A stretch of 64,000 bases of DNA from Salinicoccus carnicancri Crm (lineage in GTDB: Bacteria; Bacillota; Bacilli; Staphylococcales; Salinicoccaceae). Of the stretch, positions 1 through 64,000 are shown in pieces. A model generated the notes under the pieces. The model did no database searches, was not told the DNA's origin, and saw only the letters and a list, made by a program, of their open reading frames with translations. The translations under genes and the position numbers were made by a program. Within the stretch, counting starts at the first letter, position 1; every line of letters begins with the position of its first letter. Where the stretch lies: contig NZ_ANAM01000001.1 in NCBI RefSeq assembly GCF_000330705.1, positions 1-64,000 on the forward strand, in the 5' to 3' direction.

Positions 1-12
1 GACTGCTTTACT

Positions 13-41
13 AGTATAGCACGAATGTAATTCGGATGCAA
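13..41 (-). promoter_or_regulatory. Promoter P2, probably of an rRNA operon to the left
   Basis: Read leftwards, a -35 box TTGCAT (36-41) and a -10 box TATACT (13-18) are separated by exactly 17 bp. It is the second of two strong promoters pointing out of the window. Many staphylococci have an rRNA operon just after recR, so an rRNA operon left of position 1 is the likely target; that part is inference. Confidence 0.6.
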
Positions 42-115
42 CACCTTTTTTACATTTTTTAATGCTTCCAGTAACATTTGTTGTGTCGGTGCTTTATTTC
101 GTCCGACAAGATATT

Positions 116-144
116 ACTATACAGGGTTTGTTTGATTTGTGCAA
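116..144 (-). promoter_or_regulatory. Promoter P1, probably of an rRNA operon to the left
   Basis: Read leftwards, TTGCAC (139-144) and TATAGT (116-121) are 17 bp apart, about 100 bp upstream of the second promoter. Tandem sigma-A promoters with near-consensus boxes are typical of rRNA operons in Bacilli. Between 145 and 365 I see no open reading frame or other element. Confidence 0.6.
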
Positions 145-365
145 CCCTTTTTCAAAAAAAGTTTTGCTTTTTACTGTTTAATTTTGCGCCGTCTTTGCAA
201 AAGCCTTATATGGCAAGTGTTCAAAGCTTTTCGTTATATTCAGTCCGCTTGTGATTACCAGCAGTAAACAGCGTTTTTGAGCAGATTCAAAAAATCGGAT
301 AGTGTATTTATACCCTTTAATCAGTTTTTATAACATCGCTTCTGATATTTCTTTAAATAAATTCA

Positions 366-405
366 AGAGCCGGACGGCGACCGATGAAAACAGCCGCCCG
401 GCTCT
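366..405 (-). terminator. Terminator after recR
   Basis: A GC-rich inverted repeat (366-377 against 394-405, one mismatch) lies just beyond the recR stop codon. The T-run after it is short, so efficiency is uncertain. It separates the dnaX-ybaB-recR unit from the promoters further left. Confidence 0.6.
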
Positions 406-420
406 GTCATAAATGATGCT

Positions 421-1017
421 CTAAAGTTCCGTCCGGTGTTCTATCGCCTTGGACAGAGTGACTTCATCTGCATATTCCAGATCGCCTCCTACCGGAAGTC
501 CGCTGGCCAGCCGGGTCGATTTTATACCGATCGGCTTGACAAGTCTCGAAATATACATCGCTGTCGATTCACCTTCGATATTAGGGTTGGTGGCAAGGAT
601 GATCTCTTTAACTTCATCATCCTTCAGACGTTCTATCAATGTTGATGCATTGATATCCTCCGGACCGATGCCGTCCATCGGGCTGATGGCACCATGCAGT
701 ACATGATACAGCCCTTTATACTCGCGCATCTTTTCCATGGCAATGACATCTTTTGTATCCTGGACAACACAGATGACACTCCGGTCCCTATTCTTATCGC
801 TGCATATATAACAGGGGTCTACATCCGTGATATGCCCGCAGACTGAACAGAATTGAAGATCCCGCTTCACTTCCATAAGGCTCCTCGAGAAGTTGACGAC
901 GTCGTCTTCCTTCATATTAAGAACATAAAATGCCAGGCGCTGGGCTGTCTTCGGCCCGATACCCGGCAGTTTCATGAAGCTGTCAATCAGCTTGGATATT
1001 GGTTCTGGATAATGCAT
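421..1017 (-). CDS. recR: Recombination mediator RecR
   Basis: RecR works with RecF and RecO to load RecA at single-strand gaps. The 198-residue protein has the usual family length. An N-terminal helix-hairpin-helix ([11 protein letters not shown], about residues 19-29) is followed by a four-cysteine zinc motif (CSVC...CYIC, about residues 57-72) and a Toprim domain ([10 protein letters not shown] onwards). It is the last gene of dnaX-ybaB-recR, separated from ybaB by one base, so translation is probably coupled. This gene order is conserved in most Firmicutes. Nothing is unusual. Confidence 0.97.
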
Positions 1018-1018
1018 A

Positions 1019-1342
1019 TTACATCATACCTGGGATGTTCATGCCTTTAGTGTGCTTGCCCAGACGCTCACTTGAGAGCTCATCCGCTTTCGTCATCGCT
1101 TCATTTGTCGCAGCAATGATCAGGTCCTGAAGCATTTCGATATCATCCGGATCGACTACTTCTTCGGAGATTTCCACATCGATGACCTCCTTATGTCCTG
1201 ATACCGTCACTTTGACCATTCCGCCGCCTGCTGTACCTTCAATTTTTTCATCTTTGAGCTTCTCCTGCTCCTCCTGCATCTTCTTCTGCATTTTCTGCAT
1301 CTGTTTCATCATACCCTGCATATTGTTCATTCCGCCGCGCAT
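1019..1342 (-). CDS. ybaB: Nucleoid-associated protein YbaB/EbfC family
   Basis: A 107-residue YbaB/EbfC protein, a small dimeric DNA-binding nucleoid protein. The N-terminus is rich in Met, Gln and Lys and should form a long helix (about residues 6-36). It is followed by the conserved glycine-rich stretch and the [11 protein letters not shown] core. A strong ribosome site GGAGGAG stands 7 bases before the ATG. It lies between dnaX and recR, as in most Firmicutes. Confidence 0.95.
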
Positions 1343-1416
1343 ATATATTCTCCTCCAAATGTGTTTAGAATTATCATCTATATATTATATATGAAACAAC
1401 TGGTTTAATAAACCGA

Positions 1417-3060
1417 TTATGACCGCGTTTCTACTATATCATTGCCGAATATCTCTTTGGCGACATCAGACGGCTTTCTTTCATCGGAAGTCTCCTTCTT
1501 TTCTTTTCCGGCCTTTTTCTCCTGGATATAGTCATGACGGACCTGCAGCCAGCTGGAATCCGGCACCCCGACCACTTTGACCGTTTTGTCTATAATGGTG
1601 GGAATGAGTGTTTCCAGTTCTTCCCGCTTCTTCTCATCCTTATTGATCAGGTCGCTGTGCAGGTCGCTTTGGAACTTGAGCAGCACATGCGTGTCGCTTG
1701 CTGCCACCGGTTCCGAATCCTTGATCAGGGATCTGAGTGAATGATAGCCTTTCTCTTCAACATGCTGATAGACTTTCGGCCAGGCATCCTTCAGTTTCAC
1801 AAGGTCTTCCTTGTTGGCATGGTCGAGTACTTTCTCAATCTGACGCAGGGAGAATCCTTTCGAAGAGGCGTTTCTCGTCTCCGTCTTCTCCTGCACCGGC
1901 GCCGCATTCGTCTGCGGCTGACTGGACAGGCGGCGTTCAAGTTCAGTCAGCTTCTGTTCAATGTGCGACAGGTCGACGTCCTGCACCTGAACCGCCTGGT
2001 CATTCCGGTTGAGCACCTGTATCAGTTTCACAATTACAACTTCAAGGTGGACGCTCGTATTCACAGAAAAACGCATCATTACCATGGCATCATTCAGAAC
2101 ATCTATCATTTCATAGAGGACTTTGTCCTCTGTATGATAGAATGCCACACCTTCGTCCGCTTCCCCCGAGTGCTTCATCAGAATGATATCCCTTATATAG
2201 TAGACAAGTTCATGGATCAGACGGGTGGGGTCCTTCCCTTCATCGATAAACCGGTGATAGGTGATAAAAGCTTCCCTGGAATCCTTCTGTTCTATCAATT
2301 TGAGCCAGTCATTCAGCTCCTCGGATTTTATGCCTCCGGTAATCATTACAGCGTCATCGAGTTTGATCAGGTCGCTGCTGTATGCGATGACCTGGTCCAT
2401 GATGCTGAGGGCATCACGCATTCCGCCTTCTGATGTACGTGCAATATAATTGATCGCCTCGTCTTCATATTCCAGGGATTCCGCATCGGCGACGTATTTC
2501 AGCCGTCCGATGATCTCACCGATTTCAATCGCCTTGAAATCAAAGCGCTGACATCTTGAAATGATCGTTGCCGGTATTTTGTGCGGTTCCGTCGTTGCCA
2601 GGATGAAGACAGCGTGGCCGGGCGGCTCCTCCAATGTTTTCAGCAGCGCGTTGAATGCACCGGTCGTCAGCATATGCACTTCATCGATGATGTATACCTT
2701 ATATCTGGCTTCAGAAGGGGCATACTTGACTTTTTCCCTGATATTCCTGATCTCATCGACGCCGTTGTTGCTGGCGGCGTCGATTTCTATCACATCATTG
2801 GCAGAACCGTCGGTAATGCTCATGCAGATGTCGCATTCATTGCAGGGCTCACCCTCGGAACCAAAACGGCAGTTGAGAGCTTTCGCAAATATTTTTGCAA
2901 TACTCGTCTTACCGGTTCCGCGGGGACCGTTGAACAGATAGGCATGCGATTCCTTATCCCTGATGATGGCATTGCGCAATGTTTTGGTCACGTGCTTCTG
3001 TCCGACGACATCCTGGAATGTCTGCGGCCTGAAAGCCCGGTACAAAGCCTGATATTCCAT
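1417..3060 (-). CDS. dnaX: DNA polymerase III subunit gamma/tau
   Basis: The clamp-loader ATPase of the replisome. Residues 1-360 carry the AAA+ core: Walker A GPRGTGKT (about 45-52), the zinc-binding cysteines around CNECDIC, and the Walker B-type IDEVHML. Domain III and a tau-like C-terminal region follow, ending in a charged tail. At 547 residues it is in the range of staphylococcal DnaX. The ATG is preceded by GGAGGTG. It starts the dnaX-ybaB-recR unit, and the SRP RNA gene lies just upstream in the same direction. I did not identify a frameshift signal for a short gamma form. Confidence 0.96.
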   Translation of the reverse strand: MEYQALYRAFRPQTFQDVVGQKHVTKTLRNAIIRDKESHAYLFNGPRGTGKTSIAKIFAKALNCRFGSEGEPCNECDICMSITDGSANDVIEIDAASNNGVDEIRNIREKVKYAPSEARYKVYIIDEVHMLTTGAFNALLKTLEEPPGHAVFILATTEPHKIPATIISRCQRFDFKAIEIGEIIGRLKYVADAESLEYEDEAINYIARTSEGGMRDALSIMDQVIAYSSDLIKLDDAVMITGGIKSEELNDWLKLIEQKDSREAFITYHRFIDEGKDPTRLIHELVYYIRDIILMKHSGEADEGVAFYHTEDKVLYEMIDVLNDAMVMMRFSVNTSVHLEVVIVKLIQVLNRNDQAVQVQDVDLSHIEQKLTELERRLSSQPQTNAAPVQEKTETRNASSKGFSLRQIEKVLDHANKEDLVKLKDAWPKVYQHVEEKGYHSLRSLIKDSEPVAASDTHVLLKFQSDLHSDLINKDEKKREELETLIPTIIDKTVKVVGVPDSSWLQVRHDYIQEKKAGKEKKETSDERKPSDVAKEIFGNDIVETRS

Positions 3061-3148
3061 TCAACAGCACCTCCGTAATTAGTATTTTCTGTCCATTATT
3101 ATATCACATGTCACACTCCGCCCCTAATAACTCAGTGCAAATAAAAAA

Positions 3149-3175
3149 ATGACTGCATCATCAGATACAGTCATT
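3149..3175 (-). terminator. Terminator of the SRP RNA gene
   Basis: An 8-bp stem (AATGACTG against CAGTCATT) followed on the minus strand by a run of T lies directly beyond the 3' end of the SRP RNA. Confidence 0.75.
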
Positions 3176-3185
3176 CGATATGTAA

Positions 3186-3458
3186 ACCGTGCACCGTTTC
3201 TTTGAACACCCGGCACAAGCGTTACTCAAACCACCAGCTCAACTCCGGCTGCCCTACGGCACATAGAATGGGCCACTTAATGCTGCTTCCTTCCGGACCT
3301 GACATGGTTCATGACGTTCTATTGCATAGGACCGGAATCTCAACACCGGTGAGTTTGAGGCAGTCCTCACACCGAATATCCTCGGAAACGGAATTCAGTC
3401 CTGCTGGAGCGGATTGCAGGTACAGGGCACCGCTACCTCCCCACTTAGCACGGCACAC
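3186..3458 (-). ncRNA. ffs: Signal recognition particle RNA, large (6S/scRNA) type
   Basis: The minus strand contains the hallmark domain IV core, with GTCAGGTCCGGAAGGAAGCA at about 3285-3304. Alu-domain features occur at both ends: TGCTAAGTGGGGAGGTAGCG near the 5' end and a 3' end closing in GGTGCACGGT. The length of about 270 nt is that of the Bacillus-type SRP RNA with an Alu domain, not the short 4.5S form. With Ffh it targets nascent membrane proteins. The exact ends are estimated from the terminal pairing. Confidence 0.93.
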
Positions 3459-3495
3459 TAAATCATACCAAAATCAAAACTCCAATGCAAGGAAA

Positions 3496-4227
3496 TTAAC
3501 ACTCGCCGTGGAAGCGTCTTGAAAATTCCACGAATTTGAATTCACTCGCAAGATGTTTGGATATATTGTACTGGAACGGTCTTGCATCATTCAGGTGCAC
3601 GACGGAGCGGACTGTTGCCACATAAGGCGGTACGCTGTGACCGAAGAGTTCCGTCTCCTCCCCCGTCATGGTATCGAATGTGATTTCCTTATGGGAATAG
3701 GCAATCGTCAAACCCAGTCTCTTTTCTATATATTCATAGATCGATTCTTCTGCAACTGTGGCGCTGAGGCCGGGCATCATCTCCACGATGAAATAATCCA
3801 TATCTACAATATGGGTCTCCCCTCCATGCTTCCTCTGCCTTATCAGCTGCCAGACCCGGTCTTCCGGCGACAGATCCAGAGCCTGCATCACACGGGGGAA
3901 CTGTTCAGCCGGGTACTGTTCAAGCTCCGCTACTGTAGTGGTATACTTCTTCGTTTTCAGCTGCTGGATCTCTTTGAAGCTTGTCAGATGGGAGACCGTG
4001 AAATCCATCGAAGAATCATAGATGACGACAGAGCCCTTGCCTTTCATCTTTTGTATGAAACCATTTTCCTGTAGAAGATTCAGGGCTTTCCTCACCGTTT
4101 CCCTGGAAACATCAAACGTTTCAACCAACCGGTGTTCAGATGGCAGGACGTCATCCTTTTCATATCTGCCTTCTTGTATGTCATTGGATATTTCGCGGTA
4201 AATCTGGTTGTATTTGTTCAAACTCAT
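3496..4227 (-). CDS. treR: Trehalose operon repressor, GntR/HutC family
   Basis: A 243-residue regulator with an N-terminal GntR winged helix (SEHRLVETFDVSRETVRKALNLL) and a C-terminal UTRA ligand domain (about residues 85-240). TreR proteins respond to trehalose-6-phosphate. I place the start at the ATG at 4227 because AGGGTGAG lies just before it; an upstream in-frame GTG at 4266 has no good ribosome site. It follows treP and treC in the same direction and is very likely in their operon. A TreR-like operator sits in the treP promoter. Confidence 0.9.
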   Translation of the reverse strand: MSLNKYNQIYREISNDIQEGRYEKDDVLPSEHRLVETFDVSRETVRKALNLLQENGFIQKMKGKGSVVIYDSSMDFTVSHLTSFKEIQQLKTKKYTTTVAELEQYPAEQFPRVMQALDLSPEDRVWQLIRQRKHGGETHIVDMDYFIVEMMPGLSATVAEESIYEYIEKRLGLTIAYSHKEITFDTMTGEETELFGHSVPPYVATVRSVVHLNDARPFQYNISKHLASEFKFVEFSRRFHGEC

Positions 4228-4284
4228 GTCGCTCACCCTGTCACTTTCCGGCGTTATTGAAATCACAGCCTATGATACATCTGT

Positions 4285-5928
4285 TCACTTCTTTTGTCCA
4301 TGCAGCATCAATGCTTCAAAAGGTCTGAGTTCCCCGGTCCTGTCATCATAATTTGAAATGAGTATGTCGCCTGTCGCATCCAGTCCATCCGGGTACGGAA
4401 TTGTTTCGTCCCTGAAATTCGCGATCACCGTTACCGTTCCTTCATTGTATACACGCTCATATGCGAACAGCGCGTTGTCTTTCATGAGATGCGGTACAAC
4501 GCTCCCGTATGTGAAGTGGTCCATTTCATGGCGCAGACTGATCAGTTTCTGGTACGTGTAGAATATAGAGTCTTTGTCTTCGAGCGCTGATTCGACATTG
4601 ATATTTTCATAGTTTTCAGCGATATCCATCCATGGTTCACCTGATGTGAAACCGGCATGGCGGTCTTTATTCCACTGCATCGGACTCCTGCCGTTGTCCC
4701 GTGATTTTGTGCCGAGGATCCTCAGAACGTGGGCATTATCCATACCCCTCTCTTTCAATTCGCTGTATGCGTTCAAGCTTTCAACATCCCTGTACTGGTC
4801 AATACGTGTGAATTTAGGGTTGGTCATTCCAATCTCTTCACCCTGGTAGATATAGGGGGTGCCTTTCAGACCGTGGAGGGCAATCGCCAGCATCTTGCCG
4901 CTCCTCACACGTTTCTCTTCTGTATCATCACTACCGAACCTGGAAACGATGCGCGGCTGGTCGTGGTTGCACCAGAATATTGCGTTCCATCCACCGCCTT
5001 CATCCATCGCTACCTGCCAGTCCATCAAGATGCGCTTCAGTTCGATGAAGTCGAAATCCGCAAACGTCCATTTCTCTCCGCCGGGATAGTCGACTTTGAG
5101 GTGATGGAAGTTGAACACGGAATTCAGCTCATTGCGCTCAGGATTCGTATATTTGAGGCAGTGTTCAATTGTCGTGGAGGACATTTCACCTACGGTCATG
5201 ATCTCTTTGTCCCCGAAAGTATTGCGATTGAGTTGATGGAGATATTCGTGGACTTTCGGGCCGTCAGTGTAGAATTCCTTGCCTGGACCGTCGGAATTCT
5301 CGAATGCCCCTTTTGAAATGAGGTTGACGACATCGAAACGGAACCCATCTACACCGAAATCTATCCAGTAGTTGACCATCTCATAGATTTCCCGGCGGAG
5401 ATTTTCATTCTCCCAATTCAGATCTGCCTGGGACACATCGAAAAGACGCAGGTAATACTGCCCGGTCGTACTGTCGTAGGTCCATGCATTGCCGCCGAAC
5501 TTGGATTCCCAGTTGGTCGGGGGGGCATTGCCCTTCCCGTCTTTCCATATATAGTAATCACGGTATGGGTTGTCTTTGGATTTCCTGGATTCGACAAACC
5601 AGTTGTGGGATGTCGACGTATGATTGATAACGATATCCATCATCACTTTGAGTCCACGGGCGTGTGCCGCCTCCAGCAGATTTTCCAAATCCGCCTTCGT
5701 CCCGAACTGCGGATTCACTTCATAATAATCGCTGATATCATAGCCATTATCATTCATCGGGGATTTATAGACAGGTGTCAGCCATATATAATCGACACCC
5801 AGCGTCTTGAAATAATCCAGCTTTTCTATAATACCCGGAATATCTCCTTCTCCGCTTCCGGTCGTATCGTTGAAAGATTTCGGGTAGATCTGATAAACAA
5901 CTGATTTTCTCCAGTCATTGGATGCCAA
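4285..5928 (-). CDS. treC: Trehalose-6-phosphate hydrolase (alpha,alpha-phosphotrehalase)
   Basis: A 547-residue glycoside hydrolase family 13 enzyme that splits imported trehalose-6-phosphate into glucose and glucose-6-phosphate in the cytoplasm. The barrel motifs are present: DIVINHTS, GFRFDVVNLIS with the nucleophile Asp, MTVGEMSS with the acid Glu, and NHDQPR. Its place 21 bp after the trehalose PTS gene and before treR separates it from oligo-1,6-glucosidases, which it resembles. Confidence 0.94.
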   Translation of the reverse strand: MASNDWRKSVVYQIYPKSFNDTTGSGEGDIPGIIEKLDYFKTLGVDYIWLTPVYKSPMNDNGYDISDYYEVNPQFGTKADLENLLEAAHARGLKVMMDIVINHTSTSHNWFVESRKSKDNPYRDYYIWKDGKGNAPPTNWESKFGGNAWTYDSTTGQYYLRLFDVSQADLNWENENLRREIYEMVNYWIDFGVDGFRFDVVNLISKGAFENSDGPGKEFYTDGPKVHEYLHQLNRNTFGDKEIMTVGEMSSTTIEHCLKYTNPERNELNSVFNFHHLKVDYPGGEKWTFADFDFIELKRILMDWQVAMDEGGGWNAIFWCNHDQPRIVSRFGSDDTEEKRVRSGKMLAIALHGLKGTPYIYQGEEIGMTNPKFTRIDQYRDVESLNAYSELKERGMDNAHVLRILGTKSRDNGRSPMQWNKDRHAGFTSGEPWMDIAENYENINVESALEDKDSIFYTYQKLISLRHEMDHFTYGSVVPHLMKDNALFAYERVYNEGTVTVIANFRDETIPYPDGLDATGDILISNYDDRTGELRPFEALMLHGQKK

Positions 5929-5949
5929 TTTAAAAACTCCCTTATATAG

Positions 5950-7401
5950 TTAGTCTACGTCCACCATGTCTTTCGCTCTATCCCTGGCAAACCTCGAGAA
6001 CAGAAGTGTCAGCAGGAACGGCACCACGATGGCAATCAGCATGCCGATCGTGAACAGCAGCCAGAAGCCGTCAGTAATCGAGATGACCCCTGGTACGCCG
6101 CCGACGCCGACACTGTATGCTGTCAGCATGTTTGCCCCGAAAATACCACCAACGACAGATGTCGTGAGGATCGCGGCCAGGAACGGATATTTCAGTGGGA
6201 GGTTCACACCGAACATCGCCGGTTCAGTGACACCCAGCCAGCCGGAGATGCCGGAAGTCATTGCCAGACCTTCTTCTTTTTTCTTTTTCTGGCTGCGGTA
6301 GATCATCCATGCCCCGAATGCTGCAGAACCCTGTGCAATGTTTGAAATTGCCAGTATCGGCCACAGGAATGTGGAACCTGTTGTGCCGATGAGCTGCAGA
6401 TCCACCGCCAGGAACATATGGTGCATGCCTGTGATTACAAGCGGCGCATAGAACAGGCCGTATACCGCTCCGCCCAGAATGCCTGCAGTTTCAAACAGCC
6501 AGATGATTGCGTCTGTAATGAGCGTACTGCCCCAGAGCGTAATCGGACCGATTATTGTATAAGTAAGAATGCCGACAACAACAAGTGCAACAGGCGCAAC
6601 CACAAGCAGTTTGAACATGTCGTGTACACGTTTGTTCAGAAACAGCTCAACTTTTGCAAGCACCCACGTCGCCACAAGTACCGGCAGGACCTGTCCCTGG
6701 TAGTTCAGCTGCTGAATTTCCAGCCCGAAAACGTTCCACGTAGGAATATCCGCAAGTTCCCCGGCTTCACTGTCGAAAAGCCCGTACTGACTTGCAAGGT
6801 CCGGGTGACATAAGGCCACACCAAGAGCGATGCCGAGCAGTGGGTTCCCGCCGAACACTTTCATCGCAGACCAGCCGATGAGCACCGGCAGGAAGATGAA
6901 CGGTGCTACGGCAATGAAGTTGATCATGCTCGCGATGCCTTCGATGCCAGGGAAGCGTGTGATGACCGAGTCAGCTTCCCAGAAAAGCCCCTCCAGTGTA
7001 AGCAGGTTGTTCAGTCCGAGCAAGAGACCTGCTGTAACAATGGCCGGCAGGATCGGGATGAATATATCCCCCAGCATCTTGATGAATCTTTGAAGCGGAT
7101 TCATCTTCTGGGCGGCCGCAGCTTTGACCTCATCCTTCGAACCGCCGCCTTTGCCGGTCTCCTCTTCGAAAATCTTGAATGCCTCGTCGACCGTCCCCTG
7201 ACCGATAACAATCTGGAACTGGTTGTTCGCTGCGAATGAGCCTTTGACCAGATCGATGGAATCCAGCTTTTCTTTATCCACTTTGGACTCATCATCCAAT
7301 GCCAGGCGCAGTCGCGTAACACAGTGTGTCGCTGCATTGACGTTCTCCTCGCCGCCGATTGCATCGATTATCTGTCTGACCTCATCACGGTTTACCGCCA
7401 T
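5950..7401 (-). CDS. treP: PTS trehalose-specific enzyme IIBC
   Basis: Membrane permease that imports and phosphorylates trehalose. The N-terminal EIIB domain has the phosphorylated cysteine in ATHCVTRLRLAL; the EIIC domain (about residues 100-470) has many hydrophobic segments and the GITEPA-like motif GVTEPAMFG. No EIIA domain is fused, so a shared glucose-type EIIA is expected to serve it. The start at 7401 is preceded by AAGGAG with 10 bases spacing; a GTG three codons earlier lies too close to that site. It is the first gene of treP-treC-treR. Confidence 0.93.
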   Translation of the reverse strand: MAVNRDEVRQIIDAIGGEENVNAATHCVTRLRLALDDESKVDKEKLDSIDLVKGSFAANNQFQIVIGQGTVDEAFKIFEEETGKGGGSKDEVKAAAAQKMNPLQRFIKMLGDIFIPILPAIVTAGLLLGLNNLLTLEGLFWEADSVITRFPGIEGIASMINFIAVAPFIFLPVLIGWSAMKVFGGNPLLGIALGVALCHPDLASQYGLFDSEAGELADIPTWNVFGLEIQQLNYQGQVLPVLVATWVLAKVELFLNKRVHDMFKLLVVAPVALVVVGILTYTIIGPITLWGSTLITDAIIWLFETAGILGGAVYGLFYAPLVITGMHHMFLAVDLQLIGTTGSTFLWPILAISNIAQGSAAFGAWMIYRSQKKKKEEGLAMTSGISGWLGVTEPAMFGVNLPLKYPFLAAILTTSVVGGIFGANMLTAYSVGVGGVPGVISITDGFWLLFTIGMLIAIVVPFLLTLLFSRFARDRAKDMVDVD

Positions 7402-7441
7402 TCTTCCCACACTCCTTCTATTTTGTATAATTATCGCCCTA

Positions 7442-7478
7442 ACTATAACATGTCTATACAGTAGTGTAAAGGATTACA
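7442..7478 (-). promoter_or_regulatory. tre promoter with TreR-like operator and cre-like site
   Basis: Read leftwards, TTTACA (7465-7470) and TATAGT (7442-7447) are 17 bp apart. Between them lies TGTCTATACA (7451-7460), one mismatch from the TGTATATACA core of the Bacillus TreR operator. A 14-mer TGTAAAGGATTACA (7465-7478) overlapping the -35 box matches the CcpA cre consensus except for one central base. This fits induction by trehalose and repression by preferred sugars. Confidence 0.65.
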
Positions 7479-7539
7479 AAGATTGTGAAAAGTAATTCAC
7501 GCTTTGTTTGATCCGGGTTAAAAAAACTGACTGTATATT

Positions 7540-7562
7540 AAAAAACCGCCCTGAGGGGCGGT
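7540..7562 (-). terminator. Terminator after the Glu-rich surface protein gene
   Basis: A 7-bp GC-rich stem (ACCGCCC against GGGCGGT, 7545-7562) is followed on the minus strand by six T. Confidence 0.85.
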
Positions 7563-7578
7563 CAAAAATATCTGAATC

Positions 7579-8490
7579 CTATTTCCTCAAAGCCTTTATG
7601 ACTAATAATATCAACATAAACACAAGCAGCACAGCACCTGTTACAATCAGTGACATGTTAACCATAGAGCCGTCAGCATCCGACATGACACGTTCACCTG
7701 TTTCCACACTCTCTTCCGCTGGTGCCTCCTCGAGCACAAATGTTACCCCCCGCTTGCCCCGGTCCTCTATCGCCAGACTGATTTTTTCTGTTTCTGCGGT
7801 ATATCCGTCCGGTACTTCCATCTTCAGCTCATAATCTCCGGGAGGCATTTTCTTGAATGAGAACCTGCCGTTTTCATCGGTTACCGCTTCTTTCTCTCCG
7901 TCTCCCGACAGTAACACAGTGACATTTTCCATCCCTGTGTCACCTTCCACAACCTCGCCTGTTATCGAGAATGCTTCCATCTCTTCGTGATTGATCGTCA
8001 CTTCAGCCGGTTCCTCTGCCGTTTCAGGTTCTGCATAGACCTCTTCGCCGGATTCATCAATCTGCTCCTCCGTCACTTCCTGAGTCGGTTCTTCGTAATA
8101 TTCCTCAACCGTCTCTTCAATCGGCTGCTCCCCGGAAGGTTCTTCGTAATATTCCACTGTGGGTTCCTCATAGCTCTGATAGGAATCTTCAGCCGTATCC
8201 TCAGACCGGGACTGTTCATTTTGCGGAGGTGTGTATTCCTCCGAATACTCCTCTTCGGCATTGTTGTAGCTGTTCTCCGGTTCTTCAGTGGACTCATCAT
8301 ATTGAGACTGCTCTATTGATTCTTCAGTGGACCCCTCATATTGAGACTCCTCTGTGGAGTCTTCAATCGACGGCTGTTCCGCCGACTCCTCCACCTCCGA
8401 GTCGTCCTCGGTATTCGCAAATATTCCATGAGCCGGAACGAGCAACAGCAGCAACAGTACCGCCGCCGACCGCCTGATGATATTTTCCAT
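7579..8490 (-). CDS. Secreted Glu-rich repeat protein with a carboxypeptidase-regulatory-like domain and C-terminal anchor
   Basis: 303 residues. A signal peptide (RRSAAVLLLLLLVP, about residues 6-19) leads into a low-complexity acidic region (about 28-165) made of degenerate units of the kind STEES-QYE and EYYEEP. A beta-sandwich domain (about 170-255, with the VTDENGRFSFKKMPPGDYEL signature) follows, of the type seen in carboxypeptidase-regulatory or SpaA-like domains. The C-terminus is a membrane segment (about 275-300) ending in basic residues, with no LPXTG motif ahead of it. The protein should therefore be a membrane-tethered wall-spanning stalk. It is monocistronic; function unknown. 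Confidence 0.8.
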   Translation of the reverse strand: MENIIRRSAAVLLLLLLVPAHGIFANTEDDSEVEESAEQPSIEDSTEESQYEGSTEESIEQSQYDESTEEPENSYNNAEEEYSEEYTPPQNEQSRSEDTAEDSYQSYEEPTVEYYEEPSGEQPIEETVEEYYEEPTQEVTEEQIDESGEEVYAEPETAEEPAEVTINHEEMEAFSITGEVVEGDTGMENVTVLLSGDGEKEAVTDENGRFSFKKMPPGDYELKMEVPDGYTAETEKISLAIEDRGKRGVTFVLEEAPAEESVETGERVMSDADGSMVNMSLIVTGAVLLVFMLILLVIKALRK

Positions 8491-8621
8491 GACAGCCTCC
8501 TAAAATTTTTCTGATAAACTATAATATACCAGATTTTTGAGAGCCAACCTATAGTTGCTTTCAGAACTAAATAACCAGTTTTTTCATCATCCGTTGTGTC
8601 GGACCCAATACTGGCGCCTGA

Positions 8622-8840
8622 AGCGGAAATGAAACACCCCCATACGAATCGGACAAGAAAAACGATGCTGTACGGAAGAACACATCCGATGACACCAGAA
8701 AGCAGATTCAGGGCATCGTTGGCTCCAGGGTGAAAGTCACGGAAGTCCGGGCGGCATACAAGCTGAGCCAGAGCCGGGATGAAAGCGTTGAAAAAATAGT
8801 TATTCCCCGGGAAATTATAAAGGCCCCATGCCACAAATGA
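8622..8840 (+). pseudogene. Remnant of a PaiB-family (FMN-binding) regulator gene
   Basis: An open stretch of 72 codons between stop codons contains IQGIVGSRVKVTEVRAAYKLS followed by QSRDES, which closely resembles the C-terminal part of PaiB proteins as I remember them (GIVGFKIKVEDIQAAYKLSQNR). The N-terminal two thirds and any start codon are missing, and the frame is closed by stops on both sides. This is a decayed gene fossil in the 8491-8876 gap. A long minus-strand reading frame across the same bases is a shadow. Confidence 0.7.
8802..8815. promoter_or_regulatory. Noc-binding-site-like sequence (one mismatch)
   Basis: ATTCCCCGGGAAAT differs by one base from ATTTCCCGGGAAAT. It lies in the paiB remnant. 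Confidence 0.4.
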
Positions 8841-8876
8841 GTGAACCCTCAAAGCGGCACGGGGCTGATACAATCT

Positions 8877-9335
8877 TTATTTCAGCGCAGGCAGAATCCT
8901 GTCGCCGATCCTTGCGAATATGAACGTACCGATAAACGTCGTTATCAGTGTCGAAATGGTAATGGTGACAAAGCTGAACCAGAATGGGATACCGGCCACC
9001 AGCCACAGCATCAGGCCGACAAAGACACCGCAGAGCAGGCTGTACTGCGCGTCGTTTACCCAGGCATTTTTTATGAAGTAGCTGATCGTATATGATATGA
9101 CGGCAATCCCGACACCGACGACTACATCCATGACACCGAGCCCGGAAAAAAGATTGGCGATACCGACACCCAGGATGATTCCCGGAATGTATTTACGGTT
9201 GAAAAACGGGATGACCGCGAGCATCTCGCTGACCCGGATCTGTATCGCCATCGTACCGATGGGGTTGACCACCGTCAGCGCAACATAGATTGCCGCAAGC
9301 AGGGCGTTGTATACCAGTGTTCTGTTTTTGATAAT
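8877..9335 (-). CDS. queT: Queuosine precursor transporter QueT, with an apparent ATT start
   Basis: About 152 residues with five or so membrane segments and the QueT-family signature IQIRVSEMLAVIPFF. It is thought to be the substrate-binding S component of an ECF importer for queuosine precursors. The conserved N-terminus (NALLAAIYVALTVVNP) is encoded upstream of the first canonical start (GTG, 9272). The only start placed correctly after the AAGGAG (9342-9347, 6-base spacing) is an ATT at 9333-9335; an ATC follows it. A preQ1-I riboswitch precedes the gene, which supports the assignment. Confidence 0.88.
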   Translation of the reverse strand: MIKNRTLVYNALLAAIYVALTVVNPIGTMAIQIRVSEMLAVIPFFNRKYIPGIILGVGIANLFSGLGVMDVVVGVGIAVISYTISYFIKNAWVNDAQYSLLCGVFVGLMLWLVAGIPFWFSFVTITISTLITTFIGTFIFARIGDRILPALK

Positions 9336-9341
9336 ATCAAT

Positions 9342-9378
9342 CTCCTTAGTTTTTTATACAGGGAGTTTGCGAACCTGT
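9342..9378 (-). promoter_or_regulatory. PreQ1-I riboswitch controlling queT
   Basis: The minus strand reads ACAGG (9374-9378), a loop beginning TTCGCAAACTC, CCTGT (9358-9362), then ATAAAAAACTAAGGAG. This is the class I preQ1 pattern: a 5-bp P1 stem, a C-containing loop and an A-rich tail that forms the pseudoknot. The tail runs straight into the Shine-Dalgarno sequence of queT, so ligand binding should block translation. Very compact aptamers of this kind are known ahead of queuosine genes. Confidence 0.9.
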
Positions 9379-9480
9379 GATAAAAACAATTCCAAATTTA
9401 ACCTCATAAATTCTATACCATAAATGATCAATTTACAATATGAAATTGGAAATATGCAGGAAGACCGCAGAACCACCTCC

Positions 9481-9879
9481 CTACAACTTCTCAGTATCCC
9501 AGCTTCTGAAACCGACAACCCTTTCCTCTTCCCAGAACTCTTTGAAGAAAGCCAGCGCATCCGCATACACGACCCCATCGTTCACATAGATCTTCCCATA
9601 ATCGTCGGAACCCTCAGGCGGCAGTGCCTCAACACGGTAGAGACCATCTTCACCCAAAGCCTGCAGGCTCTCAATTTCCAAATCTGAATTCAGGCAGCTC
9701 AGACATATAAATTCCCCGGCAGAACCATCTGCAGCAGTCTTCACCGCTTGTTCAACCTGCGGCCAGTCAGGTTCCACAATTTTTCCATCACCACCCGCCA
9801 GCAGCCAGTACTTTTCTGCAGGCACCGTATCTTCCTGACGTTGATTTTTATCCTTCCTGAAAAAATCAAAAAATCCCAT
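9481..9879 (-). CDS. Hypothetical small acidic protein
   Basis: A 132-residue cytoplasmic protein beginning MGFFDFFRKDK. No signal peptide or membrane segment. I do not recognise the family. The core contains YWLLAGGDGKIVEPDW and ends with an aromatic, acidic tail (FKEFWEEERVVGF). The start at 9879 is preceded by AAGGAG with 9 bases spacing; an upstream TTG frame extension overlaps that ribosome site and is unlikely. It is a single gene between queT and a plus-strand gene. Confidence 0.65.
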   Translation of the reverse strand: MGFFDFFRKDKNQRQEDTVPAEKYWLLAGGDGKIVEPDWPQVEQAVKTAADGSAGEFICLSCLNSDLEIESLQALGEDGLYRVEALPPEGSDDYGKIYVNDGVVYADALAFFKEFWEEERVVGFRSWDTEKL

Positions 9880-9992
9880 CCATATCCGCTCCTTTTTCAA
9901 ATTTAGCTCTAATACACTTTACATCATTGGCATAAAAAAATTCCATACATTACTTCTGTGCGGGTAAACTGTACTTAAAGGATGTGGGAGTA

Positions 9993-10883
9993 ATGAAGCT
10001 GGATGCGGTTGAAGTCCTGTTCATGCATTTCGTCAACGGCAGGACCCATGATGAAGCGGTGATGCATGACTTCTGGCTGACTCAATATGGGGCAGAAGCC
10101 GAAAGTCTGATTGAAAGCCTTATGGATAGAGATATCATCTGCAGGAATGACGATTTGCCGGTCACTTTGAAAAAATTGAAAGTGCCGGAGCTAAAAAATC
10201 TGCTGAAGCGCAGTGGTATGAAGGTCTCCGGAAACAAGAATGCACTGATTGAAAGAATCACATACAACAGACACATCATAGATTTCAGAGACGAAAACCT
10301 TAAAAGTGTCTATACTGTAAAAGTTGACTGCGCGGATCTCCTTGAACGGACACGTTTCATGGACTACTTCCATTTCAATGGGCACATCAGTATATATGAA
10401 GCCTATGGCTACTACAGGGCACATCCTGAAAAATCTCCGGACGCAGTCGTCACCGGCGTCCTGAGTGAAAAGATTGAAAACACCATACACGATAAAAATA
10501 AATACGATGCAATCAAATCTTTCCAGCTCCTTTCCCACTTTCATCAGGAGGAGATGAAAGATACGGAGGCCGCAATATTCTATCTCAACAATTTCACGAT
10601 GCTCATCATACTCCACTCCATAATGAGCTATCCAACATACAAAGTAATGCTTTCCGGAAGCCATTTCAACATTGATAACTTCACTGCTGACAAATACAGA
10701 AACCTGCTTGAAACCGGTCAGATGACACCTTACACGCTGTATCATTCACTCGTGGAAGATACTGAATTCCTCCCCTATCCATATGTGACACGGAAAAGGG
10801 CAGCCAGATTCATCACAGATTATGTGATGGGGGATGAGGATGCTGAAATCAAGCTGAGAAGCCTTCTGGATGATGGAGAATGA
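9993..10883 (+). CDS. SAP-domain protein of unknown function
   Basis: 296 residues. About residues 55-90 (VTLKKLKVPELKNLLKRSGM, then SGNKNALIERI) form a SAP motif, a two-helix DNA-binding element. The N-terminal segment resembles a short winged-helix-like region; the remainder (about 110-290) is alpha-helical with no recognised domain. Similar SAP proteins occur in phages and defence islands of Firmicutes, but no phage genes are nearby. The ATG at 9993 follows GGGAG closely; a GTG three codons upstream is an alternative. It may act on DNA, but this is inference from the one motif. Confidence 0.72.
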   Translation: MKLDAVEVLFMHFVNGRTHDEAVMHDFWLTQYGAEAESLIESLMDRDIICRNDDLPVTLKKLKVPELKNLLKRSGMKVSGNKNALIERITYNRHIIDFRDENLKSVYTVKVDCADLLERTRFMDYFHFNGHISIYEAYGYYRAHPEKSPDAVVTGVLSEKIENTIHDKNKYDAIKSFQLLSHFHQEEMKDTEAAIFYLNNFTMLIILHSIMSYPTYKVMLSGSHFNIDNFTADKYRNLLETGQMTPYTLYHSLVEDTEFLPYPYVTRKRAARFITDYVMGDEDAEIKLRSLLDDGE

Positions 10884-10916
10884 TTTGTCATCAGTCTGAA
10901 AAAATTACAGAATTGA

Positions 10917-10958
10917 AAAGAGCAGCGTCTGCCATTTTCCAGGCAACCGCTGCTCTTT
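10917..10958. terminator. Bidirectional terminator between the SAP gene and the BCCT gene
   Basis: AAAGAGCAGCG (10917-10927) pairs perfectly with CGCTGCTCTTT (10948-10958). The AT-rich flanks allow it to serve both converging genes. Confidence 0.75.
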
Positions 10959-10975
10959 CATGCTTTCTTATGCTT

Positions 10976-12607
10976 CTATTTTTCTTCTTCTGTATCCGGC
11001 GCTGTTTCATCCGGAAGTGTCTCTTCGAAAGCGACACGTTTTTCTTCCAGTTCTTTTTGCGTCTCTTCTCTGTAGCTCGGCTCATATACAAGCTGCTTTC
11101 TTTCAAGCTCGAGAATATCATGTTCACTGCGCAGGGCTTTGAACAGTGATATGCCGAGCAGTATGACAACAAATGTGAACGGGAATGCCGCAATAAGCAT
11201 AGCCATCTGTATAGCACCCAGGCCACCTGACCAGAGTAGTACAGTTGCAGTACCCGCCAGGATGACTCCCCAGATCATTTTGATCTTAAGTGGCGGGTTC
11301 AGGCCGCCGCCTGTTGTCAGCATACTGAGTACGAATGTACCGCTGTCTGCAGACGTGACGAAGAACGAAGCAATGAGTAATACTGCAATACCCATGACAA
11401 GGGCCGCTGCCGGATAGTTTTCCAGGAATGCGAACAACGCCACTTCATTGCCCTGTGAATCGAGAAGGCTGTAAAGTCCTCCGCCGAGGATATTATCCGA
11501 TTCAATGCCTGCAACACCAAAGATGGCGAACCAGATGGCACTGAAGAGAACCGGTACACCGGTCACGCCCAGGATGAACTCACGGATTGTTCTTCCCCGT
11601 GATACACGGGCAATGAAACTCCCGACAAACGCAGCCCAGCCGATCCACCAGGCCCAATAGAACAGTGTCCAGCTGTTCAGGAATTCCCTGTCGCCGACAA
11701 ATGAATTCATGTTGAATGTCATGCTTGCCAGATTCTGCACGTAATTACCTGTATTCGTCATGAATGCTTCGATCATCTGTATGGATGAACCAAAGATGAA
11801 GACGAACACCATCAGTGCAATAGCTGTCACTACGTTCGCCATACTCAAATAGCGTATACCTTTGTTTACACCTGTAGATGCTGAAAGAATGAACGCTATA
11901 GTAATGAAAATGATGACTAATGTCTGAGTAAACAGATTGTTCTCTATAGCATCAAAGCTGTAGCTTAAACCAGCCGTAATCTGTGTCGCACCAAGTCCAA
12001 GGGAAGTCGCGATACCGAAAATTGTGCCAAATACGGCTAAAACATCGATGCTTGACCCCAACCAGCCGTTTGACCTGTTGCCAAGGACCGGTGTGAGCGC
12101 TGAACTCATCAGCAATGGTGCCTTATGACGGAAGTTGAAATATGCCAGGGCAAGCCCGACCACTGCATATACTGCCCAAGGATGGAATCCCCAGTGGAAT
12201 AGCGTATACTGCAGCGCCTCCTGTGAAGCTGCAGCAGTTTCGCCCTCTGTAACAGGCGGATTATAATAGTGAGTGAGCGGCTCGGTTACTCCGTAGAAGA
12301 CGAGGCCGACACCCATACCCGCTGTAAACAGGAATGAGAACCATGTAAAATAACTATACTGCGCCTTTTCATTCTGTTTGCCCAGTCTGATTTTACCGTA
12401 CGGACTGATGACCAGGAACGCCGCGAAAATGACAAAAGCTGTCATTGCCAGCATATAGACCCAGCCGAATTTGTTTGAGATGAAGTCATTGATATATCCC
12501 AACACTGTCCCAACATTTGCGGGGAAAAATGCTCCCCATAATATGAATACAAATGCTATGGACAGAGAGACATAAAAGACCGGTGTGACCTTTGGTTTGT
12601 TGATCAT
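10976..12607 (-). CDS. BCCT-family glycine betaine/choline/carnitine transporter
   Basis: A 543-residue secondary transporter with 12 predicted membrane segments. Family motifs are clear: the glycine-rich GMGVGLVFYGVTEP segment in TM3 and the tryptophan-rich WAWWIGWAAFVGSFIARVSRG stretch near TM8. The acidic C-terminal tail (EETLPDETAPDTEEEK) is like the osmosensing tails of OpuD and BetP. I choose the ATG at 12607 because GGAGG stands just before it. Substrate cannot be told from sequence; betaine or choline uptake for osmoprotection is most likely. Confidence 0.9.
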   Translation of the reverse strand: MINKPKVTPVFYVSLSIAFVFILWGAFFPANVGTVLGYINDFISNKFGWVYMLAMTAFVIFAAFLVISPYGKIRLGKQNEKAQYSYFTWFSFLFTAGMGVGLVFYGVTEPLTHYYNPPVTEGETAAASQEALQYTLFHWGFHPWAVYAVVGLALAYFNFRHKAPLLMSSALTPVLGNRSNGWLGSSIDVLAVFGTIFGIATSLGLGATQITAGLSYSFDAIENNLFTQTLVIIFITIAFILSASTGVNKGIRYLSMANVVTAIALMVFVFIFGSSIQMIEAFMTNTGNYVQNLASMTFNMNSFVGDREFLNSWTLFYWAWWIGWAAFVGSFIARVSRGRTIREFILGVTGVPVLFSAIWFAIFGVAGIESDNILGGGLYSLLDSQGNEVALFAFLENYPAAALVMGIAVLLIASFFVTSADSGTFVLSMLTTGGGLNPPLKIKMIWGVILAGTATVLLWSGGLGAIQMAMLIAAFPFTFVVILLGISLFKALRSEHDILELERKQLVYEPSYREETQKELEEKRVAFEETLPDETAPDTEEEK

Positions 12608-12703
12608 TGATAAACCCTCCTGAATAGATTTGTATTGAGTGTTTTTCCTAAGTAAGCAAACCCCGGCCTGCATTCAGAGACTGTCATAGTTGCGGATGAT
12701 AAC

Positions 12704-12814
12704 ATGAAGTGTAAAACTTCCTGTAAAAAAGACCTCTGTATCGAGTGCATCTCAAAATGCCGTTTCAACCCTGAGCCCGGACATCACTTAGTTTATATAG
12801 GAAAAAAGAAATAA
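12704..12814 (+). CDS. Cysteine-rich microprotein (36 aa)
   Basis: A short frame starting ATG after GGATGA encodes 36 residues with five cysteines spaced C-x3-C-x4-C-x2-C-x3-C, followed by RFNPEPGHHLVYIGKKK. The cysteine pattern and paired histidines suggest a small metal-binding protein. It lies alone in the gap between the BCCT and helicase genes and reads divergently from BCCT. The ordered cysteine spacing argues against chance, but there is no homology evidence. The rest of the gap (12815-12963) shows nothing clear. Confidence 0.45.
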   Translation: MKCKTSCKKDLCIECISKCRFNPEPGHHLVYIGKKK

Positions 12815-12963
12815 TTACAACATTATATAGCGTAACATGGAAATATTACCAAGAGAACACCTCTCACGAAATGAATCCGCTTACCAATTATTTTTTGTGT
12901 ATTTATACAACTTCAGGATGAGAGGACACCGCTGGGTACTCCTCATGATGATATATACTTTCA

Positions 12964-15102
12964 TCACACTCCCTGTTTTTCAGCGAGACGTCTCTTTTCA
13001 ATCCCCAGCGCCTGCTGCTGGAGTGAAGACTCCGATTCTTCACGTCTGTCCTGTGCAACTTCCGCCACTTCAGAATCCCTCGCGTAAAGATTGAACAGCT
13101 GCGACTTTTCATCCAGCAGTTCCATCATGCTCACATCTATGCTATCTTCAGTCAGCAGTCTGTAGACCACCACATTACGGGATTGACCCATGCGGTATGC
13201 CCGGCTTATCGCCTGTTCCTCCGTAGACGGCTTCCACTGGGGTTCGCATAAAATGATGATACTGGCAGCCTGGATATTCAGCCCCACACCACCTGCAGTA
13301 ATCTGAGATACCAGCACCGCTCCAGGTTCCGCTGCTGTAAAGTCATCGATGATATGCTGTCTTTCGGCATTGGGTATATCTCCTGTGATTGCGGGGAATG
13401 ACGGCCCAGTCAAACGGTCCTGGACAACATCGATCACATCCCTGAAGAATGAGAACACCAGTACCTTGTGACCATTTTCCTTTGCCTCGCCGCAAATATC
13501 CAAGAGAGATTCAAGTTTGGGAGACGCTTCAGGACTGCCACCTGCCCATGCCGCACGCCGCATCTTCATCATGTTTCCGGATGCGACTGCACCATCATAT
13601 ATCTTCTGTTCCGCTTCACTGAATTCAGACCACCGTTCGATCACTTCAAGCTCAGGCAGCTCACCCAGTACATCTTCCCGGTTACGGCGCAGATAGACCG
13701 GTGCAATCTCCCGCTTGAATTTCCTTGGCTCAAGCAGATGCAGTTCGTTTGATAGTCTGGCAGCTACACCCGGCTGCAGCACACTCAAGAGCTGCTTCAT
13801 CTCACCCAGCCGGTTTTCAAGAGGAGTGCCGCTCATATATAGGCCGTATTCCGCCCGCTCCGACAGCTCATATACACTCCGGGACCGCTTCGCCCCGGGA
13901 TTTTTGACAAAATGTGCCTCGTCCACGATCAGCATATCCAGTTTTTCAATCTTCTCCTTATCCATGCGTCGTGTATGGCTGAAAGTCGTAATCAGCACTC
14001 CCGCATGATCCAGCCAGGCATCAAATGCTTCGTCCCTGCCTTTCCCATGGAAAATGTAAGTATTGATATCCGAAAACTTTGTCACTTCCCGCTTCCAATT
14101 GGCAACAACGCTGAGCGGACAGACGACAATCGAATATGGTTTTCCTTCCCGGCTCAAATGATTGATTGCCGCAAGTGCCTGAATCGTCTTCCCGAGCCCC
14201 ATCTCATCTCCAAGTAGTATCCTTTTATTGGAAAGGATATATTTCGCGCCAAACTCCTGGTAATGTCGCAGGGTCAAATTCTTCAGACCTGCCTTATCCA
14301 ACGGAAAGGCATTCACCGACTCCACGATTTCAGATGGTATGTCATCCGCCATCTTTTTCCGTGTATAACCGGTCACATTCTCGATTTCAGTATAGTATTT
14401 GATGTTATTGGATATGAAGTCCTCCCGGAGAAATTCGTCGCTGACATCAAATCGGACGACCGCATCATACCTCTCCCTGATATCACCAAGCTTCACAGAA
14501 AGATCACTTTCATTCACAGCTTCGATTTCCCGGGAAATTTTCTGTTTTTCCTCCCTGGGCTGGAAGAGTCCCATGAAGAAATTCCGCTGTTCCTTAATGA
14601 CTTCAAACTGTCCGGTGAACCTTTGCTTCAACTGATCGATCTCTTCCAATAAATGCTCGCTGTCGATGAGGATCCGCTGCTTAGAATAGATGGCCCTCAG
14701 CACTTCGTAATCCAGATTTGACAGATTGTCCGGGTTGATCCTTCCCTGTACCCGGGCATGGACGGATTGAGCTATCCTTGAGACCGCATCAGCCAGAGGA
14801 TAGGCGGACTTCTTCCCCACGCCGTGAATCTGCATGAACTGTTCCGGCGTATAGTCCGCCACATCCTGTATGGATTTGAAACCCGCATCGATCAGGTTGT
14901 TGATCGGCATACCCTTCTCAATCGTTGAAATCGTATCGATATGCATCCCTTGCAGCTTATCCCGCGCAATAATCATTTTGACTTGCTGCCACAGTCCGCT
15001 GATTTTCGGATTGAAATAATCCTCATCATACTTCCTTAGTTCTGCCGTTTTCGATTCAAGCTCTTTTTCAATTTTTATGACATCTTTTTTATTGTTGATC
15101 AT
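12964..15102 (-). CDS. HhH-SNF2 family DEAH helicase/translocase
   Basis: 712 residues. A helix-hairpin-helix (MQIHGVGKKSAYPLADAV) lies near residues 90-110 after an N-terminal coiled coil. The SNF2 ATPase begins near residue 275: LLGDEMGLGKT (motif I), IVDEAHF (DEAH box), MSGTPLENRL (III), VSQITAGGVGLNIQAA (V) and ISRAYRMGQSRNV (VI). All motifs are intact. It lacks a nuclease domain and has no partner methylase or defence gene beside it. Its role is unknown; DNA remodelling or repair is plausible. The ATG follows GAGGG. Confidence 0.85.
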   Translation of the reverse strand: MINNKKDVIKIEKELESKTAELRKYDEDYFNPKISGLWQQVKMIIARDKLQGMHIDTISTIEKGMPINNLIDAGFKSIQDVADYTPEQFMQIHGVGKKSAYPLADAVSRIAQSVHARVQGRINPDNLSNLDYEVLRAIYSKQRILIDSEHLLEEIDQLKQRFTGQFEVIKEQRNFFMGLFQPREEKQKISREIEAVNESDLSVKLGDIRERYDAVVRFDVSDEFLREDFISNNIKYYTEIENVTGYTRKKMADDIPSEIVESVNAFPLDKAGLKNLTLRHYQEFGAKYILSNKRILLGDEMGLGKTIQALAAINHLSREGKPYSIVVCPLSVVANWKREVTKFSDINTYIFHGKGRDEAFDAWLDHAGVLITTFSHTRRMDKEKIEKLDMLIVDEAHFVKNPGAKRSRSVYELSERAEYGLYMSGTPLENRLGEMKQLLSVLQPGVAARLSNELHLLEPRKFKREIAPVYLRRNREDVLGELPELEVIERWSEFSEAEQKIYDGAVASGNMMKMRRAAWAGGSPEASPKLESLLDICGEAKENGHKVLVFSFFRDVIDVVQDRLTGPSFPAITGDIPNAERQHIIDDFTAAEPGAVLVSQITAGGVGLNIQAASIIILCEPQWKPSTEEQAISRAYRMGQSRNVVVYRLLTEDSIDVSMMELLDEKSQLFNLYARDSEVAEVAQDRREESESSLQQQALGIEKRRLAEKQGV
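14525..14538. promoter_or_regulatory. Noc-binding-site-like palindrome
   Basis: ATTTCCCGGGAAAT is a perfect 14-bp palindrome identical to the Bacillus Noc-binding consensus as I recall it. It lies within the helicase gene; Noc sites are often intragenic. noc itself is encoded at 60.5-61.3 kb. Confidence 0.6.
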
Positions 15103-15171
15103 AGTGCCCTCGCGAAATTTGTCCTGCTTATCCTGCGGAATATTTGGATTTAAAATTCACTTTATGAAAAG

Positions 15172-16107
15172 CTATTCCACTTCAATGACATTCAGCTCGT
15201 ATATGAACTCTTCATCGAAGCTGATGTTGATGTAGTTCGCTCCGTCCACCGCCGGAATATATGCCGGTGCATCTTCAATTTCCATCGTCTCCATGAATTC
15301 GCTGCCTCTGTAGTAGCTGATTGATGCGGGTACGGTAATGGCATAACTTGCTGATGGGTCATATTCCAGCGCCTCGGTTACAGCATGATCCTCTTCCTCG
15401 ACAAAATTGCCATTTTCATCGATGACTTCACCCCGCATCAGGTTCTCCTCCGCAAGGAATTCCTGGCCGAACATGATCTGCCCCGAGAGGTTCTCCTCGA
15501 CAAGCCTGCCCCTTCCGACAAATTCTTCAGGTGTCGTATTCACTTCCTCGCCCTTGGCGGCCCCTTCCATTGCGGCATCATAAAATTCAAGCTCATCCGA
15601 CCTCACCTTTTCGACACTGATGACCACCCGGTCCGCCTCGGGCACCTTTTCTATGACCTTGGGACCTCCGTGGCCGTAGTTGTTGGTCTTGATGAACGCC
15701 TCCCCGTAATAATAGGAAACATATGAAGCCACTGTGACCGTATAATCCGTCTCCGGATCATAGTCGATGTAATCTGACCGCATCATATGATCACGCGGAT
15801 CATCCTCACCTTTGTAGTTTATCCAGTATCCTTCCTTGAAAGAGGCCCCGCCCAGAAGATCTTCCGGAGGCTCCTCTTCACTCTCTTCCGGACTGCCGTC
15901 ACCTTCGGTGTTGTCATCCTCCGACTCGTCAGAAGAGTCAGCCGGCGCTTCCGATTCCTCTGAAGATTCCTCCTCTGATGTATTATTTTCTGCGCTGTCC
16001 TCTTCAGATGTCTCATTGAGGGTTGCATTCTCATCCTCTGACTGCTGCTCCTGATTACATCCAACGAGGATGATGCCACTCAGTATTACAAATAATAAGA
16101 GTCTCAT
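15172..16107 (-). CDS. Lipoprotein with Glu/Ser-rich linker and a tandem repeated domain
   Basis: 311 residues. The signal sequence ends in a lipobox (LVGC, Cys17). An acidic Ser/Glu linker (about 20-75) follows, then two related units of about 100 residues. Each has a YDP-x3-Y-x-(V/I)-TV core followed by S-Y-x2-SYY-G-x2-F and a closing strand that names residues in beta order (VVISVEK, YINISFD). The start at 16107 has AGGGGTG six bases before it; a GTG three codons upstream is less well placed. It should be an extracytoplasmic lipoprotein with unknown ligand. Confidence 0.8.
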   Translation of the reverse strand: MRLLLFVILSGIILVGCNQEQQSEDENATLNETSEEDSAENNTSEEESSEESEAPADSSDESEDDNTEGDGSPEESEEEPPEDLLGGASFKEGYWINYKGEDDPRDHMMRSDYIDYDPETDYTVTVASYVSYYYGEAFIKTNNYGHGGPKVIEKVPEADRVVISVEKVRSDELEFYDAAMEGAAKGEEVNTTPEEFVGRGRLVEENLSGQIMFGQEFLAEENLMRGEVIDENGNFVEEEDHAVTEALEYDPSASYAITVPASISYYRGSEFMETMEIEDAPAYIPAVDGANYINISFDEEFIYELNVIEVE

Positions 16108-16349
16108 CCTTTTCACCCCTGCCCCTAAACATGCTTTAAATCAATCATACAATATTATAGGATGAATCTGAATATTTAATTAAATTATATTGTTGGCGAC
16201 TGCCCTTGGCCCTGGTGAAATTTTCAGTCATTTTTTCAAAACTGACGTGTCCCAAAGTAGACACCGTGATCTGTTCAGATTTCATAGAGAAACTGTTTTC
16301 CCTTTATATTTACTGTATTCACCTACAGTATAACATGCGCCACACATAA

Positions 16350-16379
16350 AAAAGTCCGAACACCGGACGGCATTCGGAC
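16350..16379 (-). terminator. Terminator after purC
   Basis: GTCCGAA (16354-16360) pairs with TTCGGAC (16373-16379), followed on the minus strand by a run of T. Confidence 0.8.
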
Positions 16380-16409
16380 CACATTCACAACAGCTGTTAA
16401 TGCCCTTGA

Positions 16410-17096
16410 TCACGCATCAAACAGGATCGCATTCAATTTCAGGGGCTCTATATATTCACCGGATTTATAGACACGCATATTGCCGCCGGAAATCTCATCG
16501 ATCAGCAGCACTTCACCGGTTTCATCATCCCGTCCGAACTCCAATTTGATATCGTACAAATCAAGACCCCGCTGTGCCAGTTCATCTTTGACGACTTCGC
16601 TGATCTTCACAGTCAGTTCCGCAATCTCCCCGTACTCACCCGGTTTCAATATACCAAGGGTTTCCAGGGCAGCTTCATTGATCAGCGGATCCTGACGCTC
16701 GTCATCCTTCAGAGTCATTTCCACATAGGCCGGCAGTTCCCCACCCTCTTCAATATAATCACCATAACGGCGGGTGAAGCTGCCCACAGCTTTGAAACGG
16801 CAGATGACCTCCAGCCCTTCCCCGAACACAGATACTTTTCTAACCCGCATTTCACGCGCTTCAATATCCGCATCCACATAATGGGTCGGAATACCCGCAG
16901 CATTCAGTTTCTCAAAGAAGAAACTCGTCATCTGAAGTCCCGCTTTCCCGGAACCCTCAACCTGGAGTCCAACCTGATTCTCGCCCGGATCGAACACACC
17001 ATCCTTGCCGGTCATATCATCTTTGAAATACAGTACAATCTGCCTGTCGTCATCCTGATATACATCCTTGGTCTTGCCTTTATAAATCAACTCCAT
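16410..17096 (-). CDS. purC: Phosphoribosylaminoimidazole-succinocarboxamide synthase
   Basis: SAICAR synthetase of purine biosynthesis, 228 residues, close to the family norm. Motifs include the N-terminal GKTKDVYQ, the catalytic region EVICRFKAVGSFTRRYG, and the C-terminal LIDEISGGNMRVY. The best start is the ATG at 17096 preceded by GGGGTGG. It stands alone here rather than in a pur operon, which is unusual for Bacilli. The signature second motif reads GSFTRRYG, slightly divergent from the common GSLxRRYG. Confidence 0.88.
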   Translation of the reverse strand: MELIYKGKTKDVYQDDDRQIVLYFKDDMTGKDGVFDPGENQVGLQVEGSGKAGLQMTSFFFEKLNAAGIPTHYVDADIEAREMRVRKVSVFGEGLEVICRFKAVGSFTRRYGDYIEEGGELPAYVEMTLKDDERQDPLINEAALETLGILKPGEYGEIAELTVKISEVVKDELAQRGLDLYDIKLEFGRDDETGEVLLIDEISGGNMRVYKSGEYIEPLKLNAILFDA

Positions 17097-17254
17097 ATGT
17101 ATCCACCCCATTCAGTTAGTTAATTTTCATTTTAACAGAGTGACGAGGGCCTTACCTGTAAAATAAAAAATTCCAATCTACTGTTATAGAAACGCCAGTT
17201 TCCAAACATACTAAGCCTCAGCATTTTCGAATAAGCCGCTTATGTGGCATGAAC

Positions 17255-17433
17255 TTACCAAACAGCCTGACCGCACACTCTGAAACCAGTGGACTCAATA
17301 TCCCTGGAATGTCTATTTAGGGCCATCCGTTCCAACGTCTTTTCACTCACATGACTACTAATCAGCGTCTGTAACAGTTGATTTGGGAGTTTTTCTCTGT
17401 ACAATTTTCCATGATATAAGTATCCTTTTCTTT
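17255..17433 (-). pseudogene. Possible decayed coding fragment
   Basis: Within the 17.1-17.5 kb gap, one minus-strand frame stays open for about 59 codons, reading ...YREKLPNQLLQTLISSHVSE.... It has protein-like composition but no start codon or ribosome site, and I cannot name a family. It may be the tail of a lost gene or chance. The rest of this gap holds nothing I can support. Confidence 0.2.
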
Positions 17434-17538
17434 AAGAAATATACAAAAATCTTGCACCTTACCCCATATTTTTTTGGACACTTACAACATACATTACAAC
17501 GTAGTAATTTAAAAAACGCATATAAGGGGAGAAAATAA

Positions 17539-18072
17539 GTGAAAGCCTTATTAGTGATTGACGCTCAAAATGGAATTATTAATTTCAAAGACTTTAAAGA
17601 AGAAATGCCACTTATTGAACAGGTTATTAAAGATTTCAAAGAGAAGGCGCTCCCAGTAATTTTCATGAAACATTTGGATGAAATTGAAAAAAGTCCATTA
17701 CATAAAGGTTCAAATGGTGCTGAGATTCATTCTTCTCTGGAAAAATATCCTGACCATGTAATTGAAAAAGCAACACCTAATTCTTTTTTTAATACGAATC
17801 TCCAAAAACAGTTGGATTTGTTAGATGTAGATCACCTCTTCATCACTGGCTTTAACACAGAATTTTGTTGTATGTTTACCGCTATTTCAGCATTCGATAG
17901 AGGCTATAAAGTCACTTTTATTGAAGACGCTACAGGGACTGTTAATACTGATGAAACATACGAAATGAAAGGCTTAGATATTAAAGATTTTATAGGCACA
18001 GTCCTACATTGGTCTGAAATTATTGAAGTCTTGGATTTTGAAGAATATGTTGAAATCTACAAAGAATTATAA
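17539..18072 (+). CDS. Isochorismatase-family cysteine hydrolase
   Basis: 177 residues with the family fold: ALLVIDAQNG near the N-terminus with the catalytic Asp, a central Lys region (HKGSNGAEI, VIEKATPNSF), and the nucleophile segment ITGFNTEFCCMFTA with Cys110 or 111. Such enzymes include nicotinamidases and other amidases; the true substrate is unknown. The start is a GTG with GGGGAG seven bases before it. It is monocistronic, with codon use more AT-rich than purC. Confidence 0.85.
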   Translation: MKALLVIDAQNGIINFKDFKEEMPLIEQVIKDFKEKALPVIFMKHLDEIEKSPLHKGSNGAEIHSSLEKYPDHVIEKATPNSFFNTNLQKQLDLLDVDHLFITGFNTEFCCMFTAISAFDRGYKVTFIEDATGTVNTDETYEMKGLDIKDFIGTVLHWSEIIEVLDFEEYVEIYKEL

Positions 18073-18263
18073 TTTCTTGTAGCTCTATTTTTGATGGCAA
18101 GCAATGGCACCCCTAAAAATCCCCCTTCAGGTTTACAGACCCTTTTATTTCATCTCTAAACTTAGGAAGTAGCAGGTCACCGGGGATTAGTCTTTTTCAC
18201 CAGAACTGCATGTTTGTCTCGCCCTGAACAAAAAAGACAGGCATGTGCCCGCCAGATGCTCTA

Positions 18264-18422
18264 TTATTCGCAGCCATCGTTCTCGTCGAGTGTGATGTCA
18301 TCGAGATTGACACCTGTTGCTTTTTCAACACTATATGTTTTCACATCTGTATCTTTTAGGCGTTCTTTGACGATTTGCGTATCGATAGCGTCTTTCATCA
18401 GCGTATCGATTTCTTTATCCAT
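18264..18422 (-). CDS. Possible small acidic protein (52 aa)
   Basis: A minus-strand ATG frame (MDKEIDTLMKDAID...) of 52 codons ends NDGCE. It has the amphipathic, acidic composition of a real small protein and sits in a 540-base gap. No convincing Shine-Dalgarno is visible; a GGGGGCTG lies slightly upstream. A different frame just upstream (KILLKQIEMEDEG) is also protein-like, so the piece may be a frameshifted remnant of a longer gene. Confidence 0.3.
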   Translation of the reverse strand: MDKEIDTLMKDAIDTQIVKERLKDTDVKTYSVEKATGVNLDDITLDENDGCE

Positions 18423-18612
18423 GCGCTCACAGCCCCCTCATCTTCCATCTCGATCTGTTTAAGCAGTATCTTGGTATCCTCCTAGTTAATCTTTCAAATC
18501 TTTACTTGAAGGAAACTTTTTGTTTAGATATAAAGTAATCAAAACTAAAATAATTCCAAAAAGGTTATCTATAAAATTATCAGTCGAAATTAATTCTAGT
18601 GGGGGAAGTTGA

Positions 18613-19101
18613 ATGATACCGTTTAAATTAAAATTACTTGATACGGAGAATGAATTTAATCACTTCTATAACTTCATCATGAGAAATACAGATCATTTCA
18701 CGGATTATAGTACGGTAGTCCCATCTTTTGATGAAGTTAAAGAAGAATTCCTATTGGATGTGCCTCCCGGCATAGATATAAAAAATAAAGAAGTGTACGG
18801 CGTTTATATGGAAGAGGATCTTATCGGCTTTCTGGACATCCTGTTCAATTATCCCAACAGCCACATCTGCATGATAGGTTACTTGGTCATCGATCAAAGT
18901 TATAGGAAGCATGGTATTGGTCAAAAAGTATACAATCACGCTGTTGCTTATGCTAAAGGAAGAGACATGCGGAAGATCCGGCTCAGTGTTGTCAAAGAAA
19001 ATGAACCGGCTGTTGGAATGTGGAAAAAACAAGGTTTTGAAACCATAGACGAAGAGGTAACGGAATATGGTACACAATTAATGATGGAGATTAGCCTGTA
19101 G
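18613..19101 (+). CDS. GNAT-family N-acetyltransferase
   Basis: 162 residues. The acetyl-CoA-binding motif A is seen as IGYLVIDQSYRKHGIGQKVY (about residues 95-114), followed by RKIRLSVVKENEPAVGMWKK and QGFE, the usual GNAT C-terminal half. The substrate cannot be told. The ATG is preceded by GGGGGAAG. It stands alone. Confidence 0.85.
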   Translation: MIPFKLKLLDTENEFNHFYNFIMRNTDHFTDYSTVVPSFDEVKEEFLLDVPPGIDIKNKEVYGVYMEEDLIGFLDILFNYPNSHICMIGYLVIDQSYRKHGIGQKVYNHAVAYAKGRDMRKIRLSVVKENEPAVGMWKKQGFETIDEEVTEYGTQLMMEISL

Positions 19102-19607
19102 GGCTGAGCAATGAAGCATCAAGGACAAAAGTGCCGATGGCCTGCGCCGGGGGATAATCGGGCAGAAGTCTGCCCCGCTCATTCAATATGATCAAGACAT
19201 GTTTTCGAAGCTATGAAAATCAGCCGGCAGAGAAAAAACATCTGGAATTGGCACCGCCAGTAAACTGATGGATGCCATCAGTCTCAGACTCTCTAGTACA
19301 GTAACATCGTTTTCCTCCCTCAAAAACCCGTTATATCTCACTGTCCTGCCAACTTGATTTTTTCACACCTGAAATCTGTCCTCTATGGGCATATTCACGA
19401 AACGCAATGCGAGACATATTGAATTTCTCTCCTATACCCCGCGGTCTGCCTGTCACCCCGCAACGATTTTTAAACGTGTCAGCGAAGAATCCCTTGGCAG
19501 TTTGCAAAGCCCTTCACAGCCCCCTTTTGCTTTCAGCTCTTTTCTTCATGCTGCATACTGTGCGACCAGTTTTCATGCTTTTGCTGTAATAGTTCCCATC
19601 CCCTTCT
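19102..19607. other. Gap without a supported gene
   Basis: About 500 bases between the acetyltransferase and the MerR gene. Both strands have only short, unconvincing frames, and GC content differs along its length. I suspect decayed sequence but cannot name a source. Confidence 0.4.
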
Positions 19608-20045
19608 CTAACTGTGAGCTTTTATATAACTTTCTCTAACTTCATTCGGCAGTATTTCAGGAATTTCTTCCACAAAATCCTCATTTCCATACTCCATGGC
19701 TTTATCATAATACCAACACTTAAATTTGATCATGTTTAATGTATTCTCCAGTTCTTTAATCTCATCTTCAACTTGCTTTTTTTGTTTTTCGAATAATTCC
19801 AATCGTTTACCGTAGGTTGACGGCCCTTCTTCACACCAAGTCATAAAGTCTTTAATACCTTTAATAGATGTCCCAGATTTTTTCAAACATTCAATCACTC
19901 TAATTGCTTCAACAGCCTCTTCATCAAATTTGCGTGTGTTTGAGTTATCTTTTCTCAAATTTGGTAATAACCCCTCTTTATCGTAATATCTGATAGTGGA
20001 GATGGGTAACTGAAAAATTTTTGATACTTGTCCTATAGAATACAA
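19608..20045 (-). CDS. MerR-family transcriptional regulator
   Basis: 145 residues: an N-terminal MerR winged helix (MYSIGQVSKIFQLPISTIRY then YDKEGLLP), a long dimerisation coiled coil (about 80-115) and a short C-terminal domain (FKCWYYDKAMEYG). It resembles AdhR-type regulators that sense reactive carbonyls, though the diagnostic cysteine cannot be fixed here. It is divergent from the hydrolase gene and shares a promoter region containing a MerR-type 19-bp spacer. Confidence 0.85.
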   Translation of the reverse strand: MYSIGQVSKIFQLPISTIRYYDKEGLLPNLRKDNSNTRKFDEEAVEAIRVIECLKKSGTSIKGIKDFMTWCEEGPSTYGKRLELFEKQKKQVEDEIKELENTLNMIKFKCWYYDKAMEYGNEDFVEEIPEILPNEVRESYIKAHS

Positions 20046-20082
20046 TGTAAAACCTCCAACTTTTAAATTTTCAACTTATCTC

Positions 20083-20113
20083 TTGACCTGAAGTCAGGTT
20101 TAGGTATTAGTAT
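20083..20113 (+). promoter_or_regulatory. MerR-type promoter with dyad operator
   Basis: TTGACC (20083-20088) and TAGTAT (20108-20113) are separated by 19 bp, the overlong spacer typical of MerR-activated promoters. The dyad ACCTGA-AG-TCAGGT (20086-20099) sits at the start of the spacer. It drives the plus-strand hydrolase, and the same dyad could autoregulate the divergent merR gene. Confidence 0.75.
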
Positions 20114-20159
20114 TAAAAATATATCATCAATGCAACATATAATCAAAGGAGGAATAATT

Positions 20160-21137
20160 ATGAACATTGAGACATTGGATTTAGTAGAATCATGGGATAA
20201 AACCTTTCCTAAAAGCGACAGTATAAAGCACAGTAAGGTAACATTTGTTAATCGATATGGTTTAACACTCGCAGCTGATTTGTACCAGCCAGTTAATAAA
20301 GACAGTGACAAGTTGCCGGCACTTGCTGTAAGTGGACCGTTCGGGGCTGTCAAAGAACAATCATCTGGTTTGTATGCTCAGACAATGGCAGAAAAAGGGT
20401 TTATTACAATAGCCTTTGATCCGTCATTCACTGGGGAAAGTGGTGGTAAACCCAGAAATGTCGCTTCTCCGGATATAAATACAGAAGATTTTCAAGCTGC
20501 CGTAGATTACCTTGTAACACATAATGATGTAAACCCAGATAAAATTGGTATTATCGGAATTTGTGGTTTCGGTGGAATGGCTATTAATGCCGCTGCTGTT
20601 GATACAAGGATTAAAGCAACAGTGACATCTACTATGTATGATATGACTCGCGTAAATGCAAATGGTTATTTTGACAATGAAGATAGTGAAGAAAAGAGAC
20701 ATGAAAGAAAAGAAGAGCTGAATGCACAAAGAACAAAAGACTTCATAGACAGAGAATACGGGTTAGACGGTGGCCTACCAGATTCTCGACCGAAAGAAGG
20801 ACCAAAATTTGTCGAAGATTACTTTGATTACTACAAAACAGATCGTGGATATCACAGCAGATCTCTAAATTCAAACGGTGGATGGACAATTACAACACCT
20901 TTATCATTCATGAACATGCCACTCCTCCAATATAGCGATGAGATTCGTAGTGCAGTGCTTTTAATCCACGGTGACAAAGCACATTCTACCTATTTCAGTG
21001 AGGATGCATATAAAAATTTAGTCGGCGAAAATAAGGAATTGATCATACTCCCTAATACAGTGCATACTGATTTATATGACAAAACTGATATCATACCATT
21101 TGCAGAAATAGAACAATTTTTAAAGAAACATTTATAA
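20160..21137 (+). CDS. Alpha/beta hydrolase (YcjY/dienelactone-hydrolase-like) with Cys nucleophile
   Basis: 325 residues. The nucleophile elbow reads IGIICGFGG-like (IGICGFGGMAI, about residues 140-150), with Cys where most lipases have Ser, as in dienelactone hydrolases. LLIHGDKAHS near the C-terminus and LPNTVHTDLY supply the acid and His regions. The start is the ATG at 20160 with AAAGGAGG ahead. The divergent MerR regulator suggests induction by a reactive small molecule. Substrate unknown. Confidence 0.85.
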   Translation: MNIETLDLVESWDKTFPKSDSIKHSKVTFVNRYGLTLAADLYQPVNKDSDKLPALAVSGPFGAVKEQSSGLYAQTMAEKGFITIAFDPSFTGESGGKPRNVASPDINTEDFQAAVDYLVTHNDVNPDKIGIIGICGFGGMAINAAAVDTRIKATVTSTMYDMTRVNANGYFDNEDSEEKRHERKEELNAQRTKDFIDREYGLDGGLPDSRPKEGPKFVEDYFDYYKTDRGYHSRSLNSNGGWTITTPLSFMNMPLLQYSDEIRSAVLLIHGDKAHSTYFSEDAYKNLVGENKELIILPNTVHTDLYDKTDIIPFAEIEQFLKKHL

Positions 21138-21171
21138 TATACTAATATTACAGATGCTATTATACTGATTG

Positions 21172-21275
21172 TCAATTTTGTACTGATTTAGGATAATTAG
21201 CACTATAGTTAAAAGTCCAGCTTATCTTTTGTTGAAGACAGCTGGACTTTTAAATTTGGTTATGCAAAATAACAC
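21172..21275 (+). repeat. Copy 1 of an inverted hairpin repeat (about 105 bp)
   Basis: A stretch reading TCAATTTT...ACTGATTTAG...GCACTATAGTT, then a hairpin AAAAGTCCAGCT...AGCTGGACTTTT and GGTTATGCAAAAT. A similar sequence in opposite orientation is at 22066-22175. The two stems differ at several places but keep pairing by matched changes. It resembles the termini of insertion sequences seen in staphylococci, but I cannot name the element. Confidence 0.7.
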
Positions 21276-21312
21276 GTAGAATATATGCAATTCACCGTCA
21301 AAATTGACAGTC

Positions 21313-21344
21313 AACGCCACCTGAGAAATTCTCCAGGTGGCGTT
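21313..21344. terminator. Hairpin after the truncated peptide-binding gene
   Basis: AACGCCACCTG (21313-21323) pairs with CAGGTGGCGTT (21334-21344), 17 bases beyond the stop codon of the minus-strand fragment. It was probably the terminator of the original gene. Confidence 0.65.
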
Positions 21345-21361
21345 CTTTGTATCAAAATAAC

Positions 21362-22036
21362 TTATTCACTCAATGTGACATCACGGAAATCAGGCTTATT
21401 ATAATTATTGATATATAAACCGTCCACTTCGCTGCGCTGTGCATTCATGCTGAGTGCCTGTCTCATATAGATCATCGGCGCCTCTTCCACGAGCACTTCC
21501 TGCAGTTCTTCATATATTTCTGCACGTTCATCTTCATCTGTAGTCATCCTGCCGGCTTCAAGCAGTTCATCTACTCTGCCGTTCTCAAGGAATGTCCTGT
21601 TGCCTTGGCTGCCTTCCATGGATGAATGGAACAGTGGCCATACAGACTGGTCAGGGTCTCCTGTAGGATTGGGCCATCCCAGTATGAAAATATCATGATC
21701 ACCTGTACTCGTCTCTTCCAGGTAGGCACCCCATTCAATCTGGTCTACGGTGGCATTTACATTGATATCCTGTAATGCTTCTTGCAGATATATGGCGACA
21801 TCCACTCTTTCAGGTGCATCATTGGTTACTATATTGATGTCAAATCCATCTTCATATCCGGCTTCTTCCATCAATTGCTGTGCCCTGTCAATGTCCTGGT
21901 CAAGCCCTTCTATCTCTTCATCGTAGCCGAGCAATTCAGGCTGGATCGGTCCATCCAATACTCTGCCAGTGCCATTGTAGACACCATTGATGATTTCGTC
22001 TTTATCTACGACATGTGAGATGGCCTGCCTGTCACT
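21362..22036 (-). pseudogene. C-terminal fragment of an oligo/dipeptide ABC substrate-binding protein
   Basis: The readable frame spans about 224 codons and matches the last part of DppA/OppA-type proteins: RQAISHVVDKDEIINGVYNG, then PIQPELLGYDEE, a DHDIFILGWPNPTGDPD segment and a C-terminal PMIYMRQ region. The first 300 or so residues, including the lipoprotein signal, are missing. The frame ends upstream at a stop close to the second inverted repeat, so the gene was truncated there. No start codon with a ribosome site serves the fragment and no permease genes adjoin it. Confidence 0.85.
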
Positions 22037-22065
22037 TCATATGATAATTTGCACCTGTTTTTAAG

Positions 22066-22175
22066 CGTAATTTTGCATAACTAGCTTTAAAGCCCAACTG
22101 TCTTCGTAAAAAGATAAGTTGGGCTTTTCAACTATAGTGCAAATTATTGTCTAAATCAGTGCAAAATAAAATTGA
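22066..22175 (-). repeat. Copy 2 of the inverted hairpin repeat
   Basis: Reverse complement of the 21172-21275 sequence at roughly 80% identity by eye, again with a hairpin (AAAGCCCAACT...AGTTGGGCTTT) and GCACTATAGTT beside it. It abuts the broken 5' end of the peptide-binding fragment. Confidence 0.7.
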
Positions 22176-22368
22176 AAGTGACATTCAGATGTTGCACTTA
22201 ATATTAAAATTCATCATACTAATATAAAAATCTTTTTATCTTGCCATACACATTTCGTTCGTAAAAATGCAACCTATTCAATACCTATATATAGTCGGTA
22301 GCTTGGGGTATAATAGAACAATATATAAATGAAATTATGGTTTCAAATAAAATGAGGTGTATTCTAAA

Positions 22369-23229
22369 GTGAGTAACACAACAAAGGGAGTAATGGCACT
22401 ATTAATCTCTTCATTAGGTTTTGCTCTTATGTCTTTTTTCGTGAAATACAGTGGAGATTTACCGACTGTCCAGAAGACGTTTTTTAGAAATTTTGTCTCA
22501 ATGCTAATTTCACTTGTCTTAGTCATATATTATAGGGAAAAGCTTTTTGGTAAAAAAGCAAATCAGGGTCTCCTTTTACTAAGATCTACTTTCGGACTTA
22601 TGGGTGTTCTTATTAACTTCTATGTAATTGATCGACTGGTACTCAGCGATGCTGAAATACTTAATAAGTTAAGCCCCTTTTTTACAATCATTCTTTGTGC
22701 AATTTTCTTAAAAGAATATATAAGAAAGTACCAGTTTATATCAATTGTAATCGCATTTGTCGGCGCGATTTTTATTATTAAACCATCTATGTCCAGCGAT
22801 ACTTTATTTGCGCTCATTGGTATCTTGGGAGCATTGTTCGCTGCAGCTGCATATACTGTTCTAAGAGTGCTTGGTGATCGCGAGAAATTCTTTACAGTTG
22901 TTTTTTATTTTTCTGCTTTTTCTACGATCGCACTCTTACCTTTTTTTATTTACCAATATGAACCAATGACTGTACAACAATTTTTTATACTGATACTCGC
23001 AGGTATATTTGCATCGGTTGGTCAATTTGGAATAACTATCGCTTATAGTTTTGCACCTGCCCGGGAAATCTCAATATTTTTCTACTCTTCAATATTATTC
23101 ACAGCGTTATTAAGTATATTCATTCTTGAAGAAGTACCGGACTTCCTTTCTATTATGGGCTATTTCATAATATTTGGGGCCAGCTATTATATGTTTATGA
23201 AAAACCGTAAACCCAAATCGACTATGTGA
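22369..23229 (+). CDS. DMT-family (EamA/RhaT) transporter
   Basis: About 286 residues with ten predicted membrane segments in two EamA repeats (residues about 5-135 and 145-280). The second repeat ends in the usual short basic tail (KNRKPKSTM). The start is a GTG at 22369, with GAGGTG nine bases before it; a GTG four codons upstream lies inside that site. Substrate unknown. It is monocistronic and ends in a strong terminator. Confidence 0.85.
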   Translation: MSNTTKGVMALLISSLGFALMSFFVKYSGDLPTVQKTFFRNFVSMLISLVLVIYYREKLFGKKANQGLLLLRSTFGLMGVLINFYVIDRLVLSDAEILNKLSPFFTIILCAIFLKEYIRKYQFISIVIAFVGAIFIIKPSMSSDTLFALIGILGALFAAAAYTVLRVLGDREKFFTVVFYFSAFSTIALLPFFIYQYEPMTVQQFFILILAGIFASVGQFGITIAYSFAPAREISIFFYSSILFTALLSIFILEEVPDFLSIMGYFIIFGASYYMFMKNRKPKSTM

Positions 23230-23274
23230 TGTAAATTTTTATGTATGTCCTTTTTAACCCGAGTTAACGATTTT

Positions 23275-23318
23275 AAAGCCAGCACTGTTTCAGAAATCAA
23301 ACCAGTGCTGGCTTTTTT
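23275..23318 (+). terminator. Terminator after the DMT transporter gene
   Basis: AAAGCCAGCACTG (23275-23287) pairs with CAGTGCTGGCTTT (23303-23315) and is followed by a T-run. Confidence 0.85.
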
Positions 23319-23415
23319 ATTTGTAACATATCAATAAAACCTGGAAACTAGTTGATGAATATCAAACGAAATTAGAGTCATATCAATAAGGCTACTTTAC
23401 ATTATAAATCAATAA

Positions 23416-24372
23416 TTAAATTTTTGAAAAATTTCTTTCTTTTATTGCATCCAACATTACTGCAGTCATGTTAGAAAGATTATATTTTGGATTGAAACCC
23501 CACTGGCGGACTGCATGACTTGCATCAATCGCATTTGGCCAGCTCTCTGCAATGCCTTGACGCACAGGATCGACATCGTAATCCACTTCAAATGCCGGGA
23601 TATGCTTTCTGATTTCATTCGCAACCATTTCCGGGTTGATGCTCATCGCAGTCACATTGAATGCATTACGGTCTTCAAGCCTCGATCCGTCTGCTTCCAT
23701 CAGTTTGATGACTGCATCGATTGCATCGTCCATATACATCATATCCATATTCGTATCTTTATCAATATATGAAGTATATCTTCCGGTTCCTATCGCTTCA
23801 AAATAAATTTCCACTGCGTAATCCGTTGTCCCGCCGCCCGGTTCCTTCACATGTGAAATGAGGCCGGGGAATCTGACACCGCGGGTATCCACACCAAATT
23901 TTTCAAAGTAGTAGTCGCATAATAATTCTCCTGCGACCTTGTTCACTCCGTACATTGTCGTCGGACGCTGTACAGTGATTTGTGGCGTGTTCTCTTTAGG
24001 CGTGGACGGACCGAAAGCGCCTATTGAACTCGGTGTGAAGAACTGAAGATTGAACTCCCTTGCGAGTTCCAGTGCATTTACAAGGCCGCCCATGTTGATG
24101 TCCCATGCAAGCTGGGGATCCTTCTCACACGTCGCACTGAGCAGCGCTGCCATATGCATGATCGTATCCGGTTTGAAAGTTTCAGCGACCTCTTTCAGCC
24201 GATCCATATCACGCACATCCAGTATTTTAAATGGCTTCCCTTTGAGCTGTTCATCTGCCGGCTCTTTTATATCCGTTGGCAAAACATTTTCTTCGCCATA
24301 TCTCTCTCTCAGTTTCAAGGTAAGTTCCGTACCGATCTGACCAAGCGCCCCGGTAATTATAATTCTTTTCAT
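23416..24372 (-). CDS. tdh: NAD-dependent L-threonine 3-dehydrogenase, epimerase-type
   Basis: 318 residues of the extended short-chain dehydrogenase fold. The N-terminal [10 protein letters not shown] is the nucleotide-binding glycine motif; [10 protein letters not shown] supplies the catalytic Ser and [10 protein letters not shown] the Tyr-x3-Lys. The sequence pattern ([24 protein letters not shown]) fits the SDR-type threonine dehydrogenases of staphylococci, which oxidise threonine to 2-amino-3-ketobutyrate. It is the last gene after the ABC permeases (28-base gap) and probably cotranscribed. Confidence 0.85.
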
Positions 24373-24400
24373 ATATATCTCCTTATAATTATATTATAAA

Positions 24401-25090
24401 TCAACTTCTACTCAACAAACGTGATTCAAATTTATTAGTAAGTTTTACAACTATAACTGCAATTCCCCAATACATTAATGCAGCAACTACAAAGGCTTCT
24501 ATATAATACGAATTGGATGACGCTATCAATCTGGCTTGAGCAAATATATCCACAACAGTAATCATAAAACCAAGAGAGATTGCTTTCATAACTACTAAGA
24601 ATGCACTCCCGAATTCTGGTAATGCTTCTACAAGGGCCTGAGGTGTGATTATTCTAGTGAAAGCTTGGAAGGGGGTGTAACCCAAAGATCTGGCAGCTTC
24701 GATTTGACCATGACTTACAGAAAGAAATGAGCCCCTTATTGTTTCAGCTTGAAAGGATGACACAGTCAAGGATACAGCAACTATAAGTATTATCATCGGT
24801 GATATATTGTTGGCATTATAACTCAGGCTCAGAAGATTCGTGAAGAAATTAACTATACCTGGTAGAGAATAGTACATTATAAATATAAACACAATCAGCG
24901 GTGTGCCTCTTAAAAATAATTTAAACAATACTACAATCTGAATGAGTATCGGCACGTTATATTCTTGTATCAGTGCCATTACTGTTCCAATTAATATTGA
25001 TAATAAAAATATTATTACAGCTAAAGCAATAGTCTGTGGAACTACTGGAAGTATGCCTAAAAAGTCCTGCCATAAGATTTCGATATTCAA
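24401..25090 (-). CDS. Polar amino acid ABC transporter permease 1
   Basis: 229 residues with five or so membrane segments. The EAA loop reads EAARSLGYTPFQAFTRIITPQ, the ATPase-contact motif of HisM/GlnP-type permeases. It starts three bases after the previous permease ends, so the two are translationally coupled and presumably form a heterodimer. Substrate may be an opine or amino acid, judged from the neighbouring dehydrogenase. Confidence 0.9.
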   Translation of the reverse strand: MNIEILWQDFLGILPVVPQTIALAVIIFLLSILIGTVMALIQEYNVPILIQIVVLFKLFLRGTPLIVFIFIMYYSLPGIVNFFTNLLSLSYNANNISPMIILIVAVSLTVSSFQAETIRGSFLSVSHGQIEAARSLGYTPFQAFTRIITPQALVEALPEFGSAFLVVMKAISLGFMITVVDIFAQARLIASSNSYYIEAFVVAALMYWGIAVIVVKLTNKFESRLLSRS

Positions 25091-25093
25091 TTT

Positions 25094-25804
25094 CTATGCC
25101 CCCCCTGCATTTAAACCAGAATCCAGTTTATATTTTTTGGTTCTTTTTTCAAGCAAACGAACCAATCCGTCAGAAAGAAATGTAACAACGATATAAATGA
25201 CAGCTACAATAATAAATACCTGAACCTGATTCATACCATATGAAGCAGCCGCAATCAATTCTGCGCGTCCCATGATATCGGCAACACCAAGCGCAAAAAC
25301 TAGTGAAGTATCATGTATCAAATGAATTAATGCATTCCCCCAACCGGGCAATCCTACAGGTACAACTTGAGGTAATATAATTCTGAAAAATTTTTGTATA
25401 GGCGTGTAACCAAAGCTATCTGCAGCTTCATGCTGTCCTTTATCTACAGCTTTATAAGCTGCTCTTAAAACTTCCGTAAGATATCCTCCATGGTATAGTG
25501 TCAATGCTACTATTGAGGCAGCAACTGCACTCAAATTACTCACATTGATACCAAAATTCGAAAGAAGAGGTGGTATAGCGTAATAAACGATAAATAATTG
25601 TATTATAATCGGCACACTTCTTGTAAAAGAAGACAAAACTGTTGTTAATTGCTTAAGTATTGGAATATTTTTGACAATGATCATCGTCAAAAATGAGCCC
25701 AGTAACAATCCTAGTACAGCTGAAATTATTAAAATATATAATGTAATGTGAGCAACCTGTAATAATAGTGATATTATGTCAATTGTACTTGGAGCTTCAA
25801 CCAT
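25094..25804 (-). CDS. Polar amino acid ABC transporter permease 2
   Basis: 236 residues, same family as its neighbour, with an EAA loop HEAADSFGYTPIQKFFRIILPQ-like (written from about residue 140). Upstream gap to the substrate-binding gene is about 90 bases and contains an inverted repeat (ATAAGTGTTTCATATACTTAT region, 25845-25866) that might attenuate expression of the permeases relative to the binding protein. Confidence 0.9.
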   Translation of the reverse strand: MVEAPSTIDIISLLLQVAHITLYILIISAVLGLLLGSFLTMIIVKNIPILKQLTTVLSSFTRSVPIIIQLFIVYYAIPPLLSNFGINVSNLSAVAASIVALTLYHGGYLTEVLRAAYKAVDKGQHEAADSFGYTPIQKFFRIILPQVVPVGLPGWGNALIHLIHDTSLVFALGVADIMGRAELIAAASYGMNQVQVFIIVAVIYIVVTFLSDGLVRLLEKRTKKYKLDSGLNAGGA

Positions 25805-25895
25805 TTAGATTTTTCTCCCCTTTGTTATAAATTTCATGCCACGTCATAAGTGTTTCATATACTTATGATGTGGCATGACACCCTTATAGATTAAT

Positions 25896-26747
25896 CTACT
25901 CCTCTGTCAAATCATATTGGAATACGTCTTCTCCATAATATTCCTCTGAAATTTCTGACAAAGTTCCTTCCTCTTTCAATTCAACCAATGCCTCATCTAC
26001 CTGCTTCAGTAGATCTTGATTTTCTTCAGAATCATTGATCAGCATTATAGTTTCTCCTACATAAATAGGATCAGTGGCACGCACATTCAGTCCCTGTTCT
26101 TCAATGATTTCATTTTGTCCCAGGTTAGCAGGACCTATAAATGCATCGTATTTTCCTGAATCTATCTCTTTAAGACGTTGTGCATAAGGAATATCCCCAC
26201 TGGACTCTTCTAAATTGAGCTCATATTCAGGATTCTCTTCCTGCCAATCCAGAACCACTTGAAGAGTACCCCCACCTGCTGTAAAAGGTGTTATATCTTT
26301 TCCTTCCAGATCTTCAAGAGTTTCTATATCGCTACCTTCTTTTACCCACATTTTAATTAAACTTCTTCCTGTAGCTTCTTCAGGTACCAGGAATTGCTCT
26401 TCACGTTCAGGAGTTGGATAAAATCCCCCCACATTCAATTCATATCTACCTGATTTTATTCCTGTTTCTTGGGCGCTATCTGCAACTGCTTGAATATCAA
26501 ACTCATAAGCTGCCAACTTTTCATCTATAGCTCTAAGAACGTCCGGCTCATAACCTAATATTTCTCCATCAGTCTCTTGCCAACTTAGATTTTTCGAAGT
26601 CGGTGGGGTTGTGACTGTAATTGTTCTTGTTTCTGCATCAGAATTTGTTTTATTTTCCGCAGTTGCTTCCCCTTCTTCCCCACCATTACATGCTGCCAAC
26701 AATACTGTCATACTGAGTGCAAGAAAAGACATTGAAAATTTTTTCAT
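25896..26747 (-). CDS. Amino acid ABC transporter substrate-binding lipoprotein
   Basis: 283 residues. Signal peptide with lipobox LLAAC (Cys about residue 20), then a type 3 extracellular solute-binding domain. Features include LSWQETDGEILGYEPDVLRA near the ligand site and an acidic C-terminus. It is lipid-anchored on the outer face of the membrane. The acidic surface fits a halotolerant host. Ligand unknown; the operon suggests an opine or amino acid. Confidence 0.9.
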   Translation of the reverse strand: MKKFSMSFLALSMTVLLAACNGGEEGEATAENKTNSDAETRTITVTTPPTSKNLSWQETDGEILGYEPDVLRAIDEKLAAYEFDIQAVADSAQETGIKSGRYELNVGGFYPTPEREEQFLVPEEATGRSLIKMWVKEGSDIETLEDLEGKDITPFTAGGGTLQVVLDWQEENPEYELNLEESSGDIPYAQRLKEIDSGKYDAFIGPANLGQNEIIEEQGLNVRATDPIYVGETIMLINDSEENQDLLKQVDEALVELKEEGTLSEISEEYYGEDVFQYDLTEE

Positions 26748-26766
26748 TTAACGCATCCCCTTTTTA

Positions 26767-27528
26767 TTATTTCGCCTCTACCATTTCATTGGTTTTAGCA
26801 TAAAATTTTCTTAAAAATTTTTTGGTTCTTTCATTCTGTGAATTTTCAAAGATTTGTTGTGGTGGACCTTCTTCAACCACTTTGCCTTTTTCCATAAATA
26901 CAACTTTATTCGAGATTTTTCGTGCAAAATCCATCTCGTGAGTAACCAATAAAATTGTTACGCCTGTTTTAGCCACTCTCTCAATAACTTTAAGCACTTC
27001 ATCAACCAACTCAGGATCAAGTGAAGAAGTAGGTTCATCAAAAAGAATTATATCTGGCTCCACTGCCAATGCTCTGGCAATACTCACTCTCTGTTGCTGA
27101 CCTCCAGATAATTTAGAAGGATAATCTTTCTCTTTATCTAACAAACCCACCTTTCCCAATAAATCGATACTTTTGTCGTAGGCTTCTTTTTTTGATTTTT
27201 TCTGTACTGCAATCTGGGCATCCATAACATTTTCTAATACAGTTTTATTTTTGAAAAGATTAAATTGTTGGAAGACCATTGCAGTATTACGTCTGAGCTT
27301 GAGTGTCTCCTTTTTGTTTATATTTTTAAAATCAATATTAATATCACCAATCTGCATCTGCCCTTCATGTGGCTCCACAAGATAATTAATACACTTTAAT
27401 ATGGTGGTCTTACCTGTTCCACTTGGCCCTATAAAAGTAACAACATCCCCTTTGTTCACATTAAGATCTACGCCTTTCAATACTTCTTTCTCCCCAAACG
27501 ATAATTTTAAGTTTTGTATATTTAGCAT
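26767..27528 (-). CDS. Amino acid ABC transporter ATP-binding protein
   Basis: 253 residues with all ABC motifs: Walker A GPSGTGKT, Q-loop VFQQFNLF, signature LSGGQQQRVSIARAL, Walker B IILFDEPTSSLD and H-loop VTHEMDFA. This is the GlnQ/HisP subfamily. It lies directly before the binding-protein gene (19-base gap), in an ATPase-binding protein-permease-permease order. Confidence 0.93.
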   Translation of the reverse strand: MLNIQNLKLSFGEKEVLKGVDLNVNKGDVVTFIGPSGTGKTTILKCINYLVEPHEGQMQIGDINIDFKNINKKETLKLRRNTAMVFQQFNLFKNKTVLENVMDAQIAVQKKSKKEAYDKSIDLLGKVGLLDKEKDYPSKLSGGQQQRVSIARALAVEPDIILFDEPTSSLDPELVDEVLKVIERVAKTGVTILLVTHEMDFARKISNKVVFMEKGKVVEEGPPQQIFENSQNERTKKFLRKFYAKTNEMVEAK

Positions 27529-27605
27529 AAAATCCCTTCCCCTTTATATATAAATACTATTAGGCCACTTACTTTATTTGCTTCGCGTTTTAACAATGTT
27601 ACTTA

Positions 27606-28661
27606 TTAAATTCTTTCGGTAATACCGCCAAAACTAAACAATTCATTAAAGGATATATTATCCAGATTGACTCCTGTGTTTCTATAATCTTCGCCTGAAA
27701 ATAATGAAGATGTATTGATTAATGAATCTGTATAAGGAAGTTTAATATCCGACTTTTTTGCAATCTCAGAAATAGCTACAAGGCCGAAAGGTATATCCTC
27801 TGTAAAATATCTATGCTCCACAGTAGTCGGCCCTGCTCCTGAAGCGAACAAACCAGGTAATGCATCATGTAAGTTCGTATAATTAGTATCATAGAAATTA
27901 TTCAAAATAGTGAGTATATCCTTTGTTTTCACATGGAATAGATCTGCTATTTTCCTTCTTTCTTCATCCAATTTCTCGATATATTTTACCGTTAAGGGCG
28001 AAACACCTTCTGGATAAAACTCAAATGGCTGTGCGCTATCGATTCTACTTCCATTAAATATTGAGATTGGTACATGAACTACGACATTTGAATTATTAAG
28101 AGAAGTTTCAAAAATATTTGTTGAAGTCACCAGATGAGGAAAACGATCTAAAAATTCTGGAGATAATTCAGGTTGCCGATTTTGAGTAACCAGCGTAGAC
28201 ACAAGGACATTATTTTTAATTTTAGGTATTGTTACAGAGCCTTGATCATCTTTCTTACTGATAAATGGCTGTGCACTTGTTTCCGCTATAGTAATATTTT
28301 TATCAGCTACATCTTCTTTCAATATTTGTGCAGCTTCCAATGCTCCCCAATAACCAGGTATAAAAATTATCGATTGATTGTGTTCCAATAATGGCTTCAA
28401 TGCCCTGAGAATAGGTTTATGACCAACCGCCGTCGTTGAGATCACTATATACTCGGCATTTTTCACAACTTTCTCTATTGATGTGCTTACTTCAAAATCA
28501 ACGTGTCCTGAGTATATACCTTTAACTTCTAAACCGTGCTCAGAGATTCTTTTGGCTCTGTTCTGATTTCGAGTAAACAAGCGTACCTGCTCTCCGTTTA
28601 ATGAAAGATAAGCAGAAATTGCCTGACCTGTATTACCTCCACCAATTACTGCATAAGTCAT
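27606..28661 (-). CDS. NAD(P)-dependent octopine/nopaline dehydrogenase-family protein
   Basis: 351 residues. The N-terminus (YAVIGGGNTGQAISAYLSLNG) is a Rossmann dinucleotide-binding motif; the C-terminal half contains the family region with NNSNVVVHVPISIFNG and GAGPTTVEHRYFTED, near the expected catalytic His-Asp. Family members join or split an amino acid and an alpha-keto acid. I take the ATG at 28661 with TAGGGGTG ahead; a longer frame runs upstream into the regulator gene but lacks support. It lies between the regulator and an amino acid importer, which suggests opine use or formation. Confidence 0.85.
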   Translation of the reverse strand: MTYAVIGGGNTGQAISAYLSLNGEQVRLFTRNQNRAKRISEHGLEVKGIYSGHVDFEVSTSIEKVVKNAEYIVISTTAVGHKPILRALKPLLEHNQSIIFIPGYWGALEAAQILKEDVADKNITIAETSAQPFISKKDDQGSVTIPKIKNNVLVSTLVTQNRQPELSPEFLDRFPHLVTSTNIFETSLNNSNVVVHVPISIFNGSRIDSAQPFEFYPEGVSPLTVKYIEKLDEERRKIADLFHVKTKDILTILNNFYDTNYTNLHDALPGLFASGAGPTTVEHRYFTEDIPFGLVAISEIAKKSDIKLPYTDSLINTSSLFSGEDYRNTGVNLDNISFNELFSFGGITERI

Positions 28662-28677
28662 AGAAACACCCCTACGT

Positions 28678-29388
28678 TTATATTTTATCTTCCTTCTTAA
28701 TGATAGCGCTTTCAAATTCTTCAATAGCTTTAACTGCTACTTTCATAGCTGTAATTATATGCTTTTCAATTTCACGTTCAGCGCTCTTTTTATCTCTTTT
28801 AATCATATGTTCTAAAATGTATTCATGTTCTTCAGATGAGACTTTTATATCTTCAAAATGATTATGTGCCAACCTTCTGTATCTATTAATACGATCATTC
28901 AACTGATAAATGATGTTTACAACAGTTGAGTTTTGGCTGATTGAGTAGATAGCGGAGTGAAATTTCCCCCCAAAATTTTCAGAATCAGCATAATCCTCTA
29001 ATCTAGAGGTGATCTTTACCATCTTCGTTAAATAGGTTAAATACTCTATATTTTGGTCGGTGAGGTTATCAATTGCGTCATTTATAAGAATCCCTTCTAG
29101 TTTACTTCTCATTATAAATAACTCTTTAACTTCTTTAGGTGATATAGGGGCGACTCGAAATGTTCCATTAGAGTTTCTAGTTACAAGCTCTTCTACTTCC
29201 AGTCTTTGCAGAGCTTCCCTTAAAGGAGTACGGCTTATTTCAAGTTCCTCACCTAACTTCCCGTTTATGATTGGTTCACCAGGCTTAAGAATACAATTGA
29301 TAATTTTCTCTTTAATTTGCTCATATGCTATATCTTTTGCCGATATCCTGCTTATATGAGTGTCTGTTGATTCATAAATTGTAATCAC
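28678..29388 (-). CDS. GntR-family regulator, FCD subfamily
   Basis: 236 residues: winged helix (about 15-80, ISRTPLREALQRLEVEELV) and an FCD all-helical ligand domain with the metal-binding His/Asp pattern (FHSAIYSISQN..., EHEYILEHMI). FCD regulators respond to organic acids or amino-acid-like effectors. The start is uncertain: a GTG at 29388 overlaps the AGAGGTG, and the FCD family usually starts near here. It heads the operon and has two palindromic boxes at its promoter, so autoregulation is likely. Confidence 0.87.
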   Translation of the reverse strand: MITIYESTDTHISRISAKDIAYEQIKEKIINCILKPGEPIINGKLGEELEISRTPLREALQRLEVEELVTRNSNGTFRVAPISPKEVKELFIMRSKLEGILINDAIDNLTDQNIEYLTYLTKMVKITSRLEDYADSENFGGKFHSAIYSISQNSTVVNIIYQLNDRINRYRRLAHNHFEDIKVSSEEHEYILEHMIKRDKKSAEREIEKHIITAMKVAVKAIEEFESAIIKKEDKI

Positions 29389-29392
29389 CTCT

Positions 29393-29448
29393 TTGTATAC
29401 CTAAATAATTGTATACAAATATTATAACGTATATATTTCAGATTACAA
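29393..29448 (-). promoter_or_regulatory. Promoter and GntR operators of the opine dehydrogenase operon
   Basis: Read leftwards: TTGTAA (29443-29448) and TATAAT (29421-29426), 16 bp apart. Just downstream is TTGTATACAA (29409-29418), a perfect palindrome of the type bound by FCD regulators, and a second imperfect copy TTTGTATACC (29392-29401). Their place at and after the start site suggests repression. Confidence 0.65.
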
Positions 29449-29838
29449 GCAATATTTATAATTTTCAGTTATATTAATAGTCGTAGCGTTTGTTGCAACA
29501 AGTTTGGCAACTCTAATGTTTTTATAATTGAGCCCTTTAATTTTTGTACGAAAAATGTCCTTATAGCATTTTGATGTCACCACTGAAATCGAACTATACG
29601 TACCTACTCATTTCTCTATTAGAGCATTTTTTTATGGTCGTTCAGTCAAAGGAATACTAGTGACATGGTTTGAAATCAGATTAGAAAGTGAGCATGGTAA
29701 GCGGAGTGCTGACAAACAGGAAGAAAGAAATTTGAAAGAGGAAGTAGAATACTTAATAATAATGTACATCTTTGCCAGCGACCAGAAGCTATTTAGGTTT
29801 TCACCCAGTCACATCGACATGAATCCTGTGTATGAAAG
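29449..29838. other. AT-rich gap upstream of the restriction scrap
   Basis: No gene I can support. A 60-codon plus frame from 29660 has unremarkable composition, no known family and no good ribosome site. The region is presumably the decayed left flank of the methylase remnant that follows. Confidence 0.35.
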
Positions 29839-30001
29839 ATGAGCGAAGGAAAATATCTTAAATACAATACAGATGTCGTACTCGATTTTCCACACAAAGA
29901 TTCTGTTTTAGAAGGTGGAATGGGCTAAAGAGGATATAAGATAGAAGGACATTTATTATTATAATGTTATAGCTAAAGAAGACTGGATCGTCAACACAAA
30001 A
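29839..30001 (+). pseudogene. Fragment of a type III restriction-modification methylase (mod)
   Basis: Reading EGKYLKYNTDVVLDFPHKDS and VLEGGM, then after a frameshift AKEDIR-stop-KDIYYYNVIAKED. This matches the segment of type III Mod proteins just before the target-recognition part; the intact mod of this window has the parallel SGKFLEETSDVILDFPYKDT. The fragment is broken by a frameshift and a stop, has no catalytic motifs left, and stops where the IS3-family element begins. Confidence 0.75.
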
Positions 30002-30591
30002 CTAGACCATTTCGTTAAGGTGTTTCCGACGATAAGCGGCCGGCGTAAGATAGCCTAACGTCCCGTGAATGCGGATGCTATTGTACCAGTGGCCATAATC
30101 GAATAAGGCCAGCTCTAATTCCTTAAGGTTCTCGAATGTTTCTCCATAGATGAATTCTGTTTTCAGTACCTTATAGGTCGCTTCGGCAACGGCATTGTCA
30201 TAAGGGCATCCTTTTTCACTCAGGGAACGATCAATATCAAAGGTTTCAAGTCGCTCTTCGATGGCCTGGTTTTTAAACTCGTTTCCTCTGTCGGTATGAA
30301 AGAGTTGAACGTCACGCAAGTCACCCTGAATCGAAGCGAACGCCTTCTGGACAAGAGCTGCATCTTTTTTGGCACCGGCACTGTACCCGATGGTTTCACG
30401 ATTATACAAATCGAGAATGGCACAGATATAGTTCCATTGGGTACCTACGCGTACATACGTCAAATCGCTGACGACAACCTTGCGCCCTTCTGTTTGAAGC
30501 GCATGCTTGATTTTACGGGTTCCGAAATTCTTCCTGCTTCGGTGAAAGATATCTACAATCCGGGCTGTCAGCTCATCTTCTTCGGATGTAT
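30002..30591 (-). pseudogene. IS3-family transposase OrfB, internally deleted
   Basis: The frame with EDELTARIVDIFHRSRKNFGT joins directly at EGRKVVVSDLTYVRVG, skipping the stretch that normally lies between. The rest keeps the rve-core features: FHTDRGNEFKN and CPYDNAVAEATYKVLKTE, with the second Asp and Glu of the DDE triad, and a C-terminal YNSIRIHGTLGY. Without a start codon it is not an intact gene. The stop codon lies inside the left inverted repeat. Confidence 0.75.
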
Positions 30592-30605
30592 CTTTTCATT
30601 TTGCT

Positions 30606-30953
30606 TCATAATAATACGTGCTCTTCGGGGGCTGATACCGAATAGTTGTGACGGTTGTTCCGGATCACATCTACTTTCGTTCCATGGTCACCGCCACTTG
30701 CTTTAAAATGTCGTTCTCCATATTGAGACGTTGTCTCTTTACGAAGCTTGATCAATTCCTTCTCTTCCGGCGAGCGGTTATCTGCTTCCTTGAACGAAAC
30801 GGAATCATGATACTGACTGACCCACCTGTCGAAAGAGGAAGACGTCAGCCCATACTCTCGGATGATTTCCTGTCTTGGCTTGCCGCCTTCGTAAAGCTGA
30901 ACGATCTGCTTCTTGAATTCAGAGGTGAAGCTACGACGGTTTCGCTTGGTCAT
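30606..30953 (-). pseudogene. IS3-family transposase OrfA, altered C-terminus
   Basis: The ATG at 30953 opens RRSFTSEFKKQIVQLYEGGK, a typical helix-turn-helix of IS3 OrfA, and continues through the leucine-zipper-like KELIKLRKE. After that the frame diverges into sequence (RNNRHNYSVSA) normally belonging to OrfB, so a deletion or frameshift has fused and broken the two frames. Confidence 0.75.
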
Positions 30954-31186
30954 GGTTTGGCACTCCTCGGCGTTCGATTTTCGTAAAGTGTAACGGACCT
31001 TAACGAAACTGTCCAACCAAGTGTAGCCTATCTATAATAAAACTTGGTATCTTAAGTACTTTAGTGTTTAAATTAGATTATAACTAAACAATTAAGACTC
31101 AAAATTGATCCTGAATATCTTACTATATCCTTATGGATATTCATCTAAGTAGTAAACTAAATATGTAGTAATAGGAAGGTGTAAAT

Positions 31187-33142
31187 ATGAAATTAGCAAA
31201 GCAAAGAGAGTGGGAGTTAAGAGTTTTAGCATCACCAAGGATACCTAGAGGAGACAGTGGATATACACATACTTTAAGAATTATATTAAATCACGTACTA
31301 AATGGAACTCCAACCAATGAAAAGATTGTTGTACCAGGAAGTAAGACGAATAATAACTTAGAAGAACTTCTAATTAGAATTAGGCCATTAGGGATAGTAA
31401 AAAAACTTAATAGTAAATGGGAAGTTTCTGAAGAGATAAAAGAATGGGTAATAAATAATGATAATGTATTTTTGACTAGTATAATTAATGGTAATTTAAA
31501 ATTTTTCGTTGAAATTCTAGATTTCTGTAATGGAATAGAAAGAACTTTGCAAGATATAATAGAATATGCAAAAAATGAATATGATTTAGAATGGAAAGGA
31601 AAGAGTCAATTTCTTGATAGAATTAAATGGTTAAGGGATATAGGTTCCATTGAATACATAGATCATAAACATTGCTATAAAACAAATGGAAGAGGAAAAG
31701 AAATTTTAAAATTGGTCCCTGTCATTAAAGTAAATTATGATAATGAAGTTAATCGTCAATTAAACATTAATTTATCTGACATGGCATTAGATAGTATAGT
31801 TCATAGTCAAGAACTATTAGTTCAAAGGAAAGTGAGTACAGGATATATCCCAGGTGGACTCAATGATTTATTTAATACAATCTTTGAATGTTTAGAATTT
31901 ATTAATAAAAATAATGAAGAGAGAGTAATATATAAGTATTATGAAAGTTCTTATGGAATAAAGTCTACCTCAACTCGAAGTTTCTTGCACCATTTAATGA
32001 ATTTAAAACTTATTGAACGTGTCTCATTATCTTCCTATGAAGTAACTAATCAAGGTATCTTATTATTAGAATCAAAAAATATACTTGATTTGGTTGTTTT
32101 TTATAATAATAGTTATAAATTTATACTCGAGTTATTAGAAGAGCTAAAAGAACCAAAAACAAGGAAACAATTGACCGAAATAGCTTCTTTATCATATGAG
32201 ATTCAATCAAATATATCTATTAATATTAGTCATAGACTTCACCTTCTAGAGAAAGCTGGTTTAATTTACTTTTATAAAAACAATTATCATCTTACAGAAG
32301 GTGCTGAAAAATTTATTACCCATTTTGAATTAGAGCTACCATCTATAATTGGAAATCGGAAAAATGAGAAAGAAAAAAGCGAACATTTTACTTTGTTGAA
32401 TGATCTTAATAAAACATCCAGAGATTCAATGAACCCTACCAACTTTGAAAAAGCTATTAGAAATATATTTTTAGAAATGGGATTTGATTCAAAGTTGATT
32501 GGGGGGGCTGGAAATACTGATGTATTATTAAAGTCACCTGGATCAGCACAATATTCTTATACAGTTTGTGTGGATGCAAAATCAACTTATAGTGGGGCGG
32601 TAACAGATAGTATGGTTGATTTTGATACTTTAAAAGAACATAAAAGAAAACACAATGCAGACTACATAGTTATAATTGCAAATACATTTAATTCAGAAAG
32701 TAGATTAACTAAAAGAGCAATTGAACATAATGTTGCTTTACTAGATATTGAATTATTGTCTGAACTATATAAAAAGCATATGGAAATTCCACTTTCATTT
32801 GAAGAATATATAAATATTTTTAATCAACCAGGTGTGGTAGATATTAAAGTTCTAGATAATAAGAGAAATGAAATGATTGGTATTGCCAATTTAATGTTAT
32901 CGATAATGGATGCATTTATTAATAATAAGGATGAGTTGCTCACATCAAGGGATCTATATTGGATAATAAATGTTAATAAAGAAAATGTATCAAAATTTAG
33001 TAAATTAGAGATTGAAGATATGCTATTATTTTTATCTTCTCCATTTATTGCATGTATAGAAAAAAAGAAAGAAGGATACAGAGCCCTAGGTTCTTCCCAA
33101 GATTTAAAGCAAAAATTTAATTTCTTTATGAAAAATCTTTAA
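31187..33142 (+). CDS. FokI-like restriction endonuclease: N-terminal winged helices plus C-terminal PD-(D/E)XK nuclease
   Basis: 651 residues, AT-rich, no frame damage. The N-terminal 400 residues contain about four winged-helix-like units, each ending in a T/S-x2-G or similar wing (KTNGRGKEIL, EVTNQGILLL, HLTEGAEKFI). One segment (FLDRIKWLRDIGSIEYID) resembles the FokI recognition domain as I recall it. The nuclease domain (about 420-540) has GGAGNTDVLL with Asp445 and VDAKS with Asp463 and Lys465, then a FokI-like LLDIELLSELY strand. About 110 residues follow the nuclease domain, unlike FokI. No methylase gene adjoins it. Function inferred: sequence-specific or modification-dependent DNA cleavage. 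Confidence 0.75.
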   Translation: MKLAKQREWELRVLASPRIPRGDSGYTHTLRIILNHVLNGTPTNEKIVVPGSKTNNNLEELLIRIRPLGIVKKLNSKWEVSEEIKEWVINNDNVFLTSIINGNLKFFVEILDFCNGIERTLQDIIEYAKNEYDLEWKGKSQFLDRIKWLRDIGSIEYIDHKHCYKTNGRGKEILKLVPVIKVNYDNEVNRQLNINLSDMALDSIVHSQELLVQRKVSTGYIPGGLNDLFNTIFECLEFINKNNEERVIYKYYESSYGIKSTSTRSFLHHLMNLKLIERVSLSSYEVTNQGILLLESKNILDLVVFYNNSYKFILELLEELKEPKTRKQLTEIASLSYEIQSNISINISHRLHLLEKAGLIYFYKNNYHLTEGAEKFITHFELELPSIIGNRKNEKEKSEHFTLLNDLNKTSRDSMNPTNFEKAIRNIFLEMGFDSKLIGGAGNTDVLLKSPGSAQYSYTVCVDAKSTYSGAVTDSMVDFDTLKEHKRKHNADYIVIIANTFNSESRLTKRAIEHNVALLDIELLSELYKKHMEIPLSFEEYINIFNQPGVVDIKVLDNKRNEMIGIANLMLSIMDAFINNKDELLTSRDLYWIINVNKENVSKFSKLEIEDMLLFLSSPFIACIEKKKEGYRALGSSQDLKQKFNFFMKNL

Positions 33143-33159
33143 TTTTTATACTGCTTCGT

Positions 33160-34213
33160 TTGTCAAAATAAGCTAGACAGCCTGCCTACATCCATGTAAC
33201 TCATAAATGCTTCCAGCGGTGTCTGGTAGTTCAAAGACTTTCTGGGTATGTGGTTTCTCTTGGAGGCTACTGAAGCAACCTTCCTCTGATCCACTGTGTT
33301 GAAATCCATATGCTTGGGCAGGCCGTCTTTCCGAAGCAGTCCATTGGAATGTTCATTCAATCCTCTTTGGGAAGGCGTGCCCGGGTCGGCAAAGTAAATA
33401 TCAATATCATTTCGGTTGCTCATTGACTGCCAATTTGAGAATTCCTTACCACAGTCGAAAGTAATGGATTTGAACACATTTCTGGGAATCTGATGGAACC
33501 ATGCGTTGATGACTGTTTCAATATCCTTTGCAGTCCGGCCCTCGGGCTTGAGGGTAATGATCACTTTCGACAGCCGTTCTACAAGTGTCACAACGGCACT
33601 TTTATGATGGATGCCGACAATGGTATCGCCTTCCAGATGTCCAAATGCTTCTTTGAATGCTGGGTAGTCCGTCTTTCTGTCAGAGAGTTTCCGTCTGAAA
33701 GCCTGTCTCCCACGGCGTTCCTTATGGCCGTTGGGTTTTCGCTTTCCTTTCATCGGCAAGGTGGAAACATCAAAGTCTTTGCGCTTGAACATGCGGTACA
33801 ATGTGCGGCTGGAGCAGTTGATCGGCTGTTCACGGCGACCGACAATCACATCCGGCGTCCATCCTTGCGCGACCTTTTCTGCCACATATGCGCGTTGATC
33901 ATTCGACAGCACCGTCTGTTTTCGACCGCAACGCTGCTTGTTTGCCTTGTAGCGCTTATAGAAATCCAATGCGGTGTGACCGTCTTTCAGGAAAGTGACC
34001 ACATTGTGGACGGTCTGACGTGCTCGGCCAATCTGTTCTGAAATCTTTGATACAGAGGCATTCTGATGGAAATAAGATTCTATAATTACAAGTTCATCCG
34101 TGCTAAGATGGGTGTAGGTCATTCGTGATCACTCCTATGATTTCTTTGGTCGGAAATACATTTTGAGTGTATCACGAGTGGCTTTCTTTATGTGTCTAGC
34201 TTAATTTTACAAT
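33160..34213 (-). mobile_element. IS30-family insertion sequence
   Basis: Bounded by inverted repeats TTTGTCAAAATAAGCTAGACA (from about 33160) and TGTCTAGCTTAATTTTACAA (34193-34212), differing at a few positions. It carries one full-length transposase gene. Its right end abuts a truncated IS21 gene and its left end lies 18 bp after the FokI-like gene, so a deletion has removed the sequence that once continued the IS21 element. Confidence 0.9.
33163..34122 (-). CDS. IS30-family transposase
   Basis: 319 residues, complete. N-terminal helix-turn-helix (VSKISEQIGRARQTVHNVV), the IS30-type middle region with WTPDVIVGRR, and a DDE core: HLEGDTIVG, SITFDCGKEFSNW and GLNEHSNGLLR (final Glu). The stop codon lies inside the terminal repeat. 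It looks functional. Confidence 0.93.
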   Translation of the reverse strand: MTYTHLSTDELVIIESYFHQNASVSKISEQIGRARQTVHNVVTFLKDGHTALDFYKRYKANKQRCGRKQTVLSNDQRAYVAEKVAQGWTPDVIVGRREQPINCSSRTLYRMFKRKDFDVSTLPMKGKRKPNGHKERRGRQAFRRKLSDRKTDYPAFKEAFGHLEGDTIVGIHHKSAVVTLVERLSKVIITLKPEGRTAKDIETVINAWFHQIPRNVFKSITFDCGKEFSNWQSMSNRNDIDIYFADPGTPSQRGLNEHSNGLLRKDGLPKHMDFNTVDQRKVASVASKRNHIPRKSLNYQTPLEAFMSYMDVGRLSSLF

Positions 34214-35024
34214 CGGCGTTTCTCAATCCCATAATAATCTGTCGGCTGACATAGCCCACATTGCCTTCAACACTGGCCTTATCTTTCGGCTTTACTGTAC
34301 GGGTGGGCACAATGACGGTTTGATAATAATCCGCGAGTTCTCGATATGCTTCGTTGAGTACAGGCTCGGCATGTATGGCCTTGGTGACGCCCGTTTTCAA
34401 ATTATCCGGCACTAGCACCTCAGGCACACTCTTAAAATACTCAAAGGCATGAATATGCCCCAATCCCCAACTCTTTGCGGTCATATCTAAAAACCCCTCG
34501 ACATAACTGTACTGACTGAATGGCAGAGATGCCACAAAGACATATACAGTGATCGCCTCGCCAGACATTCGGTCTTTCAAATGCAATGTCTCTCCGGCCC
34601 AATCCACTTCCAACAGTTCTCCAGGTTTGCGCTTGATGGGCAGGGTCAACCGATGCGTTCTGGCATAGTCATTGTAGTGCTGACAATAGGTCCGGTATGA
34701 ATAGGCCAAACGCTGTTCATCGGCCGCCCGCATCTCGTATTCTTTGTGCAGCAGCCGTAGGGTCATATGCTTCTTTTTTAATTCCGCATGCACATAGCGC
34801 CAGTCTTCTTCAACGAAGCCCCGTCCTCTGGGTGTCTGAGACGGAAACAGCTGAGATTTTAACCACGCATTTGTCATTTCATCTGTCAGTACTGTAATCT
34901 CCTTTTCTTTCGCCCGGTTAATCACTTTACTGACTGTCTGTCTTGAACTTCCAATCGATGCACTGATGGTTCGTTGGCTCATCCCTTGCTTATAGAGTTC
35001 TAGTATTTTTCGATATTGAATCAC
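34188..35024 (-). pseudogene. IS21-family istA, 3' truncated by IS30
   Basis: The frame begins at GTG 35024 after CAGGAGG and shows an IstA helix-turn-helix (YKQGMSQRTISASIGSSRQT) and the first parts of the DDE core (LEVDWAGETLHL, VPDNLKTGV). At 34213 it runs into the IS30 end and stops 9 codons later. The C-terminal third of IstA and the whole istB partner are missing. This is a different IS21 type from the next one. Confidence 0.85.
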
Positions 35025-35197
35025 ATCAAAAAACCTCCTGTGTACTAATGTCACACCATAGGTGTGCGCCATTAGTATACAGGAGGCACTGATATATTTT
35101 TCATAGTGGCACCAGATTGCTGCAATGAGTGGCTCAATTCAATGCACTCCGTGGCTCAAAAGTCTGCATGGCCGGCTCAAATGGAATGCAATATTCA
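34214..35197 (-). mobile_element. Truncated IS21-family element B
   Basis: Its outer end is at 35197, where TGAATATTGC begins exactly within the istB gene of element A. Three TTGAGCC boxes (35131-35137, 35153-35159, 35174-35180, spaced 21-22 bp) are the multiple terminal repeats expected at an IS21-family end. Only this end and part of istA survive. Confidence 0.8.
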
Positions 35198-35755
35198 CTG
35201 AAAGAATAGCTGTGCATCCTGCGGTTCATAAGCCATATACATGATGTCATCGATGATGATTAAATCCGAGGCGGCCATACGTTTATATCGGGTTCTGGAC
35301 TTGCTGATATACTCCCGTGTTTTCAGTATGTACACCAGGTGGTCCATCGGGACAAACGAGACCTGGTAGCCCTGGTTCACAGCGAGAATGCCGAGACCCG
35401 TCGAGAGGTGGGTTTTACCCACGCCCGAGGGTCCCATCATAATTAATGCAAAATGCTCTTCCACCCAGGACAGCTCCTTTAATACATTCAGTTGCTTCTC
35501 TCCAATCGCCGACTGTTCTGCCAATCTAAATTTATCCAAGGTCAAATATTGCGGGAATTCCGCCCATTTCATCAATTTGGCCCGATTCTTTTCTTCTCGA
35601 CAGCCGAGTTCATGACCCAGGATCTGGTCCATCAACTCATAGTAGGTCCAATTCTGTGATTCCGCCTTCCGAAGCATGTTCGGCAATTCCTTTGCGGTTT
35701 CTGCCAGCCGGAGGCTCCGGAATTTTTGTTGTAAGTCATGATAAGTGTTTGTCAT
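35195..35755 (-). pseudogene. IS21-family istB of element A, 3' truncated
   Basis: 186 codons of the AAA+ helper ATPase of IS21 transposition: Walker A GPSGVGKTH, Walker B LIIIDDIMYM. Normal IstB proteins have about 250 residues; here the frame breaks after DAQLFFQ where element B is inserted. It overlaps nothing and starts one base after istA, as usual for coupled istAB. Confidence 0.88.
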
Positions 35756-37436
35756 ATTACTGGCCGCCCTGAAGCACTTTTAAATAGATTTCTTGATTGC
35801 GTTCCGGGGCTGTCATATCTTTATATTTCTCATTTATGACAGCTGGCTTGGACTGGTGTCTGCCAGCCTGGATATCCAACGAGATCGCAATATCTCTGAG
35901 ATCATTCGCACTGGTCAATCCGAGGCGGTTTAATTCTTTCACCGCCGTATTGATATGTTGTGGATATTGCTCGGCAGATTTCAGTACAATTTTCAATTGA
36001 TCGGTCAGGTGTCTCGGATATTGACGCTGCAGCGTGTCCACCAGCCAGGCTGCCAGTTCAGTATCATCCATTGCTTCATACACTTGTGCGATTTGCCGGT
36101 CTCTTTTCGTTTGTGCTCGCTGTCGATGACTCGGGTCTGAAATGACTTGCCCTTTGATTTCAGATATTTGATGACTGGCAATGGGTTGAGTATCCGGCTG
36201 TAAGGAAATACTCAAATGGGTATCTGTGACGGAGACATAAGCGATATTCTCTCTGTCACTTTGAAATGTTCCCAACGGCACACTGTAGCGATTCCCTTCA
36301 AAGCGAATGACATTGTCCTTATGGATTTTTCTTGTTATATTAGTATATGAAATCGATTCAATATTGTAGTTTCCAGAGACTGTTTGAAGATGCGGCTTTT
36401 CCAGGGCGTGCACTTCAAATGGTCTTTTTTTAATATTATGATGGATTTTATAGTTCCCCGTCCGTTTCAGCCACCTCAGAGCGGCCTGCTGCCATGTGTT
36501 CAAGTGATCGAAGATTCGATGCTGGGCAAAATTGTTTTTCACATACTTAATGACTTGTTCAATTTTACCTTTAGACTCCGGATCACTTTTTCTACAGAGT
36601 TCAACTTTAAACCGCCTGAATCTTTGATACTGAGTAAATGATTCAGTCAGAATCAAGTCGCCGGCATTCTCACTGACGGCCAGTAACCGGTCCTGATCAT
36701 AAACGATCTCTTCGGTCATGCCCCCGAAATATTGAAATGCATTCTCCTGTATCCGGATTAAATCATCCGTTCGAAAGGGTCGGTCCAGCCACTCCACATA
36801 TTTGAACCGGGAATGCGATAAGATAAACCCGGCCACATACAGTTTCTGTCTGCCACCTGACGATGTATCCACCATGATTTCTCCAAAGTCGACCTGGATC
36901 TGTTGGCCCGGCGGCAGTTCATCCACAGCGCCGTAGACCCGCGCCACGGTGACTTTCGGTATGTGATAATGTTCCCTTAAATGATTGACATAGTTTCGTA
37001 CTGTATTTTCAGCCACGGATTGAATATCAAAGTGATCTTGCAGCCAGTCATAGATTTGTGCACTGGTGGCATCCGGATATGCTTTTAACCATGTCAATAT
37101 CTCATGTTGATAGGGATCCAGCTTCTTGGTTCGGTTATGCAGTGATGCCATAAACTCTGCGAACTCATCCGGTGTCATGCTCAAATAATCAATGACCCGG
37201 TTTCTTGAGATTTTTAATTGCTTTGCGATTTTACTGTTAGAAAATCCAATGTTTTTTAAGCGGTGTATCTCTTGATAGATCATCCATCTTTCCACTCCTT
37301 GTTCTCTCCCTTTAAATATACTTTCATTCAGTATATCTAAAAGCGGCTTTCTGATTTGTAAACTGTTGAATCTTATTTGTAGAGAACTGTTTAATCTTAA
37401 TTGTGGAAAACTGTTGAATCTAGTTTAGCAGTTACA
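35198..37436 (-). mobile_element. IS21-family element A, interrupted in istB
   Basis: Contains intact istA and truncated istB. The intact end has three copies of AACTGTT(G/T)AATCT starting at 37361, 37385 and 37409, exactly 24 bp apart, the multiple terminal repeats of IS21 elements. The element ends near 37436 (TGTAACTGC read leftwards). The other end was lost where element B inserted. Confidence 0.85.
35757..37295 (-). CDS. IS21-family transposase IstA (element A)
   Basis: 512 residues, complete. N-terminal helix-turn-helix (FSNSKIAKQLKISRNRVIDY), DDE core beginning QIQVDFGEIMVD, the middle Asp near MTEEIVYDQDRLLA and Glu in SKGKIEQVIKYVK, and a C-terminal beta-barrel region. The helper gene istB beside it is broken, so autonomous transposition is unlikely. 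Confidence 0.93.
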   Translation of the reverse strand: MERWMIYQEIHRLKNIGFSNSKIAKQLKISRNRVIDYLSMTPDEFAEFMASLHNRTKKLDPYQHEILTWLKAYPDATSAQIYDWLQDHFDIQSVAENTVRNYVNHLREHYHIPKVTVARVYGAVDELPPGQQIQVDFGEIMVDTSSGGRQKLYVAGFILSHSRFKYVEWLDRPFRTDDLIRIQENAFQYFGGMTEEIVYDQDRLLAVSENAGDLILTESFTQYQRFRRFKVELCRKSDPESKGKIEQVIKYVKNNFAQHRIFDHLNTWQQAALRWLKRTGNYKIHHNIKKRPFEVHALEKPHLQTVSGNYNIESISYTNITRKIHKDNVIRFEGNRYSVPLGTFQSDRENIAYVSVTDTHLSISLQPDTQPIASHQISEIKGQVISDPSHRQRAQTKRDRQIAQVYEAMDDTELAAWLVDTLQRQYPRHLTDQLKIVLKSAEQYPQHINTAVKELNRLGLTSANDLRDIAISLDIQAGRHQSKPAVINEKYKDMTAPERNQEIYLKVLQGGQ

Positions 37437-37611
37437 CTTTCTGACTTCTTAACGTACATCTTTTCTCATGAATACCCTCCTTCGATGTCATAGGAACTCA
37501 TTAAAAAATGTAGGTCAACCAACAATTTTCAATTGCCGATTTCCTACACTTTATTACTGCCATTCACATCAATGCACCTTATTTTTCTATTTAATATGTT
37601 TAACCTCATTA

Positions 37612-37644
37612 AAATAACCCCCTAACAATTGCAGTTAAAGGGTT
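37612..37644 (-). terminator. Original guaA terminator, displaced by the integrative element
   Basis: An 11-bp stem with two G-T wobbles (AACCCTTTAAC against GTTAGGGGGTT on the minus strand) followed by a short T-run lies 17 bp past the left attachment repeat. It is where the guaA terminator would be if the element were excised. The rest of 37437-37611 shows nothing I can support. Confidence 0.55.
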
Positions 37645-37660
37645 TTAGTATTATATATCG

Positions 37661-37672
37661 TTATTCCCACTC
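37661..37672. other. Left attachment repeat
   Basis: TTATTCCCACTC, identical to the guaA 3' end at 48002-48013. It lies between the integrase-proximal end of the element and the displaced guaA terminator. Confidence 0.85.
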
Positions 37673-37734
37673 AATAAGATTATAGTAGGTTTTAAACCTT
37701 AATATATCAATGTTTTAACCAAATTCTAAACTTA

Positions 37735-37754
37735 TTGGTGGGGGTTTTGGTGGG
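37735..37754. repeat. Putative integrase arm sites, left
   Basis: Two TTGGTGGG octamers (37735-37742, 37747-37754), start-to-start 12 bp. The same pair with the same spacing occurs near the other end. This pattern fits integrase arm-type binding sites like the repeats of Tn916. Confidence 0.7.
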
Positions 37755-37756
37755 TA

Positions 37757-38965
37757 TTATTTCTTTATCGCTTGATTACCTTTAAAATTTACACTACTAA
37801 AAGTTGGTGTGTCTATCTTTATATTGCCAGTCATTTTCTCAACTATCACATCATCTAAGCCCGACCACATATGAGCATAATGTCTTAATGTGATCTCTGG
37901 ACTTGAGTGACCTAAGCGATTAGATAATACAAGCACTGATACATTAAACTCATTGATTAGATAAGAGGCGTGTGAATGTCTTAATCCTTTGCTTTGAATT
38001 TTATGAATACCAGCTAGTTTTGAATATCTCGCTATAATTCTAGCCACAGTAGATTTAAGCATTGGTAATCCATCATAACTAAATATGAAATCATCAATTC
38101 CAATCTCATTTTGACGTTCTTTCCATTGTTTTAAAATCTTTATAGTATCATCATCAAGCGCAATCGTTCTTTTTCCATCAGTCGTTTTTGTATAATTGTT
38201 ACGTTTCCAATTATTTTTGTTTTTCACGATAAGCATATGATGCACTCTCAATCTCTTTTTTTCAAAGTCAACATCATCCCACCATAAAGCAGTACCCTCA
38301 TTTACTCTCACACCTGTCATAAAATAAATCCACAGCATGACAAAATTAAGATGCTCATAAAAATCGTCAATGTATATAGTGTTAATTACCTTTTCGAACT
38401 CTGTTTTTGTCCAATAATCTGTAACTGTTCGAGCTTTAGGGATTGCTTTAACTTTCTTTGAGATATTATAATCAAGATAGTTTAAGTTCACTGCCATCTC
38501 CAAGGATTGCCTAAGTGTTCCGAACAACAATCCAGCATAACTTTGTGAATAACCACAAGCATCTTTGGAGAGCAGAAACGTCTTGAAACTTTGGACTTGG
38601 TCTATAGTAATAGACCTCAATGGAATATCTCCAAAACGTTCGAGTAAATGATGAAATGCTCTCTTTCTTACTATAAACGTACTTTCCTCTACTTCAGTTT
38701 TATACGCTGGGATATATACATCATTCATAAACTGTCGATAAGTCATATTATAGTTAGAGTAACTCTTAACTTGGTGAAACTCATTTTTAATTCTAGTCAG
38801 CTCTCGATATGCATCTCTCGCAGTTTTAAAAGGAACACCATACTGATCTTTTCGTCCTTTTTTTCTAATTCTTTTTCCTGTAATTCGATCTATACCCAGC
38901 TCTGTTTGATAATAAAACTTCCCTTTATCATCAGTATAAACACATGCATATTTAGTTTTTCCCAT
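37757..38965 (-). CDS. Tyrosine site-specific integrase
   Basis: 402 residues: an AP2-like arm-binding N-terminus (YVTDDKGKFYYQTELG-like), a SAM-like core-binding domain (about 80-165) and the catalytic domain with Arg in MTGVRVNEGTAL, His-x2-Arg in GLRHSHASYLI, LGHSSPEITLRHY with the Tyr nucleophile at RHYAHMW. All catalytic residues are present. The ATG at 38965 has AAGGAG ten bases before it. It overlaps the end of the small upstream gene and lies at the end of the element next to the left attachment site, as expected. Confidence 0.93.
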   Translation of the reverse strand: MGKTKYACVYTDDKGKFYYQTELGIDRITGKRIRKKGRKDQYGVPFKTARDAYRELTRIKNEFHQVKSYSNYNMTYRQFMNDVYIPAYKTEVEESTFIVRKRAFHHLLERFGDIPLRSITIDQVQSFKTFLLSKDACGYSQSYAGLLFGTLRQSLEMAVNLNYLDYNISKKVKAIPKARTVTDYWTKTEFEKVINTIYIDDFYEHLNFVMLWIYFMTGVRVNEGTALWWDDVDFEKKRLRVHHMLIVKNKNNWKRNNYTKTTDGKRTIALDDDTIKILKQWKERQNEIGIDDFIFSYDGLPMLKSTVARIIARYSKLAGIHKIQSKGLRHSHASYLINEFNVSVLVLSNRLGHSSPEITLRHYAHMWSGLDDVIVEKMTGNIKIDTPTFSSVNFKGNQAIKK

Positions 38966-39164
38966 TTTTCGATGTCTCCTTGTGAAGTGAAACACCTAAA
39001 ATTGATTCAACAACACTTACAGGCACCCTACCGAGCCTTTTGTTATTGTAAAATGGATACCCTTTTTGTATCATAATATCTTTTGCTTGTCTAATAACAG
39101 TGATAGACGTGTGTGTCGGATAGCCTAATTCTATAAGATCATCTTTAGTGACTGTTTTATTCAT
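38952..39164 (-). CDS. Excisionase-like small protein (DUF3173-type)
   Basis: 70 residues: MNKTVTKDDLIELGYPTHTS then ITVIRQAKDIMIQKGYPFYN, a winged-helix-like small DNA-binding protein commonly found directly before the integrase in Gram-positive integrative elements. The ATG at 39164 follows GAGGTG. Its last codons overlap the integrase start, so the two are probably translated together and control excision. Confidence 0.75.
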   Translation of the reverse strand: MNKTVTKDDLIELGYPTHTSITVIRQAKDIMIQKGYPFYNNKRLGRVPVSVVESILGVSLHKETSKNGKN

Positions 39165-39245
39165 GAGATTCACCTCAATCTTTCAAATCATTATAAAATT
39201 CCGTGACATAGATAATCTCATTACCTACTGGATTCAGATGTTTAG

Positions 39246-40028
39246 TCATTTTGGAATAATTTGATTTTTTTCTAGATTTACGTTATTCTTTTTTAAAATA
39301 CTTTCTTTTATCCCCGTCTCTTCATAAAGTTGTATTATATTTCTCGAACACCTGTATATCCTTAATCCTTTAGGATATAAATAAAGACGAGCACCTTTTA
39401 TATACTTTTTATCCTCCGTTGCGTTTTCTTCTGGTATTTTTAAATTTGACAAGTAAGCCACCACATAATTACCTACTTTATCTGAACTTTTTAATCTCTT
39501 AGTTTTAGTAAAACCCCTTCCCCAAAATAAAGATAACTCTTTATTTGGTATATATAATTCACTTTCGTCATCTTTCTTAAGCAACACATGATAGTGCCAT
39601 CTCCCAGAAGCTTGAGGTTCAATTACTGAAATGTATTCCAATTTCCCATATGCTTTTCTCATTCTTTTGATAAAAACTTTGAAATGGTTATAAGCTTTTT
39701 CAGTATCTGTAATATGCTCTTTATAAGTTAAGGTAATCCATAATTCATTTTTCCTACCATGAAAATTATGACCAATTAGTCTTCTCAACTTCTTCATTGT
39801 ATTTTTTACAGATTTTAAATTGTCTTGTCTACTTTCTGAAGAAACATCCATATCTTTTATCTCTCCAGTTTCAAGTACCACATACCTTTTACCAGGTAGC
39901 ACCATGATTGTCTGCTTACCAATTGAAGTTGTCATTTCTAACGTCTCACCATATCGATAAGATTTCACTAATGTTTTTTCAAAAATCTTAGGAATATTAT
40001 TGGGGAACTTTTTCTTGTCCTCTGTCAT
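39246..40028 (-). CDS. HUH-type replication initiator/relaxase
   Basis: 260 residues. ELWITLTYKEH matches motif 1 of rolling-circle Rep proteins; ASGRWHYHVLLKK contains the metal-binding His-hydrophobic-His motif; VGNYVVAYLSNL carries a candidate catalytic Tyr. Such proteins in integrative elements nick the origin for plasmid-like replication and can act as relaxases. A hairpin-rich stretch just upstream (40073-40114) is a good target. The ATG follows AAAGGTG. Confidence 0.83.
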   Translation of the reverse strand: MTEDKKKFPNNIPKIFEKTLVKSYRYGETLEMTTSIGKQTIMVLPGKRYVVLETGEIKDMDVSSESRQDNLKSVKNTMKKLRRLIGHNFHGRKNELWITLTYKEHITDTEKAYNHFKVFIKRMRKAYGKLEYISVIEPQASGRWHYHVLLKKDDESELYIPNKELSLFWGRGFTKTKRLKSSDKVGNYVVAYLSNLKIPEENATEDKKYIKGARLYLYPKGLRIYRCSRNIIQLYEETGIKESILKKNNVNLEKNQIIPK

Positions 40029-40072
40029 CTATTCACCTTTTGATTCTATTGTATGACGTTTATCAAGTTAAC

Positions 40073-40114
40073 GGCCTATCGGCCTGAGCGGTTGTGGCTC
40101 TCGCCACACCGCTC
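40073..40114. other. Candidate replication/transfer origin
   Basis: Two adjacent hairpins: GGCC-TATC-GGCC (40073-40084) and a 12-bp stem with one bulged T and a TCTC loop (40086-40114). There is no T-run after it in either direction, so it is a poor terminator. It lies between the FtsK-like ATPase gene and the HUH gene. It is locally GC-rich inside an AT-rich element. Confidence 0.5.
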
Positions 40115-40120
40115 TAAAAA

Positions 40121-40918
40121 TCAGGTCTTATCTTCAATCAAGGTTAAATAATCAATAGTATTTTGATAATAAAATGACTTCTTAAAAGTTTCCCATAAAT
40201 CAATTTTCGATAAATTTGGTGATGCAAACGGATAAACATTGCCGTTAGTAGTTAAACCTTGCAACCATAGAAACCCATGTCCCCGTTCCAGTTTTAAATT
40301 TGGTACTTCTATTGATTCACCAAAGGTTTGCCTATACGCTGCAGATGAAGCAGACCCCATATGTGCTATTAATCCAAATTGCTCTTTAATACTTGAATTC
40401 AATCCAGAATTTCCTACAGACGCTTGTTGCATAATAGCCAATAGTCCAAAGTTATATTGACGCCCTAATAGTACAATTTGACTAATTAAATCATCATGAT
40501 ATTTCTTTTCTTTACTAGTCAAAGTTTGAGTAAATGCCCCGAATTCATCATAAATTAAATAAAATAATGGCATACCTAAATCGTTAGCTGTAGAGCCAAA
40601 ACTAGTACTATCGTTAACAAAGTCAGCCCTCTTTTTCATCAATGAAACAAAATTTTCTAGCAAAGAGAAAATTTGCTCCTTAGTTATTGCAACTCTTTCT
40701 TCAGGCAAAATCTCGTGCAATCGACTAATATCACTTTGTTTATAATCAATTGCATGAATCTGTGTCGAGGGTTCCAGTTGAGCTAGTTTCAATATTAAAT
40801 ACATACCAAACCAGCTCTTACCCATGCCCCTAGAACCTGCTAGCAGTATATTGATATGTGTTGAGCAATCATATTCTATTGATTTAGTAAGCGGTATTTT
40901 ATAGTCCAACCGAATCAC
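40121..40918 (-). CDS. FtsK/SpoIIIE (TcpA)-type DNA-translocating ATPase, C-terminal domain
   Basis: 265 residues: Walker A LLAGSRGMGKSW and Walker B FYLIYDEFGAF, with GLLAIMQQASV as the following motif. This is the catalytic half of the TcpA/FtsK coupling ATPases of Gram-positive integrative elements. The membrane-anchoring half is encoded by the previous gene, which it overlaps by 20 bases. A TTG at 40909 with GAGGGTG six bases ahead may be the real start. Together they could bring the nicked DNA to a mating pore or act in replication. Confidence 0.8.
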   Translation of the reverse strand: MIRLDYKIPLTKSIEYDCSTHINILLAGSRGMGKSWFGMYLILKLAQLEPSTQIHAIDYKQSDISRLHEILPEERVAITKEQIFSLLENFVSLMKKRADFVNDSTSFGSTANDLGMPLFYLIYDEFGAFTQTLTSKEKKYHDDLISQIVLLGRQYNFGLLAIMQQASVGNSGLNSSIKEQFGLIAHMGSASSAAYRQTFGESIEVPNLKLERGHGFLWLQGLTTNGNVYPFASPNLSKIDLWETFKKSFYYQNTIDYLTLIEDKT

Positions 40919-41495
40919 CCTCTAGCTGATCAGCAAGATAATCAGGCGCTAAGATATAACGCACCCATCCCTCTTTTTCGTAGCTTTCAATGATTTTATA
41001 CTCTGCATGCTTTTGAGATAGATATGAATTTAAGGAGCTATTAAGCGCTAGCATTTTTTCTTTTTTATCACCAATTATTTCAATTTCAAAGGCTTTTATA
41101 TTCTCTTCTTTAACACGCCTAACTTTTGGTATCATAACTTTATTTTTGCTGTATTTCATATATATGCCTACATTCTGTAGAAAATAATCCAGCCTGCGAT
41201 TGATTACTAAATAAACGGGGTCTTCTGTTATATAAAATCGAATCTCTCTAATGTAGATCCAGAATATATAAATAAACACTAACGAATAGCTTACTATTTG
41301 AATCCAGAAAGCACTTTGAATCACATAACTCAACAAATTTATAATAGGTTCATAACTTACTTCATTTATTAAAATCATAGTTGTTTTTTTTAGAATAGTA
41401 ATCGCAATTGCTATGATTAAACTAATCCAAATAATTTTTGGTACCAACTTCAGACCAGGACCGCCATTCAAACTTCGTTTAAGATGTGCCATCAT
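40899..41495 (-). CDS. Membrane protein, probable N-terminal half of a split TcpA coupling protein
   Basis: 198 residues. Two membrane segments (about 18-36 and 60-85) precede a cytoplasmic region with a beta-rich ICE-type pattern (PKVRRVKEENIKAFEIEIIG, ILAPDY). The order of membrane segments then a domain just before an FtsK ATPase copies the N-terminus of one-piece TcpA proteins. ATG 41495 follows AAAGGTG. Confidence 0.65.
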   Translation of the reverse strand: MMAHLKRSLNGGPGLKLVPKIIWISLIIAIAITILKKTTMILINEVSYEPIINLLSYVIQSAFWIQIVSYSLVFIYIFWIYIREIRFYITEDPVYLVINRRLDYFLQNVGIYMKYSKNKVMIPKVRRVKEENIKAFEIEIIGDKKEKMLALNSSLNSYLSQKHAEYKIIESYEKEGWVRYILAPDYLADQLEGDSVGL

Positions 41496-41841
41496 CTTTC
41501 ACCTTACCTTCAATGAATCTAAGATCAGAAGCAGACAAAGATAAATTACTGTTAAAATCCCCCCAGACCTTGCCAACAGGATTCACTAGTTTTACCTGCA
41601 CTGGTTTGTCAATATCCAAAGGTTCTTTACCTTCAATTTTGACATTATAGGTGTCACCTACATTAGATACACTTTCATCCTTATATTTAGTATTATCTTC
41701 CCAAACTATAATTGTATATTTTGCTCCAATGTTTTCTCTATTTTGATTTTTTAGTACTTCTGATTTCATCGCTAACAACGTTTTATCCTTTAAAAATCGC
41801 TCTGCCTCAAAATTTTGAAATTCTAATAGTTTTTTTGTCAT
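41479..41841 (-). CDS. YdcP/DUF961-like integrative-element protein
   Basis: 120 residues, no membrane segment. The C-terminus (VWGDFNSNLSLSASDLRFIE) resembles the end of YdcP-type proteins, which are found before the coupling protein in Tn916/ICEBs1-like elements and are implicated in replication or transfer. It is the first gene of the leftward block and overlaps the next gene slightly. Family assignment is from one segment. Confidence 0.55.
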   Translation of the reverse strand: MTKKLLEFQNFEAERFLKDKTLLAMKSEVLKNQNRENIGAKYTIIVWEDNTKYKDESVSNVGDTYNVKIEGKEPLDIDKPVQVKLVNPVGKVWGDFNSNLSLSASDLRFIEGKVKDDGTS

Positions 41842-41875
41842 GTATTTACTCTAGTCCTTTCTTTTTTGTTAATTT

Positions 41876-41895
41876 AAAGATAAGCGCTTATCTTT
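41876..41895. promoter_or_regulatory. 20-bp perfect palindrome, probable operator
   Basis: AAAGATAAGCGCTTATCTTT is a perfect palindrome in the intergenic region between the divergent Xre gene and the element's leftward gene block. It is ideally placed as an operator for the Xre regulator. Confidence 0.7.
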
Positions 41896-41995
41896 GTTAC
41901 TTTTTATTCTAAGTTGTCATAGTATTTTTGTAATCAGAATAAATTTTGTGAATTTTGCTTATATTTGTTCCGAAAATTTTTAGAGGTGATTAATA

Positions 41996-42934
41996 ATGAA
42001 TGGAAGATACGAATCATTAGAAGATATTGTTTATAGAATTATTGGAAAACGTATTAAATATATGAGAAAAAAAAGGGGATTAACTCAATCTGACTTAGGT
42101 TCAGATGAATTAACTTTTATTAGTAAAGATGTTGTGAGCGCAATAGAAAATGGAAAACTCTTTAAAACAAGAACAACATTTATAACAGATAATGAGTTAT
42201 CAATAATAAGCAAAGTATTTAATGTAAAAAGTGGGAAAATTATTTTCGGTGAATCTTCTGAAGAAATTGACAAGTTAGTTTTCAAGTTTTATCAATATGT
42301 TGCTTATAGTTTGATAACTATTCCTAGTGAAATATATTGGAATGAATATTGTAACACAGACTCTAATATCAACGATTGCTCTATAGCATTACAATCCACT
42401 TTACAGTTCAGTGCTTTATATACATCTTTCCGATTATATATTGAGCATATTTTTAAATCTGGAAAGCAAAAAGAACACTTCACTAATAAAGATATTGAAA
42501 AGTTTCAGAAGAAGTATGATAAGTTAATTTATTTTTTTTGGACAAGTCATAAAGATAAAATAGTACAAAGTTTTGTAGATTTTTGGAATGGTCAAAAAGA
42601 AATTAATATGAAAAAATTCAAAAACTTACTTGTAGAAAAATGGGTGAATACCGATTTGAGAAATTTAATACTAAATATAAAAGATTTTTACAAAACTGTC
42701 CCATATTACGGACTTGGTTACGAAATATCAGAGGAATTATACGATCATATTGAGGATATACTTGATTATTTAAAATTTAATGTTGATTATGATAATAACT
42801 TGTTAAATATAGTAAGAGCAGATTGGAAGGGACAAGAACATATAAGCAGACATGAAGAAAGGGTACAAGATAATACTGTCGCTTTATATCATCGCGCAAT
42901 GTCACAAGAAATGACGTTAAGAGTATATTCATAA
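41996..42934 (+). CDS. Xre-family regulator of the integrative element
   Basis: 312 residues. An N-terminal helix-turn-helix (IGKRIKYMRKKRGLTQSDLG ... ISKDVVSAIENGK, about residues 16-70) is followed by a long all-helical region of unknown fold. ATG is preceded by GAGGTG. Divergent from the leftward block and with a palindrome between, it probably controls the element's mobility genes. Its large C-terminal domain may sense a signal; no ImmA-type protease is adjacent. Confidence 0.83.
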   Translation: MNGRYESLEDIVYRIIGKRIKYMRKKRGLTQSDLGSDELTFISKDVVSAIENGKLFKTRTTFITDNELSIISKVFNVKSGKIIFGESSEEIDKLVFKFYQYVAYSLITIPSEIYWNEYCNTDSNINDCSIALQSTLQFSALYTSFRLYIEHIFKSGKQKEHFTNKDIEKFQKKYDKLIYFFWTSHKDKIVQSFVDFWNGQKEINMKKFKNLLVEKWVNTDLRNLILNIKDFYKTVPYYGLGYEISEELYDHIEDILDYLKFNVDYDNNLLNIVRADWKGQEHISRHEERVQDNTVALYHRAMSQEMTLRVYS

Positions 42935-42937
42935 AAA

Positions 42938-42971
42938 AAGAAAGAGGTTGCTTATTTAGCAATCTCTTTCA
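42938..42971 (+). terminator. Terminator after the Xre regulator
   Basis: GAAAGAGGTTGC pairs imperfectly with GCAATCTCTTTC (42941-42952 with 42960-42971), followed by an AT-rich run. Confidence 0.6.
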
Positions 42972-43076
42972 TATTTACCCAATCACCTTATTCCATTGGT
43001 TCTATATTACTTTTTACGAATTTCACAAATCTCTGCTTTAAGATGATGTTCTAGCGCCATTATTAACCCCCAAAAT

Positions 43077-45812
43077 TTAAATATCAAAATCTTCTTGTTG
43101 ATACATTGTGAGTCCTTCAAAATTTTTACTTAAAGTAATTTGTCCTAATTGTTTTATGGTCCCACGGCCGTCATTCATAGTATAAAATTTAAGCCCTTTA
43201 ATTTTAACCCCCTCAACATTATCATCAATTATAATTTCTGCCTCATTTTCATTAATGTAGTTTAACAGCTTTTCTTTCCACTGTTCTCTTTCGAGGTGCA
43301 CTGGCCCCTTCGGTTCTATAAACACTTGAATAAAAAATTCGGCATTCTTTAAATAAAGTATAAAGTCAGGTTGAAATCCCTCTATATTCATTTCATAAGT
43401 TGTATAATCAAACTGATGTAACATTAATTTATGATTTTTCGCAGATTCTCTATGCATATTTTCATCCATTCGGATTAAATAAACTTCTTCATATTCTTTT
43501 TTAAGTTCTTCAACACGCTCACTAATACGATCAATTAATTGTTTCTCAGTCAGATTAATGATTGCGGTATCATATGCATAGAAATCTTCTTTAATTTCAT
43601 ATCTTTCGACATGTTGAGGACTTTTGGATAAATATAACTGTGAAGTATCATAATTAGGTACTCTCTTTTTATAATTAGAAATATAGTCTTTGATTGGATA
43701 ACCAATAAATTGATTCGTTCCTCGTTTATATGAATAGCCTTTTTTAATTTTTTGAGCAGTTTCCAACAAATAGCGCTCTAAAATTTCTAATTTCTGGTAT
43801 GGTGTTATATCACTTTCTGACATTGTAACAGGTCCAGTAACATAAATTGTTCTATTGTAAATATTTAGCCATTTCTTTGATAAAAATTCTTCTTTAGAGG
43901 CAACTTTGGGTACATAATTTTTAAGGTTACTAAAATGATAAAAAGAAATTTTGCTCATTGCCTTTTTTATATATCTTTTATCTATAGATAATTTAATACT
44001 AGTAGTTTTTTCTGTATCCTCATATATTGTTTTGTCACTATATCCAAATTCCTGAACAGAAGAGAACCAAGGAATATAAATATCATTAATATTATCAATA
44101 CCATATTTATCTAAACCATTAAAATCATCTGCACTCAACTGAACCGTTTTATTATAATATATATACCCATACTTCCAAACATCTGTATCCTTAAAGCTTT
44201 TCTTAACTTTCACATCAAGTAGAGGATTTTTCTTATCTTCACCTGTTGGTAAATTTATATCATCGAGTGATTGAATTAGATTTTTTAAATACTGAGGTTC
44301 ATTAAGTGTATGATAATGGAGGGTTTCTAATAAAAGACTATCTTTACTATCATCTTCAAATCTTCTTTGATATGACTGTTGGTTGTTAAGAAAGAAAGGA
44401 TTATACCTAGCACCTCGACCAATCAGTTGTGCTTCAGAGTTTGTGGACTTTTTATTCCCTTTCACTGTTGATGGATTACTAATCCTCACAATATCATATA
44501 AATTAAGAACATCCCAACCTTCTGTTAACTTAGCAACCGCAAATATTGCACGATTGAGATTCTCAGGACTTTCTAAACTATTTAAAGCTTCGTATTGTCC
44601 TTTTTCTAACATACCTTTACCACGATCACTATCATTTGCATTTATAACACGATTCGATGAAAATTCCCTTTTAATGTCTTGGATGATTTCATATAATATC
44701 TCTTTATTTCTTAAATAATATTCGCGGGCCATTGCAAGTGTCTCGCTAGAAACATCGTCACTCATTTGCCCTTGTCTCTCTAAAAAGTTAATTACTTTTT
44801 CAACTGATAATTCTTCTATAAGTTGATTAAATAGTGTTTCTGCTTCGTTTGAATCATTAATTTTTTGAGATTTAAACATGATTACTGGCTTTATATAAGT
44901 ATCGTGTTGCTCCAAAGCATAACGGCGTCTATACTCGCTTAATAGAATGACTCTTAACATATTTTGTTCATCTGTATTACCCGACTGAATACGTTTCACA
45001 TTTTTTGAGAATCGATCATGTATAAATCGATCTAAAGCATAACGATAAATGACCTTATCTCGATACTTCTCATAAATATTCTTATTATCTAAATCAATAG
45101 TGGCTGTAAATTCTAAGAGCTGGTTATCTCTACGGGCATGCAGAATCGTATTAATCGCCTTTTCCCATGACCGCTCTGATTCTTTTTCTGCTTTAGTTGA
45201 GGCAGAATAATGATGTGCTTCATCGCCTAAGATTACTACCTTATTTCTAGCATAGTCTTGTTCACTCATTGAGTTTTCACTTTGCGTATAAATATCTCCA
45301 GCAACACGTTGGACTGATGATAATTTTAAATAAATAGTGTTTTCCTCTTGAATTTTAGGAAATACTTCTACCGTTTTAATAGTAATTTTTTTACCATCAA
45401 TTTCTATTGGATTGTTAAATAGGTATTTTTTTGATGCGGTCTCAGTGAGATTATCAATCGTTTTGTTTAAAACACTATTGGTGTTAACTAAGAATAAAAA
45501 ATTTTGATATTCGTGTTCATAAAATAAATATAAAATTAATCCTGCCATCAAGTCCGTTTTTCCTGACCCCGTTGCCATGTTGAATAATACATGATTAATA
45601 TTTCTATATTTAAAATTTTCATCACTTTGAATGTAATGATAGTATCTCAATGCTTCTTGTTGATACCCCCTAAATGAATGAATCATATTCTGTTGTAAAT
45701 AAAATGGATATTCCCAATCTAAATTACTATTGAATAAGCTCATATTTAAATTTTCTAATTCTTCTAGTAAAGGTAAAGATAATTTCTTTTTATATTTTTT
45801 TTTAATCACCAT
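43077..45812 (-). CDS. Type III restriction enzyme, Res helicase-nuclease subunit
   Basis: 911 residues, intact. Superfamily 2 helicase motifs: NMATGSGKT (I), VILGDEAHH (II), EFTATID (III), AQLIGRGARYNP (VI). A C-terminal PD-(D/E)XK nuclease reads EGFQPDFILYL then VFIEPKGP. In complex with Mod it translocates or slides and cuts DNA when two unmethylated sites face each other. The ATG is 2 bases after mod, so the genes are coupled. No damage seen. Confidence 0.93.
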   Translation of the reverse strand: MVIKKKYKKKLSLPLLEELENLNMSLFNSNLDWEYPFYLQQNMIHSFRGYQQEALRYYHYIQSDENFKYRNINHVLFNMATGSGKTDLMAGLILYLFYEHEYQNFLFLVNTNSVLNKTIDNLTETASKKYLFNNPIEIDGKKITIKTVEVFPKIQEENTIYLKLSSVQRVAGDIYTQSENSMSEQDYARNKVVILGDEAHHYSASTKAEKESERSWEKAINTILHARRDNQLLEFTATIDLDNKNIYEKYRDKVIYRYALDRFIHDRFSKNVKRIQSGNTDEQNMLRVILLSEYRRRYALEQHDTYIKPVIMFKSQKINDSNEAETLFNQLIEELSVEKVINFLERQGQMSDDVSSETLAMAREYYLRNKEILYEIIQDIKREFSSNRVINANDSDRGKGMLEKGQYEALNSLESPENLNRAIFAVAKLTEGWDVLNLYDIVRISNPSTVKGNKKSTNSEAQLIGRGARYNPFFLNNQQSYQRRFEDDSKDSLLLETLHYHTLNEPQYLKNLIQSLDDINLPTGEDKKNPLLDVKVKKSFKDTDVWKYGYIYYNKTVQLSADDFNGLDKYGIDNINDIYIPWFSSVQEFGYSDKTIYEDTEKTTSIKLSIDKRYIKKAMSKISFYHFSNLKNYVPKVASKEEFLSKKWLNIYNRTIYVTGPVTMSESDITPYQKLEILERYLLETAQKIKKGYSYKRGTNQFIGYPIKDYISNYKKRVPNYDTSQLYLSKSPQHVERYEIKEDFYAYDTAIINLTEKQLIDRISERVEELKKEYEEVYLIRMDENMHRESAKNHKLMLHQFDYTTYEMNIEGFQPDFILYLKNAEFFIQVFIEPKGPVHLEREQWKEKLLNYINENEAEIIIDDNVEGVKIKGLKFYTMNDGRGTIKQLGQITLSKNFEGLTMYQQEDFDI

Positions 45813-45814
45813 CT

Positions 45815-47737
45815 TTACACCTCATCTTCACTATAAAATGAGTCATTAAATGCATAATCACTATTTGAAATTAGATCACGTACATTTGCGTCATCAATTT
45901 CTGAATAATTGTAATAAAGTTGATTTTTATCAATAATCTTTATAAGTATCATCTTTTGTTCTTTAAATGGGTTCTGCCATAATGATTCTTGAATCTCTTG
46001 TAAATCAACTTGGAAATTTAAATCAACATTATCCAACATACGAGAATATATATCTATTAACTCGCTTGTATCTTCTGCATCCATTATAGATTGAATATAA
46101 CCTCTACTCTTCTCCATTAATTCGATATATATAAAAGGTGTTACTTTCTTAGATTCATCTTTAGCTAACAATCTAGGTATTTGAACAGTTTCTATATAAG
46201 GCATTTGCTCTATCATCACAAATGTTCTATTACCTCTATCTTCTTTATTTAACATCTGAACAGCATGTGCAGTAGTGCCTGACCCAGAGAAGAAATCTAA
46301 TACTTTAGCATTTTTTTTATATTTTATTACAGAATATAATGCATCATAAACTGAATAAATTGATTTAGGAAACGAGAAGTCCGCATTAGGAACCAATTTC
46401 TTTAATAGTTGCTTACCATGGACACTAGCATCATAGAGTGGAGATTGCCAAACTGTCTTATATTGTCCAAAGTTCTTTCCTAACATAATTTCGTATCTAT
46501 TATTATTTTTCTTCACTACATGAAGCATTTCTTGTATACTTTCAATAGTTTGTCGAGCATACCTCCATTTTCTCTCAATACCTTTAGTATCAATAGGATA
46601 GACATAAGCTACGCCCTCTTTGATTTCTGTTTGTTTAGGGTGTGTATCATCTTCTACTATTTCTCCAAAACCTACTATTTCATTTGTATCTAAATCAACT
46701 AGTATTGGGAAAAATGTATTTCTGCCATCTGTCCGCAGAGATTCTCCTCCCCAGTTTCTTAAGTTCGACAAACTAATTTCACTATCTAAAAGCTTACGAT
46801 CTTCTATAACCTTTTTGCCTTCAGGAAATACAAAATATAAAAATTCATTACTATATGAGAAATTTGTTCCTTGAACACCTCTTGGATTATGTATTACTGT
46901 GATTAAATGATTTTCATAATCTGGGAATAATTCATCTAATAAAACACCTAGATAGTTCACCTCATTTTCATCAATTGCAATAATTAACACACCATCATCT
47001 TTTTTTAATAATTTTTTTGCAATCTCAAGGCGATTTTTCATGAACACTAACCAACTTGAATGATTAAAACGATTATTATAAGAAAACGTATTATTTGAAG
47101 ATGTAACGTTGTATGGTGGATCAATATAAATCACATCAAAATCATTTAAGAATCTATTGCTTATTGAATGCAACGTTAATAAATTGTTACCTTTTATAAG
47201 TAAACTCTCACCATTATAACTACTTACCTCCTCTGCTCCTTCTTCACTATATTTTTTTGCGTTTGACAAAATTTTCTTATCTAATAAAACATCTATTTCA
47301 TTTTTAGCTATAACTTCGTTTAAAAAGGGTTCACTTGGAGTTAAATCATTTTTATCATTATCTTCTTTAGTCATACTCGCTTTTAACACAGTATCTTTAT
47401 AAGGAAAATCCAATATCACATCTGAGGTTTCTTCCAAAAACTTTCCACTACTAGTTAAGCCAATTTTCTTTGTATATTTTGTATAAGAATTTTTCCAATA
47501 TTGATCCATTTCAAATACTTTTATTAAGTTATTAATTTTCAGTATTTTTGTATCCATAATCTTTTGCGTAAACAAATTATCCAAAGTCTCATTTTGTAAT
47601 ATTGACATTATTAAGTCATGATCGTAATTGTTTAAATCTTGAATGATTTTATTCTTATTTATCTCTTTATCTATGTAATATTTATCATTAAAACTTTCTA
47701 ACACTTTTGTTATCTCATCATTTATTACTGTATCCAT
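45815..47737 (-). CDS. Type III DNA adenine methyltransferase, Mod subunit
   Basis: 640 residues. The beta-class order is clear: catalytic DVIYIDPPYN (about residue 200) precedes FFSGSGTTAHAVQML (SAM motif I, about 488). The variable target-recognition domain lies between. No simple-sequence repeat that would give phase variation is visible in or before it. It methylates one strand of an asymmetric site and guides Res. Promoter presumably in the 47738-47880 gap. Confidence 0.94.
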   Translation of the reverse strand: MDTVINDEITKVLESFNDKYYIDKEINKNKIIQDLNNYDHDLIMSILQNETLDNLFTQKIMDTKILKINNLIKVFEMDQYWKNSYTKYTKKIGLTSSGKFLEETSDVILDFPYKDTVLKASMTKEDNDKNDLTPSEPFLNEVIAKNEIDVLLDKKILSNAKKYSEEGAEEVSSYNGESLLIKGNNLLTLHSISNRFLNDFDVIYIDPPYNVTSSNNTFSYNNRFNHSSWLVFMKNRLEIAKKLLKKDDGVLIIAIDENEVNYLGVLLDELFPDYENHLITVIHNPRGVQGTNFSYSNEFLYFVFPEGKKVIEDRKLLDSEISLSNLRNWGGESLRTDGRNTFFPILVDLDTNEIVGFGEIVEDDTHPKQTEIKEGVAYVYPIDTKGIERKWRYARQTIESIQEMLHVVKKNNNRYEIMLGKNFGQYKTVWQSPLYDASVHGKQLLKKLVPNADFSFPKSIYSVYDALYSVIKYKKNAKVLDFFSGSGTTAHAVQMLNKEDRGNRTFVMIEQMPYIETVQIPRLLAKDESKKVTPFIYIELMEKSRGYIQSIMDAEDTSELIDIYSRMLDNVDLNFQVDLQEIQESLWQNPFKEQKMILIKIIDKNQLYYNYSEIDDANVRDLISNSDYAFNDSFYSEDEV

Positions 47738-47891
47738 AAATACACCTCACTAAAAATCTATTATGCTACTTTATCATTAATATGCTGGCAATGATAAACA
47801 AATCAATTAAAACTTTTTATTATAACATTTAATGCCATTAAAATTATGATAACTTTTTATATATAATTAATCAAAAAAATCCCCACACGTC

Positions 47892-47911
47892 TTGGTGGGA
47901 ATTTTGGTGGG
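47892..47911. repeat. Putative integrase arm sites, right
   Basis: Two TTGGTGGG octamers (47892-47899, 47904-47911), start-to-start 12 bp and in the same orientation as the left pair. Together with the left pair they frame the element just inside its attachment repeats. Confidence 0.7.
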
Positions 47912-48001
47912 GAATCAAGTAGATATAAATAATTTCTATCCATTTTAAAAAGCTTAAAATGCTGTTAAATCAACGTTTTCACTTCAATTTGTATTATTAC
48001 T

Positions 48002-48013
48002 TTATTCCCACTC
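48002..48013. other. Right attachment repeat within guaA
   Basis: TTATTCCCACTC covers the last codons and stop of guaA, so integration keeps the gene intact. Identical to 37661-37672. Confidence 0.85.
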
Positions 48014-49546
48014 GATTGTTGCCGGTGGCTTGCTTGTTACGTCGTAGACGACGCGGTTGATGTGCTTGCTTTCGTTCACTATCCGTTTGGAGATGCGCTC
48101 AAGGACGTCCCAGTCGATCTTGGCGAACTCGCTTGTCATGCCGTCGATGCTGGTTACAGCACGGATGCCTATTGTATGGTCGTATGTCCTGTAGTCGCCC
48201 ATGACGCCGACGGAGCGGATGTCGGGGAGGACTGTGAAATACTGCCAAATTTCGCGATCGAGTCCTGCTTTTGCGATTTCATCACGCAGAATCCAGTCGC
48301 TTTCTCTGACGATTTCCAGTTTTTCCTCTGTAATTTCCCCGAGCACGCGGATGCCGAGCCCCGGTCCGGGGAATGGCTGTCTCCACACGAGGTGCTCCGG
48401 GATGCCGAGTTCGATGCCGAGCTGCCTGACTTCATCTTTGAATAGAGTGTTGAGCGGCTCGATGAGATCGAACTGCATTTCCTCCGGCAGTCCGCCGACA
48501 TTATGGTGTGATTTGATGGTCGTTGCGGTTTCTGTACCGGATTCTATGATGTCTGTATAGAGTGTGCCCTGTGCCAGAAAATCCGCGTCTCTTAGTTTTG
48601 CGGCTTCGTCGTCGAATACATAGATGAATTCATTGCCGATGATCTTGCGTTTCTGCTCCGGATCGGAGACTCCTTTGAGCTTTCCGAGGAAGCGGTCTTT
48701 GGCATCGATCTTGATGATGTTCATGTTGAAGCCTTCTCCGAACTGTTCCATCACCATGTCGCCTTCACCTTTGCGGAGCAGGCCATGGTCGACAAAGATG
48801 CATGTCAGCTGGTCGCCGATGGCCTTATGCATCAGCACTGCTGTAACGGAGGAGTCTACACCGCCGCTCATGGCACAGATGACCTTGCTGTTGCCGACCT
48901 GTTCACGGATCTTCGCGACTTCGATGTCGATGAAGTTGTCCATGGACCATTCACCATGGCATCCTGCAATATCGCGGATGAAGTTTTTAAGGAATGTATC
49001 ACCGTTTACAGAGTGCTTGGATTCCGGATGGAACTGGACACCGTAGATGTCTTTTTCCTTATGCCTGATTCCTGCATATTTGCAAAGCGGTGTCTGGGCA
49101 ATCTGCTCGAATGCATCGGGGATGCGTGTCACTTTGTCGCTGTGACTCATGAGCACGGTCTCCATCTCAGAGAGGCCTTTGAACAACGTGGACTCTGTAT
49201 TGATATTGATCTCCGTAGACCCGAATTCCTTTTCGTCTGAAGGTACAACTTCACCGCCGAGCATCTGGGTCAAAAGCTGCATGCCGTAGCATATGCCAAG
49301 CACTGGCACACCCAGCTCGAAAATCGCCGGGTCTGCGGTATATGCATCATCTGCATACACGGATTTCGGTCCGCCGGAGAGTATGATGCCTTTCGGGTTC
49401 AGTGCTTTTATCTCTTCGATTGTAATGCTTGGATTATGGAGTTCACTGTAGACCCCGAGATCCCTGATACGGCGGGTGATCAGCTGGTTGTACTGGCTGC
49501 CGTAATCGATGACTAGAATAAGTTCCTGCTCTTTCGCCATTTCCAT
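48002..49546 (-). CDS. guaA: GMP synthase (glutamine-hydrolysing)
   Basis: 514 residues. Class I glutamine amidotransferase domain with the Cys nucleophile in [11 protein letters not shown] and His-x-Glu in QFHPESKHS; the PP-loop ATPase motif in [11 protein letters not shown]; and the C-terminal dimerisation domain ending PPATIEWE. Makes GMP from XMP. It follows guaB by 18 bases. Its 3' end is the attachment site of the integrative element, which kept the reading frame. Either ATG at 49546 or two codons on is plausible. Confidence 0.96.
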
Positions 49547-49564
49547 CTTTCAACTGTTCCCTTC

Positions 49565-51046
<1,482 letters not shown>

Positions 51047-51128
51047 CTATTTTTTAATCCTGCACCCTTAAAGAGATATATGATAGGAACAATCAAAATA
51101 CAGTCAGTGACCGCGTATCCAATTGTGA

Positions 51129-51197
51129 TTTCATAGTAGCTTCATTTAGGGTAAAGCCTAGAAACTCATAATCCATATTATTATGATTATATGAAAT
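51129..51197 (-). promoter_or_regulatory. Guanine riboswitch of the guaB-guaA operon
   Basis: The minus strand shows the purine aptamer: TATAATCATAATAATATGG, then ATTATGAGTTTCTA, then CCCTAAAT and CTACTATGA, with P1 (TTCATA/TATGAA) and P2 (CATAAT/ATTATG) pairing. The base that decides specificity before TATG is C, which indicates guanine rather than adenine. A segment TCCTAT (about 51076-51081) downstream can pair with ATAGGA of the guaB ribosome site, so translational control is possible; I see no clear terminator. Confidence 0.88.
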
Positions 51198-51298
51198 GAA
51201 ATGAAATAAAATAATTAATTATAAATGATAACAAAAAAGCGGCGCGGTTACAACAAAGTTTTCGGCTTTCTTTACACTTTGTACCATAGTCCCGGAGT

Positions 51299-51324
51299 GT
51301 TTGGAAGTAAAGGGCCGGGGGAAT
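51299..51324 (+). promoter_or_regulatory. Sigma-B-like promoter
   Basis: GTTTGG (51299-51304), 14-bp spacer, GGGAAT (51319-51324). This is close to the sigma-B consensus GTTTAA-N12-15-GGGTAT and lies 43 bases before the stress-protein gene. Confidence 0.6.
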
Positions 51325-51366
51325 AGTCCACTATACTTAACAGAAGTCTCACAGGAGGGCGCATTT

Positions 51367-51756
51367 ATGAATTATTTTGAGCTGTATGATGATCAGGAGG
51401 CTGTACTTGACCGGATTGAACAGCTGAAGTACGACGATTATTATGAAGAGGACATACACCTTCTCGGACGCGACGACATGGAGTTCAAGGCCCTGGATTA
51501 CACAGAGGTCAACTTCCACTCCCACATCACCCATGAAAGGGGCCTGAGGGAGATTCTCTCCAATAATGAAACTGCCGAACGTTTCCTCAACAACTTCGAC
51601 CTCGGTGAAGATGAGATTGAGAAATATCTGTTCAAGATCAGCGAAGGGAACTACCTGATCTATTATGACGATGATATCCTGCAGACACGCGCCGAGGAGG
51701 CTGAAGGCACCACCGCTTCCTCAGAGGCCGATCTGACAGACAACCACGACAGGTAA
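51367..51756 (+). CDS. General stress protein with YflT domain (short)
   Basis: 129 residues. The start at 51367 has AGGAGG eight or so bases ahead. An N-terminal YflT-type domain (FELYDDQEAVLDRIEQLKYD ... ISEGNYLIYYDD) of about 100 residues is followed by a short acidic tail. Family members are general stress proteins of unknown mechanism. The sigma-B-like promoter supports stress induction. It is a paralogue of the gene at 52750 by eye. Confidence 0.8.
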   Translation: MNYFELYDDQEAVLDRIEQLKYDDYYEEDIHLLGRDDMEFKALDYTEVNFHSHITHERGLREILSNNETAERFLNNFDLGEDEIEKYLFKISEGNYLIYYDDDILQTRAEEAEGTTASSEADLTDNHDR

Positions 51757-51784
51757 TCCATAAAGAAAACAGGCCGTACGGATA

Positions 51785-52432
51785 TTACTCCGTATCGGCC
51801 TGTTTTGGTTCCAGGTGATATGCTTTATCCTCTTTGACCAGCTGGAGGGGAACCGGGTACCCCGGATCCGTAAAATCCACGAGTATGGCTTCCGAAACTC
51901 CAGCCTCTTGCCCTTTTTGGATGCATATGCTCCTGATTTCAGCTTCGTCCAATGTTTCATCTGAGCCGTGTTTCATGTAACTGTTCATCATCTGATTGTA
52001 ATGGTGGAGCGTCAGCCCGCCCTGTCCGTTCCCTTTCTGGGGCAGCTTCACTTCTTTGTATTTCTGTAAAAACTCATAATAGGTATAATATGGCTGTTCG
52101 ATATCATTACAGGCATTAAATCCGTCAAAGTATACGTGATATTCCTTTTTGATTTCCCTTTGTATTCGAGCATCCAGTTTTCGCATCGAACCCTGGATTT
52201 TACAAAAAATCTCAAGAATCAGTTCCACATCCTCCGATACTTTGATCGGAACGCCATCCCCGCCGAAACTTATAGACTCCAGAAGAACCGGGTATTTCTT
52301 TTCAATGCCATTCACAATGATGTCCTGGTAGTAATCATAAGAATCCTCTTCATCGTTACTGCTTAGTAGACTCATGATTTTGTACTGATTGAACATTAAT
52401 AGACGTATTGCTGAATTTTCAAGACTTTGCAC
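51785..52432 (-). CDS. YfbU-family protein
   Basis: 215 residues. Family features: RLLMFNQYKIMSLL at the N-terminus, a central helical part, and FDGFNACNDIEQPYYTYYEF near residue 120. The last 60 residues are extra relative to the enterobacterial protein. Function unknown; YfbU is linked to stress or cell-death phenotypes in E. coli. The start is GTG with a purine-rich GGAGAGG ahead. Convergent with the stress gene. Confidence 0.75.
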   Translation of the reverse strand: MQSLENSAIRLLMFNQYKIMSLLSSNDEEDSYDYYQDIIVNGIEKKYPVLLESISFGGDGVPIKVSEDVELILEIFCKIQGSMRKLDARIQREIKKEYHVYFDGFNACNDIEQPYYTYYEFLQKYKEVKLPQKGNGQGGLTLHHYNQMMNSYMKHGSDETLDEAEIRSICIQKGQEAGVSEAILVDFTDPGYPVPLQLVKEDKAYHLEPKQADTE

Positions 52433-52661
52433 TTTCCCTCTCCGCCTTCACAATTTAAATTGTTAAAACCTGAAACCAGCATTCAAATATCTCCTTTTTT
52501 GATGAGTGAACAGTAATTACATTTTAATAGTATATCAACTGAATTATTAATACCAGTATTCATATCCTTTTTTACATAATAAGATCAATTTTGGCAAAAT
52601 ATTCTTTTTGATATCAAGCTTCTGCTATATTCCGGCAGCAGGGTTGCAATACTGCATGATA

Positions 52662-52686
52662 GTTTATATTGAGCGGTTCAGGGTAG
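52662..52686 (+). promoter_or_regulatory. Sigma-B-like promoter
   Basis: GTTTAT (52662-52667), 13-bp spacer, GGGTAG (52681-52686): two mismatches to sigma-B consensus. It lies 63 bases before the larger stress protein gene. The remainder of 52433-52661 shows no gene. Confidence 0.65.
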
Positions 52687-52749
52687 ATATTTAATATATG
52701 AATTGAAATCCGAAGATGAACATTATGATGAAAATTGGAGGAATCTATC

Positions 52750-53775
52750 ATGCATAATATTGAAACATACCAAAGTGAAGATGAGCTGCTCGGCAGGATA
52801 GAACAACTGAAAACCGATGGTATACAGGAAGAAACCATCACCGTCGTTTCCAAAAATCCTCTTGAAAAATCTTCTTTCGAATACACGAACATCAATATCA
52901 AATCAGCAGAAGGCACGGCATGGGACAAGATTGTATCGTTCTTTTCATCAGATGATGCAAAAGAACGGGTCATGGCAGATTTAGACCTCGACCATCAGAG
53001 TGAACAGAAATTCAGAGGTGAACTCGACCGCGGCAACATCCTCCTCTATGTGGACAGGCAGGGTTCGGGGGCAATTGCCAAAGAACCTGTGGTGGATGAT
53101 ACTCCTGATGCGATGGAGCCTGACGAACAGGACAGGGAGGATGCTGCGAATATGACGGCGGGCGGCACAGCCGGTGCTGCCGGTGTTGCAGGGGTTACAG
53201 CACACGATGACATTGCAGACAGGACAGAAAATGGCGGATCATCCGGACAGGATATTTCCCGGGAAAATGAGGATAATGACAGTAAAGATTCTTCCGGACA
53301 GTTTCACAATCCGGGAAACGAGGAGGGGGTCACATTGGACAAATCGCGTGAAACTCATGACCACAGCAGAAAACTGATTGAGGACGATGAACAGATGGCA
53401 TACGGCGAAGGCACCGATGAACACATCACAGTGGATCCGTCTGTCGAAACCGACAGGGAGGAAACCGATGCAGAAAAAATCGAACACCGTATGGAACCGG
53501 ATTATCTCAAAAACAGCCGGGATGACTTCAACTTCGGCAACAAGGATACGGTCATCAATGAGTACAAGATGGACGACCGGAGAAACCAGCATCTGGTCGA
53601 CACCCATAACCATCCCGAGCTGGCTGAAGAGGTTTCACCTGAAGAAGAGCAAAGGCCCGGAGAGGACAGCCGTGAACTGATCGATAAAAGCCCTGATGAG
53701 AAAGACAGGGACTACAGTTTCAAAAGAGATATTGATGGTGAACAGGTCATCAGACTCAATGATGAGGAACGATGA
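52750..53775 (+). CDS. General stress protein with YflT domain and long acidic C-terminal region
   Basis: 341 residues. YflT domain at about 1-105 (ETYQSEDELLGRIEQLKTDG ... DRGNILLYVDRQ), then a Gly/Ala-rich hinge (GGTAGAAGVAGV) and a highly charged disordered region with many D, E, N, H. The acidic low-complexity region may bind ions or act as a hydration shield; that is inference. The ATG follows GGAGG. A strong bidirectional terminator follows the stop. Confidence 0.8.
   Translation: MHNIETYQSEDELLGRIEQLKTDGIQEETITVVSKNPLEKSSFEYTNINIKSAEGTAWDKIVSFFSSDDAKERVMADLDLDHQSEQKFRGELDRGNILLYVDRQGSGAIAKEPVVDDTPDAMEPDEQDREDAANMTAGGTAGAAGVAGVTAHDDIADRTENGGSSGQDISRENEDNDSKDSSGQFHNPGNEEGVTLDKSRETHDHSRKLIEDDEQMAYGEGTDEHITVDPSVETDREETDAEKIEHRMEPDYLKNSRDDFNFGNKDTVINEYKMDDRRNQHLVDTHNHPELAEEVSPEEEQRPGEDSRELIDKSPDEKDRDYSFKRDIDGEQVIRLNDEER
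53254..53267. promoter_or_regulatory. Noc-binding-site-like sequence (one mismatch)
   Basis: ATTTCCCGGGAAAA differs from the 14-bp Noc consensus at the last base. It lies inside the stress protein gene. Confidence 0.4.
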
Positions 53776-53816
53776 TATGAAAGAGGCCGATCAGTTTTGA
53801 CCGGCCTCTTTCATAT
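53775..53816. terminator. Bidirectional terminator
   Basis: ATATGAAAGAGGCCG (53775-53789) pairs with CGGCCTCTTTCATAT (53802-53816), 15 bp, between two converging genes. Confidence 0.88.
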
Positions 53817-53817
53817 T

Positions 53818-54198
53818 CTAGTCAGATTCCGATACTGCGAAATAGTTGTCTTCCCCATCTTTGAAGTTGAATACTTTGCTGCCGGCCATCTCCGTCATCT
53901 CACCTACTGTAATCCCCTTGCTTTTCATATCTTCATACAGTGCCCCGGCGTCCTCCGTCTCAAACATCAAAGAAGGTGTGCCCATCCCCAGTTCCGGGCT
54001 GTACTTTCTGATGAATGCTTTCTCGAAAATCGTGATGGATGTTTCAGATTTTCCATCCGGTGCGACTTCAACCGCTTTGTACCCTTCCGGCAGCTCCTCT
54101 TCCGACACGACCGTAAACCCGAGTCCGTCTCTCCAAAACTTTACAGCCTCTTCCTGATTGTCCACGTAAAGCATCACCCCGGCCAATTTTTTGATCAC
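53818..54198 (-). CDS. VOC-family (glyoxalase-like) protein
   Basis: 126 residues: MLYVDNQEEAVKFWRDGLGF then EVAPDGKSETSITIFE and a second beta-alpha unit, the usual two-module VOC fold, with Glu and Asp metal-ligand candidates. The start is a GTG at 54198 with GGAGG nine bases ahead; the frame extends upstream but is hydrophobic-free noise. Substrate unknown; could be a small resistance or detoxification protein. Confidence 0.85.
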   Translation of the reverse strand: MIKKLAGVMLYVDNQEEAVKFWRDGLGFTVVSEEELPEGYKAVEVAPDGKSETSITIFEKAFIRKYSPELGMGTPSLMFETEDAGALYEDMKSKGITVGEMTEMAGSKVFNFKDGEDNYFAVSESD

Positions 54199-54444
54199 GT
54201 TTCCATACCTCCAGACATAATTTTTATAAAGCGTTTTCAACTTCATTATAAAGAAAATATAAATATATACAAAAGATAACAAATTACAATTATTTTACGT
54301 TAGATTTTGAGTTGATCTGTTATTTGATAAATAAATTTCCTGAAATCGGGTATATGAATAGTGTTTTGGGATAAAAATACTTCCAAATAGCCAATTCAGT
54401 ACTTTGCTGAAAAGTATATGCAAAATAATGAGGAGGATTCATAG

Positions 54445-55989
54445 ATGGTACTACCTTACAGTGCAGAACCAGCTACAGATTTTACACAGGAGGAAAACAA
54501 AAAAGCATTCAAAGCTGCTTTGGAAAACGCTAAAAATGACTTCGGCGTCAAACGTCCGCTGATCATCGGCGGCGAGCATATAGAAACGGACGACCAGATC
54601 ACTTCCTATAATCCATCAGATAAGGAACAGGCTGTCGGACACGTCTCAAAGGCGACACAGGGCCACATCGATGCAGCATTCCAGGCTGCGGGAGAGGCAT
54701 TTGAAACATGGAGCGAGTGGGATCCTAAAGATCGCGCTGAACTTCTCATCAGGGTTGCAGCAATCATCCGGCGGCGCAAACATGAATTTTCAGCATTGAT
54801 GGTTCATGAAGCAGGTAAGCCATGGAACGAGGCTGACGGTGATACGAACGAGGGCATTGACTTCATAGAATACTATGCCAGATCGATGATGGAACTGGCT
54901 GACGGCAAGCCGGTACTCGACCGCGAAGGGGAACACAACAAATATTTCTATCAGCCGATGGGCACGGGCGTTACTATCTCTCCGTGGAACTTCCCATTCG
55001 CAATCATGACAGGAACGACTGTGGCACCAATCATCGCCGGGAATACCGTCCTGCTGAAGCCGGCGGAAGATACACCCCTCATTTCCTATAAGCTGATGGA
55101 AGTGTTTGAGGAGGCAGGTCTGCCAAAAGGTGTCGTAAACTTTGTTACAGGGGATCCCGGAGTGATCGGCGACTATATGGTCGACCACCATAAGACCCAC
55201 TTCATCACTTTCACCGGTTCCAAGTCTACCGGTCTAAGGATCAGCGAGCGCGCATCAGTCGTTCAGGAAGGACAGCATTTCCTGAAAAGAGTCATTACAG
55301 AGATGGGCGGTAAAGACACGATCATCGTGGACAAAACAGCCGACCTCGACCTTGCGGCAGATTCCATCGTAAGTTCCGCTTTCGGTTTTGCGGGACAGAA
55401 ATGTTCAGCCGGCTCCCGTGCAGTCATCCATGAAGATGTGTATGACGAAGTGTTGAAAAAGGCCGTTGAACTGACAGAAGAACTGACCGTAGGCAACCCG
55501 GTGGATGAAACGTATATGGGACCGGTCATCAGCAGGAAACAGTTCGACATGATCAAAGGCTATATCGATATCGGCAAAGGGGAAGGTACGCTTAAAATCG
55601 GCGGAGAGACGGATGATTCAAAAGGCTACTTCATCCAGCCGACGATATTCGCAGACCTTGATCCGAAGGCACGCATCATGCAGGAAGAGATATTCGGTCC
55701 GGTCGTTGCGTTCGCAAAAGCGAAAGACTTTGACGAACTGCTTGAAATTGCCAATAATACTGTATACGGCCTGACAGGATCAGTCATCACGAATACACGT
55801 GAAAACTGGATTAAGGCACAGAAGAAATTCCATGTCGGCAACCTGTATCTGAACCGTGGATGTACTGCAGCTGTAATGGGGTATCATCCATTCGGCGGCT
55901 TCAAACTCTCCGGAACAGACCAGAAGACAGGAAGCCCTGACTATATGCTCAACTTCCTTGAACAGAAAGTCGTCTCAGAGATGTTCTAG
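54445..55989 (+). CDS. rocA: 1-pyrroline-5-carboxylate dehydrogenase
   Basis: 514 residues. Aldehyde dehydrogenase fold with catalytic Cys in [13 protein letters not shown], general-base Glu in [12 protein letters not shown], and the NAD-binding TFTGSKSTG. The length and N-terminal sequence match the proline/arginine-degradation enzyme that forms glutamate. The ATG follows GAGGAGG. It is monocistronic with a strong terminator; I see no clear promoter class in the 160 bases upstream. Confidence 0.92.
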
Positions 55990-56010
55990 AAAAATATATT
56001 TGGACATTAA

Positions 56011-56043
56011 AAAAACTCCAGGTCAGTGACCTGGAGTTTTTTT
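56011..56043. terminator. Bidirectional terminator
   Basis: AAAAACTCCAGGTCA pairs with TGACCTGGAGTTTTT (56011-56041), with A-run and T-run on the two sides, between rocA and rpsR. Confidence 0.9.
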
Positions 56044-56049
56044 GTAGTA

Positions 56050-56289
56050 TTACTGTTCTTCTTTTACGTATGGGAGTAGTGCCATATGACGTGCACGCTT
56101 GATTGCTCCTGTGAGCTGGCGCTGATACTTCGCGGAAGTACCTGTCACACGTCTTGGAAGAATTTTACCACGTTCTGAAATGAACTTTTTAAGAAGGTCT
56201 ACTTCTTTGTAGTCAATGTGCGTGATGCCATTGGCTGTGAAGTAACAAACCTTTTTACGGCGGCGACCGCCTCTTCTTGGACCTGCCAT
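56050..56289 (-). CDS. rpsR: 30S ribosomal protein S18
   Basis: 79 residues, the conserved [20 protein letters not shown] and [10 protein letters not shown] segments. Last gene of rpsF-ssb-rpsR. Its start follows GGAGG. Confidence 0.97.
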
Positions 56290-56358
56290 GATTTTTCCTC
56301 CTCTGTGATTATTTTATCGCTGACCCGTCTCCTTGGATCATTTCCGGACACTATACTA

Positions 56359-56865
56359 TCAGAATGGTAGATCGTCGTCGCTGATGTCAACCGGTCCGTC
56401 TGCATTTGCAAACGGGTTTTCCTCAGCCCTGTCCTGTCGGGACTGCTGTGGTGCGGGTCTTGATCCCGTCGACTGGTTGCCATATGCATTCGTATAGCTG
56501 TCTGCAGAATTATTATTGTACTGCTGTTGTTGATTACCGCCTTGCCCTTTCGGTTCGAGGAATTGTACACTGTCACACACTACTTCAGTTACAAAAACTC
56601 TCTGACCGTCCTTATTGTCATAAGTACGGCTCTGCAGTCTTCCGTCAACACCCGCAAGACTTCCTTTTTTCAAATACTGGCTGACGTTTTCCGCCTGCTT
56701 GCGGAATACAACACAGTTTATGAAGTCGGCACCGCGTTCGCCGTTCGAACTCGTGAACGGGCGGTTAACCGCCAAAGTAAAAGTTGCTACGGAAATGTTG
56801 TTTTGACTGACTTTAAGATCGGGGTCTTTTGTGAGACGACCAACCAATACAACACGGTTCAGCAT
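56359..56865 (-). CDS. ssb: Single-stranded DNA-binding protein
   Basis: 168 residues. OB-fold (about 1-110, MLNRVVLVGRLTKDPDLK; WNCV-like FINCVVFRKQAENV), a Gln/Asn-rich linker and the acidic tail DISDDDLPF that recruits partner proteins. Sits between rpsF and rpsR, the usual order. Confidence 0.97.
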   Translation of the reverse strand: MLNRVVLVGRLTKDPDLKVSQNNISVATFTLAVNRPFTSSNGERGADFINCVVFRKQAENVSQYLKKGSLAGVDGRLQSRTYDNKDGQRVFVTEVVCDSVQFLEPKGQGGNQQQQYNNNSADSYTNAYGNQSTGSRPAPQQSRQDRAEENPFANADGPVDISDDDLPF

Positions 56866-56890
56866 GTAATCAACTCCATTGTGTTTTTAA

Positions 56891-57190
56891 TTACTTGTTT
56901 TCTGCTTGTTCATCGCGGACAACGATGTGACGAATGATATCGTTGCTGATCTTGGCCAAACGGTCGAATTCGTTCGTTGCTTCAACTTCAGAATTCAATT
57001 TGATGATCTGGTAGAAACCTTCTTTGTAATCTTCGATTTCATACGCAAGACGACGTTTGCCCCACTCTTTTGATTCGACGATCTCCGCGCCATTTGAAGC
57101 CAATAGATTATCAAAACGCTCAACGAGTGCTTTTTTAGCATCTTCCTCAATATCTGGACGGATTACATATAGAATTTCATATGCTCTCAT
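56891..57190 (-). CDS. rpsF: 30S ribosomal protein S6
   Basis: 99 residues with [13 protein letters not shown] and [18 protein letters not shown]. First gene of rpsF-ssb-rpsR. The ATG follows AAGGAGG. Leader sequence may carry the S6:S18 autoregulatory element. Confidence 0.97.
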
Positions 57191-57245
57191 CTTCTACACC
57201 TCCTTATGGTCTTTAACGGCCTGTTTCAATGGAAACAGGCAAGGA
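57191..57245 (-). promoter_or_regulatory. Possible S6:S18 autoregulatory leader
   Basis: The transcript leader contains an 8-bp hairpin (CCTGTTTC/GAAACAGG) immediately followed by CCG, shortly before the rpsF ribosome site. S6:S18 complexes repress their mRNA by binding a CCG bulge in such leaders. The fit is partial. Confidence 0.45.
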
Positions 57246-57271
57246 ATAATTTTCATTACTCACAATCCGAT

Positions 57272-57300
57272 ATTATACCAGTGTTTTAGTCATTTTACAA
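57272..57300 (-). promoter_or_regulatory. rpsF operon promoter
   Basis: TTGTAA (57295-57300), 17-bp spacer, TATAAT (57272-57277): a near-consensus sigma-A promoter reading into rpsF. Confidence 0.75.
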
Positions 57301-57306
57301 TATATA

Positions 57307-58407
57307 TTACACATTAAATCTGAAATGGACGACGTCGCCATCTTTCATGATGTACTCTTTTCCTTCGAGGCGGACTTTGCCCGCTTCTTTCGCTTTGACT
57401 TCGCTTCCTGCTGCCACAAGGTCATCATAGCTCACCGTTTCTGCACGGATGAAGCCTTTCTTGAAATCGGTGTGGATGATTCCGGCGCATTCGGGAGCCG
57501 TCATACCCTTTTTGAATGTCCATGCACGCACTTCCTGCACGCCTGCAGTGAAGTATGTTGCAAGGCCGAGCAGATCATAGGAGGCCTTGATCAGTTTATC
57601 CAGGCCGGATTCACTGATGCCGAGCTCTTCAAGGAACATTTCTTTTTCATCTTCATCAAGAACGGCAATCTCCTCTTCGACCTTTGCCGAGATGACGATG
57701 ACTTCGGACCCTTCCTGATCGGCATACTCCCGGATGTTCTCAAGGTGTACGTTGTCCTCCGTACCTCCGATATCCTCTTCCGCCACGTTTGCAACATAGA
57801 GCATCGGCTTCTGTGTGAGCATATGGAAGTTCTTTACATATTTCGCTTCCTCTTCGGAAAACTCCATCGAACGTACCGGCCGGTCGTTCTCGAGCCCTTC
57901 CTTGATCTTCTGGAGTATGGCCGATTCCGCCATCGCATCCTTGTCTTTCTGCTTCGCCATCTTCTCCAGGCGCGGCAGTCTTTTCTCGACACTTTCAAGG
58001 TCGGCAAGGATGAGTTCCATATTGATGATTTCAATATCATCAACAGGGCTCACTTTGCCTGATACATGCGTGACATTCTCATCGTTGAATGCACGGACGA
58101 CCTGACATATTGCATCCACTTCACGGATGTGGGCCAGGAATTTATTGCCGAGCCCCTCACCTTTGGATGCACCTTTGACGATGCCGGCGATGTCCGTAAA
58201 TTCAAATGCTGTTGGGACGGTCTTTTTCGGTTCGACCATTTCGGTAAGCTTGTTGAGCCTCTCATCCGGCACCTCGACGATACCGACGTTCGGGTCGATC
58301 GTTGCGAACGGGTAATTTGCGGCAAGCGCGCCTGCCTTTGTTATTGCATTAAATAATGTGGATTTCCCAACGTTTGGCAATCCTACGATTCCTGCTGTCA
58401 GAGCCAT
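57307..58407 (-). CDS. ychF: Ribosome-binding ATPase YchF
   Basis: 366 residues. GTPase-fold motifs GLPNVGKSTLFN, DIAGIVKGASKGEGLG and the NxxE-type MLYVANVAEED, which gives ATP preference; the C-terminal TGS domain follows. Lies upstream of rpsF, downstream of DUF951, as in S. aureus. Confidence 0.96.
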   Translation of the reverse strand: MALTAGIVGLPNVGKSTLFNAITKAGALAANYPFATIDPNVGIVEVPDERLNKLTEMVEPKKTVPTAFEFTDIAGIVKGASKGEGLGNKFLAHIREVDAICQVVRAFNDENVTHVSGKVSPVDDIEIINMELILADLESVEKRLPRLEKMAKQKDKDAMAESAILQKIKEGLENDRPVRSMEFSEEEAKYVKNFHMLTQKPMLYVANVAEEDIGGTEDNVHLENIREYADQEGSEVIVISAKVEEEIAVLDEDEKEMFLEELGISESGLDKLIKASYDLLGLATYFTAGVQEVRAWTFKKGMTAPECAGIIHTDFKKGFIRAETVSYDDLVAAGSEVKAKEAGKVRLEGKEYIMKDGDVVHFRFNV

Positions 58408-58419
58408 TTATAATCACCT

Positions 58420-58614
58420 TTACACTTCATTTTTTCGCTTCACTGATTTCATCCGCTTTTCAAAATCACGCCGCGGCATCATGACGACGCGGCCGCACTG
58501 TTCACATCTGATCTTGATATCGGCGCCGAGACGTGTGATACGGAACAGTCTGCTGCCGCATGGATGCTGCTTTTTCATCTCTACTATGTCATTCATCCCG
58601 TACTCTTTTTCCAT
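58420..58614 (-). CDS. DUF951 family small zinc-binding-like protein
   Basis: 64 residues. Core NDIVEMKKQHPCGSRLFRIT with CEQC further on gives a possible zinc site of three cysteines. The start at 58614 lies one base past the mscS stop (TGATATG), so translation is coupled. Conserved beside ychF in Firmicutes, function unknown. Confidence 0.88.
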   Translation of the reverse strand: MEKEYGMNDIVEMKKQHPCGSRLFRITRLGADIKIRCEQCGRVVMMPRRDFEKRMKSVKRKNEV

Positions 58615-58615
58615 A

Positions 58616-59542
58616 TCAATCACCCACTGCTTTGTCATTCACCTCGAAATCCTGAATGTCCATTTTAGGAACGGAAATATATATGCCTTTGGTTGCGAGA
58701 TGATTTTTAATCCTTTTTCTCATGCGCCTTGTTGCCCCGAAGTGCTCCATCGGTTCTGTTTCGAGCATTACCCTCATGATGGATTCACCATTTTCGATGC
58801 CCTGCAGGCCAAGGACTTCCGGCATGGAGACGAGGGTCTCCTCATCCCTCCAGCTTTCCTCGAAATAGCTTCTGAGAATACTTTCCACTTCATCAATGTT
58901 CTCATCAAGCGACAGATTGATATCCAGCATGGATATCGCATTATAGCGTGAGAAGTTGACCACTTCACTGATTGAACCATTCGGCACGACTATCAGCTCG
59001 CCTTCCCAGCCCTGTATTTTCGTGGATCTGAGGCTGAAGGCGATGACCTCGCCTTCCCCGATTGGTGTACCTGTTGAGTTTATCCTGACAAAATCTCCCT
59101 TGTCGAACTGGTTTTCCAAAATGATGAAGAACCCTGTAATCATGTCCTTCACCAGGCTTTGTGCACCGAAACCTACAGCCAGACCGACGACACCGGCACC
59201 GGCGAGCAGTGTGCGCACCGGCAGGTTGAACGTTTCAAGCACCATCATGACAATGACGAACCATATGATCACCGTGGCAGCGTTCTGCAGCACATTGATC
59301 AGTGTCTTGTTGCGTTTCTCGCTGCCCTTGATCTTGGTCTTCGACTTCGATTTATAACTGAAGAAGTTTGTTATGACCCGGTTGGCAATTTTGACCAGAA
59401 TCAGTGCAACGATGACCAGAACAACCGCAGTAAGTACTTTCCCCCCCAGCCCAAGCCAGAGTTCCGGATCTGTCAAGTCCGTCATCAGCTGCTGAACCAC
59501 TGTAAGCGGCTCCTCTGTTGTGTTACCCAGTAAAGAAAACAA
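58616..59542 (-). CDS. Small-conductance mechanosensitive channel (MscS)
   Basis: 308 residues. Three membrane segments (about 35-58, 85-108, 118-138) with the Gly/Ala-rich TM3 LAGAGVVGLAVGFGAQSLVKD, then the beta domain (VRINSTGTPIGEGEVIAFS) and alpha-beta C-terminal part. It releases osmolytes on hypo-osmotic shock, useful in a halotolerant cell. The start is TTG with weak GGA ahead. Confidence 0.9.
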   Translation of the reverse strand: MFSLLGNTTEEPLTVVQQLMTDLTDPELWLGLGGKVLTAVVLVIVALILVKIANRVITNFFSYKSKSKTKIKGSEKRNKTLINVLQNAATVIIWFVIVMMVLETFNLPVRTLLAGAGVVGLAVGFGAQSLVKDMITGFFIILENQFDKGDFVRINSTGTPIGEGEVIAFSLRSTKIQGWEGELIVVPNGSISEVVNFSRYNAISMLDINLSLDENIDEVESILRSYFEESWRDEETLVSMPEVLGLQGIENGESIMRVMLETEPMEHFGATRRMRKRIKNHLATKGIYISVPKMDIQDFEVNDKAVGD

Positions 59543-59557
59543 ATTTACACATCCATT

Positions 59558-60382
59558 CTATGAATTTTCAAGTATTGCAATGATCCTTTTGAATTCCTCT
59601 TCGTTCCTGAATTCAAGGGAGATCGTCCCCTTTTTCCGCTGTCTGCTGATCTCTACATTTGTTCCGAAGCGCTCTTTGAGCCTCGTTTCGTACCTGTTGA
59701 CGAAAGCCGGCTTATCCGGGGCCTTCTTACTTTTCTTTACAGAAGGTCCGGACAGCGATTTCACATAGGATTCGAGCGCCCTGACGCTCATTTTCTCATC
59801 CACTGCCCTTTTTGCTGCCGTTTCCAGCTGCAGCGGATCTTTGAGCGGCAATAGAGTCCTGCCATGTGCCCCCGAAAGTTCCCCGGCGCTGATCATCTGC
59901 CTGACACGGTGCGGCAGGTTGAGCAATCTGAGCATATTGGCGATATACGGCCTCGATTTGCCCAGCCGTTCTGCGACGGCACTCTGTGTAAGCCCGAGTT
60001 CATCCATCAGTTCACGGTAGCTCCCTGCCTCTTCCAGAGGATTCAGGTTCTCACGCTGCAGGTTTTCGATGATTGCAAATTCCATCATCTGCCTGTCCGA
60101 CAGCTCTTTGATGATGGCCGGGATGGTTTCCTTCTCTGCAAGACTGCTTGCCCTGAACCGGCGTTCGCCGGCCACTATGTCGTATCCTTTGACTGATTTC
60201 CTCACAATGATCGGCTGGATTATACCATGTTCAGATATGGAGTCGGCAAGTTCCCTGAGTCTTTCGGGATCGAATTCCGTCCTCGGCTGATATGGATTAC
60301 GGCGGATTTCCGTCATGTCCAGCATGAAGACTGTTTCATCGTCCCCCGGGGTTCCATGTCTTCCATCAAGTTCTCCGGCCAA
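59558..60382 (-). CDS. parB: Chromosome-partitioning protein ParB/Spo0J
   Basis: About 274 residues. NPYQPRTEFDPERL and the CTP-binding GERRFRASSLA are in the N-terminal domain, the helix-turn-helix around QSAVAERLGKSRPYIANMLR in the middle, and a dimerisation C-terminus. I prefer a TTG start at 60382, preceded by GGAGGTG with 6 bases spacing; a longer frame reaches 60424. No parA gene is adjacent, as in staphylococci. I saw no parS site here. Confidence 0.93.
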   Translation of the reverse strand: MAGELDGRHGTPGDDETVFMLDMTEIRRNPYQPRTEFDPERLRELADSISEHGIIQPIIVRKSVKGYDIVAGERRFRASSLAEKETIPAIIKELSDRQMMEFAIIENLQRENLNPLEEAGSYRELMDELGLTQSAVAERLGKSRPYIANMLRLLNLPHRVRQMISAGELSGAHGRTLLPLKDPLQLETAAKRAVDEKMSVRALESYVKSLSGPSVKKSKKAPDKPAFVNRYETRLKERFGTNVEISRQRKKGTISLEFRNEEEFKRIIAILENS

Positions 60383-60517
60383 TGCCTTCACCTCCATAAT
60401 CTGAAACGGCAGTACTGCCGTCATTTCTGTTTGGAATCACACATAATATTATATCAGCCTGACGGCATTTGTGACACCAAAACAAAACACCCACCGGGGT
60501 CAGTGCCTGTGAGTGTC

Positions 60518-61330
60518 TTATTTGAATATCTTTATATTCACTTCATGGAATTCCTTCTGCTCTGAAGTATCATAGGATACATCCATGCCCCTGTTTCTGA
60601 GTTTTTCAATTTCACGGTTCAGGTCATTCAGCATGAATGACACATCATCCTTGAAATCAATTTCCCCATTCGCATGTTTCAGCCGGTTTTTGACGGCTGT
60701 TTCTGTATCCTTCACCGTCAGGTTCCCGCCTTTGATATCTGCGAGCACTTCTGTCTGCGATTCTTCATCCAGACTGAGCAGGCTTCTCGCGTGACGTTCT
60801 GAAATATCCTGACGCTGCAGCGCTCCAATCACGTCATCGGACAGTTTGAGCAGGCGCAGCTTATTGGCGATGAACGACTGGCTCTTGCCAAGGTTCTGAG
60901 CAAGGTTCTTCTGTGTGATGCCGTCCATTTTGAGCAGCTTCTGGTATGCCCTCGCCTCTTCGATGGCCGAGAGGTTCTCACGCTGTATATTCTCGATGAG
61001 GGCGATTGCAGCTGATTCGGTATCCGTCAGATACTTCACGATGACTTCCGCTTCCTCGCGGTTCATCATCTTCAACGCACGGAAACGCCGCTCCCCCGCG
61101 ATAATTTCATACATGCCCTCTTCGATCGGTCTGACAGTGATCGGCTGCAGAAGACCATGCTCCCCTATGGAGTCCGCAAGCTCTTTTATGCGGTCGCGGT
61201 CAAAATCTGTACGGGGCTGATAACGGTTCGGGACGATATTCTCCAGCGGAAGAAGCTGCAGTGACACATCTTCTTTTTTCTCGTCACTTTTGTCAATGAG
61301 TCCAAAAAGTCTTGAAAAAGGCTTTTTCAT
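60518..61330 (-). CDS. noc: Nucleoid occlusion protein Noc
   Basis: 270 residues. ParB-like: NRYQPRTDFDRDRIKELADS, GERRFRALKMM, and the helix-turn-helix QKNLAQNLGKSQSFIANKLR. The N-terminal MKKPFSRLFGLIDK forms the amphipathic membrane-targeting helix typical of Noc, which distinguishes it from ParB. Adjacent to rsmG as in Bacillus. Recognises ATTTCCCGGGAAAT-type sites, one exact copy of which is at 14525. ATG 61330 follows AGGTGAG. Confidence 0.92.
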   Translation of the reverse strand: MKKPFSRLFGLIDKSDEKKEDVSLQLLPLENIVPNRYQPRTDFDRDRIKELADSIGEHGLLQPITVRPIEEGMYEIIAGERRFRALKMMNREEAEVIVKYLTDTESAAIALIENIQRENLSAIEEARAYQKLLKMDGITQKNLAQNLGKSQSFIANKLRLLKLSDDVIGALQRQDISERHARSLLSLDEESQTEVLADIKGGNLTVKDTETAVKNRLKHANGEIDFKDDVSFMLNDLNREIEKLRNRGMDVSYDTSEQKEFHEVNIKIFK

Positions 61331-61346
61331 CTGCCTCACCTGCCTG

Positions 61347-62060
61347 TCATTTTAATGGTGACTTGTTTGGTGTACCCGGTTTTCTCGGATACTTCTTCGG
61401 TGTCTTGCGTATTTTTTCTATATCCAGTATATACCGTTCACTGTCCTCTTCGGGAAGCACGAAACTGTAAGTCTCCCGCACCCGGCCGCCGAGCAGGTCG
61501 AGTGCAAAGCTGCTCTCCTCAAGCTCCGCAAGCCCCCTTTTGCCCTTCATCACTATGAAGCCGCCCCCGGTCCGGACCAGTGGCAGACAGAGTTCGGCAA
61601 GGACATTCAACTGTGCAACCGCACGCGCTGTCACGATATCAAAGTTGTGTCGCTGGGCGCCCTGCCCGAACGTCTCTGCCCGGTCGTGGACAAGGTGCAT
61701 CCTGTCTAAATCCAGATTAGCCGCCAGTTCATTGAGGAAGCCGATGCGTTTGTTGAGCGAATCGACGATTGTGACTTTCAGATCCGGACGGACGATTTTC
61801 ATCGGTATGCTCGGAAAACCTGCCCCGGCGCCTACATCGCATATATCCGCATCCTGCTTGATATCGATGTTGAACAGCGGTGTGAGAGAGTCATAGAAAT
61901 GCTTCAGATACACTTCCTCTTCCCCGGTCACAGCCGTCAGGTTGATCTTTTCGTTCCATTCCACCAACATCTCGAAATATGTCCTGAACTGGCTGATCTG
62001 GTGCTGTGTGAGCTCGATGCCCTGCGCTCTGAGTGCGTCTACGAATTGTTGTTCCGTCAT
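61347..62060 (-). CDS. rsmG: 16S rRNA (guanine-527-N7) methyltransferase RsmG
   Basis: 237 residues. Class I methylase motif [17 protein letters not shown] and downstream [11 protein letters not shown]. Methylates G527 of 16S rRNA. The start overlaps the mnmG stop by 4 bases, so translation is coupled. Conserved mnmE-mnmG-rsmG-noc order near the origin. Confidence 0.95.
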
Positions 62061-63940
62061 GCGTTTACCCTTTTGATGTTGCCCTGTTCGATATAGACGA
62101 GAAGGATTGAGATATCCGCCGGGTTCACGCCTGAAATCCTGGATGCCTGCGCGATATCCAGAGGCTTGACTTTCTTCAGCTTATCAAGCGCCTCTGTCGC
62201 CAGGGAATGCACCGCGTCGTAGTCGATGTCCGCCGGAATCTTCTTGTTCTCCATGCGTTTCATCTTTTCGACCTGGGCAAGGGACTTGGCGATATAGCCG
62301 TCATACTTCGTCTGGATTTCAGCCTGTTCGTACTCCTCTTTGGAAATCTTGATGTCCTCTTCCAGAATCTCCATGATGGATTCATAGTCCATCTCCGGAC
62401 GTTTGAGCAGATCGAATGCAAGGATGCCGTCCTTGAGTAGTGTTCCGCCTCTTGACTCGATTACAGCCTGTGCTTTTTCGTTCGGCTTGATGCGGATATT
62501 CCTCAGACGGTCGATTTCCGCTTCGACATTCTGTTTCTTTACAAGGAACGCATCGTAGCGGGCTTCCCCGATCAGACCGATTTCATGGCCTTTTTCAGTC
62601 AGACGGAGGTCCGCGTTGTCATGACGGAGCAGCAGACGGTGTTCCGCCCTGGATGTCAGCAGACGGTAGGGTTCATTCGTCCCTTTGGTGACGAGATCAT
62701 CGATCAGTACGCCGATGTAGGCATCGGAACGGCTCAGGATGAGCGGTTCCTCGCCGAGCAGCTTGGCTGCGGCGTTGACGCCGGCGAGGAGCCCCTGGCC
62801 CGCCGCCTCTTCATACCCGCTCGTACCGTTGATCTGGCCCGCGGTGAAGAGGTTCTCTATTTTTTTCGTCTCAAGTGACGGCCACAGCTGTGTCGGCACA
62901 AGTGAATCATACTCGATGGCATAGCCGGAGCGCATCATGCGCGCGTTTTCAAGGCCCGGAACGGAAGCGAGCATATCGCGCTGGACATTTTCAGGCATGC
63001 TTGTGGAAAGCCCCTGTACATAGACTTCTTTCGTCCCCCTGCCTTCTGGCTCCAGGAAAATCTGATGGCGCGGCTTATCGTTGAAACGCACGACCTTATC
63101 TTCGATTGACGGGCAGTAGCGCGGACCGGTGCCCACGATATTCCCGGAATACATCGCTGAGAGATGCAGATTGTCATTGATGATCCGGTGCGTATTCTCT
63201 GAAGTATATGTCAGCCAGCACGGCAGCTGGTCGATGATGAACTCTGTGGTCTCGAAGCTGAACGCCCTCGGCACATCGTCGCCCGGCTGGATTTCAGTTT
63301 TCGAATAATCGATGGAATCCGAATTGACGCGCGGGGGTGTCCCCGTTTTGAAGCGGACGATATCGAATCCGAGCTGCTTCAGCTGATCGGCAAGGGGCAC
63401 GGAAGGCATCTGGTGGTTCGGTCCGCTGGAGTATTTCAGATCCCCGAGGATGATTTCCCCGCGCAGGAATGTCCCTGTCGTAACGATGACCGCTCCGGCA
63501 TCGTAGACGGTGCCGATGTTCGTTTTTACACCCTTGACGACATCACCCTCCACGATGATCTCATCAACCATGCCCTGCAGGATGTCCAGGTTCTGCTCAT
63601 CCTCGAGCACACGTTTCATCTCCTGCTGGTACAGCGTCTTGTCTGCCTGTGCACGGAGTGCGCGCACTGCAGGCCCTTTCCCTGTGTTCAGCATCCGCAT
63701 CTGTATGTGCGTCTTATCTATCACTTTTGCCATCTGTCCGCCGAGCGCATCAACTTCCCTGACGACGATTCCTTTGGCCGGGCCGCCGACAGACGGATTG
63801 CATGGCATGAATGCGATATTGTCGAGGTTAATGGTCAGCATCAATGTTTTAAGCCCTTTGCGCGCAGAGGCAAGTCCCGCTTCGACGCCTGCATGTCCTG
63901 CACCAATGACCACAACATCATATTTCATATTTCCTGTCAT
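62057..63940 (-). CDS. mnmG: tRNA uridine-5-carboxymethylaminomethyl modification enzyme MnmG (GidA)
   Basis: 627 residues. FAD-binding [21 protein letters not shown] at the N-terminus, [14 protein letters not shown], and ...[17 protein letters not shown]. With MnmE it modifies the wobble uridine of several tRNAs. I start at the ATG at 63940, six bases after AGGAGG; a longer frame is unlikely. Confidence 0.95.
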
Positions 63941-63953
63941 AGTTTTCCTCCTC

Positions 63954-64000
63954 TTATTTTCCAAGACAGAACTGGCTGAAGAGCTGGTCGATCAGCTGTT
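63954..64000 (-). CDS. mnmE: 3' end of MnmE (tRNA modification GTPase), partial
   Basis: The last codons in the window encode [14 protein letters not shown] followed by TAA. FC[I/V/L]GK at the C-terminus is the hallmark of MnmE. Only the tail lies in the window; the rest continues to the right. It lies 13 bases upstream of mnmG. Confidence 0.85.

Follow-up and report, generated by a model that had tools for sequence, protein, structure and literature searches.

FokI is the archetype of the sequence-specific type IIS cutters, and its winged helices read unmodified DNA; HindIII and N.BspD6I/R.BspD6I are likewise type II enzymes. A further group, the winged-helix-fusion endonucleases dependent on 6mA (DpnI, FcyTI, HhiV4I, Ahi29725I), combines a winged helix with a nuclease, mostly in stand-alone genes, and PMC11037411 argues for such fusions that stand-alone enzymes are modification-dependent. 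Here we compare with these systems a gene from a 64,000-nucleotide stretch of Salinicoccus carnicancri Crm (contig NZ_ANAM01000001.1, positions 1 to 64,000), termed the window. A first-pass annotation of the window had read it as an orphan FokI-like nuclease with an additional C-terminal domain, a reading supported by the fold, the active site and the genomic context.

An intact gene between insertion sequences

The 651-residue protein of the first-pass annotation was borne out by the sequence and the ORF list, as the frame is intact and open over 651 codons with an ATG start and a ribosome-binding site (Table 1). The gene has a GC content of 27%, compared with 50–52% across the nearby guaA–guaB genes. 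It is present as a single copy in its own 2.67 Mb genome and was found in 0 of 11 congeneric genomes, and is therefore probably a recent acquisition.

Table 1. Features of the nuclease gene and its immediate flanks, in window coordinates.
Feature	Position	Strand	Basis
Solitary winged-helix array / PD-(D/E)XK restriction endonuclease ORF	31187–33142	+	Open frame, Mrr_cat, full-length homologs
Shine-Dalgarno AGGAAGG, 7 nt upstream of the ATG	31173–31179	+	Sequence
Module 1, residues 1–185: W9...P20 arm, wH1 (approx. 26–90), wH2 (approx. 104–180), Y132-x3-W136-x8-R145-x2-W148 signature	31187–31741	+	AF2 secondary structure; conservation
Module 2, residues 198–383: RKxxxGYIPGG arm, wH3, wH4; tandem duplicate of module 1	31778–32335	+	hhalign; single-module relatives
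FokI/HindIII/Mrr-type PD-(D/E)XK nuclease domain, residues 410–545	32414–32821	+	Pfam, profile searches, fold match
Catalytic residues E421 (32447–32449), D445 (32519–32521), D463 (32573–32575), K465 (32579–32581)	32447–32581	+	Conservation in alignments
Fifth winged helix (wH5) and preceding long helix, residues 546–651	32822–33139	+	AF2; aligned to C-terminus of archaeal relatives
Left flank: IS3-family (IS150-type) transposase ORFs 30002–30463 and 30606–31016	30002–31016	-	ORF list; family by inspection of translation
Right flank: IS30-family transposase, 20 bp past the nuclease stop codon	33163–34122	-	ORF list; family by inspection

To the right of the gene, positions 33163–37295 hold nested insertion sequences, with IS30 followed by IS21-type istA/istB fragments, of which 34188–35072 and 35195–35755 look truncated. 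Farther along, an integrative element (37654–48016) lies in the 3' end of guaA, with imperfect 22-bp direct repeats at 37654–37675 and 47995–48016. It encodes an integrase, excisionase-like, Rep and FtsK-like proteins and a type III restriction system (Res 43077–45812, Mod 45815–47737). Just outside this element, beside its att repeat and the IS21 genes, three 19-nt repeats with an exact 24-bp spacing (AAACTGTTGAATCTTATTT) occupy 37360–37426.

The first pass was also correct that no methylase lies beside the gene, the nearest being the type III Mod gene at a distance of 12.7 kb. The type III Mod/Res pair (43077–47737) was rejected as a partner, as it lies between the guaA att repeats and the nuclease gene outside them. 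The host genome of the window yielded no match to PF00145 or PF02086, one to PF01555, which is this same Mod gene, and one distant match to PF02384.

A PD-(D/E)XK nuclease framed by five winged helices

Pfam Mrr_cat covers residues 413–527 of the protein (E = 3.6e-7; 30.8 bits against a curated cut-off of 21) and matches 18 of the 24 family members at E ≤ 0.01. Within the 24-row alignment, comprising the window protein and 23 relatives, E421, D445 and K465 do not vary, and position 463 holds D or E, with E in two staphylococcal and two archaeal members. The catalytic assignment made earlier, D445 and D463-x-K465, is right, because these residues are conserved and the nuclease-domain profile finds HindIII (E = 6.8e-6) and FokI (E = 0.0025) among all PDB sequences; E421 completes the PD-(D/E)XK site. 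With Mrr_cat above its cut-off and these residues conserved, the presence of a nuclease domain is thus confirmed, and judging from the alignments the active site looks functional. Aligned with the catalytic half of FokI by hhalign, the nuclease scored 88%. The window protein gave no match to the Pfam FokI domain at E ≤ 1, FokI_cleav_dom matched relatives only and under its cut-off, and a PDB search with the single window-protein sequence returned nothing.

We modeled the protein with AlphaFold2 from the 24-row alignment, obtaining a pLDDT of 85 and a pTM of 0.45, so that the domains are confident and their arrangement is not. The model shows two winged helices per module, then the nuclease, and after it a long helix leading into a fifth winged helix; the several winged-helix units seen in the first pass thus resolve into four at the amino-terminus, paired in two tandem modules, and a fifth at the carboxy-terminus. 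Comparison of module 1 (approximately residues 1–190) with module 2 (approximately residues 205–400) by hhalign yielded a probability of 99.7% (E = 1.1e-25, 174 columns). A two-winged-helix module is thus duplicated in tandem across the N-terminal 385 residues, a finding new to this work, and relatives with a single module exist in Acidimicrobiia (L028, L030) and in a gammaproteobacterial MAG (L032). First copies and second copies form separate groups in the module tree (support 94/90 and 100/97), and the duplication is therefore older than the Bacillota–Actinomycetota split among the sampled sequences.

In the arm of module 1, W9 and P20 are invariant in 19 of 19 sequences, and in its wH2 all 18 of 18 sequences have Y132, W136, R145 and W148; the wH2 signature is also kept in the single-module proteins L028 (KYDLNW...RRGWL) and L032 (RYGLHW...RIGWL). 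As far as conservation can tell, the invariance of Y132/W136/R145/W148 from Bacillota to Actinomycetota is more like that expected of a shared ligand than of diverging target sequences. Mrr_N-like winged helices were matched at E ≤ 0.01 in 11 of the 24 members, the window protein not being one of them.

The first-pass estimate of about 110 residues following the nuclease was confirmed by residues 546–651 (~107 residues), in which the AlphaFold2 model places helices at 553–579, 587–595, 606–616 and 637–650 and strands at 624–627 and 630–633. This region occurs in almost all members, L029 being the exception, and also in archaeal relatives that are otherwise dissimilar in their amino-terminal parts. 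The domain described as extra is hence present, and absent from FokI, but it is not special to the window copy: wH5 is a family-wide winged helix, recognized as such here.

Foldseek comparison of the model with the PDB showed the PD-(D/E)XK fold to be present and FokI to be the best match, occupying ranks 1–3 (2fok best; E = 1.9e-11 to 5.7e-11, probability 1.00), followed by N.BspD6I and HindIII and, lower, by the BpuJI recognition domain and AF1548. The TM-scores to these matches were low (0.22–0.27), as expected if the domain arrangement differs. The full-length profile aligned with FokI at 95% over 325 columns, running from the winged helices into the nuclease (hhalign), whereas the module profile alone matched the FokI recognition domain weakly, with a probability of 6%. 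The segment said to resemble that recognition domain may do so in predicted fold, and does so weakly by sequence. Common ancestry of the recognition parts with FokI is plausible and, given the 6% score of the module profile, not established by sequence; on the model, the resemblance to FokI is structural, and the nuclease is the only part whose sequence shows it clearly.

A sparse family nearly always without a neighboring methylase

Scanning genome contigs with the single sequence gave 0 loci and with the alignment 24 loci. Full-length homologs, 24–39% identical, are found on plasmids and chromosomes of Bacillota and Actinomycetota, in Priestia, Staphylococcus, Rossellomorea, Alteribacter, gut Clostridia, Gordonia, Streptomyces, Nocardioides and Arthrobacter relatives; with one proteobacterial MAG these phyla make up the range of the family. 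Its distribution is sparse (5 of 400 genomes of the class, the window's own counted), and RefSeq names the Priestia and staphylococcal copies "restriction endonuclease". No relative was detected in the viral contigs and phage records scanned, and a fold search among viral proteins gave mainly nuclease-domain matches. The Streptomyces lincolnensis copy of the nuclease (L031:5949–7720) is broken up into two or more frames and seems to be a gene in decay.

We analyzed the surroundings of 21 loci with winged-helix modules (flanks up to 6 kb; the broken L031 left out) and found ORFs with methyltransferase motifs only in L020, where m5C and Dam-like methylases lie next to a putative MAG4270-family endonuclease of their own, together a complete type II system. 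Pfam and PADLOC scans of 119 neighbor ORFs report results among the 25 commonest families and were complemented by a motif scan of all flanking ORFs, whose sensitivity is imperfect, as the cut, annotated methyltransferase of L038 was picked up only once motif I was no longer required. Similarly, no methylase is annotated near four plasmid copies. The family is nearly always without a neighboring methylase, an observation new here. The neighbors of homologs are mutually unrelated and often other defense genes: ABC-3C (ABC-three-component) and AbiH in L005, McrBC together with the type II system in L020, a SauUSI-like type IV enzyme (mREase_IV) in L021, Orf5/HEC-06 in L015 and PDC-S01 in L016. 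Some family hosts carry m5C or adenine methyltransferases, and any modification that is read must therefore be context-specific.

In two relatives from methanogen-lineage archaea (L033, L034), the similarity is confined to the nuclease and wH5. In L034 an SPPY-motif methylase, a 125-aa ORF and the nuclease with wH5 form one apparent operon (L034:3470–6717), and the same layout with the 125-aa ORF recurs near a contig start in L033 (L033:1054–2718); the nuclease here bears an N-terminal domain of ~175 aa of another kind, and the arrangement is a possible undescribed type II restriction-modification layout. A haloarchaeal relative (L038) also has a methylase next door. On a haloarchaeal plasmid (L009:5407–5964), the winged-helix modules are replaced by an N-terminal domain looking PUA/EVE-like, for which Pfam PUA scored E = 0.099 and a PDB search returned unrelated short matches.

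Proposed function and relation to known systems

The protein is most likely, with moderate confidence, a solitary modification-dependent (type IV-like) restriction enzyme. This reading extends to it the stand-alone argument made in PMC11037411, because a mobile, methylase-free nuclease with an intact site that occurs in several phyla must itself spare host DNA, and the type IV trait of a stand-alone gene without methylase holds for the window copy and nearly all relatives with winged-helix modules. Against modification dependence stand the use that FokI itself makes of winged helices on unmodified DNA and the archaeal forms, in which nuclease and wH5, behind a different N-terminal domain, share an operon with a methylase (L034) or lie beside one (L038), so that ordinary type II systems, too, can make use of the module. 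The archaeal forms, together with the rank of the type IIS enzyme FokI as best structural match, favor a sequence-specific, type IIS-like enzyme whose four winged helices would read a long, rare unmodified site, with a host that lacks the site or encodes the methylase elsewhere; PADLOC REase_II models, moreover, match 8 of the 24 members, weakly. We regard this alternative as unlikely, since members occur in many genera and phyla without a linked methylase, the three main DNA methyltransferase families searched (PF00145, PF02086 and PF02384) are all without a match in two host genomes (G465, G466), and a gene that moves between hosts while cutting a fixed, unmodified site would kill most of those it enters.

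Two further explanations concern the origin and the trigger. That a type II or IIS system lost its methylase through deletion by the flanking insertion sequences, as the first-pass annotation had offered among three readings, finds a pointer in the elements abutting the gene on both sides, but is highly improbable: homologs from other genera and phyla, in different genomic surroundings, likewise lack a methylase, the gene is complete right up to IS30, its active site is invariant, and an active enzyme would kill its host once the methylase was gone. A defense nuclease, possibly abortive, that answers to another trigger (an unusual DNA structure, a phage protein, or DNA that is damaged or carries phosphorothioate) would suit a solitary gene located in defense islands, the weak similarity to the PADLOC candidate PDC-S02 (E = 1e-4) and the precedent of Mrr, for which high pressure, and not methylation, can also be the trigger (PMC3874153); we rate it as improbable, as the winged helices are the only candidate sensing domain found. 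Of the three earlier readings, a modification-dependent enzyme or a new defense protein is thus best supported, because nearly the whole family is solitary, and the deletion scenario is unsupported.

If the enzyme is modification-dependent, its winged-helix array would wrap the target DNA and read a feature missing from the host genome, most likely a modified base in the DNA of phages or foreign plasmids. The nuclease tethered to it would then cut close by, probably once paired, in the manner of FokI, with another nuclease domain, and wH5 may give an extra DNA or dimer contact. A horizontally mobile stand-alone endonuclease of this kind would be FokI-like in its mechanics and a type IV (modification-dependent) restriction system in its use. 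It is possible, although we hold this only tentatively, that the tandem two-module array, marked by the W9/P20 arm and the Y132-W136-R145-W148 signature, represents a novel type of reader for modified DNA, and that a FokI-type cutter was thereby turned into a mobile, methylase-free defense gene common to Bacillota, Actinomycetota and Pseudomonadota. As nuclease and wH5 come with methylases in archaea but lack them in bacteria, the family suggests a natural route from a paired restriction-modification nuclease to an orphan defense gene. Modification dependence would make the enzyme a bridge from FokI and its sequence-specific type IIS kind to type IV restriction; as a modular reader-cutter, it might then serve for mapping DNA modifications.

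Compared with FokI, the window protein has the same type of PD-(D/E)XK nuclease and an N-terminal array of winged-helix subdomains, but it carries two duplicated winged-helix pairs instead of D1-D2-D3, its nuclease is not the C-terminal-most domain, being followed by the ~107-residue wH5, it has no partner methylase, and sequence similarity in the recognition region is weak. HindIII and N.BspD6I/R.BspD6I resemble it in nuclease fold and overall model, HindIII with another domain plan. With the Mrr type IV enzymes it shares an Mrr_cat match above cut-off and the solitary state, and Mrr_N-like winged helices were matched in the 11 other members mentioned above; Mrr, in contrast, has one N-terminal winged helix with the nuclease last, and a Q-x-K motif, according to PMC3874153 and PMC11037411, in place of D-x-K. 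The 6mA-dependent fusions are alike in joining a winged helix to a nuclease, and DpnI has the same order of PD-(D/E)XK and C-terminal winged helix, whereas the window protein has four extra N-terminal winged helices; DpnI was not among the top 50 Foldseek matches of the model. The (wH-wH)x2-PD-(D/E)XK-wH architecture does not appear in the sections of PMC11037411 consulted, nor did we find it described in the open literature searched, a scope that excludes subscription papers and REBASE, and it seems to represent a new variant on the FokI/Mrr-type enzymes.
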